Source: Lutibacter sp.
GTDB taxonomy: Bacteria; Bacteroidota; Bacteroidia; Flavobacteriales; Flavobacteriaceae
Assembly: GCF_013139515.1 (NCBI RefSeq)
Contig: NZ_WTAR01000155.1
Location: 1-37,429 of the forward strand
Reading direction: 5' to 3'
DNA length: 37,429 nt
The notes under the pieces are model-generated. The model had not been told where the DNA came from. It did no database searches and was given only the letters and a program-made list of their open reading frames with translations. Positions 1 through 37,429 of the stretch are shown in pieces. Numbering within the stretch: position 1 is the first letter of the stretch; each line of letters begins with the position of its first letter. The position numbers and the translations under genes were made by a program.

Positions 1-2
1 AC

Positions 3-254
3 GAAAAAGTAGCTGTATTTGGAGTTGGTTTACAAAGCAAAGAAGATGGTGAATCAGTATTTTTACCAAAAATTGGAGAATCTCATGTGGCCGCTTTACC
101 TTATGAAATTATATTACAAGGAAAAACAGCAACAATGCTTCACGGAAAATATAGAATAGCATTACATTGGCCAGAGCTAACTATGGGAACTTTTATGAAA
201 ATTATGAGCACACCTGGTGATATTGAAGATACATTAGAGGGAATTTGCGAATAA
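3..254 (+). CDS. C-terminal fragment of an unrecognised protein (5' end outside window)
   Basis: An open frame runs from the left edge to a TAA at 252-254 and gives the last 83 residues of a protein. The visible part begins EKVAVFGVGLQSKEDGE and ends in DIEDTLEGICE. It has no membrane segment and looks like a soluble globular domain, with a balanced composition typical of a conserved gene. I do not recognise the family and assign no function. It is followed by a hairpin terminator shared with the convergent lpxB. Real coding sequence is likely because the frame is open to the edge and stops just before the terminator. Confidence 0.7.
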   Translation, partial: EKVAVFGVGLQSKEDGESVFLPKIGESHVAALPYEIILQGKTATMLHGKYRIALHWPELTMGTFMKIMSTPGDIEDTLEGICE

Positions 255-287
255 AAGAATTGTTATTAAGTAATAATTAATAATGAT

Positions 288-327
288 AAAAACAGCTTCA
301 GAATTAAATTTTGAAGCTGTTTTTTTA
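288..327. terminator. Bidirectional rho-independent terminator
   Basis: The arm AAAAACAGCTTCA (288-300) pairs with TGAAGCTGTTTTT (312-324) around an 11-nt loop. A T-run follows on the plus strand and an A-run precedes it, which is a T-run on the minus strand. It sits between the convergent 3' ends of the left-edge gene (254) and lpxB (350) and can serve both. Confidence 0.85.
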
Positions 328-349
328 TATGTAAAATTTATAGGTTTTT

Positions 350-1453
350 CTATTTCACAATTAGTTCAGCTACTTTTTTAGAAGCGCCTTTTCCTCCTAA
401 TTTTTTTTCTAAATCAAAGTAATTTGAAAACATTTCTGATCGTTTTGCAGTATCAAGTATTTTATGAAGTTCTTGTTCTAAGTTTTTTTCGTTAAACTCA
501 TTTTGAATTAATTCTTTCACAACTTCTTTATCCATAATTAAGTTTACCAACGAAATGTATTTTAAATCTATTAAACGTTTTCCTATTTGGTAAGAAACCC
601 AACTTGTTTTATAACAAACAATTTCAGGAACTTTAAACAACGCTGTTTCTAAAGTAGCGGTACCGGAAGTTACAATTGCAGCATAAGAAACGGATAATAA
701 ATCATAGGTTTTATTACTAATAAATTTTACATTTTCTTGATTCATAAACTGTTTGTAAAACTCAAAATCTTGACTAGGAGCACCAGCAATCACAAATTGA
801 TACTCTTGAAATTTATCAGCCATTTTTAACATAATTGAAAGCATTTTTTTAATTTCTTGCTTTCTACTTCCTGGTAATAAGGCTATAATTGGCTTGTTAG
901 ATAAATTATATTCTTTATTAAAAGCTTCAATACCAACTTGCTTTCTATTTGCAATTGCATCAATTAAAGGATGCCCAACAAAATGTACTGGGAAGTTGTG
1001 TTTTTGTTCGTAAAAATCTTTTTCAAAAGGTAAAATAACAGACATTTCATCAACATCTCTTTTAATTTTATGAATACGATTTTCTTTCCAAGCCCAAATT
1101 TGTGGTGAAATATAATAGTGAACTTTAATTCCTTCTTTTTTAGCAAATTCAGCAATTCGCATATTAAAACCAGGGTAATCTATTAAAATTAAAACGTCTG
1201 GTTTAAATTCTATAATATCTTTTTTACAGTATTTAATATTTCTAAAAATTGTTCTAATATTTAGTAAAACTTCAGCAAATCCCATAAATGCTAACTCGCG
1301 ATAATGTTTTACCAATGTACCTCCAACTTCTTGCATTAAATCTCCTCCCCAAAATCTAATTTCAGCATTTGAATCTTTTTCAACTAATGCTTTCATTAAA
1401 TTTGAGCCATGTAAATCACCTGAAGCTTCTCCTGAAATTATATAATACTTCAT
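350..1453 (-). CDS. lpxB: Lipid-A-disaccharide synthase (GT19)
   Basis: LpxB joins UDP-2,3-diacylglucosamine and lipid X to make the tetra-acylated disaccharide of lipid A, on the cytoplasmic face of the inner membrane. The 367-aa length fits the family (E. coli about 382). The N-terminus carries the hallmark SGEASGDLHGSNLMKAL at about residues 6-22. Further family landmarks are GHPLID (about 160), LLPGSRKQEI in the nucleotide-binding half and TSGTATLETAL near residue 265. The ATG at 1453 is the natural start. It lies only 4 nt after the stop of a 27-codon ORF, which suggests coupling. It is the last gene of a leftward cluster surE - small membrane protein - mini-ORF - lpxB, and ends 22 nt from the shared terminator. 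Family assignment is firm. Confidence 0.97.
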   Translation of the reverse strand: MKYYIISGEASGDLHGSNLMKALVEKDSNAEIRFWGGDLMQEVGGTLVKHYRELAFMGFAEVLLNIRTIFRNIKYCKKDIIEFKPDVLILIDYPGFNMRIAEFAKKEGIKVHYYISPQIWAWKENRIHKIKRDVDEMSVILPFEKDFYEQKHNFPVHFVGHPLIDAIANRKQVGIEAFNKEYNLSNKPIIALLPGSRKQEIKKMLSIMLKMADKFQEYQFVIAGAPSQDFEFYKQFMNQENVKFISNKTYDLLSVSYAAIVTSGTATLETALFKVPEIVCYKTSWVSYQIGKRLIDLKYISLVNLIMDKEVVKELIQNEFNEKNLEQELHKILDTAKRSEMFSNYFDLEKKLGGKGASKKVAELIVK

Positions 1454-1457
1454 CTGT

Positions 1458-1541
1458 TTAAATTTTATTTTTTAGTGCTAACAGATGCTGTTCACTATTA
1501 ATCATTTCTTTATGTTTCAAAATTTGTTGGGCTCGTTTCAT
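1458..1541 (-). CDS. 27-aa mini-ORF ahead of lpxB
   Basis: An ATG at 1541 opens a 28-codon frame ending TAA at 1458-1460. It encodes a basic, helix-prone peptide starting MKRAQQILKHKEMINSEQ. It fills almost exactly the only sizeable gap in the cluster: it starts 9 nt after the upstream gene ends (1551) and stops 4 nt before the lpxB ATG. It is too short for routine gene calling. It could be a real small protein, a leader that couples translation into lpxB, or chance in AT-rich DNA. No function can be assigned. The fit of both ends to the neighbouring genes is the main argument for it. Confidence 0.4.
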   Translation of the reverse strand: MKRAQQILKHKEMINSEQHLLALKNKI

Positions 1542-1550
1542 TTTGTAAAA

Positions 1551-1850
1551 TTAAAAAGAAAATAAGGTTAAAAAAAAGACAATTAATGCTACTAAAAATG
1601 TTTCTAACAAAACACCTCTAGCTCTATAAATTTGTTTTTTCTTTAAAAAGATAAAAAAGACAAAAAAATTGGCAATTGCACCTAACACTAAAACTCTAGC
1701 TTCTAAATTTACCTCTTGTATTAATTCAAGACTTTTATAAAAATTAAAACTTGAAAAGAATTCAACAAACACAAAACAACCAAATGTTGTTGCTATTAAA
1801 GCAACTAAAAACCCAATTAGAAGTTCTTTTTTTATGTTTAAACTTTTCAT
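1551..1850 (-). CDS. Small integral membrane protein, unknown function
   Basis: This 99-aa protein has a short basic start (MKSLNIKKE) and three hydrophobic segments: about residues 10-32, 52-70 and 80-98. A basic stretch KKKQIYRAR lies between the second and third, so the positive-inside rule puts that loop in the cytoplasm. No catalytic motif is visible and I do not recognise a family. It begins 13 nt after surE and precedes the mini-ORF and lpxB, so it is probably co-transcribed with them. A role near lipid A synthesis would be guesswork from position only. Confidence 0.75.
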   Translation of the reverse strand: MKSLNIKKELLIGFLVALIATTFGCFVFVEFFSSFNFYKSLELIQEVNLEARVLVLGAIANFFVFFIFLKKKQIYRARGVLLETFLVALIVFFLTLFSF

Positions 1851-1863
1851 AATAGTTAAATAA

Positions 1864-2628
1864 TTATAAATTCCAATTGTTTAATTTATGAATAAAATGA
1901 TGCGCAGTTAAATCAAACTGAACAGGAACCAAAGAAATATAATTATTTGCCAAAGCCCATTCATCAGTATCTTCACCTTTATCCATATTTACAAATTTAC
2001 CTGTTAGCCAATAATACACCTTACCTTGCGGGTTTGTTCTTTTATCAAATTCTTCAACCCAATTTGCACGTGCTTGTCTACAAATTTTAATTCCCTTAAA
2101 GGTACTACTTTTAGGAAAATTTACATTTAAAACAACACCATCTGGCAAACCATTTTCCAATACATTTAACGCTATTTTTTTTATATGCTCTTTTAAAGGT
2201 TCAAAATTGGCATTCCAAGAATAATCTAATAACGAAAAACCAATGGCAGGAATCCCTTCAACACCAGCTTCAACAGCTGCACTCATAGTTCCTGAATAAA
2301 TTACATTAATTGATGAATTTGAACCGTGATTAATTCCTGAAACACATAAATCTGGCTTTCTATCTAAAATTTCACTAACAGCTAATTTCACACAATCTGC
2401 AGGTGTTCCTGAAGATTTATATTCAACTTGCGGACCTTTATCAACTTTTATTTCATTACAATACAACGTATCATCAATAGTAACTGCGTGGCCCATTCCA
2501 CTTTGTGGGCTATCGGGAGCCACAACAACAACGTCACCAATTTCATTCATCACTGAAATTAAAGTTCTAATACCAGGTGCAGTAATGCCATCATCATTGC
2601 TAACTAAAATCAAAGGTCTTTTACTCAT
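1864..2628 (-). CDS. surE: 5'/3'-nucleotidase SurE
   Basis: SurE is a metal-dependent nucleoside monophosphate phosphatase of the cytoplasm. The metal-site motif LVSNDDGITAPG is at the very N-terminus. The family sequences GTPADCVKLAV, CVSGINHGSN (second metal/phosphate region) and SGTMSAAVEA follow in the usual order. The frame extends to an ATG at 2649, giving seven extra residues. I choose the ATG at 2628 (MSKRPLILVSNDDG) because it matches the compact N-terminus of the family and because a candidate -7 box occupies 2647-2654, which would put transcription start near 2640, inside the longer frame. It is the first gene of the leftward cluster ending in lpxB and is divergent from prc. The protein is 254 aa from this start. 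Confidence 0.95.
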   Translation of the reverse strand: MSKRPLILVSNDDGITAPGIRTLISVMNEIGDVVVVAPDSPQSGMGHAVTIDDTLYCNEIKVDKGPQVEYKSSGTPADCVKLAVSEILDRKPDLCVSGINHGSNSSINVIYSGTMSAAVEAGVEGIPAIGFSLLDYSWNANFEPLKEHIKKIALNVLENGLPDGVVLNVNFPKSSTFKGIKICRQARANWVEEFDKRTNPQGKVYYWLTGKFVNMDKGEDTDEWALANNYISLVPVQFDLTAHHFIHKLNNWNL

Positions 2629-2646
2629 GTTCATAAAATTAAGCAT

Positions 2647-2679
2647 CAAATTTAGGCTATTTTATTTGCTTACCACAAA
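2647..2679 (-). promoter_or_regulatory. Bacteroidota-type promoter for surE
   Basis: Read on the minus strand, TTTG (2676-2679) is separated by 21 nt from TAAATTTG (2647-2654). This matches the known flavobacterial pattern of TTTG/TTG near -33 and TAnnTTTG near -7. The implied start near 2640 gives a leader of about 12 nt before the ATG at 2628. The match is by eye. Confidence 0.55.
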
Positions 2680-2874
2680 TTAAATTTTAACATTTTGTAA
2701 AGAAGTTTAAATCTTTATTTTGTTATTATTGTAGTAATTAAATTATAAGTTGTTATGAAATCAACTACGATTGCAACTTAAATAATAAAAAAAAGTTAAA
2801 TTAGACACCTAACTCAAATAATGGCATTATTTTAGTTAGTAACAAACTACATAATTATTAAATTGATAAGACAG

Positions 2875-4980
2875 ATGATGACCCGAAAACTAATATTACC
2901 AATACTTTTTGTTGTAAGTTTATTTACTAGCTTTCACTTAAAAGCAAATACAGACCCTAAAGATAAAGTTCTAATAACTATTTTAAAATATGTTTTAACG
3001 CAAGGTCATTATGAACCACATCAAATTAATGATGAATTTTCAGAAAATGTATATCATCGGTTTTTAGAAAGCTTAGATCCTTCTAAACGCTATTTCTTAC
3101 AATCAGACATTGATGAATTTTCTAACTATAAAACAAAAATTGATGATCAAATTAACAATGAAGATTTAACGTTTTTCTTTTTAGTTTATGATCGTCTTGT
3201 TTTAAGAATGAAGGACTCAAAACCATATTTTCAAGAAGTATTAACAAAACCATTTAACTTTAATTTAGATGAGACATACAATGTTGATTATGAAACATCT
3301 CTTTATAGTAAAAACAAAAGTGAGCTTAAAAAAATATGGCATAAACAACTAAAATTCACAACCTTATCTAAACTTCATGATAAATTAATTATTGAAGAAG
3401 ATAAAAAGAAAGAAGACGAAAACTACGTTGTAAAATCGTTTAAAGAGTTAGAAAAAGGTGCTCGTAAAACTACTCTAAGTAATTTAACTGAATCGTTTCA
3501 ACGTATTGAAGAACTAACATATTCTGATTGGTTTTCTTCGTATATCAATAGCATAACTGAAGAATTTGACCCGCACACAACATATTTTGATCCTATTGTT
3601 AAAAAAAGGTTTGATATTTCAATGGCGGGTAAATTGGAAGGTATTGGTGCAAGACTTCAAAAGAAAAATGATTATACCAAAGTAATTGAGCTAATTTCAG
3701 GAGGGCCAGCTTGGAAACAAGGTGAATTAGAAGTTGGAGATTTTATTATTAAAGTGGCTCAGAAAAATGAAGAACCAATTGATATTGTTGGTATGCGCTT
3801 AGATGATGCTATTGAATATATTAAAGGAAAAAAAGGTACTGAAGTTAAGCTTACACTTAAAAAACTGGATGGTACAATTAAAGTAATTTCAATTATAAGA
3901 GATATTGTTGAATTAGAAGAAACCTTCGTAAAATCAAGTGTGGTAAAAAAGGATGGTAAAAAATTTGGAATTATAAACTTACCAAAATTTTATATTGATT
4001 TTGATGAGAAAAACTTCAGAAATTCAGCTACAGATATGGCTCAAGAAATTGAACGTTTAAAAAGTGAAAATATTGAAGGTTTGGTTTTAGATTTAAGAAA
4101 TAACGGTGGTGGTTCTTTACAAACTGCTATTGAAATTTCAGGCTTATTTATTAATAAAGGACCTGTTGTGCAAGTGAAATACAGAGACCGAGATGCTGAC
4201 ATTAAAAAAGATAAAGACCCTAAAATTCAATGGGATAAACCTTTAGTAGTGTTAGTAAACGAATTATCTGCTTCAGCTTCAGAAATATTTGCAGCTGCAA
4301 TGCAAGATTATGGGAGAGCAATTATAATTGGTGGAAAACAAACCTATGGTAAAGGAACTGTTCAAAGCGTTTTAAACCTTAACAGATATCATAATTTAGA
4401 TGAAGATATTGGAGCTTTAAAAATGACTATTCAAAAATTTTATAGAATTAATGGTGGTTCTACACAATTAGAAGGTGTACATTCTGATATTATGTTGCCA
4501 GATAGATATACATATATGAATATTGGTGAACGTGATTTAGAAAATCCTTTAAAGTTTGATAAAGTGCCGCAAGCAACATATAATCTTTGGAATAATTACG
4601 AAAATTTTGATCAAGCAATTCATAATAGTAAAAAACGAATAGCAAACAACAGTTATTTTAAGTTAATAGATCAAAATGCTAAATGGCTAAAAAAAGCTCA
4701 AGATGACACATTAATTTATTTAAATTTAGATGCATATAAAAACGATTTAAAAGCTCATGAAAATGAATCGTTAAAATATAAAACTATTAGAGATTATTCA
4801 ACAAAATTAACTTATACATCACCTCTTTACGAGCAACCTTTAATAGAAGCGGATAAAGATTTAGCTGAAAAACGTGTTGCTTGGCATAAAAATTTAAAGA
4901 AAGATATGTATGTTGAAGAAGCTTTAAATGTTCTAAGTGAATTAAAACTTAAATCAAAATATCATTTGGTTAAAAATTAA
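2875..4980 (+). CDS. prc: Tail-specific / carboxy-terminal processing protease (S41A)
   Basis: This is a periplasmic serine protease of the Prc/Tsp type, which degrades proteins from non-polar C-termini and processes envelope proteins. In order it has a signal peptide (hydrophobic ILPILFVVSLFTSF, cleavage near LKA-N), the Prc N-terminal helical domain, a PDZ domain (about residues 230-335, including GPAWKQGELEVGDFI) and the S41 protease domain. The catalytic Ser lies in NELSASASEIFAAAMQDYG (Ser near residue 467) and the Lys in TYGKGTVQ, about 25 residues on. A C-terminal helical extension follows. The 701-aa length is close to E. coli Prc. The frame extends to a TTG at 2863, but the ATG at 2875 (or 2878) fits the signal peptide better. 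It is divergent from surE and followed by a strong terminator. Confidence 0.95.
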   Translation: MMTRKLILPILFVVSLFTSFHLKANTDPKDKVLITILKYVLTQGHYEPHQINDEFSENVYHRFLESLDPSKRYFLQSDIDEFSNYKTKIDDQINNEDLTFFFLVYDRLVLRMKDSKPYFQEVLTKPFNFNLDETYNVDYETSLYSKNKSELKKIWHKQLKFTTLSKLHDKLIIEEDKKKEDENYVVKSFKELEKGARKTTLSNLTESFQRIEELTYSDWFSSYINSITEEFDPHTTYFDPIVKKRFDISMAGKLEGIGARLQKKNDYTKVIELISGGPAWKQGELEVGDFIIKVAQKNEEPIDIVGMRLDDAIEYIKGKKGTEVKLTLKKLDGTIKVISIIRDIVELEETFVKSSVVKKDGKKFGIINLPKFYIDFDEKNFRNSATDMAQEIERLKSENIEGLVLDLRNNGGGSLQTAIEISGLFINKGPVVQVKYRDRDADIKKDKDPKIQWDKPLVVLVNELSASASEIFAAAMQDYGRAIIIGGKQTYGKGTVQSVLNLNRYHNLDEDIGALKMTIQKFYRINGGSTQLEGVHSDIMLPDRYTYMNIGERDLENPLKFDKVPQATYNLWNNYENFDQAIHNSKKRIANNSYFKLIDQNAKWLKKAQDDTLIYLNLDAYKNDLKAHENESLKYKTIRDYSTKLTYTSPLYEQPLIEADKDLAEKRVAWHKNLKKDMYVEEALNVLSELKLKSKYHLVKN

Positions 4981-5001
4981 ACTATTCAAAAATAATTTTT
5001 G

Positions 5002-5039
5002 AAAATACTGTATTGTTAAATTTAACAATACAGTATTTT
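5002..5039. terminator. Perfect palindromic terminator after prc
   Basis: The 19-nt arms 5002-5020 (AAAATACTGTATTGTTAAA) and 5021-5039 are exact reverse complements with no unpaired centre, and a T-run continues to 5042. It starts 21 nt after the prc stop and separates the protease from the accessory block that follows. Confidence 0.85.
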
Positions 5040-5077
5040 TTTATCCGGATTTATAATTTAAAAAGCATAATTACTTC

Positions 5078-5113
5078 TACTTTATCTAATCAAGTGGTTA
5101 CTTTACCTAATCA
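5078..5113 (+). promoter_or_regulatory. 21-bp-spaced direct repeats, LytTR-type operator candidate
   Basis: Two copies, TACTTTATCTAATCA (5078-5092) and TACTTTACCTAATCA (5099-5113), match at 14 of 15 bases and start exactly 21 bp apart, two helical turns. Two half-sites repeated about 21 bp apart is the binding geometry of LytTR response regulators such as BtsR/YehT and YpdB. The pair lies at about -76 to -41 from the start inferred from the TAGGTTTG box, where an activator would sit. A LytTR regulator is encoded 5 kb downstream on the same strand. Binding by that regulator is inference. Confidence 0.55.
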
Positions 5114-5139
5114 CTATTTTTTTTAAGATCTTCACTTCT

Positions 5140-5147
5140 TAGGTTTG
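5140..5147 (+). promoter_or_regulatory. -7 box of the Lgt-paralogue promoter
   Basis: TAGGTTTG matches the flavobacterial -7 consensus TAnnTTTG, implying transcription start near 5154 and a leader of about 16 nt. There is no TTTG at the expected -33 position (about 5115-5120 is T-rich), as expected for an activator-dependent promoter. The direct repeats end just upstream. Confidence 0.45.
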
Positions 5148-5166
5148 TTATTAATAATAACAAACC
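5142..5166. repeat. 12+1+12 inverted repeat over promoter and leader
   Basis: GGTTTGTTATTA (5142-5153), one centre base, then the exact reverse complement TAATAACAAACC (5155-5166). It overlaps the -7 box, covers the predicted transcription start and ends 3 nt before the ATG at 5170. It could be a dimeric repressor operator, or a leader hairpin near the start codon. There is no T-run after it, so it is not a terminator. Confidence 0.6.
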
Positions 5167-5169
5167 CAC

Positions 5170-5946
5170 ATGTACCCACAACTTTTTCATTTCGAATTCC
5201 CATTTAGCTCACAACAAGTTACAATTTACACGTATGCTTTTTGCATAGTTCTAGGTACGCTAATAGCTTCACTTTATACAAAGTGGAGAACAAAAAACGA
5301 GTTAGGTACTATCACATTATCAAACAATTTTTTCTATTTAATATTTATAGCCGGTTTTGTTGGTGGAAAATTATTCTACTATTTAGAAAAACCTCTATTT
5401 TTTTGGAATAATCCTCACTTAATGCTCAATAATTTTTCTGGCGGTTTTGTTTTCTACGGTTCATTTGTAACCATTATTCCTATTGTAATTTTGTATTTAA
5501 AGAAATACAAAATTCCCATTTTACCAATGCTAGATATTTTAGCAATAACAACCATTATTGCACATAGTATTGGTAGAATTGGCTGTTTTAATGCTGGCTG
5601 TTGTTACGGTAAACCAACAAACAGTATTTTCGGGTTGATTTTCCCAACAACAAATAATATAGCTGTACATCCAACACAACTGTATGAAGCTTCAGCTTTA
5701 ATTCTGTTGGCCATAGTACTTCTTTTCATAAAAAAACACCAACAATTTAAAGGGCAATTATTCTTACTTTATATTGGAATGTATGCAATTGCAAGACCCA
5801 TATTAGAACTTTTTAGAGGCGACAACCGAGGTTACATTATAGATAATTACGTATCTCATTCTCAATTTATAGCAATACTCATATTAATAACAGCTTCCTT
5901 CTTTTATCTAAAATTAAAAACGAAAAATAAATTAATCTTAAAATAA
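5170..5946 (+). CDS. Lgt-family membrane protein (prolipoprotein diacylglyceryl transferase paralogue)
   Basis: This 258-aa integral membrane protein has about seven hydrophobic segments, the size and layout of Lgt, which transfers diacylglycerol to the lipobox Cys of prolipoproteins. It has the GGFVFYGSF segment corresponding to the family GG-x-x-F/Y-G region, and HSIGRIGCFNAGCCYGKPT at the signature position. Canonical Lgt has G-R-x-G-N-F-x-N-x-E there. Here the Arg remains, but the Asn-Phe-x-Asn-x-Glu part is replaced by a Cys-rich CFNAGCC stretch. The C-terminus has ARPILELFRGDNRGY, as in Lgt relatives. It is therefore best called a paralogue whose reaction is unproven; I recall similar GCCYG-type proteins annotated simply as Lgt. 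It ends 6 nt before a MopE-repeat lipoprotein gene. Confidence is high for the fold, moderate for the reaction. Confidence 0.75.
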   Translation: MYPQLFHFEFPFSSQQVTIYTYAFCIVLGTLIASLYTKWRTKNELGTITLSNNFFYLIFIAGFVGGKLFYYLEKPLFFWNNPHLMLNNFSGGFVFYGSFVTIIPIVILYLKKYKIPILPMLDILAITTIIAHSIGRIGCFNAGCCYGKPTNSIFGLIFPTTNNIAVHPTQLYEASALILLAIVLLFIKKHQQFKGQLFLLYIGMYAIARPILELFRGDNRGYIIDNYVSHSQFIAILILITASFFYLKLKTKNKLILK

Positions 5947-5952
5947 CTAAAA

Positions 5953-6639
5953 ATGAAAAAAATAATTTTAAACATTGGTATTCCATTAACACTTTTAATT
6001 GTAGCCACACTTATAATTGGACCTGCGTGTATAGGAGATGAAAATGATTATAGCTACAATTGGTGGCCTGATACAGATCAAGATGGACTTGGAGATTCCT
6101 CTGTAAATCCGGTTAATGCAACCAATAATAATGCGCCTGCCAACCATGTAAAAGACAATTCAGACTGTGATGATAACAATGCAGATGTATATCCTGGTGC
6201 AACTGAAACTCCTGATAATACTATAGATGAAGATTGTAATGGTTTATATGGGTATACTTTTTATCAAGATAAAGATGGTGATGGTTTTGGAGCTGGAAAT
6301 CCTGTTATTCTTGATTTAGATTTAGGAGAAGAAACTCCAGTAAACTATTCTACTAATGATGCAGATTGCGATGATAATAATGATGCAATAAATCCTTTAG
6401 CTGATGAAATTTTCAACAACGGTATTGATGATAATTGTAATGGTGAAACTGACACAGACGATGTTAGATATATTGATGCTGACGGAGATGGCTACGGTTC
6501 AACACAGGAATCGGCTGCTGATGGTGTTTTTAATAATTTAGATTGTGATGATACAAACGATGAAATTCACCCGTATGCTGTAGAAAAGAACAACGGTATT
6601 GATGATGATTGTGATGGTGTTATTGATGAAGGGATTTAA
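5953..6639 (+). CDS. Probable lipoprotein with three MopE-type acidic repeats
   Basis: The N-terminus has basic MKK, a long hydrophobic run and Cys27 in LIIGPAC. This resembles a lipobox but has Pro at -2, which is not standard. The mature part holds three repeats (about residues 38-96, 97-170 and 171-228). Each starts with a calcium-loop-like stretch (DTDQDGLG, DKDGDGFG, DADGDGYG) and ends with paired Cys in DCDD(N/T)N.........D(E/N/D)(D/N)C(N/D)G. The second half matches the putative metal-binding repeat named after MopE (PF11617-type). The composition is extremely acidic and the protein is probably exposed on the cell surface or in the periplasm. It follows the Lgt paralogue by 6 nt and is closed by a terminator, so the two form a two-gene unit. 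Bound metal and function are unknown. Confidence 0.85.
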   Translation: MKKIILNIGIPLTLLIVATLIIGPACIGDENDYSYNWWPDTDQDGLGDSSVNPVNATNNNAPANHVKDNSDCDDNNADVYPGATETPDNTIDEDCNGLYGYTFYQDKDGDGFGAGNPVILDLDLGEETPVNYSTNDADCDDNNDAINPLADEIFNNGIDDNCNGETDTDDVRYIDADGDGYGSTQESAADGVFNNLDCDDTNDEIHPYAVEKNNGIDDDCDGVIDEGI

Positions 6640-6658
6640 AATCTAAAATACTACGCAA

Positions 6659-6708
6659 ACCCATTGAGTGCAATTAATCAAAGCAAATTACACTCAATGG
6701 GTCTTTTA
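6659..6708 (+). terminator. Hairpin terminator after the MopE-repeat gene
   Basis: ACCCATTGAGTG (6659-6670) pairs with CACTCAATGGGT (6691-6702), with further AATT/AATT pairing inside the 20-nt loop. It is followed by CTTTTATT. It separates the Lgt/MopE pair from the small lipoprotein gene. Confidence 0.75.
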
Positions 6709-6741
6709 TTCATAAAAAACATAACAACAATTTAAAATTAA

Positions 6742-7179
6742 ATGAAAATGAAAAAATCACTAAAAACATTCTTATTATTTACAGTAATATTCACACTTAT
6801 TAATTGTGATAATGACACTGGAAATGCGCCAAACGAAACAGCTTGTAATTATGAAGGTTTTACTTTTTTAGACACTAGTAACAATACTCAAACACTTATT
6901 CCAGAAACAGATTTATTTACAGATTTTTTTAACACTTCAAGTAATGGTCCTGAAGTTGAAATTTATGAAACTAACAATCCTGGAAACTTTAATTTTACCA
7001 CAACAGTAGTAACCTTAAATGGTACTGGAACAGGGGTTTTAAATTTTAATGGTTCTACTTATAATGTTAATGTTATTTGCCAAAGAACAGGAAGCGCAAT
7101 AGGAGATGAAATGCGTTTTGATTTAACAGCTAGTGGTTTAGAAGTTGAATTTTGTGTTGTAATAGATACTTTTCACTAA
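6742..7179 (+). CDS. Small lipoprotein, unknown function
   Basis: The 145-aa protein has a clear SPII signal peptide: MKMKKSLKTFLLFTVIF then TLINC, with Cys22-Asp after it (or counted from the Met at 6748). The mature part is Ser/Thr/Asn-rich and beta-like (alternating FNFTTTVVTLNGTGTGVLNFNG). It has three further Cys: one shortly after the lipobox, one in NVICQRTGS and one in EVEFCVVIDTFH, which could form a disulphide. The start of the mature part (ACNYEGFTFLDTSNNTQTL) gives no family hit that I recognise. It stands between a terminator and the sensor kinase gene, 115 nt before the latter. It may be a ligand-binding or accessory protein of the block, but nothing in the sequence proves that. 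Confidence 0.75.
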   Translation: MKMKKSLKTFLLFTVIFTLINCDNDTGNAPNETACNYEGFTFLDTSNNTQTLIPETDLFTDFFNTSSNGPEVEIYETNNPGNFNFTTTVVTLNGTGTGVLNFNGSTYNVNVICQRTGSAIGDEMRFDLTASGLEVEFCVVIDTFH

Positions 7180-7294
7180 TAAACTATTAAATATCAATAG
7201 CTATAATAAAGCCATACCTTATGATATTATTTACAATCTAATTCATTAATAATTATTTGCTTTATATTATATTGCAAACTAACAAAACTTCAGG

Positions 7295-10156
7295 TTGAAC
7301 AATAAAAAATTCCATATTACTATTATTTTTACATTATTAATATGGAGTTTTTCCTATGCTCAAAAATATACCAATTACACAACAGAGAATGGCTTACCTA
7401 GCAATCATATTTACACCATTTTACAAGATCCTGAAGGGTTTATTTGGTTTTTATCCGATAAAGGAATGGTGAAATTTAATGGTAACCTTTTTAAAGTGTT
7501 CACCACAAAACAAGGTTTACCTAATAATGATGCATGGGAAGGGTTTACAACACCCGATAGCAAAGTTTGGTACTTATCAAAAGCTTCAGAGCTTGGCTAT
7601 ATAGAAAATGACAGTGTGTATTCATTTCAAAATAATGATGATGGTGAAATAATGAACCCTATTTTTTCTAGCCAAATTAAAAATGACGTTTACCCAACTT
7701 CCCCTACAAAAACCCACAAACTAATAAATGGAAAATGGAAAGTTATATTCAATAATTATTCAACTGATGCAAGTAACGATAAAGTTAAAACTTTTCATAA
7801 AAAAATAAGTCAATTACAACTTAATGTTAACACTAGTAATTTAGATATCATTAATAAAAAAAATACAATTATTAAACAAATTGCTGTACACAATTTACTT
7901 AAACAACTTTCCGTAAGAGGACAAATTACAGATAGTTTATTTACTTGGGTTTCAGAAAAAGAGTATTCAATTTTAAACCTTAATACATTAGAATTAAAAC
8001 GTTTTTTATTCAAAGATGAAATTGGATTAGAAACTGTAAAACACGCACGTATTAATTTAATAAACAACAAACTACAAATAACAGGAGCTGGTTTTGTTGG
8101 GTTTTTAGACAATAAACTACATATTAAAAATCCATTTTATTTCCCAAATGAAATAAAATCACATTTTGCTTTAATTGATAAAAATAACGCTATTTGGTTT
8201 GCTACTTTTTCAAACGGAATTTACAAACTCCCTTACTCTAAACGAAATAGTAGTTATTCATTAAACAATCAAAAAACAGGAAGATTAAGTATTACTGATA
8301 ATGCAATTTATACAACTGCTTTTAACAAAGGTTTTTATAAAATGGATACAGTCACAAATAAATTTAACCTTTTTTTAAAAGAAGAAGAATTTCCTTTTAG
8401 AGTTAAAGAAATTAAAGAGTTAAACACCGTATTTTTTCCTTCAAAATATAAATTTCGTTATTTAAAAAATAAAAAATTAACAACTATTGACTTTACAAAA
8501 CCAGGTGAACTTTCAAATGCCGTTGCTTCTCAATTAATTTATCACAACACTAATTTATACAGCATTTTTCCTTTTGGTATTAATAAGCTAAATACCAACA
8601 ACTTTGCTACAGAGAAAGAATATTTACAAGCCGGTTGTAATTTTTTACTTTCGTTTAACAATCAATTATTAATTGCCACAAATAATGGTTTAAAAGAATT
8701 AAGAAACGACCATATAGTTGAAATAAAATTAAACAATCATCATTTTAACAAACCTATTTTATCTTTAAATAAAATCTCTTATTCACAATTTTTAATAAAT
8801 ACTGATGGTTTTGGAAGTTATATTTCCAGTTTTAACACGCTATTTCAGTTACCTAATTCTGAATTTTTAACGGTTGAAAATGCTTTTATTGAAAATAAAA
8901 ATATTTGGTTGGCTACTAATGAAGGAGTTTTAAAATACACAAAAATTAATGACTCTTATAAATTTATAAAAAAAATAAATTCAAATAACGGACTTCCATC
9001 AAATATAGTTAACGATATTTTAATTCGTAAAAATAAAATTATAGCGAGTACCAATAACGGTATTGCAATACTTCCAAAAAATCAAGAAAATAAATCACAA
9101 TTCTTAACCATCTATTTAGAAAACGCCAACTATAACAATCAAAAAATAATTAGTGATAGTTCAACTTTTAACTATAAAAACGATAATAATGTTACGTTTT
9201 CTGTTTCAAGTATAAATTTTGATGAAAACACTTCTAAATTAAATTACAATTATAAATTATCACCCGTTCAAAACAATTGGATTAATACTAGCTCTACAAC
9301 AATAAACTTTACAGATTTACCACCAAATAACTATAATTTAGAACTAGAAACACAGGGAGTTACTAAAAATTACACATTTAAAATAACGCCTTTATGGTAT
9401 CAATACACCATTTCAAAAATTGGAATAACACTTTTAATATCCCTATTTGTAGGTTTTTTATTATCCAAAATTAGAAATAGAGAATTAGCTAAAAAAACAG
9501 CAAAATTAAACACACAAAAACAATTAGCTGAATATGAATTACATGCACTACGATCTCAAATGAATCCTCATTTTGTATTTAATTCATTAAACGCAATTCA
9601 ATACTACATCACTAAAAATGAAATTGAATTATCTGAAAAATATTTAGTTCGATTTTCTAGATTGATTCGGAAATTCTTCGATTTTTCAAAAGATAAGTTT
9701 ATAACTTTAGAACAAGAAATTTCTTTACTAAATAATTACTTAGAAATTGAAAAAATGCGTTTTGGTGATGATTTTATCTATGAATTTAACATTGATAAAA
9801 CACTAAAATTAAACGAACAAAAAATTCCCACAATGCTTTTACAACCCATTGTTGAAAATGCAGTTAACCACGGTTTATTTCATAATGAAGGAAAAGGATT
9901 AATTAAAATTGAATTTTTGAAAGATCCTTTGAGTAATTTTATAGTGAAAATATCAGACAATGGTGTAGGGCTCACAAAAGCCAAAGAAATAAAAGAAAAC
10001 TCAATAAAAACTCACATTTCAAAATCTAGCGAAATCATTCAAAATAGAATTGAATTACTGAACCAATCTAAAGTGTGGTTTATAACGTATTCTATTAAAG
10101 AGTTACAAAATTCAACAGGTACAATTGTTCAACTAACTTTTCAAAATAATGAGTAA
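7295..10156 (+). CDS. Propeller-type LytS-like sensor histidine kinase
   Basis: This 953-aa inner-membrane sensor has a signal peptide (MNNKKFHITIIFTLLIWSFSYAQ) and a long periplasmic beta-propeller with regulator repeats (YTTENGLPSNHIYTILQDPEG with GFIWF near the start; NNGLPSNIVNDI near residue 565). A Y_Y_Y-like Ig domain follows (about 620-690), then one membrane helix (about 700-722) and a short coiled region. The cytoplasmic His_kinase domain has LRSQMNPHFVFNSLNAIQ, phospho-acceptor His759, and the HATPase has QPIVENAVNHG and ISDNGVGL. This is the family that pairs with LytTR regulators. The start is TTG at 7295: an in-frame stop at 7280-7282 leaves no upstream ATG, and TTG puts the signal peptide exactly at the N-terminus. 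The end overlaps the regulator gene by 8 nt. The ligand is unknown. Confidence 0.92.
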   Translation: MNNKKFHITIIFTLLIWSFSYAQKYTNYTTENGLPSNHIYTILQDPEGFIWFLSDKGMVKFNGNLFKVFTTKQGLPNNDAWEGFTTPDSKVWYLSKASELGYIENDSVYSFQNNDDGEIMNPIFSSQIKNDVYPTSPTKTHKLINGKWKVIFNNYSTDASNDKVKTFHKKISQLQLNVNTSNLDIINKKNTIIKQIAVHNLLKQLSVRGQITDSLFTWVSEKEYSILNLNTLELKRFLFKDEIGLETVKHARINLINNKLQITGAGFVGFLDNKLHIKNPFYFPNEIKSHFALIDKNNAIWFATFSNGIYKLPYSKRNSSYSLNNQKTGRLSITDNAIYTTAFNKGFYKMDTVTNKFNLFLKEEEFPFRVKEIKELNTVFFPSKYKFRYLKNKKLTTIDFTKPGELSNAVASQLIYHNTNLYSIFPFGINKLNTNNFATEKEYLQAGCNFLLSFNNQLLIATNNGLKELRNDHIVEIKLNNHHFNKPILSLNKISYSQFLINTDGFGSYISSFNTLFQLPNSEFLTVENAFIENKNIWLATNEGVLKYTKINDSYKFIKKINSNNGLPSNIVNDILIRKNKIIASTNNGIAILPKNQENKSQFLTIYLENANYNNQKIISDSSTFNYKNDNNVTFSVSSINFDENTSKLNYNYKLSPVQNNWINTSSTTINFTDLPPNNYNLELETQGVTKNYTFKITPLWYQYTISKIGITLLISLFVGFLLSKIRNRELAKKTAKLNTQKQLAEYELHALRSQMNPHFVFNSLNAIQYYITKNEIELSEKYLVRFSRLIRKFFDFSKDKFITLEQEISLLNNYLEIEKMRFGDDFIYEFNIDKTLKLNEQKIPTMLLQPIVENAVNHGLFHNEGKGLIKIEFLKDPLSNFIVKISDNGVGLTKAKEIKENSIKTHISKSSEIIQNRIELLNQSKVWFITYSIKELQNSTGTIVQLTFQNNE

Positions 10157-10895
10157 TACAATACATGCAATAATTGTTGACGACGAAAAAAATGCCATGG
10201 AAAGCTTAGCTTTAAAAGTGTCTAAATATTTTCCAAACATTCGTATATCTCATAAATTTCAAAACCCTCAAAAAGCAGTTGAAGAAATAAATAAAAACCA
10301 TCCACATATTTTATTTTTAGATATTGAAATGCCCGTTTTAAGTGGTTTTGACGTGTTATCTAAAATTGAAAATCCTAATTTTGAAATCATTTTTGTTACC
10401 GCTTATAACGAATATGCCATTGATGCCATAAAACATTGCGCTATTGGTTATATTGTAAAGCCTATTGATAATGAAGAGTTAAAAGCTGCTATTGAAAATG
10501 CTTTAAAGAATATCAATCAAAAAAGTACATTAGAAAAAAACAGACAACTTTTAGAAAACCTAGTTTCAAATGGCAACTCAGTTATTGTAATTCCTACTCA
10601 AAAAGGGTTAAGTTTTATAAAAACTGATGACATTATTCGTTTTGAAGGTATTGATGGCTACACCAACATTATTTTAAAAAATAAAACAACCATTTTAAGC
10701 TCGTATAGTATTGGAAAATTCACTAAAACAAGTTCTTTACACAACTTTCACTTAGTACATAAATCTCACTTTATTAATCTAAATTTTATTAAGGAATATT
10801 TAAATGAAGGGTATATTGTATTAACTAATAATGATAAAATTCCAGTTTCAAAAATAAGACGCATCGAGTTTTTAGATAAGATTAGAAACAATTAA
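10149..10895 (+). CDS. LytTR-family response regulator
   Basis: The 248-aa protein has a receiver domain (about 1-125) with acidic pair Asp11/Asp12, phosphorylation site Asp58 in ILFLDIEMPVLSG, Thr84 in FVTAYNEYA and Lys104 in VKPIDNEE. It is joined to a LytTR DNA-binding domain (about 150-248, with IIRFEGIDGYTNIIL and LHNFHLVHKSHFINLNFI). This is the cognate output partner of the overlapping kinase. The ATG lies inside the end of the kinase gene (8-nt overlap), so translation is coupled. LytTR proteins bind two direct half-sites about 21 bp apart. Such a pair exists at 5078-5113 ahead of the Lgt paralogue, making that operon a candidate target. No second helix-turn-helix regulator was seen in the window. 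Confidence 0.95.
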   Translation: MSNTIHAIIVDDEKNAMESLALKVSKYFPNIRISHKFQNPQKAVEEINKNHPHILFLDIEMPVLSGFDVLSKIENPNFEIIFVTAYNEYAIDAIKHCAIGYIVKPIDNEELKAAIENALKNINQKSTLEKNRQLLENLVSNGNSVIVIPTQKGLSFIKTDDIIRFEGIDGYTNIILKNKTTILSSYSIGKFTKTSSLHNFHLVHKSHFINLNFIKEYLNEGYIVLTNNDKIPVSKIRRIEFLDKIRNN

Positions 10896-11014
10896 TAGAC
10901 CCTCTACACAATTTTAAGTATTTTTTTGTTTGTATTAACTAATAATTTCAGGACACACAATAGGCTTATCACACTTATAAAGAGCCTCTTAAAAATAATT
11001 TTAAATTTATTTTG

Positions 11015-11040
11015 TATATTGTAACAATTGTTACAATATA
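11015..11040. promoter_or_regulatory. Perfect 26-bp palindrome, operator candidate
   Basis: TATATTGTAACAA (11015-11027) is followed immediately by its exact reverse complement, ending at 11040. No T-run follows, so a terminator is unlikely. The site lies about 110 nt upstream of the ATG of the 825-aa secreted protein, in a 255-nt gap with no gene. The inner TTGTAACAATTGTTACAA core is the sort of symmetric site bound by a dimeric regulator. It does not resemble the direct repeats ahead of the Lgt paralogue, so a different regulator is implied. Confidence 0.55.
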
Positions 11041-11150
11041 GTAATTGCTTCTTTAAAAATAATTAAGCTATTAAATAGGGTAACAAAATTAAATTATGAT
11101 TGATATATGCTAAAACAATCATAAATAAATTACTAACTAAAAATCTACTA

Positions 11151-13628
11151 ATGAAAAAAATAATACTTCTTGTTTTTTTTGTGCTATCTATTGTAAGTTA
11201 TTCACAAGAAAAAGCATCTTCAGAAATTAACACAAGTAATTCAACAGACTCAAAACGTATTAGAAAAGGTACAACAATAGGAAAATGGACTGACATTTCT
11301 CAAGACTCAAAACGTATTGGAAGAGGCGCAGATGTTGGAGATTACGCTACTGTTCGTTTATCTTCCGGAATTTCAACACCTTCAGCAAGTTTTAAAGATA
11401 AAGCGTATGCTGAAAGTGGTAACTTTTTTGAACTTTCTGGCGCTTATTATTTTTCAAAATTTGGTTTTGGTGCAGCTATAGGTCAATACACAAATTCAAC
11501 CGATGCTAATTTAGAACGTTTAACAAATTCACTTAGCTTTGCAACAACAAATGCAACTGAAGATTGGAAAGTAACCTATTATGGTTTTGGCCCTGAATAC
11601 ACAACTTCATTTAATAAAATTCAAGCATCATTATTCCTTAGAACAGGAATACTATCCATTAAACCTATTTCTTTACAAAGTAACTATACTGAAAATACCG
11701 ATGTTGCATTTCCAATTTATGAGGCGTCTACAACTGAAACCTCAAACATTTCGTATGTTTCAACGGCTATTAAATTAGGCTATAATTTTAGCAATAACTT
11801 TAGTGTATTTGCAACTATAGATTTTATGTCTGCACTTTCAAATGACTTCACTATCACCGAAAAAAAAATAACAGACACTAACAGAAATGGCACAATTGAT
11901 TTAGAAGATTTTTTAAAATTAGATGCTGCTTCAATAACTTTTGATGAAATTAAAACAACAATAAAACCACAAACTACAAATTTTGGTATTGGATTAAGTT
12001 ACACATTTAGCTCAAAAAAAGACGGTGTTGGTGGTCAAACACACGGCCAACATAACAGAGGTAGAGCACCTGGGTCTATTAGCCCTGCATCTACTCCATC
12101 ACAAAATACTGGTTTGTTAGATTTTCAAAAACCAGATAAAGTTGAAGAGCAAACTTCTAGAATGAATAAAGGTGAATTAACTGATGTTATTGATAAAGGC
12201 AATGGTACTAAAGCTCAAGACCATAACGGAAGTAGAAGTAACACGACTTCTTCTAAAGTTGACCCTAACTCTAATGGTAATAATAACAGTGACGCTACAG
12301 TAAAGAGAAAAAAACCAGGAAGAACAACTTATAGCAATATTACATTAGAAAGAGGTTCATTGCTTGTTGGTGAAAATAGAGTTTCAATAACTTTAACAAA
12401 TCCTTCAAAAGAAAAAGCTGAGCAAAAAGACAAACAATTAAAACTTATAAATATTCTTCCAAAAAACAATAGTAATTTTAAAAATATAAATGAAATTGGT
12501 GCTTTTACTTGGAAGTTAATTGGTGTTAAAACACCAAAACCTAATTATATAATTGAAGTAACTAAAATAAGCAAAGCTCAACAACCTCAACGATCTTATA
12601 CGTCCAAAACTTCAAAAAACACTATAAATGCAAGTTCTATTTTTAAAGACGGAAAATTAAGTGATGGTAATTATAGATGGAAAGTTACAGAAACTACAAC
12701 TAGAATCTCTTCAAATCCAAGTTATTTTACAATGTCTAGTTGTGAAATAGATTTTACCATTGCAAATGAAGAAATTGAATGCTTAGGATATGAACAAGAA
12801 AATAGAAAATTTAAAATATGTTTTGATGTAACGTATTCAAGCACTTCAGGTGATTTAACTTATTTAGATCCATCATCTGGATTAACAGTTTACGACCAAA
12901 CATATGCAACATTATCACACACATTGGTAAGTCCAAACCTTACGCTTGTTTCACAAGTTGGCGCAACTACTTCAACAGTAAGTTATTGTTTTGAAGTAAC
13001 TGTTTCAGCAAGTGTAACTTCTATAGGTTTTGGATTGCAAGGTGACGATTTAGATCCAAGTCCAATTACTTGCCAACCAGGTGTTAGTCAATTATTTGAT
13101 GAATTGCCTAGTTGTATTTGTGATGATTGTGAAGAAATTGAACTATCATTTGATGACTTCAATATTACACCAAATGAAGGAACCGGAAATCAATTCAATT
13201 TCAACGGAAATATTAATGTAAACGTTCCCGTTTACGGAATTGAATTTCAAATACAGTCATACACTTATTCTGCAGCACCTAGTGCTTGTACAGAAGGCGT
13301 TAGCAGTATTGAAGAATCTGGTATGATTTTAATGCCAGGAACTTCAATCAATGGCTCAACAACATTACAGTTGTTTAATGAAACTGCATCAGGAAGTGCT
13401 AGTTCTAATGATAATGCTACAAAAGATATTAAATACACAAGTAATTCGCCATTAACAGGCCCAATACCAATAAACTTAAACATTGGCTTGCCTGGCCCAA
13501 TATCTGGTCTCGATCCTAGTTGCTGTGTTATAGATTACACTGTATGCATTAAAGTAAAAGTGTTTTATGAAGAAAGTAATTGTAAATCTTGTGTATTTAC
13601 ACATTGCTTCGAATTTAATAACCAATAA
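11151..13628 (+). CDS. Large secreted protein: beta-barrel-like N-terminus plus Cys-rich C-terminal module
   Basis: The open frame begins at a TTG (11100), but the ATG at 11151 puts the signal peptide (MKKIILLVFFVLSIVSYSQ) at the start, giving 825 aa. After a repeated DSKRI-(R/G)-(K/R)-G motif comes a region of alternating amphipathic strands (about 55-290, ending FGIGLSYTFSSK) like a small outer-membrane barrel. One of its loops contains DTNRNGTIDLEDF, an EF-hand-like calcium loop. A Gly/Ser/Asn-rich linker (290-400) follows, then a fibronectin-like segment (about 400-540), a Cys-containing domain (543-650) and a Cys-rich module (655-825) resembling one in the next gene. There is no obvious type IX secretion tail. 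It lies 11 nt upstream of the 1146-aa gene, so the two are co-transcribed. Not recognised as a whole. Confidence 0.85.
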   Translation: MKKIILLVFFVLSIVSYSQEKASSEINTSNSTDSKRIRKGTTIGKWTDISQDSKRIGRGADVGDYATVRLSSGISTPSASFKDKAYAESGNFFELSGAYYFSKFGFGAAIGQYTNSTDANLERLTNSLSFATTNATEDWKVTYYGFGPEYTTSFNKIQASLFLRTGILSIKPISLQSNYTENTDVAFPIYEASTTETSNISYVSTAIKLGYNFSNNFSVFATIDFMSALSNDFTITEKKITDTNRNGTIDLEDFLKLDAASITFDEIKTTIKPQTTNFGIGLSYTFSSKKDGVGGQTHGQHNRGRAPGSISPASTPSQNTGLLDFQKPDKVEEQTSRMNKGELTDVIDKGNGTKAQDHNGSRSNTTSSKVDPNSNGNNNSDATVKRKKPGRTTYSNITLERGSLLVGENRVSITLTNPSKEKAEQKDKQLKLINILPKNNSNFKNINEIGAFTWKLIGVKTPKPNYIIEVTKISKAQQPQRSYTSKTSKNTINASSIFKDGKLSDGNYRWKVTETTTRISSNPSYFTMSSCEIDFTIANEEIECLGYEQENRKFKICFDVTYSSTSGDLTYLDPSSGLTVYDQTYATLSHTLVSPNLTLVSQVGATTSTVSYCFEVTVSASVTSIGFGLQGDDLDPSPITCQPGVSQLFDELPSCICDDCEEIELSFDDFNITPNEGTGNQFNFNGNINVNVPVYGIEFQIQSYTYSAAPSACTEGVSSIEESGMILMPGTSINGSTTLQLFNETASGSASSNDNATKDIKYTSNSPLTGPIPINLNIGLPGPISGLDPSCCVIDYTVCIKVKVFYEESNCKSCVFTHCFEFNNQ

Positions 13629-13639
13629 AAATTACTATC

Positions 13640-16600
13640 ATGAAAAATAAAATATATACATTCAAAACATATATGTTGCTAGTAATTTTAATGGCAACTT
13701 CAATAGGATATTCACAAATAGCTGTAAATACAACACCCAATACTTCTACTTGTAATTTAAACGGAGATACGGTAACTGCATCAGTACCAACTGAAGCTTT
13801 AACAGGCGATAATATTGCTTTAAATATTACTTTACCAGGAACTTATGATGCAGGTTGTGTTAAAACAGTAACTATCACAAAATCTTCAAACTTAGTTTTT
13901 CAAAGTTCAGGAGCAATTCCTTTTGCTGATTTGGGAGGTGGAACCTACCAAAACACTGCTCCACCAATATTAGCAGGTAATGATGGGCAAAATTTCAATG
14001 TGTTTTTTAAGTTTCCAAATTATACAACTTGTAACGGTGCAATTGGAACTTTTGATGTAACTGTTACATTAGATTGCGCAGGTGTAATTACAACATGTAC
14101 AACTTCCGTAAATGTTATCGCAAGAGCCGATAATTATTGGTCAATTTCAAAAGAATTTTACACCGGAGATTTAACCTGCGGAACTTCAAAATGGAAAATT
14201 AAATTAACACATAACAATCCAAATGGACCCGGTTTAGGAACTTATAAATTGGCAGGAACTTTCTTAGAAAGCGGGTTGGTAACAGTTCCTATTATTAGTG
14301 GAAGTTCATATACAGTTAATATATCAACAACTTATAATGGATCATATACCTATTATGCAACTTTACAAAATTGTTCACCCGATGGAAGCACCATTACAAA
14401 TATTGTAGATTATAATTTTACTTTAGGAGATGGTTGTGATACAATGGTAGGCTCAGTTTCAGCAACTTCACCTCCATTGGCAAGTCCAAACGCATCTATC
14501 TCTTTTACAAAATGGGTTTCAAACAGTTATTATACCAACTTAACACCTGGTTGCGATGCACGCTATTATATAACAGTTTGTAACAATGGAAATGTACCTT
14601 GGACAGATTTAGTAATAACCGACAACTTAAATATTCCGGGAATTACTATAACAAATATTTCAATGCCCGCTGGTTGGACATCAAGTCCAATTGTGCCACC
14701 TTTTCCTCCTACTACTTATACTTTTTCTGCAGCTCCAGGGTTTGTATTGAACCCTAGTGATTGCCAAACAATTTATATAGATTTCCAAATTGATGGTGGT
14801 GCAACCATTGGTAGTACCATTTCAAATACTGCTAATTTAAGTTACGTAGCTTCAGGTACAGGTGGCGCTCCAGGAGGTCCTCCTATTGACCCTTGCCCTG
14901 GAATTAGTTGCCCAACTTTAGACTTAACTGTTCAAAATACAGATTCTACAGTAGATTTTGTTGTTGAAGAACCAAAAGCTATTCCATCAATCAAAAAATG
15001 TATTTTAGATCCACCAAACCCATTAATTCCACCTATTTATCAAATTGGAAATACTATTAAATATAGTATTATGGTTGGAAATTCTGGTTCAGGAAATTTA
15101 AACACAACTATTACTGATGCTTTAGGTTCGCCTCAAAATTTAGAAATTATGCCTGGCTCTATAACCTATGATTATTATGCTAATCAAAATGCAGGTTATA
15201 AAAATAGTTGTAGTCCTCCTTTTGGTGCACCAGATCCAATTATACCACCATTTTCAGTTACTGCAAATACGGTAGATTTACAAAATCCTACTTGGGCTAT
15301 TACAGATATGCCTGGAATTTGTGACCTTAATAGATCAAACTTCTTAATTATTACATTTGAAGCTGAAATTTTACCACAACTTTCTGGATCAAAAACAAAT
15401 ATAGCAACAGTTCCTTATGGCGCTGGTACTTTAAGCAGTTCTGTAAATTATAGTATTGATCAGGTTGGTATTTTAGCAATTCACAAAGAAGCTGATGAAG
15501 AAATTGTTGAAAACGGCCAATCGTTTAATTACACGGTTACAGTTTCAAATAATGGTAGTGTACCGTTAGATAACATTGTTGTTACAGATATGTTACCTGA
15601 TTGTGTTACAATTAACGGACAAATTAGAATTGAAGACGATCTTACAAATCCAATTACAAGTAGTTCTTCTGGAAATGTAATAATTACTATTGATCCTTCA
15701 ACACAACTTCTTCCGGGAGATAATTTTATAATTACCATTCCGGTTGTTAAATCTGGTGGCGGAAACTGTTGTAATGAAAGTGTTTCTGTAACTGCTGAAA
15801 TGACTACAACTGGTGTTGAATTAACTGCAAACTACGGAAGTGAAGAAGCGCCTGCAGCTTGTGTTAGTGGAACTGAATGTTGTGATATTGAAGATTTTGA
15901 TGCTTCAATAAAAGAAAACAACGGAAGTTTTAATGTTACTATTAACGGTGGAAGTGTTCCAATACAAGAAGTTGAAATTTCTATGATTGATTATCATGTT
16001 GAATATTCCAACCCAGATTGTAAGCCTGATGATATGGGTAACTTTGGAACGTTATCTACTTCTAACACAACGTTAGCTAATTTAATTTTAAATGCGGGTG
16101 ATAACAATACAAGTAGTCTTACTTGGTTACCTGGCTCACCGGGAATTTTAAACAGTAGTGTTAATTTAAACATTGTTGATCCGCTCACATTAAATTTAGA
16201 TTGTTGTGATGTTGTATTCTCTTTCTGTTTAAAAGTGCGAGTTAAAGATGTAAATTGTAACGTATGCGAAAAAATAATTTGTTATACATCTGGCCAACAA
16301 GATGAACCTTGTGAAATAAACATTAAAGATATTGGTCAAGGAAAAATATATTGTCCGGGAGATAGCATTACATTAAATTGGAGTGGTTCTACACCTTCAG
16401 GTTTTGTAAATGTTTCTTTATTTGACAATACAAATAATGCTGTTTATCAAGTTTTAGCAACTGGCATACCTAATACGGGTGTTTTCACTTACACAATACC
16501 AGCTGGTATTCCTTGTGATCCTCCTAGAACTTGGTCGTTAATTGTTGAAGATTCTGAAAGTTTATGTTTAGGTAGAAGTAACACATTTACCATAAAATGT

Positions 16601-17080
16601 TGCCAAGTTGAACCAGATTGTGCTTGTGGTGAATGGCTTACAAATTATGTAACTGTAAAAGGGTATATAAAACAAATTCCACAAAACCCTAAACTAAAAA
16701 TTAATTTCCAATCTAATTTAGGTAAGAATGTTGACTGCGGAAGTAAAATCTCATTAAAACCTTCCATGTATTATTCATTTACAGCGCCAAATTACGTTTG
16801 TAACCCTGAAAATTGTGATGTAAGCTACAAATGGGAAATAATTGGTCCAAGTGGTGTTATACAAGCTGGAACTGGAAAAACATTTAATTACAGTTTTAGT
16901 AGTTATGGAACACACCAAGTTGTATTTACGCCAATATGTGGTGGTAAAGAATGTGAGCCTTGTACAATATATGTTTACATACCAAATCAAGGACACGACA
17001 ATCCAAAAGATGTAATTCAAAAAATTGAAAAATTTAATATAAGACAAGAATTTGGACCTGTAACTCCAAAGAAAAATTAA
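13640..17080 (+). CDS. Giant secreted protein with DUF11-like repeats and Cys-rich module
   Basis: This 1146-aa protein has a signal peptide (to about residue 26, GYSQ-I). The N-terminal third consists of Cys-containing beta domains. Three conserved-repeat (DUF11-like) segments follow: about 287-400 (YYITVCNNGNVPWTDLVITD), 449-600 (IKYSIMVGNSGSGNLNTTITD) and 610-745 (FNYTVTVSNNGSVPLDNIVV). A Cys-rich module (about 747-883, opening CCDIEDFDASI) is shared with the upstream protein, then come an Ig-like segment (895-985) and a PKD-like C-terminal domain (about 1017-1118). These are adhesin- or stalk-type surface building blocks. The ending (EFGPVTPKKN) has no clear type IX sorting domain or LPXTG-like signal, so how it is anchored is unclear. 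It forms an operon with the 825-aa gene. It is probably an extracellular structural or adhesive protein; no enzyme motif is seen. Confidence 0.85.
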   Translation: MKNKIYTFKTYMLLVILMATSIGYSQIAVNTTPNTSTCNLNGDTVTASVPTEALTGDNIALNITLPGTYDAGCVKTVTITKSSNLVFQSSGAIPFADLGGGTYQNTAPPILAGNDGQNFNVFFKFPNYTTCNGAIGTFDVTVTLDCAGVITTCTTSVNVIARADNYWSISKEFYTGDLTCGTSKWKIKLTHNNPNGPGLGTYKLAGTFLESGLVTVPIISGSSYTVNISTTYNGSYTYYATLQNCSPDGSTITNIVDYNFTLGDGCDTMVGSVSATSPPLASPNASISFTKWVSNSYYTNLTPGCDARYYITVCNNGNVPWTDLVITDNLNIPGITITNISMPAGWTSSPIVPPFPPTTYTFSAAPGFVLNPSDCQTIYIDFQIDGGATIGSTISNTANLSYVASGTGGAPGGPPIDPCPGISCPTLDLTVQNTDSTVDFVVEEPKAIPSIKKCILDPPNPLIPPIYQIGNTIKYSIMVGNSGSGNLNTTITDALGSPQNLEIMPGSITYDYYANQNAGYKNSCSPPFGAPDPIIPPFSVTANTVDLQNPTWAITDMPGICDLNRSNFLIITFEAEILPQLSGSKTNIATVPYGAGTLSSSVNYSIDQVGILAIHKEADEEIVENGQSFNYTVTVSNNGSVPLDNIVVTDMLPDCVTINGQIRIEDDLTNPITSSSSGNVIITIDPSTQLLPGDNFIITIPVVKSGGGNCCNESVSVTAEMTTTGVELTANYGSEEAPAACVSGTECCDIEDFDASIKENNGSFNVTINGGSVPIQEVEISMIDYHVEYSNPDCKPDDMGNFGTLSTSNTTLANLILNAGDNNTSSLTWLPGSPGILNSSVNLNIVDPLTLNLDCCDVVFSFCLKVRVKDVNCNVCEKIICYTSGQQDEPCEINIKDIGQGKIYCPGDSITLNWSGSTPSGFVNVSLFDNTNNAVYQVLATGIPNTGVFTYTIPAGIPCDPPRTWSLIVEDSESLCLGRSNTFTIKCCQVEPDCACGEWLTNYVTVKGYIKQIPQNPKLKINFQSNLGKNVDCGSKISLKPSMYYSFTAPNYVCNPENCDVSYKWEIIGPSGVIQAGTGKTFNYSFSSYGTHQVVFTPICGGKECEPCTIYVYIPNQGHDNPKDVIQKIEKFNIRQEFGPVTPKKN

Positions 17081-17101
17081 TAATTTATTCTTCTAAAATA
17101 A

Positions 17102-17135
17102 AAAATAGCTTGAGAATTAATTCTCAAGCTATTTT
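17102..17135. terminator. Perfect palindromic bidirectional terminator
   Basis: AAAATAGCTTGAGAATT (17102-17118) and its exact reverse complement (17119-17135) form a 17-bp stem with A/T-rich ends on both strands. It lies between the convergent ends of the 1146-aa gene (17080) and the GH3 gene (17180) and closes both transcription units. Confidence 0.85.
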
Positions 17136-17179
17136 AATTAATTTAAATAAATCTCAATCATGAAATATTATTTAAAAAC

Positions 17180-19483
17180 TTAATTAACATACTTTTTATA
17201 AAGAAACTTTTCACTTAGCATTTTTGAAGGATTACCACCAACTAACATTTCAAATTCTCCATCTTCAACAATCCATTTATTATCTGCACCAATAAACATT
17301 AAATCTTTTTTATTCAATTTAAATGTTACAGTCTTTACTTCTGAAGGATTCAATTCAATTTTAGAAAATCGCACTAATTTTTTTGAATCTGGTGAAACTG
17401 AAGCTACTAAATCACTTAAATACAATTGAATTACTTCTTTTCCTTTTATTGAACTTGTGTTTTTTACATCAATTGAGATATTTAATTCTTCGCTTAAAGA
17501 AATAGTATCTTTATTAATTTTTAAATTTGAAACTTCAAATTTTGAATATGACAGTCCATATCCAAATTCAAACTGCGGATAAAACCCATTATACCCCCAA
17601 TTAACATCACGTATATCGGTTTTTTTATGATAATAGGTTAAATAATTCCCTGAGAATTTAGGATATGTGTATGGTAATTTCCCACTTGGATTTATATTTC
17701 CAAATAACACATCTGAAATTGCACTACCACCTTCTTGACCCGGGTAATATCCCATAATAATTCCATCAACTAAAGGTTCTATTTCTCTAATAATTCTTGG
17801 TCTACCTTGAACCATTACTAATATTATCGGCTTATTTAGTGCCGCTAATTTTTTAACTAAATTTTGCTGTGCTTTTGGCAAATCAAGTTCGTTAATATCT
17901 GAAGGTTTTTCAGTTGCTGGTAATTCACCTACACAAACAACTATATAATCTACATTTTTTGCTTTAGAAACAACCAATGAAGTATTTATATCTTCTAAAT
18001 AATTTGTTCCTTCAACATATTGAACATTTGAAGCTCCTACTTCTTTTTTTATGGCGTCTAAAATTGTAAGTTTAGTTGTATCGTTATACTGAGTATCTTG
18101 TCCTAAAAAAGTTCTTGACCAAGCGCCATTTAAAACATTAATTGAATTTGCCGAATAACCTGTTACTAATACTTTTTTTGATTTTTTTAAAGGAAGTATC
18201 TCATTTTCATTTTTTAACAATGTAATTGCCTCACTTGCAGATTTATAATTTTTAGCAATATGTTTTTCACTTCCAAAATCTTTAAAGTCACTTGGATTAT
18301 TATATGGAGTTTCAAAAAGATTTAGCTCAAATTTAAGGCGCAAAACTCTTGTAACAGCATCATCAATTCTACTCATTGGTATTTCATTATTCTCAACTAA
18401 ATCAACAATAATATCAACCACTTTTGCATCGTAAGGATTCATTAATAAATCTAATCCTGCATTCACAGCTAATTTGGTTGCTTCTCTCATATCTTTAGCT
18501 GTTTGATGCGCTTCAATTAAAAATTGTATATCACTAAAATCTGAAATTACCACACCTTTAAAACCTAATTCTCCTTTTAAAATATCAGTTATATAATATT
18601 TATTTGAGTGACAAGGAATCCCATTAACGGCGTTAGAACTAATCATAACTCCTTTTGCACCTTCAGCAATTGCTTTTTCAAAAGGTGGTAAAAAATACTC
18701 TCTCAAATTATTTTCAGGAATAATTGCATTTGCTCTGTCCTTTCCATTTCTTCCTGCTCCATAACCCAAAAAATGCTTTAAACAAACTGCTGAATTTTCT
18801 TTATTTCCTAATTCATTTTGTTGAGAACCTCTTACGTAAGCATTTGTCATTTCTGAAACCAAATAAGGGTCTTCTCCAAAACTTTCAGAAATTCTTCCCC
18901 ATAACGGACTCATAGCTATATCTGCATTTGGATTGAAATTCCAAGGAAGAGAAGCAGATTTTGATTCATATGACGTTATTTTGGCACTCATTTCTGTTAA
19001 CTCCGGATTCCAAGTTGCAGCCATTGCAATTTGATGTGGAAACATCACTGAGCCTGCAACATAATTTGCTCCATGAATATTATCTATTCCATACAAAACA
19101 GGAATTCCTAATCTTGATTTTTTAATAGCTGAATCTTGAATTGTTTTTACTATTCTGTACCACTCTTTATTATCGGCTAAATAACCTGGCGTATTATGAA
19201 TTGACCCAACATTTAAATCAATTATATATTTTTTAAATCTCTCAGCATCAAAAACAGCTTTTTCACGTTCATCCCAATAATCACCAGTTAAAACCGTAGG
19301 TAAACCAATATTCAACATTTGACCTGCTTTTTCTCTTAAGGTCATTTTAGCTAATAAAGTCGTAACTTTTTTTTCAGTTTGTATTTCCTCTATATTCGGT
19401 TTCATTGAAATGTTAGATTTATTTGACGTTGTACAGCTCCAAATTAATATTGAAATTATAATTATACTAAAGAATGGTTTCAT
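17180..19483 (-). CDS. GH3 beta-glucosidase lipoprotein (BglX-like)
   Basis: This exo-acting beta-glucosidase would release glucose from laminari-oligosaccharides in the periplasm or at the membrane. The ATG at 19483 is chosen over an in-frame TTG at 19492. It gives MKPFFSIIIISILIWSC, a lipobox-like SPII signal. The GH3 N-terminal barrel (about 30-360) includes PVLYGIDNIHGANYV and GVVISDFSDIQFL, with nucleophile Asp315. The GH3 C-terminal sandwich (about 395-600) has ILVMVQGRPRII and GYYPGQEGGSAISDVLFG. A fibronectin-like tail (about 680-750) follows. The 767-aa length is typical of BglX-type enzymes. It is the last gene of the leftward glucan operon, 11 nt after the CotH-kinase gene, and is followed by the shared terminator. 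Confidence 0.95.
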   Translation of the reverse strand: MKPFFSIIIISILIWSCTTSNKSNISMKPNIEEIQTEKKVTTLLAKMTLREKAGQMLNIGLPTVLTGDYWDEREKAVFDAERFKKYIIDLNVGSIHNTPGYLADNKEWYRIVKTIQDSAIKKSRLGIPVLYGIDNIHGANYVAGSVMFPHQIAMAATWNPELTEMSAKITSYESKSASLPWNFNPNADIAMSPLWGRISESFGEDPYLVSEMTNAYVRGSQQNELGNKENSAVCLKHFLGYGAGRNGKDRANAIIPENNLREYFLPPFEKAIAEGAKGVMISSNAVNGIPCHSNKYYITDILKGELGFKGVVISDFSDIQFLIEAHQTAKDMREATKLAVNAGLDLLMNPYDAKVVDIIVDLVENNEIPMSRIDDAVTRVLRLKFELNLFETPYNNPSDFKDFGSEKHIAKNYKSASEAITLLKNENEILPLKKSKKVLVTGYSANSINVLNGAWSRTFLGQDTQYNDTTKLTILDAIKKEVGASNVQYVEGTNYLEDINTSLVVSKAKNVDYIVVCVGELPATEKPSDINELDLPKAQQNLVKKLAALNKPIILVMVQGRPRIIREIEPLVDGIIMGYYPGQEGGSAISDVLFGNINPSGKLPYTYPKFSGNYLTYYHKKTDIRDVNWGYNGFYPQFEFGYGLSYSKFEVSNLKINKDTISLSEELNISIDVKNTSSIKGKEVIQLYLSDLVASVSPDSKKLVRFSKIELNPSEVKTVTFKLNKKDLMFIGADNKWIVEDGEFEMLVGGNPSKMLSEKFLYKKYVN

Positions 19484-19494
19484 TATGTTCAATT

Positions 19495-21024
19495 TTACAA
19501 ACTATTAAATGTATTTTCTAGCCAATTCATACGTTCAGAATACCAACTTTTTAAGTGATTAACTTCCTCTTCATACGTGTTATAAACTACAGGATTTGGC
19601 CAAACATAAATTCCTAAAGTTCCCCAAACCATATCATTTTCTTGTTGAGACCATTTTAATTGATTCGCATAAAAATCCATTTTATCTAAAATGAATTCTT
19701 TATTCTCACTAAAATATTCAAAACGTGCTTTAACTTTAGTTACAAATGCTTCGTCTTCGAAAAGTCTTGCATACCATTTATGATCTTTCACCCAAAAACC
19801 TTCGGCATATTCACTATCCGCGTAGTCAACATTTCCAAAAGCCAAATCGAAATCCCAAAGCGGTCCCATTTTAATTTTTTCGCCAGGAATAACATTTAAA
19901 AAAATGCTCGAAAAATCTTTTGAATCAACATTTTTTGTTATTTCACTAATTAAATACCAATCAATAAAACTATCAATATCAATATATTTGGCATAACCAT
20001 TTGTTGGGTCTTTAAATTGATCACTATTTAAAACAGATTCAAACTCATTTAATAGATTTTTAACATAATTATATTCTGTACTATCATAGGTTAAATCAGG
20101 TGCTTTAATATTTATTAAAAAATTACCTGTATAAAAGAATACATCATCAGGGTCTAGCCTATCTAATTGATCAATCTCTAATAAATATCCGTTTCCTTCT
20201 AAATTAACTCTGTTAGCTCCTTCTTCTACTTTTTGGGTAATATTGTAAGTCCCGTTATAATTATCATTAATAAAAACCTCTGCAAAATCAGATTCAGGTG
20301 TCCAATCTAAATTACTTAAATAACCCATTTCAAAAGCTATAGAATTTCGCATCATAGTTTTGTCTGAATATTCAGCTAAGAAAAGCCATTTTTTTTCTTC
20401 AGGCATACCTAAAACTTCTCCTTCATCACCTAATTTTAATTGATACGGTTTTTTAGGATGAACATACCAAGTAGAGTTTCCTCTACCTCTAATTTTCATT
20501 GAAGAGTTTTCTAGATTACTAAAATTTCTTCCACCTTCAATTATAACATCACCTTCAATATAATCATCTTTTGAATCTATTGGAGCATTATTATCCGTTG
20601 TAAGATATATAACAGGCAATCCTGTAAACTTTGTAATATCTACATCATACGTAATTTGTGAACCATTTAAAGCTTTAACTATATATGTAACAATGTTTGT
20701 GAAATCATTTTTAGTAGTTGCACTTAATTGACTTACATTATTTACTAAAATTGTTGTACCATTAAATTCAAAAGTAGGTGCTAATTGAGAAACATCAATA
20801 TTTTGAGGTATTCTTCCTGAAATTTTATTCCCTTCAATTGTTAAATACACATTTGAAATTAAGGTTGGATTATTTGTTGTTAGAAAAGAAAATTCAGTAA
20901 TTTCAATATTTTCAACAACAATAATTTCAGGTTCATTCTCATTATTACAAGCATTAAAAGCGAAAATTAAAATACTTAGTTTTAAAAAATTGAACAGGCT
21001 GTTTTTAACTGATTTTGATTTCAT
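19495..21024 (-). CDS. CotH-kinase-family lipoprotein
   Basis: The 509-aa protein has an SPII signal (MKSKSVKNSLFNFLKLSILIFAFNAC, Cys26) and an N-terminal beta domain (about 38-130, in the style of SusE/DUF5018 domains). A CotH domain (about 132-505) follows. CotH landmarks are MKIRGRGNSTWYVHPKKPYQ, KKWLFLAEYSDKTMMRNSIA, GTYNITQKVEEGANRV and KMGPLWDFDLAFGN, the metal-site motif. CotH of Bacillus is an atypical protein kinase; extracytoplasmic homologues in Bacteroidota are largely uncharacterised. The gene sits between GH17 and GH3 genes of a beta-glucan PUL and is tightly linked to GH3 (11 nt). This suggests a role with the same glycan or the same surface proteins, but the substrate is unknown. 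Confidence 0.9.
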   Translation of the reverse strand: MKSKSVKNSLFNFLKLSILIFAFNACNNENEPEIIVVENIEITEFSFLTTNNPTLISNVYLTIEGNKISGRIPQNIDVSQLAPTFEFNGTTILVNNVSQLSATTKNDFTNIVTYIVKALNGSQITYDVDITKFTGLPVIYLTTDNNAPIDSKDDYIEGDVIIEGGRNFSNLENSSMKIRGRGNSTWYVHPKKPYQLKLGDEGEVLGMPEEKKWLFLAEYSDKTMMRNSIAFEMGYLSNLDWTPESDFAEVFINDNYNGTYNITQKVEEGANRVNLEGNGYLLEIDQLDRLDPDDVFFYTGNFLINIKAPDLTYDSTEYNYVKNLLNEFESVLNSDQFKDPTNGYAKYIDIDSFIDWYLISEITKNVDSKDFSSIFLNVIPGEKIKMGPLWDFDLAFGNVDYADSEYAEGFWVKDHKWYARLFEDEAFVTKVKARFEYFSENKEFILDKMDFYANQLKWSQQENDMVWGTLGIYVWPNPVVYNTYEEEVNHLKSWYSERMNWLENTFNSL

Positions 21025-21070
21025 TATAACTTAAATTTTATTATAAATATATACCTCTTTTTATTAATAG

Positions 21071-22333
21071 TTATTCTTCCAAATTGCTTTTTGAAGGGAT
21101 TTCAAGTAAATAATTTAATAAAAGTTCTTCATCTCCATTGTAACTTTTAGAAATTTCATTTCCATTTCTAGTTAACCCTTTAAAAACTCCTTTATCAACT
21201 AAATCCCATAAAGCATATTTAGCCTTACCATCAATCGTAATTAATCCAAAATGATTTTCAGAACCTAAAGGGTTTTGTGCATCTTTCCAGTTTTCGTCAA
21301 ATGCTTCAAAGTAGAAACAAGACATACCAACTGAATTTGTCCAAGATCTCATATGGTCGTGAAATAGTTTTTCTTTATACTCATCTGCAGCACCTGAACC
21401 TGTTGATCCATAATGCGACTTTCCTGCAACTGTAGCCCAACCTGTTTCACCAATATGAATTGGTTTATCAACGCCCACATTTTTTATATATTTAGCTGCA
21501 GATTCATATTCAGCTATTGCATAATTTTTAGCTCTTAACATTGCTGCATCAGATTTTTCTATAACCATTAAGTTCTCTTCATTCTCTGGAACTTTCCAGT
21601 AATTTGAATCATAATGACTACTATGAAAAGGATATGTGTGTAATGAAACATAATCCACTGCATTTAATAATTTTGTTAAATCTTCATTATGATAGCTATC
21701 GTCTCCGCCTCCCCAAGAAGCAAAATTATCTGAACTTGTAATCCATAAATCAGAAGGTAATTTTTTTGTTTTTTTCAAATCTTGCAAGTGGTTTACCCAT
21801 TTTAAAATAATAGTTGGACTCACATAAAAACTACTTGCCCAATGTACCATAGCTTCATTACCTACTGCAATAATTTTAACAATATCAGGATATTGATTAG
21901 TCAACGCAATTGCTCTTTCAATTTCACTTGTATTTGCTACAACATCTTCAGCATTATGATTTGGATTATCAGTCCAAGCATTTTCACAATCTATCCAAGC
22001 ACCTAACATTACATACATTTCAAAATTAGAGTCTTCTTTTTTTAATTGAGAAATGGCTTCTAATAAATTTGAAGTTTGTTTCAATTTGGTGTTATACGTA
22101 CGTAAAACCTTAATCCCCATAGCATTTAAGATTCGCATGTCTTCTTTTAGTTCATTAATAGTTGGTTGAATTTCACGTGTATTATCACGATATCCACCAT
22201 ACGAAATAGCTAAATATGCTGGATTTCCTAAAATGTCTTTTGCTGAAATTTCTTTATTAGTAACAGTTGGTGCACAACTGAACATTATTACAGATAAAAT
22301 AATTAGTAAAATAGTTGATTTTATATTTTTCAT
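21071..22333 (-). CDS. GH17 beta-1,3-glucanase-type lipoprotein
   Basis: The 420-aa protein carries an SPII signal (MKNIKSTILLIILSVIMFSC, Cys20) and a GH17 TIM barrel. The acid/base Glu160 is in AVGNEAMVHW and the nucleophile Glu296 in HIGETGWATV. GH17 enzymes cut or transglycosylate beta-1,3-glucan. The signal places it in the periplasm or on the outer membrane, where it can cut laminarin or laminari-oligosaccharides. It is the third of three consecutive GH17 genes and the only one with an export signal. It starts 15 nt after its upstream paralogue and lies 46 nt before the CotH gene. Whether it hydrolyses or transfers cannot be read from the sequence. Confidence 0.92.
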   Translation of the reverse strand: MKNIKSTILLIILSVIMFSCAPTVTNKEISAKDILGNPAYLAISYGGYRDNTREIQPTINELKEDMRILNAMGIKVLRTYNTKLKQTSNLLEAISQLKKEDSNFEMYVMLGAWIDCENAWTDNPNHNAEDVVANTSEIERAIALTNQYPDIVKIIAVGNEAMVHWASSFYVSPTIILKWVNHLQDLKKTKKLPSDLWITSSDNFASWGGGDDSYHNEDLTKLLNAVDYVSLHTYPFHSSHYDSNYWKVPENEENLMVIEKSDAAMLRAKNYAIAEYESAAKYIKNVGVDKPIHIGETGWATVAGKSHYGSTGSGAADEYKEKLFHDHMRSWTNSVGMSCFYFEAFDENWKDAQNPLGSENHFGLITIDGKAKYALWDLVDKGVFKGLTRNGNEISKSYNGDEELLLNYLLEIPSKSNLEE

Positions 22334-22348
22334 ACTTTAAAATTTAAG

Positions 22349-23281
22349 TTAACAAACAATATGATTTTCCATGACTAATTTTGGAGTTCTATCAACTTTA
22401 AATAATCCCCAATGTTTTTCAGGCTCCATTTCTTCTTCAGATCCTTTCCAAGGCTCATCAAAAGCTTCAAAAACAAATGTTAGAATGTCATCTTTAGTAT
22501 TCCAATTCATTAAATCGTTATAATATATTTTTTGAAATTCTTCACTTACATTTGTTGGACAAATACCTCTTCCGTTAGAGTTTGTAGCCCAACCAGCTTC
22601 GGTAATCACTACTAATTTATCAGGATATTTATTGGAAATTGCGTAGTAATTTTCTTTGGTGTATTGTAAGGCATCATGAATATTTTTGTACTCCCACACC
22701 GGATATGTATGAATCGAAATAAAATCTACAACTTCAACTAAATCTTTTAATTTATCTAACCAAGGCGCATAATTTTCGCAAAATGTAACGGGTTGCTTTG
22801 CTCCTTTTTTTATAGTTTTAACGTAATTAATAACACTTTTAACTGGCACATAATGATCTGTCCAATCTACACAGGCTTCATTTCCTGCAGATAATGAAAA
22901 AATAATTGTTGGATATTGATTGGCTAACTGTATTAATTTTTGAATTTGTTGCTCATTCTTCAATTTATTTTCATTCAACTCTTCTTCTGAAATAATTGGT
23001 GTTTCCCAAGGGCAACCATAGTTATTCATCTCGGCAATAATATAAGCCCCAAGCATCACTTTAAAATCCAATTTTTCTTTTTCAATAACTTCTAAAACAG
23101 TTTCAGCGTGCGCATCACAATCATATAAACGAAGATATTTCCAATGTCCTTGAAGCATTAAAAGGTCTTCTTTTATTTCTTCATATGTTGGAACTTCTCC
23201 TCCAGGCATTTGACCTTCCCTAAAACCTGAATAACAAATTGCTTTTCCCGGCTCTATATTTAATTCTTTTGAATAGTTCAT
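22349..23281 (-). CDS. Cytoplasmic GH17-family protein
   Basis: The 310-aa protein starts directly with MNYSKELNIEPGKAICYSGF and has no signal peptide or membrane segment, so it is predicted cytoplasmic. The GH17 barrel is complete, with acid/base Glu135 in SLSAGNEACVDW and nucleophile Glu228 in VVITEAGWAT. HTYPVW and FVFEAFDEPWKG are conserved between the three local GH17 proteins. It is the middle gene of the GH17 trio, 38 nt after the 294-aa gene and 15 nt before the lipoprotein gene. It probably acts on beta-1,3-gluco-oligosaccharides brought in by the two MFS carriers, either hydrolysing or rearranging them beside the phosphorylase. Activity is inferred. Confidence 0.9.
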   Translation of the reverse strand: MNYSKELNIEPGKAICYSGFREGQMPGGEVPTYEEIKEDLLMLQGHWKYLRLYDCDAHAETVLEVIEKEKLDFKVMLGAYIIAEMNNYGCPWETPIISEEELNENKLKNEQQIQKLIQLANQYPTIIFSLSAGNEACVDWTDHYVPVKSVINYVKTIKKGAKQPVTFCENYAPWLDKLKDLVEVVDFISIHTYPVWEYKNIHDALQYTKENYYAISNKYPDKLVVITEAGWATNSNGRGICPTNVSEEFQKIYYNDLMNWNTKDDILTFVFEAFDEPWKGSEEEMEPEKHWGLFKVDRTPKLVMENHIVC

Positions 23282-23319
23282 TTAGTAATAATTCGTTAAA
23301 AAAGTATTAGGTGTAACAT

Positions 23320-24204
23320 TTAGAATTTCAAATTTTCATCTTTATCCCAAAGTCCCCAATAGGCTCCAACATCTCCTTCTGCACCTGTTTTCCATGATTC
23401 GTCAAATGAAGAAAAGTAAAACATTTCAATATTTTCTTCTTCAGACCATTTTTGTGCATTTATAAAATATTTAATAGCATTCTCATGTGAAGGCTGTGCT
23501 CCATGAAAAACCTGCCCTTTATTTGGCCAACCAGTTTCAGAAATTATAACTTGTTTTCCCATAGAAGACTTTTTTACCCTTTGATACATGTCTTTCATAT
23601 ATAAAAGTGAATAATCAAAATGGCAACCTTCCCAATAAGGATAGCAGTTTGCGAAAATCACATCACAAGCTTCGGTTATTTTTGGTCTATTTTCAAATTC
23701 ATAATAAGCATCAACATAACCAACTGGTATTGTTGGAATTGCTTCTTTCACCTCATTTATAAAATTTAAAAGTTCTTCTTCGGTTAAATCGCCTCTGTAC
23801 ATGACTTCATTTCCAACAGCAGCAAGATCTACATATCCTTCTTTAGCTATTTTTATAAGATTTTCAATCTCTTTTTTATTTATTTCATCATCATCTCCCA
23901 ACCAAGCGCCAACCAATGTTTTTATACCTAATTCATGTGCTATTTTAGGTATTAATTCATTACCATCAGTACATGAAAAAGAACGAATCCATTTTGTATA
24001 GGGTTTTATAATTTCAATTCTCCTTCTTATTTGTTCTTCAGTAATAATATCACCTGGCTTTTGACCTTCTTCATACAAGCTAAAACAAAGTCCATGCATA
24101 CCATTATTTAATACCTTACTAAATAAGGTTTTTAATTCTTCATTACTACTATTAGTATGATCTAAACCTACTAATGATTTTATTTTACCTGCTCTAAATG
24201 ACAT
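23320..24204 (-). CDS. Cytoplasmic GH17-family protein, second paralogue
   Basis: The 294-aa protein opens MSFRAGKIKSLVGLDHTNSS with no export signal, so it is predicted cytoplasmic. GH17 catalytic residues are present: acid/base Glu133 in AAVGNEVMYRGD and nucleophile Glu223 in VIISETGWPNKG. The conserved tail FYFSSFDESWKTG aligns with the equivalent segment of its neighbours. It is clearly diverged from the 310-aa paralogue, which argues for different substrates or chain lengths rather than a recent duplication. It follows the GPH transporter by 30 nt, linking import to intracellular processing. Confidence 0.9.
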   Translation of the reverse strand: MSFRAGKIKSLVGLDHTNSSNEELKTLFSKVLNNGMHGLCFSLYEEGQKPGDIITEEQIRRRIEIIKPYTKWIRSFSCTDGNELIPKIAHELGIKTLVGAWLGDDDEINKKEIENLIKIAKEGYVDLAAVGNEVMYRGDLTEEELLNFINEVKEAIPTIPVGYVDAYYEFENRPKITEACDVIFANCYPYWEGCHFDYSLLYMKDMYQRVKKSSMGKQVIISETGWPNKGQVFHGAQPSHENAIKYFINAQKWSEEENIEMFYFSSFDESWKTGAEGDVGAYWGLWDKDENLKF

Positions 24205-24234
24205 GATTTTTAGTATATAAATTTTAGGTTTTAA

Positions 24235-25665
24235 TTACAATTTACCTCTTGTTTCTTCTAACGTTTTTCTAATTTGATGTGCTTTTTCTTCAGTAATATC
24301 ATATTTCCACATAACAACTACTGCTAATAAAGCCGTTGTTATTGGTATAATAATATCTGCAATTCTAAGGTTTGTTAAGGTTTCCATTGTTTGCGTTGGT
24401 TCATTTTGATCCCAACCAACAAAAGAAAGTATAAAACCACTTAATCCTAAAGCAAGAGCTGACCCTATTTTAACCATCCACCAATATACGGCACCAAAAG
24501 TTCCTTCTTTTCTTGGCATACCATTGTTTAATTCATCCAAATCACATAAATCGGCTGTCATAGACATCATTAAAGTGAACAAACCTCCAATACCAAATGA
24601 CATAAACGGAATTTGAATAAACATTAACCAAGGGTTTCCTGGATCAAATCCCCACCATTTAATTGCATAACCAACAACAGATATAAGTGTAGCAATAATA
24701 AAAGCGTTCTTTTTTCCCCATTTAGTAGCCATTTTGGTAATTATTGGAATTACCAAAAACATAGTTGCAACTGCAGCCATCGTATTATACCAAGCTGGCC
24801 AAGTCCCAGCAGATCCATAATTTCCATCAAACATATAATACACAATAATAAATAGTGAAAATTGTGCTACAATTTGAAAACCATTAAACACCAAAAAAGT
24901 TGCTCCACATACTCTTAAAAATGGTTTGTTGTTTATGATTTCCGTTATTCCTTTAAAAAGTTCTTTTAAATTAGCTGAAAGGTTTTTAAGTGAAAGGTCT
25001 GATTTCCCTTCAATATTTGATTGATTTATCTCTTTACAGAAAAATGCTGGCATTATTGCTAAAACAATACATAGTAAACCTGCTATTATAGATACCGTTC
25101 TTACTCCTTCGGTTTGGGTTGCAAAAATATTTGGTTGTGCAATTACCCACCAAATCCAAGGTGCTATCATCCATGCTATTTGTCCAATAAATTGAGAAGA
25201 TGCCATTAAGCGAGTTCTCTCATGATAATCTGGTGTCATTTCATATCCTAATCCAATAAGAGGTGTTGCAAATATTGTATAGCCAATGTAAAAAACAAAT
25301 GATAACAATAAAATATACCAAAAATGATACGTTGATGAATCTTCAGGATTTAATTGCCACATCATAATAAATGAAATACCCGTTATAAAACCTCCCAATA
25401 AAATATAAGGTTTTCTACGTCCCCATTTAGACCTAGTATTATCTGAGATGAATCCCATTATTGGGTCTGTAATAGCATCTAAAATTCTTGGAATCATAGA
25501 CAAAACACCCGCTTTTGCGGGACTCATTCCATAAGCAACCACTAAATAATACATAAAAGCACCTAATGCTGCTGGAAATAATTGATTGGCTAAGTTCCCC
25601 GCTCCAAAAGCAAATTTTTGAATTAATGGGACTTTATCTATAGCTGCTGTTTGATAATGATTCAT
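24235..25665 (-). CDS. GPH-family (MelB-type) MFS oligosaccharide:cation symporter
   Basis: This 476-aa inner-membrane carrier has about twelve membrane segments. The cytoplasmic motif after TM2 reads DAITDPIMGFISDNTRSKWGRRKPYILLGG, the hallmark of the glycoside-pentoside-hexuronide:cation symporter family. FGAGNLANQLFPAALGAFMYYLV at the N-terminus and MTADLCDLDELNNGMPRKEG in the C-half are also typical. The probable role is uptake of laminari-oligosaccharides, gentio-oligosaccharides or glucose from the periplasm. It sits between a clan GH-A lipoprotein and the two cytosolic GH17 genes. The locus has a second, unrelated MFS carrier of the sugar-porter family. Substrate cannot be read from the sequence. 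Confidence 0.93.
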   Translation of the reverse strand: MNHYQTAAIDKVPLIQKFAFGAGNLANQLFPAALGAFMYYLVVAYGMSPAKAGVLSMIPRILDAITDPIMGFISDNTRSKWGRRKPYILLGGFITGISFIMMWQLNPEDSSTYHFWYILLLSFVFYIGYTIFATPLIGLGYEMTPDYHERTRLMASSQFIGQIAWMIAPWIWWVIAQPNIFATQTEGVRTVSIIAGLLCIVLAIMPAFFCKEINQSNIEGKSDLSLKNLSANLKELFKGITEIINNKPFLRVCGATFLVFNGFQIVAQFSLFIIVYYMFDGNYGSAGTWPAWYNTMAAVATMFLVIPIITKMATKWGKKNAFIIATLISVVGYAIKWWGFDPGNPWLMFIQIPFMSFGIGGLFTLMMSMTADLCDLDELNNGMPRKEGTFGAVYWWMVKIGSALALGLSGFILSFVGWDQNEPTQTMETLTNLRIADIIIPITTALLAVVVMWKYDITEEKAHQIRKTLEETRGKL

Positions 25666-25720
25666 TTTACAAGTTTTAGTTGATATATTCTGGTTACTGT
25701 TGGCTTATTCATTATTATTA

Positions 25721-26734
25721 TTATTTTGTTTTTGTTTCAGTATAAATTTGTTTAACAACATTGTATGCTTTTTTCTTATTTCTATCAATATCAACAATGC
25801 CCCAGTACTCTTCATTTGGAGTACCATCATACGGTACACCACTGCTATTTGGTGCCCATCCACCAGAGTTTTGAATATCAATTTCACCTGCTTTCCACCA
25901 ACCGTCTGTAAATGAAAAAAGCGCAACTCCCATACTTTTATCTTTGGAATTAATTATTGCTTGTAAAATATTTTTAGTAGCCACTGCTTGAGCTTCTTGA
26001 TTTTCACCTTGTTTAAAATTATTTTTTGAAATTGTCATATAACTATCAGCGCCTGCTTCAGAAAGATATATTGGCTTTGTGCTTATAGAATTCCATTCAG
26101 AAAAAAGACTTTCTGGATTATCCCATCTATATACATTTATTCCCCAAATATCAATACTTGAACAAATTGTTAATGCTAACTTTTCAGGTAATTCACCATG
26201 TGCAGTAGCTACAGGATGATTTGTATCAATTTTATGAATACTATCTACTGCTTTATTTAATGATATATACCAATTTTTTATATCGTTGTTAAACCATTCT
26301 GGGTGGTAGTTGTATTCATTTCCTAACTCCCAAAACAAAATTGCCTTATGGTTTTTATACGTTTTTATATAATTGAGAAATGAACCTGAAAGTATATCAA
26401 AATTACCATTTTGATTATAGCCAAAACCCATTATAACTTTAATTCCAGATTTTTCAATTTCATCAAGAACAGTAACATCATCAATTGGTTCATAAACTCT
26501 AATTGTATTAATTCCTGCTTCAACCATTAAAGCTAAATCTGCTGTTAAATTGTTAAAACTTCTTTGGGTACTTCCTTTTGGGACTGGATGATAACAAATG
26601 CCTTTAATAAAGTAAGGAGAATCATTCAAAACTAATTGCTGCTTATAAATTTTCACTACTTGTGAATCAACAACAGTTGTACAAGAAGCTATACTTATTA
26701 ATGCTAAAACTATTATTATCAACCTTTTACTCAT
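25721..26734 (-). CDS. Clan GH-A TIM-barrel lipoprotein, family unassigned
   Basis: The 337-aa protein has a lipoprotein signal (MSKRLIIIVLALISIASC, Cys18) followed by a single (beta/alpha)8 barrel. FIKGICYHPVPKG then AGINTIRVYEPIDD at the N-side resembles GH72/GH17/GH2-barrel proteins. The acid/base is Glu140 in LFWELGNEYNYHP and the nucleophile Glu226 in IYLSEAGADSY, the spacing and positions of clan GH-A retaining enzymes. There are no accessory domains. In this locus a beta-1,3- or beta-1,6-glucanase or a beta-glucanosyltransferase is most likely. I cannot decide between a GH72-like, GH5-like or GH2-barrel-only placement. It starts 60 nt after the phosphorylase gene. Confidence 0.85.
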   Translation of the reverse strand: MSKRLIIIVLALISIASCTTVVDSQVVKIYKQQLVLNDSPYFIKGICYHPVPKGSTQRSFNNLTADLALMVEAGINTIRVYEPIDDVTVLDEIEKSGIKVIMGFGYNQNGNFDILSGSFLNYIKTYKNHKAILFWELGNEYNYHPEWFNNDIKNWYISLNKAVDSIHKIDTNHPVATAHGELPEKLALTICSSIDIWGINVYRWDNPESLFSEWNSISTKPIYLSEAGADSYMTISKNNFKQGENQEAQAVATKNILQAIINSKDKSMGVALFSFTDGWWKAGEIDIQNSGGWAPNSSGVPYDGTPNEEYWGIVDIDRNKKKAYNVVKQIYTETKTK

Positions 26735-26794
26735 TCTACCCTTATTTAAATTACATCCTATTGCTTCTTGTCTAATTCTAAATTAAAAATTTAT

Positions 26795-29700
26795 TTAATT
26801 TTGATGAAACGACACTATTATTTTTTCTATCTCACCGGTTCTACTAAATATTTTACTGCTTATTTCACTCGTTACACTTAAATCATCAAACCGTATAATT
26901 GAAGCGTTACTGAAAAATATTTCTAATGAGTTTTTTGAATTTTGCTTGTAAATAATTGGGACTTGACAATACGTAAATCCAATACTTTTTTCTTCTAAAT
27001 TAATTTGTTTTTCTTGTTGATGAACGTCAATAAAATTAAATACTTTAGGTTCTCTTAAAAATTCATTAGTTCTTAATAAAATTGGATTAAAATAGAGTTT
27101 TCCATCTTTCACAAAAACACCTAACTCACCAAATCTGCTTAAAATATCTTCTTTTACTTGCCCTGTCATCCCAGGTTGTTGTGCACCTTTTCCGCCAGGT
27201 GTATGTGAGTAAGGATCGGTTGGGAAAGCTCCGTATAATTCAGGAGATTTATGAACTCCAATACCTTCATTCATTTCATAATAATGATCCATTAATTTTC
27301 CTCTAAGAACCAAATTATTACTATTATTAATTGCTTTAACACATACTTCTTGAACGGCTAATACAAGCTTAGAAACCATATGCCAATAAATAGAACCTAA
27401 GCCTTCATACCCATAAAAAGTACCTGATCTTCCAGTAAATGATTTATGTTTAAAGGTTTCTTCAAAAATGTTTAATAGCAAGTTTTTATCCATTTCAACA
27501 AGCTTATTATACTTATTTTGAGGTAATTTTAAGAGTTCTTCTTTTAAACTATTTGCATTGTTAAAATTACCGTTGAAATGGTAGTTTCCTAAACAATCTT
27601 TTTCAATTATTTGTGAGTTTCCATCTAATAGTAACTGTTTTAATAATTCAGATTTTTCAATAGCATTGGCAGAAATATTATTTTTCTCGTAAAATCTTGA
27701 CAATTCTTTATTTGGATACAATAAATAACTATACTGATCGGATCTAAACAAAGCACTTGATTTTAAACTATCTAACAGTTCTAAACTTGCTTCATATGAA
27801 AGAAATCCAGAACTTAATACCGCAACTTGTCCCTCCAGCATTTCAGCTAAATATGAAATTGAAATTTCTTGATCATTTTCAACAGTCATTAAATTGTATG
27901 CATGATATAACTTATCTGTTCTTTTATTTGCTTCAATAGTATGATCTATAAAGTGAAGTGTTACTTGTATAAATTTTAATAAATCTTCTTTAGAAATTGT
28001 TTTTTTAGAGCCTGAAAAAGCATTTTCATAAATAGTTACTCTAAAATTACTTCCAGCATTTCCTAAACCATCTACTATTAATTTTCTTTTTGCATCTGAA
28101 ATTTTTCCAGTTAGCAGATGTTCATTTTCGTCCAAAGTAGATACTACTTCATTGAAAAAGACAGCTAATTCTTCAGAGATTTCTACAGTTTTAATGGTTG
28201 AATTTGATACAGTTACTTCAAAGAAATTTAAAAACCGACGCAAATAAGAAAGCGTTACCATAGATACACCATTACCAACCAAGGCATTGTTTGCATCATT
28301 CCATTCAGGACGTTGGGTATTCATCCAAATACCAGCTTCAGGAATAAAGTTAGCTACTTTAGCCAGTACCGTTGCTAGTAATTTTTCAATTAAATTAACT
28401 TTATAAATAGTGTTTTTTTGGCTTAAAAGTAACGCACCATCAGCACCTAGCTTAACTTTATTTTGATTGATCTTTTCATCTAGTTCATGGTCAAAATCTA
28501 TAGTATCTTTAGGGTTTTCTAAAATTTTTGAATAGCTTTTAATTTTATAAGGCACATTTGCATACACAAATAGTTCTTTATTAAAATAACTTGCCAATTT
28601 TGTTGGGTAATGATTTTCTATAAATTCTAAAAATTTCAACAAATAAATAATTTGATGATCTCCCCAATAACCAATATATGACCAAGGATCATTTGGCTCA
28701 ATTGTTTCCCAATCAAAACCATCTTTTGTTACTCGATATGGATTATAACCTTCAAACGTGGTTGCATTTAAAAACTTATGAATCATACTTTCAATAAATT
28801 CAGGATATGAATGCGCTAAAGCTTCCCAATTTTGAAAAATATCTCTCCAATTCCCTTCATAATCTAAAATTTTTGAGCCATCAACTTCACTTCTTGTGTT
28901 AATTGAAAACTTATTCCAAGGGCGACTTGGATCTCCGTGTCTTCTGCTAAATTTCAACGGCATATATTCAAAACAAAGTCTTTTAAAATTTGTATCGTTT
29001 TGATTATCTGCCAATTCTTTTAAGTGCTTTAATGAAAATTCTTCTGGTAGATTTTCTAAAACTACTTCATTATTTTTATGAACTATTTTATTTGCTTTTT
29101 CAATATATTTTGTAAAATCATCTTTTTCAATTTGATAATTATTATCAAAAATACCACCTCGCATATTATTAAAAAGCGTATTTGAAAAATGCCTTGTATT
29201 GCGTAATTTATCAGCAGTTAATTGTAAACCATCTGCTGAACTTGTGAGCTCAATTAATTTTCGAGTGCCTTTTTCAATGTCATTTTCAATAAGTGAAATT
29301 AAATTAGCTTCATCTTTTATTTTTGCTCTAATTGCTTGAATAGAAGAAATGGTTTGGTTAACATCAGCTATTTGTAGCCATTTTTTTTCTTTTCCTGCTG
29401 ATAAGTTAAAATCTGAACTAATAAAATAAGCTCCTTTTTCGGCTCTAACATCAACTTCCTGTTGAATTTCTTTTCCTTTTCTGAAGTTATTAATTTGTAA
29501 TGAAGAAACTAAATATCTTGGATTGTTAATACCTAAAGACCAAACAATGTTTGCTTTTAGCGCTTCACTTGGTTCAGCTTTATCAACAATAATAGCACTT
29601 AAAGCGTACATTCCTATACCAACTTCAGCATCTAACTCATTTTTTTTATAAGCATCAACTAAATTGCTTTTTGTACTTTGTAATTCTTCACCAGCACCAA

Positions 29701-30244
29701 ATGGGACAATATTTTGAAGACCATCTAGTATTGAAACTTTAACTGGATTGGTTGTATTATTGCTTAAAGTTGACTTTTTAACAAAACCAAACAAATCACT
29801 TGAGTTCCACTCATACTTAAATGTTAATCCTAAAAAATGATTTATTTCTTCAAAAATAATTTTGTTTCCAAAGTTATTTTTATACAAGTTTCTACTTATT
29901 TTATAAATACCTTCATAATTGTTTGAAAATGGTTCCCACAAGTATGCTTTATTATTTATTTGAACACGTAGTGCAGTTTTGCTTCCAGTAATTTGAGAAC
30001 TTTCTGCAATTTTATCATCAGTATAATATGGAAATAACGCATTGTCACTATTTTTTCTTCCTGCAGATAAACCTCCATTGCTAGAAATAAACATCCAATG
30101 ATTTGAATGACTAACAATGCTCATAAAAAATGGTCTCATTTCATCTACATTAGAAATCTTATAATAACTTTCATTTCCAATAGTTATAATTTTCCCATTT
30201 ACCTCATTCACTTCAAAAGAAGCTTTATTTTCTCCTATATACAT
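26795..30244 (-). CDS. Cytoplasmic beta-1,3-oligoglucan phosphorylase (GH149-type)
   Basis: The 1149-aa protein has no signal peptide. The N-terminal segment RPFFMSIVSHSNHWMFISS followed by GGLSAGRKN is that of GH94-like inverting disaccharide/oligosaccharide phosphorylases. The catalytic core has YMPLKFSRRHGDPSRPWNKF, EGNWRDIFQNWEAL and WSYIGYWGDHQIIYLLKFLE, with the general-acid candidate Asp529 in GDHQ. EAGIWMNTQRPEWNDANNALVG and YEMNEGIGVHKSPELYGAFPTDPYSHTPGGKG follow. The large size and these motifs fit the beta-1,3-glucan phosphorylases of GH149. GH161, of similar size, is the alternative and needs alignment to exclude. The reaction is beta-1,3-oligoglucan + phosphate to glucose-1-phosphate + shortened chain. 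Its place between transporters and GH17 genes supports intracellular phosphorolysis of imported laminari-oligosaccharides. Confidence 0.88.
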   Translation of the reverse strand: MYIGENKASFEVNEVNGKIITIGNESYYKISNVDEMRPFFMSIVSHSNHWMFISSNGGLSAGRKNSDNALFPYYTDDKIAESSQITGSKTALRVQINNKAYLWEPFSNNYEGIYKISRNLYKNNFGNKIIFEEINHFLGLTFKYEWNSSDLFGFVKKSTLSNNTTNPVKVSILDGLQNIVPFGAGEELQSTKSNLVDAYKKNELDAEVGIGMYALSAIIVDKAEPSEALKANIVWSLGINNPRYLVSSLQINNFRKGKEIQQEVDVRAEKGAYFISSDFNLSAGKEKKWLQIADVNQTISSIQAIRAKIKDEANLISLIENDIEKGTRKLIELTSSADGLQLTADKLRNTRHFSNTLFNNMRGGIFDNNYQIEKDDFTKYIEKANKIVHKNNEVVLENLPEEFSLKHLKELADNQNDTNFKRLCFEYMPLKFSRRHGDPSRPWNKFSINTRSEVDGSKILDYEGNWRDIFQNWEALAHSYPEFIESMIHKFLNATTFEGYNPYRVTKDGFDWETIEPNDPWSYIGYWGDHQIIYLLKFLEFIENHYPTKLASYFNKELFVYANVPYKIKSYSKILENPKDTIDFDHELDEKINQNKVKLGADGALLLSQKNTIYKVNLIEKLLATVLAKVANFIPEAGIWMNTQRPEWNDANNALVGNGVSMVTLSYLRRFLNFFEVTVSNSTIKTVEISEELAVFFNEVVSTLDENEHLLTGKISDAKRKLIVDGLGNAGSNFRVTIYENAFSGSKKTISKEDLLKFIQVTLHFIDHTIEANKRTDKLYHAYNLMTVENDQEISISYLAEMLEGQVAVLSSGFLSYEASLELLDSLKSSALFRSDQYSYLLYPNKELSRFYEKNNISANAIEKSELLKQLLLDGNSQIIEKDCLGNYHFNGNFNNANSLKEELLKLPQNKYNKLVEMDKNLLLNIFEETFKHKSFTGRSGTFYGYEGLGSIYWHMVSKLVLAVQEVCVKAINNSNNLVLRGKLMDHYYEMNEGIGVHKSPELYGAFPTDPYSHTPGGKGAQQPGMTGQVKEDILSRFGELGVFVKDGKLYFNPILLRTNEFLREPKVFNFIDVHQQEKQINLEEKSIGFTYCQVPIIYKQNSKNSLEIFFSNASIIRFDDLSVTSEISSKIFSRTGEIEKIIVSFHQN

Positions 30245-30312
30245 CTAATTCTGTTTCTAATTTAATATGGTGTTTTTTACTAAAACCCATTATTGATTTA
30301 TTACTTGTTCGC

Positions 30313-31626
30313 TTAAATTACTTTAAACGGAATGTTGGCTGTTGCTGAATGTTCATTTCCATCATCTATATAAACAAACAATCTATACATTCCCTTCGTT
30401 TTTGGTGCTTTAAATTGTAATTCTCCTTCATTATTACTTGTTATGGTAATCTCAACAGCATCAGGTTTTTTTTCGAAATCTCCTCCATCACTTAAATCTG
30501 TACTTTCAAATAAAATTTCCCATTTATAATTTAACTGATCATTTTTAGCGTCCATTATTTTTAAACTTGCCAAACATTCCTGATTAGCGTTTAATACCAC
30601 ATTATTATAACTTGTTTTATCATTTACCGTAAATGATGTTATTTGAGGTGTTCTAATTTTTGGCCAATCTCCGCTCCAAACATAATGCATCACATCAACA
30701 GCTTCGGTTTCTTTACCATCTTCTAAAAAAATGCCATACCAAGTTGGTGTGCGCTCTTGTTTTTGTGACCAAAGAAATACGTACGAACCAACACACTGCA
30801 ATGAATCTGCTTCAATAGCCCCTTTATATCTTTTTAAATAATTGGCTGCTTTTACTGTGCTATTTTCTTCAATTGGTGCTCCCCAGTCTGTTTTTGGAAC
30901 TTCCCAATGTCCCGTTGCTCCCCATTCTGTTACCATGTATGGGCCATCCCAACCGTATTTTTTAACAAGTTTGGGTAATTCAAGGATTTTTCCATACATC
31001 TGAAGAGATAGTAAATCTAAATCTGAACATCTATCTTTTATATAGTTAATTTCTTGCTGTGAAATTCCAGCCAATGTTGTAGTGGTTAAATGATTTGGAT
31101 CAACCTCATGTATCATTTTTGAAATATCATTAACAGCATCCCAAACTTTTGGGTTGGTTGAACGCAAATTCAACTCGTTTCCAATTGCCCAAATTAATAA
31201 TGCTGGATGATTTTTTAATACTAAAACTTCTTTTTTAATGTTTTCAAATTGATTTTTTACCGCAATTTTATCATTATAATTAAAGCCATGGCGCTCTCTA
31301 GCAACTTCAATCCCCATAGTTACTTTTATACCGTACTTATGAGCTTCATCTAAAACTTCTTTACCTGTTTGCTTACCGTTTCCTGTTCTCCAAGTTCTAA
31401 ATGAATTTCCATGATGTTCAGCTAATGATTTAATATTTCCAAACTCTAATCCTGCGCCTTTTATATAAAATGATTTATTATTTACTAATAATTCAAATTT
31501 ACCATTGGTATTAGTTAAAGTAACTTTAACTGGAATAGAATCTTTATATACTGGTCCTTTTTCTATTGGTTTTTTACATCCATATAATACCATAAAACAG
31601 CTTATAATTATAAAAATATTTTTCAT
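30313..31626 (-). CDS. Clan GH-A glycoside hydrolase lipoprotein with C-terminal Ig-like domain
   Basis: The 437-aa protein has an SPII signal (MKNIFIIISCFMVLYGC, Cys17), a short beta segment, a TIM barrel (about 45-345) and an Ig-like domain (about 350-437). FYIKGAGLEFGN and HGNSFRTWRTGNGKQTG open the barrel. The acid/base is Glu151 in IWAIGNELNLRS and the nucleophile Glu234 in YMVTEWGATGHWE. The layout recalls GH2-barrel-only proteins and the two-domain GH158 endo-beta-1,3-glucanases. Family is not settled by eye. The lipid anchor and neighbours suggest surface or periplasmic beta-glucan cleavage. It starts 6 nt after the sugar-porter gene, so coupling is likely. Confidence 0.85.
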   Translation of the reverse strand: MKNIFIIISCFMVLYGCKKPIEKGPVYKDSIPVKVTLTNTNGKFELLVNNKSFYIKGAGLEFGNIKSLAEHHGNSFRTWRTGNGKQTGKEVLDEAHKYGIKVTMGIEVARERHGFNYNDKIAVKNQFENIKKEVLVLKNHPALLIWAIGNELNLRSTNPKVWDAVNDISKMIHEVDPNHLTTTTLAGISQQEINYIKDRCSDLDLLSLQMYGKILELPKLVKKYGWDGPYMVTEWGATGHWEVPKTDWGAPIEENSTVKAANYLKRYKGAIEADSLQCVGSYVFLWSQKQERTPTWYGIFLEDGKETEAVDVMHYVWSGDWPKIRTPQITSFTVNDKTSYNNVVLNANQECLASLKIMDAKNDQLNYKWEILFESTDLSDGGDFEKKPDAVEITITSNNEGELQFKAPKTKGMYRLFVYIDDGNEHSATANIPFKVI

Positions 31627-31632
31627 TTGGGG

Positions 31633-33159
31633 TTATTCTTTTATTAATAATTCTTGTACTTCTTCTAGTGTTTTCCCTTTAGTTTCAATAACATACTTGT
31701 AAACAAAAAATACCGATAAAATTGCCATACCTGCATAAATTGCAAAAGTGACTGTTGGCCCTAAATTGGTGAGTTCCCACGGAAAAAATTGAGTTACAGT
31801 GTAACTAACTAATGAATTAAAGAAGCCAACAATAGAAATTGCAATTCCCTTTACATTTCCCGGAAAAATTTCAGACAACATCGTCCACATTACAGGCCCT
31901 AATGAAATTGCAAAAGCAGCAACGTACAATAGAATTGCGACCAATACTAAGGTTGAATTTATTGCTATAAAGTTTTTAACTTCGTTTTGTTTAAATTCTA
32001 AAAATTGCGCGTTATTTAATTTCGTTTCTATCGTAGTAAATAATTGTTTTTGTGAAGTAAATGTTGTCCCTTCTAAATCACTTAAAGCCGTTTTAATTTT
32101 AGTATTCCCTATTTTTTCAATAGTTGTATTATCAAAAATATACGTTGCATTGTTAAATGCCAAAGTTGCCATTGATAATGAAATTGCCATTGCCGAAGTA
32201 CCTATTATAAGTAATGGTTTTCTTCCTAATTTATCTATTAAGTAAATAGCTATAAATGTGAATATTACATTGGTTAAACCAACAACAATTGCTTGTAAAA
32301 ACGAAGCATCAGTACTACCTCCAGCTTGCTCAAAAATAGTTGGAGCATAATAAAAAATTGCGTTGATTCCTGTTATTTGCTGAAAAAATGCTAAACCAAA
32401 AGCAATAATTATAATTACTTTCATTCTTTTACTAAAAAAATCTGAAAAAGTTCCTTTTGCTTCTTTCTTAGCAATACCTCTCTGAATTTCTCCAATAGTT
32501 GTATTTGCAAATTCTTCACCACCAATTTTAACTAATGTATTTTTTGCTATAGTTACTTGATTTAATTTTTGAATAATCCATCTTGGACTTCTTGGAACTA
32601 AGAATAATGCTAAAAAGTAAATAATTGCAGGAATTGCTTCTACACCTAACATCCATCTCCAACTTTCTCCCTCAAGATTTATCAAAAAATAATTAGAAAA
32701 ATATGCGACAGAAATTCCTAAAACTATGTTTAATTGATTTAAAGAAACTAAACTACCTCTTAATTTTGGAGGCGCTATTTCAGCAATATAAATTGGCGCT
32801 ATTAATATGGCTCCACCAATACCAACTCCACCAATAATTCTAGCAATTACAAATGTCACATAAGTTGTTGCTGTAGCTGACCATAAAGCAGATATTGTAA
32901 ATAACATTGCTGTAATTATCAGTAATTTTTTTCTTCCAAATTTATCACTTAGCGGACCTGCAAGTATATTTCCTGCCATAGCTCCAAAAATTACACAACC
33001 TACTGAAAATCCAAGTTGCCAATCGGTCATTTCAAAATAAGTTCTAATTCCATTTACAGCTCCTGAAATAACAGCACTGTCAAAACCAAGAAGAAAACCT
33101 CCCATTGCTACAATTAAACTTATAAAAATAGTGTACGATTTTTTCATTGCGATTGACAT
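31633..33159 (-). CDS. Sugar-porter (SP) family MFS transporter
   Basis: This 508-aa inner-membrane carrier has twelve membrane segments. SP-family signatures are FLLGFDSAVISGA in TM1, GPLSDKFGRKKLL after TM2, RGSLVSLNQLNIVLG, VPRSPRWI at the end of TM6, QQITGINAIFYYAPTIF in TM7, DKLGRKPLLI after TM8, and ETKGKTLEEVQ after TM12. A soluble insertion of about 65 residues (near 330-400, rich in Lys, Thr and Asn) lies between the late TM segments on the periplasmic side. The frame starts at ATG 33159 (MSIAMKKSY); the Met at 33147 is an equally good start. The probable role is proton-coupled import of glucose or short gluco-oligosaccharides. It follows GH30 by 22 nt. Confidence 0.93.
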   Translation of the reverse strand: MSIAMKKSYTIFISLIVAMGGFLLGFDSAVISGAVNGIRTYFEMTDWQLGFSVGCVIFGAMAGNILAGPLSDKFGRKKLLIITAMLFTISALWSATATTYVTFVIARIIGGVGIGGAILIAPIYIAEIAPPKLRGSLVSLNQLNIVLGISVAYFSNYFLINLEGESWRWMLGVEAIPAIIYFLALFLVPRSPRWIIQKLNQVTIAKNTLVKIGGEEFANTTIGEIQRGIAKKEAKGTFSDFFSKRMKVIIIIAFGLAFFQQITGINAIFYYAPTIFEQAGGSTDASFLQAIVVGLTNVIFTFIAIYLIDKLGRKPLLIIGTSAMAISLSMATLAFNNATYIFDNTTIEKIGNTKIKTALSDLEGTTFTSQKQLFTTIETKLNNAQFLEFKQNEVKNFIAINSTLVLVAILLYVAAFAISLGPVMWTMLSEIFPGNVKGIAISIVGFFNSLVSYTVTQFFPWELTNLGPTVTFAIYAGMAILSVFFVYKYVIETKGKTLEEVQELLIKE

Positions 33160-33181
33160 TTAAGTTTAATAATTGTTCTTT

Positions 33182-34681
33182 TTAATTCAAAATAATAGTT
33201 TGAATAGCGTGTGCTGGTATGCTTAAATTTGATGTTTTACCCTCAAGAGTTAACATATAATTTACAGGTTGATTACTTTCGTTTAAAGCTACAATTACAA
33301 TACTTTCATCGGTATTTAAAAAGGCTGTTGCAATTAATTTATTTGAAGTTGTTCCTGAAGATATTCTTTTAGCTCCTGGTCTTATAAATTTTGAAAAGTG
33401 ACCAATATAATAATAGGAATTCGTGAAAGTTAATTCGTTAGTTTGTGTATTTCCGTGAACCGGTGCAAAACAAAGGTTCCCAACATGATTTGGACCTCCT
33501 GTTTCATCTAGCAAAATATTCCAATCTGTCCAAGCTACTGTTCCATTATTAAAATCATTAATCATAGCTTTTCCGTAACGTTCAGCCAATTTGGGATCGT
33601 TAATTCTTTCCCAGCTATAAGATTCATTAGTACCTTCGGTAAATATTAAATTTTTATCAGGAAATGCTTCATTAACTTTAGCAACATTATTATACATTGG
33701 TATACCGTCTTTCCAATCTTCATACCAATGAAAACCCATTCCCCAAACATATTTATTTGCTTCTGGGTCACTTAAAATTACTTGCGCTCTTTCAAATAAT
33801 AAATCTCTATTATGATCCCAAGCTATAATTTTTTTATCTCCTAATTCTTCTTTTTCAAGTGTTGGACCTAAATAATTTTTTAAAAAATCACGTTCTTCTT
33901 CAGCCGTATAAATACAAGATTCCCAACGCTGAACAGCCATTGGTTCATTTTGAATAGTTAAACCCCAAATTGGTACTCCTTCCTTTTCATAAGCTTTTAT
34001 AAATTTTGCATAATAATTTGCCCAAGGCTGATGAAATTCAGGTTTTAATTTACCCCCTTGCAACATATTATTATTAGTTTTCATAAATGCAGGCGGACTC
34101 CAAGGACTTGCGTACATAGTTAATTCCCCTCCTGCAGCTGCAATTGCTTTTTTTGTAAATGGAATTCTAAATTGTTTATCGTGACTAATGTTGAAGGTTT
34201 CTAATTCTTTATCTCCCTCTTCAATATATGTGTAGCTTTCGCTTGAAAAATCGCAACTATGAATAATGGTTCTTGCTAAAGTATAACCAATTCCTTTATC
34301 AACACTATAATATGCTTCCATAAAATGGTCCTGATTTTCTTTTGAAAGTTTATAAAATGTTTCAGCAGATGCATCAGTTAATGCAGCACCAATACCTAAA
34401 AAAGTTTGAAATTGTTTTGATGGAGATACTAAAATAGAAACTTCAGTTTCTAATGGTTGTTTAAAATCTGAAAATATTACTTCTCCTGTTAACTGTAATT
34501 TAGTATCATCTAATGCTCTTGTAGTGTATACTTTACTTTTAGTAATTTTAGTTGTATTAGAATTTTGAGAAATTGTATTTTGCATAACTACTTTATTTTT
34601 GGTATGCTGGTTACAACTACTTACTAAAAATTGAGTTATTAAAAAAAAAGGAATGATTTTAATGTAACTATTATAATTCAT
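33182..34681 (-). CDS. GH30 beta-1,6-glucanase / glucosylceramidase-type lipoprotein
   Basis: The 499-aa protein has an SPII signal (FFLITQFLVSSC, Cys23). The GH30 (beta/alpha)8 barrel with its side beta-domain follows. Landmarks are FQTFLGIGAALTDASAETF, MYASPWSPPAFMKTNNNML, LTIQNEPMAVQRWESC with acid/base Glu246, and LIFTEGTNESYSWERI with nucleophile Glu349. The C-terminal beta-domain ends YMLTLEGKTSNLSIPAHAIQTIILN. In laminarin loci GH30 removes the beta-1,6-linked side glucose or cuts beta-1,6-glucan, which gives the beta-1,3 enzymes access. It is the first gene after the terminator behind GH16 and therefore the probable start of an eleven-gene unit running to GH3. Confidence 0.94.
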   Translation of the reverse strand: MNYNSYIKIIPFFLITQFLVSSCNQHTKNKVVMQNTISQNSNTTKITKSKVYTTRALDDTKLQLTGEVIFSDFKQPLETEVSILVSPSKQFQTFLGIGAALTDASAETFYKLSKENQDHFMEAYYSVDKGIGYTLARTIIHSCDFSSESYTYIEEGDKELETFNISHDKQFRIPFTKKAIAAAGGELTMYASPWSPPAFMKTNNNMLQGGKLKPEFHQPWANYYAKFIKAYEKEGVPIWGLTIQNEPMAVQRWESCIYTAEEERDFLKNYLGPTLEKEELGDKKIIAWDHNRDLLFERAQVILSDPEANKYVWGMGFHWYEDWKDGIPMYNNVAKVNEAFPDKNLIFTEGTNESYSWERINDPKLAERYGKAMINDFNNGTVAWTDWNILLDETGGPNHVGNLCFAPVHGNTQTNELTFTNSYYYIGHFSKFIRPGAKRISSGTTSNKLIATAFLNTDESIVIVALNESNQPVNYMLTLEGKTSNLSIPAHAIQTIILN

Positions 34682-34710
34682 TTTACAGTTTTACTTGTTA
34701 GTAACATATT

Positions 34711-34718
34711 CAAAAGTA
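34711..34718 (-). promoter_or_regulatory. Possible -7 box for the GH30-GH3 operon
   Basis: On the minus strand TACTTTTG matches TAnnTTTG. It lies about 30 nt before the GH30 ATG (34681) and downstream of the terminator at 34805-34855. I see no TTTG at the proper -33 distance, so the promoter is weak or activator-dependent, if real. Confidence 0.35.
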
Positions 34719-34804
34719 AGCTCCATTACTGAAATATATTTGTACTATTTTGTCATAAAAACAACCTTTTATATAACTATATAGTACTTTATAATATTTT
34801 TAAG

Positions 34805-34855
34805 TAAAAAAAATTAAAAGGCTAGTAATTTGAAGTACTAACCTTTTAATTTAAT
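34805..34855 (-). terminator. Rho-independent terminator after GH16
   Basis: On the minus strand AAATTAAAAGGTTAGTA pairs with TACTAGCCTTTTAATTT (one mismatched pair inside the stem) around an 8-nt loop, followed by a run of T. It lies 8 nt past the GH16 stop and splits the PUL into an upstream unit (SGBP-GH16) and a downstream unit starting at GH30. Confidence 0.8.
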
Positions 34856-34862
34856 TCAATAA

Positions 34863-36545
34863 TTATTGGTAAACTTTTACGTACTCAATTTCCATTACAT
34901 CTTCTGTAAATGCAGGATCAATAGTTCCACCAAGAGAGCCTCCCATGGCAACGTTAAAAATCATAAAGAAATCTTTATCATAAAATGGTAAATCAGCATT
35001 ATTAGCCATCTCTACAACTTTCACATTGTCAACAAGTACTTGTATTGATTCTTCAGTCCATTCAAGAGAATACACATGAAACTCAGTAGTTGCATTTGAT
35101 ATTGCTGCAGTTTCTCCATACATTGCATTTGCTAAATCAGTTGTATTCCACCAATGAAATGTTCCTAAAGTATTATTTTTATCATCTCCTAATTGTTCCA
35201 TAATATCAATTTCTCCACATTGTGGCCAACCAACATCAGTAAAATTAGAGCCTAACATCCATAATGCAGGCCAAGTTCCTTGAGCTGCAGGTAGTTTTGC
35301 ACTTATGTCAACTCTACCATATTTAAAATCATATAGACCTTGTGTTTTTAATCTTGCTGAAGTATAGCCTCCGCTACCATCTGCTTTTGCTATAATTTTA
35401 AGAACACCACCTTCAATAATCACATTTTCAGCATTATCAGTATAGGTTTGTGCCTCTCCATTACCCCAGCCACCTGCGCCAAGATCGTATGTCCATTTTG
35501 CTACATCTGGGGCTCCAGCTGTTTCAAAATCGTCAGACCATACTAAATTTGTGAATTCAGAGCCTCCTTGTACAGGTTTTGTTGAAGTAAATAATTGGTA
35601 CCATGCAGCACCACTACCACTTGCTGAATTTTCTATAATTCTAACTCGCATGTAATTTTCATCTATAGAAATAATATCATAAGTACTTGTACCAGCATTC
35701 CAACCCATAAATCCACCATCTGAAATCTCAAAAGACGTACCTCTATAAGGTACTTCATTATAAGAACCTTCTAATGCTGCTTTAGATCCAGACGGAAACA
35801 AGGCAACATTTTTAACGCCATACATATCAGTGGCAACAGTATCATCATGACAAGCATCACCGTCAACACCTATAAAACCTGCATAAGTTCCAGGAATAAA
35901 TGCCGGACCTGCTGTTTGTTCAAATGTTATACCCTCAGCTGTTTTTGTAAATACAAATTCATCATCATACATACATCCTTTTTCTTCATCCCAAGCTTCA
36001 ATACCATCCCACCAAGATTCATATGCAAATTCTCCATTACCGTAATCATCATAAGCTGTACCCATACCAACATGTAGTGGTAAATCAGCTGCCCAATACC
36101 ATTTTTTACCTTCACCTATAATACCTCCACTTAAAATATTTTCAGCTTCTACATCTGAAAATGAACTGTAAACTGTAACATCAATTGAAGTAGTTGATGT
36201 AACTCCTCCTGTTCCAATTGCACTTACAATTACAGTAAAGTTATTTACTCCAACTTTAGTATATCTATGTGTTATAACACCAGAAGGTACCACTTCACTA
36301 GAACCATCTCCAAAATTAAAATTATAGCTTATCACATTATTGGCCGTTGTTGTAAATGTTACAAAACCACTACCATCTCCATTTTCAAACTCAGGATTAT
36401 TTAAATCCTGCCCAACAATTACTGGGTCTGCTATTTGAACATTTGAGGGAGCAATTAGATCCCCCAATTTGTAGTTATCCTCTTCACAACTAACAAAAAA
36501 TGCCAGTGTAAGGAAAAGACCAATTATATATTTTATATTTTTCAT
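34863..36545 (-). CDS. GH16 laminarinase lipoprotein with PKD and lipocalin-like modules
   Basis: The 560-aa protein has an SPII signal (MKNIKYIIGLFLTLAFFVSC, Cys20), a PKD domain (about 35-130, with NFNFGDGSSEVVPSGVITHRY), a central module (about 136-320) and a GH16 domain (about 330-560). The GH16 catalytic motif is CGEIDIMEQLG, with nucleophile Glu445, Asp447 and acid/base Glu450. WPALWMLGSNF and the C-terminal MEIEYVKVYQ are also typical of laminarinases. It is an endo-beta-1,3-glucanase, probably displayed on the cell surface. The central module shares its pattern (GF.GW...TYDI followed by a Trp) with the gene just upstream. It starts 18 nt after that gene and is followed by a terminator. 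Confidence 0.95.
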   Translation of the reverse strand: MKNIKYIIGLFLTLAFFVSCEEDNYKLGDLIAPSNVQIADPVIVGQDLNNPEFENGDGSGFVTFTTTANNVISYNFNFGDGSSEVVPSGVITHRYTKVGVNNFTVIVSAIGTGGVTSTTSIDVTVYSSFSDVEAENILSGGIIGEGKKWYWAADLPLHVGMGTAYDDYGNGEFAYESWWDGIEAWDEEKGCMYDDEFVFTKTAEGITFEQTAGPAFIPGTYAGFIGVDGDACHDDTVATDMYGVKNVALFPSGSKAALEGSYNEVPYRGTSFEISDGGFMGWNAGTSTYDIISIDENYMRVRIIENSASGSGAAWYQLFTSTKPVQGGSEFTNLVWSDDFETAGAPDVAKWTYDLGAGGWGNGEAQTYTDNAENVIIEGGVLKIIAKADGSGGYTSARLKTQGLYDFKYGRVDISAKLPAAQGTWPALWMLGSNFTDVGWPQCGEIDIMEQLGDDKNNTLGTFHWWNTTDLANAMYGETAAISNATTEFHVYSLEWTEESIQVLVDNVKVVEMANNADLPFYDKDFFMIFNVAMGGSLGGTIDPAFTEDVMEIEYVKVYQ

Positions 36546-36563
36546 TTTTTATTGTTTTTTTAA

Positions 36564-37429
36564 TTATTGAATAAATAATACATCATCAAAGTAATATATT
36601 TTCTCACCAGTTGTTGCTCCATCAGTACCAAAATTGAAAAAGATAGATGCCTTGTTATAAACCCAACCATTATTTAAACCAACGCTTAAAAGCTCTGTTC
36701 CAGTTGCTTGATTCGTAAAATCAAACTCTAAAGTTTCCCAACCTCCTGATACGGTAGTGTTAACCTCTGTTTCACAGGTATGTGTAACATCATTTGCATC
36801 TTCAATTTTCAAACGTATTGGTGTACCAGCGTCTGGCGACCAAACACGAACTGTCATTTTAGAATTAGTTAATGTAATAGGAATATTTGTTGCAAAACCG
36901 GCATCAGTACCAATTGTAGTACCTGCCCAAAGCGGTGCTGAGGTAGGTTTTATAACTTTCACTATCATGTTATTAGCATCGTTAGGATCTACAATAAGCT
37001 CAGAAATGTTATCTCCAAAATCAGTTAGTGTATAATCTACAGTTGAGCTTTCAAAATCTACCGGAAAATCTATTTGAGTTCCAGTTTCTCCTCCACCGCC
37101 AGTACTAGAACCTTCTCTTACTAACTTGAATGACCAAAATACTCCTGTACCAGTTTCAATAACTAAGTTCATCGTATTGTCGTTATCTGATAAAACTATA
37201 TCATATGTAATAGAAGTTGGGACACTAACTGCATCTAGTTCTCCTGCATTGTTTGCCTTTGGAATTCCTAAATAGGCTCCTGTACCATTAATAGTTACTT
37301 TACCTCCAACTGCATCATAGCTATAAGTTGCAACAGCTGTTCCATCATGAGGGGCTACTGGAGCTCCACAAGCATCTGCAGTTCCTTGCCAAGCTTCAAG
37401 CCAAGTATCAGCTCCAAGAACATTGCTAA
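36564..37429 (-). CDS. PUL surface glycan-binding-type protein (partial, N-terminus outside window)
   Basis: The frame stays open from the right edge to the stop at 36564, giving at least 288 residues. The ATG at 37172 is internal and not the start, since coding sequence (NVLGADTWLEAWQGTADACG... to YDIVLSDNDT) continues across it. The visible part has a module ending FWSFKLVREGSS, a Gly-rich linker, and a CBM4/9-like jelly-roll (about 36564-37080) with FDFTNQATG and KIYYFDDVLFIQ at the end. No catalytic residues are seen. It is probably an outer-membrane lipoprotein that binds beta-glucan beside SusC/SusD, whose genes should lie off the right edge. It precedes GH16 by 18 nt. Confidence 0.8.
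   Translation of the reverse strand, partial: SNVLGADTWLEAWQGTADACGAPVAPHDGTAVATYSYDAVGGKVTINGTGAYLGIPKANNAGELDAVSVPTSITYDIVLSDNDNTMNLVIETGTGVFWSFKLVREGSSTGGGGETGTQIDFPVDFESSTVDYTLTDFGDNISELIVDPNDANNMIVKVIKPTSAPLWAGTTIGTDAGFATNIPITLTNSKMTVRVWSPDAGTPIRLKIEDANDVTHTCETEVNTTVSGGWETLEFDFTNQATGTELLSVGLNNGWVYNKASIFFNFGTDGATTGEKIYYFDDVLFIQ

Follow-up and report, generated by a model that had tools for sequence, protein, structure and literature searches.

Two direct repeats upstream of an Lgt-paralogue gene in Lutibacter are best explained as the place where a LytTR response regulator, encoded farther along the same block of genes (10149-10895), binds as activator and would switch on the block as a whole; from the sequence comparisons below we put the probability of this reading at about 0.87. 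The initial annotation of the window, i.e., of the whole stretch of 37,429 nucleotides analysed here, had proposed a candidate LytTR operator at this place, and the proposal is supported: the geometry of the pair is kept in 7 of 7 orthologous promoters, the site co-occurs with the regulator, and its distance to the -7 box is fixed. The details on which the proposal was built hold up as well. Two 15-bp repeats that differ at a single base start 21 bp apart (Table 1), and the rightward block does contain a LytS-like kinase/LytTR pair, with PF06580 in the one gene and a receiver plus a LytTR domain in the other.

Table 1. Predicted operator, promoter elements and genes of the block, in window coordinates
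Feature	Position	Strand	Remarks
AT-rich perfect palindrome and T run, probably terminating the upstream protease gene	5002..5042	+	Seen by eye
Half-site 1 of the predicted operator	5078..5092	+	About -74 to -60; exact ends not fixable from sequence
Half-site 2 of the predicted operator	5099..5113	+	About -53 to -39; exact ends not fixable from sequence
CTATTTTT, occupying the place of the -33 element	5114..5121	+	Conserved in genus Lgt promoters
TAGGTTTG, -7 box	5140..5147	+	+40 from half-site 2
Lgt paralogue, operon gene 1	5170..5946	+	Pfam LGT, 172.6 bits
MopE-type putative metal-binding protein	5953..6639	+	Pfam PF11617, 87.2 bits
P145, 145-aa lipoprotein-like protein	6742..7179	+	Without Pfam family; found again next to the operon in relatives
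LytS-type sensor kinase with propeller repeats	7295..10156	+	Pfam PF06580, PF07494
LytTR response regulator, proposed binder	10149..10895	+	Pfam PF00072 and PF04397 over cut-off

When 15-mer pairs identical at 14 or more of the 15 positions are sought in the window at periods 12-60, one is found at period 21 and three more at periods 39, 45 and 57. A period-21 pair of this quality turned up in 4 of 200 dinucleotide-preserving shuffles of the window, and one at periods 20-22 in 6 of 200. Taken alone, the repeat pair is thus about a 2% chance event, the sequence by itself is suggestive, and the weight of the pair therefore rests on the comparison with relatives. A genome-wide search for the pair, a check that the initial annotation had suggested, gave 5078-5113 as the sole match in its own genome at up to three mismatches; with the same tolerance the pair was matched in one of 60 genomes, its own included, the 59 relatives being without a match. 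No second predicted operator was seen in this genome, where the next match of the search model R1 scored 16.9 bits and lay inside a coding frame. A search for plasmid relatives of the locus (4700-6700) found no match, and an RNA element at the repeats was likewise dismissed, the Rfam search of 4900-11300 having returned one below-threshold miRNA match.

The Lgt paralogue is present in 7 of 38 genus genomes at 74-100% identity (G000, G032, G012, G019, G060, G007 and G026), and is followed there by the kinase and the regulator, with the contig of G032 stopping inside the kinase and the locus of G026 divided between two contigs; gene sets partly like this one occur at other Flavobacteriaceae loci. 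Aligning the orthologous upstream regions, as also suggested initially, shows that all seven genomes have a diverged pair in the corresponding position, its period being exactly 21. Lack of conservation in relatives was the outcome that the initial annotation held to speak against an operator; what the seven orthologues have instead is a geometry that is kept while the letters drift. A common frame, A-S-T-T-H-A-T-C-D-A-A-Y, runs over both halves of the genus Lgt promoters with few departures. The two halves vary at matching positions: the 2nd is C/G, the 5th T/C or T/A/C, the 9th T/G or T/A/G, and the 12th T/C. Such parallel drift is to be expected if a single protein domain reads both copies. 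The half-site reads ASTTHATCDAAY in Lutibacter and is looser in G283, a genome of another genus. A half-site matrix built from six genus Lgt promoters was applied to eight other promoter regions, for spacings of 13-31 on either strand. The best spacing is 21 in seven of these regions, which were picked after sites had been seen there and include two near-copies (L142 and L143); for L035 the best is 22 and 21 is second. The pair of L036 scores low with this matrix (3.7 bits).

The position of the pair relative to the promoter is equally constrained. Excerpts of a Flavobacterium start-site map place TAnnTTTG at -12 to -5 (PMC9723704), so that the repeats fall at about -74 to -39, with a predicted transcription start near 5152. 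The -7 box without a -33 box that had been annotated here is confirmed, since no TTG lies 15-25 bp before TAGGTTTG. In 7 of 7 genus Lgt promoters CTATTTT (CTGTTTT in G007) stands at +14, counted from where half-site 2 starts. A TAnnTTTG-like box, with at most one mismatch, stands exactly 40 bp from the start of the last half-site at 16 of the 19 sites of the group and matches exactly at 10; for the genus Lgt promoters the count is 7 of 7, five of them exact. The 16 sites are the seven genus Lgt promoters, two in G009, those before the porin-like genes of G012, G019 and G060, L034, two in G283 and one in G439; the G283 and G439 sites were found with R2, a model that itself contains the box, and those of G019 and G060 are near-identical. 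The three sites without the box are one before a P842-like gene in G026, L035 and L036. When six further pairs outside the group are included (G127, G293, L037, L038, L039 and L041), the box is at +40 in 18 of 25 cases, exactly in 11. A generic scan of 23 loci gave 2 of 95 matches that combine period 21 with distance 40, namely an AT-rich tract in L033 and the G439 site.

Upstream of the repeats, the palindrome at 5002-5042 is the probable boundary between the protease gene and the Lgt-paralogue promoter; a terminator scan, the rule of which needs a loop of 3-8 and three G-C pairs, reported no terminator-like site there. A perfect 11-bp inverted repeat at 5142-5166 spans the -7 box and the predicted start and was matched by none of 300 window shuffles. 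This dyad is weak or absent in six relatives and, not being clearly conserved, was set aside.

A regulator of at least 73% identity is encoded in 7 of the 38 genus genomes (G000, G012, G007, G060, G019, G026 and G009). G009, whose regulator is 74% identical, lacks the Lgt paralogue, yet two site pairs (21.2 and 18.7 bits, each with a box at +40) lie ahead of its operon of P145, a small ORF, kinase and regulator. G032, with a kinase 87% identical and a contig that ends inside it, has the repeat pair. Across these genomes the predicted operator tracks the regulator rather than the Lgt gene. Over the 38 genus genomes R1 scores the seven Lgt promoters at 34-43 bits, and next among the matches listed are G012 at 27.9 (the porin-like gene beside the regulator), G019 at 21.4, G009 at 21.2, G060 at 21.0 and G035 at 20.9; by E-value G035, which has no regulator and whose match lies over an ORF end, ranks above G009. 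Every genome has some match at E<=1, and 150 candidates were scored per genome. The model was built from six of the Lgt promoters and L035, which makes the scores of those genomes circular and leaves G009, G060 and the secondary sites as the independent cases. At the loci of regulators that are 51-54% identical (L109-L111) the site was looked for and none was seen.

One such secondary site precedes a porin-like gene of 565 aa (Porin_4 match below cut-off), the orthologues of which, at 81% identity or more, occur in 3 of 38 genus genomes (G012, G019 and G060), all three with the site. Four further homologues of this gene are distant (28%). G283, which is part of no model, has the site before an operon of Lgt, MopE, kinase and regulator (63% identical), and also, on another contig unlinked to the regulator operon, before a 57.5% identical porin-like orthologue. 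Three half-sites at 21 bp, as against two in the window, are found at L034, at L077 (the P842-like gene of G026) and at the Lgt operon of G283. No operator was seen for the 842-aa gene that comes after the regulator in the window.

Wider scans have to be read with more caution. At E<=0.01, R2 has matches in 85 of 397 family genomes against about 4 expected, some 20 times the nominal rate, and weak family-wide matches therefore mean nothing. Of seven R2 stretches inspected, two in G283 and one in G439 look real and those in G218 and G449 are in coding frames, while those in G127 and G293 are intergenic and site-like, without a link to this regulator. The latter two loci (L209 in G127 and L211 in G293) show period-21 pairs in other genera, accompanied by an exact box at +40 or a one-mismatch box at +39. 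By eye, loci of Maribacter, Bizionia and Oceanihabitans have a ACTTCCTTNAATG-like form with TTAATTTG or TACTTTAC at +40; the regulator of L037, the only one read among them, is 47% identical. The geometry was also considered as a general LytTR rule and rejected, as it was unseen upstream of the genome's other LytTR genes: the nine stretches that hold the 12 other LytTR matches, some of which stop at contig ends (the kinase ORF on C138 reaches the contig end, leaving its promoter outside), have none of it upstream of a LytTR gene. The scan asked for similarity of at least 8/13 at period 21 together with a box at 39-41; it let through two non-coding places, neither of which precedes such a gene.

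The regulator has a receiver domain (71.5 bits, cut-off 30.2) and a LytTR domain (40.4 bits, cut-off 22.6), and D11, D12, D58, T84 and K104, which we take to be the conserved receiver residues, are invariant across 12 sequences. Its AlphaFold2 model has a mean pLDDT of 73.5 and a pTM of 0.53, and the LytTR domain of the model matches 3d6w with a TM-score of 0.79 by target length. The adjoining kinase gene (PF06580, 81.9 bits, cut-off 25.2) overlaps the regulator gene by 8 bases. With the linked regulator the genome has 13 LytTR matches, one of the 12 others being a short broken fragment, in an assembly (G000) of 157 contigs that is 90% complete.

Compared with the other Lgt of the genome (contig C52), the Lgt paralogue has FYGSFVT for SHGAAIG and RIGCFNAGCC for RIGNLMNSE. 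The His and Asn lost presumably correspond to residues essential in E. coli Lgt, and the paralogue may for that reason not perform ordinary diacylglyceryl transfer. Proteins encoded beside the paralogue have unusual lipobox-like N-termini that end in IGPAC, IGPSC, IGPGC, IGSGC, IGAGC or IGTSC (5953-6040 in the window and L032, L034, L036, L042, L072, L075 and L199, in part translated by eye), and these N-termini may be a dedicated substrate signal. A GGTAACAAA-like motif recurs in the leaders of several genes of these loci (11070-11100, L072, L075 and L034); the Rfam search of 4900-11300 in the window gave no match for it. At 17180-37172, leftward genes that look like glycoside hydrolases and sugar transporters suggest by eye a beta-glucan utilisation locus.

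The same regulator could instead repress, its bound dimer blocking polymerase until a signal releases it. LytTR repression is known from CoxC, which according to excerpts of PMC11347149 sits over -35 and represses, and the site here is close to the promoter. However, the repeats stop upstream of the -33 place rather than covering it, and most LytTR regulators, in the same excerpts, bind upstream of -35 and activate (PMC11347149). A TTG 15-25 bp before the box is also missing at 15 of 16 sites checked, weak evidence in that such absence is common by chance too; together with the fixed distance to the -7 box it fits an activator site, and we consider repression unlikely. It is less likely still that a different LytTR protein of the genome, for which the 12 further matches would offer candidates, reads the site while the linked regulator has other targets: most genus genomes have the closest paralogue (35-38% identical), but the site was seen only with the linked regulator (with the kinase in G032), and G009 keeps both despite having no Lgt gene. 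The best R1 matches inspected in four regulator-less genomes all fall within ORFs or at their ends: those of G035 and G001 overlap the end of an HtpG-like ORF, that of G008 lies in a ribosomal-protein ORF, and that of G029 lies within a 572-aa ORF (names by eye).

That a regulator of another family binds the repeats, or that they have a structural role, seems quite improbable, because period, position and co-occurrence all fit the linked LytTR regulator and no RNA family matches at the site. Least credible of all is a chance repeat without function: 4 of 200 shuffled windows do contain a period-21 pair, but the geometry is kept in the seven genus orthologues and at other promoters besides.

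With activation by the linked regulator as the preferred reading, the propeller kinase (7295-10156) would, judging by its domains, sense an outside signal and phosphorylate the regulator. The invariant 21-bp period suggests that two regulator molecules would then bind, one to each half-site, on the same face of the helix and separated by two turns. Half-site 2, with its constant 40-bp distance to the -7 box, abuts the vacant -33 place, so that bound regulator would be placed to help the housekeeping polymerase start transcription. The regulator would turn on the Lgt paralogue, the MopE-type protein, P145, the kinase and itself, with positive feedback on the kinase/regulator operon as the probable result, and in some relatives the porin-like gene as well.

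A broader reading is tentative, and we hold it at a little under even odds: that the Flavobacteriaceae members of this regulator group share a promoter grammar, in which half-sites stand 21 bp apart, the last one starts exactly 40 bp before TAnnTTTG, and no -33 element is present. Letters would drift with the regulator while the geometry stays, so that the regulator would stand in for the -33 element. The genes so governed would form an envelope module under positive feedback, made up of the divergent Lgt paralogue, the MopE-type protein, the small lipoprotein and the porin-like protein. Because the geometry of the half-sites is fixed, the targets of the kinase/regulator pair could be read off the sequence, which would offer an entry point to the conditions under which the Lgt-paralogue/MopE module is switched on.

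The broad consensus for LytTR half-sites is WMMGTTNRK. By eye, TTAGTTCAT of G019 fits it at 8 of 9 positions and the window half-sites at fewer. Published sites lack a common consensus, and are described in excerpts of PMC4847170 as pairs of 9-11-nt repeats, direct or inverted, with 11-13 nt between them, i.e., with a period of about 20-24. The pair has a period within this range and lies just upstream of the -35/-33 region, as LytTR operators do. A literature search on LytTR and its members found no described LytTR operator of Bacteroidota; the Flavobacterium papers that it found name LytTR genes only in passing, in the portions available.

ComE of Streptococcus pneumoniae likewise combines a receiver with a LytTR domain and uses direct-repeat sites near promoters. 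Over both domains it is the best solved match of the predicted regulator structure (4cbv, Foldseek E 2.3e-12), although at a TM-score of only 0.35-0.37, the domain orientation being different, and at 22-23% identity; ComE has other half-site letters, and the promoter here is of the TAnnTTTG type. In Escherichia coli, BtsS/BtsR and YpdA/YpdB pair a LytS-type kinase with a LytTR regulator as here, and the site bound by YpdB is a directly repeated 10-nt motif (excerpts of PMC4847170). The BtsR model NF008677 is the best NCBIfam match of the regulator, at 113.3 bits against a cut-off of 246, which makes it no BtsR equivalog, and the kinase has a propeller sensor region where BtsS, by the title of its report, is a 7-transmembrane pyruvate receptor. 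The triple direct repeats of RcoM and CoxC resemble the three half-sites at 21 bp of L034, L077 and G283, whereas the window has two repeats and RcoM and CoxC are CO sensors with another half-site (excerpts of PMC11347149). In streptococcal LytTR systems, repeats just upstream of -35 mediate positive feedback, and they change in their letters but keep their length, spacing and place (excerpts of PMC6193735). HdrRM and BrsRM of Streptococcus mutans, in the same excerpts, have direct repeats just upstream of the promoter of their own operon and positive feedback; the partner of the regulator is an inhibitory membrane protein there and a histidine kinase here (PMC6193735). The kind of switch is already familiar from other bacteria, and this pair would be a further case of it.
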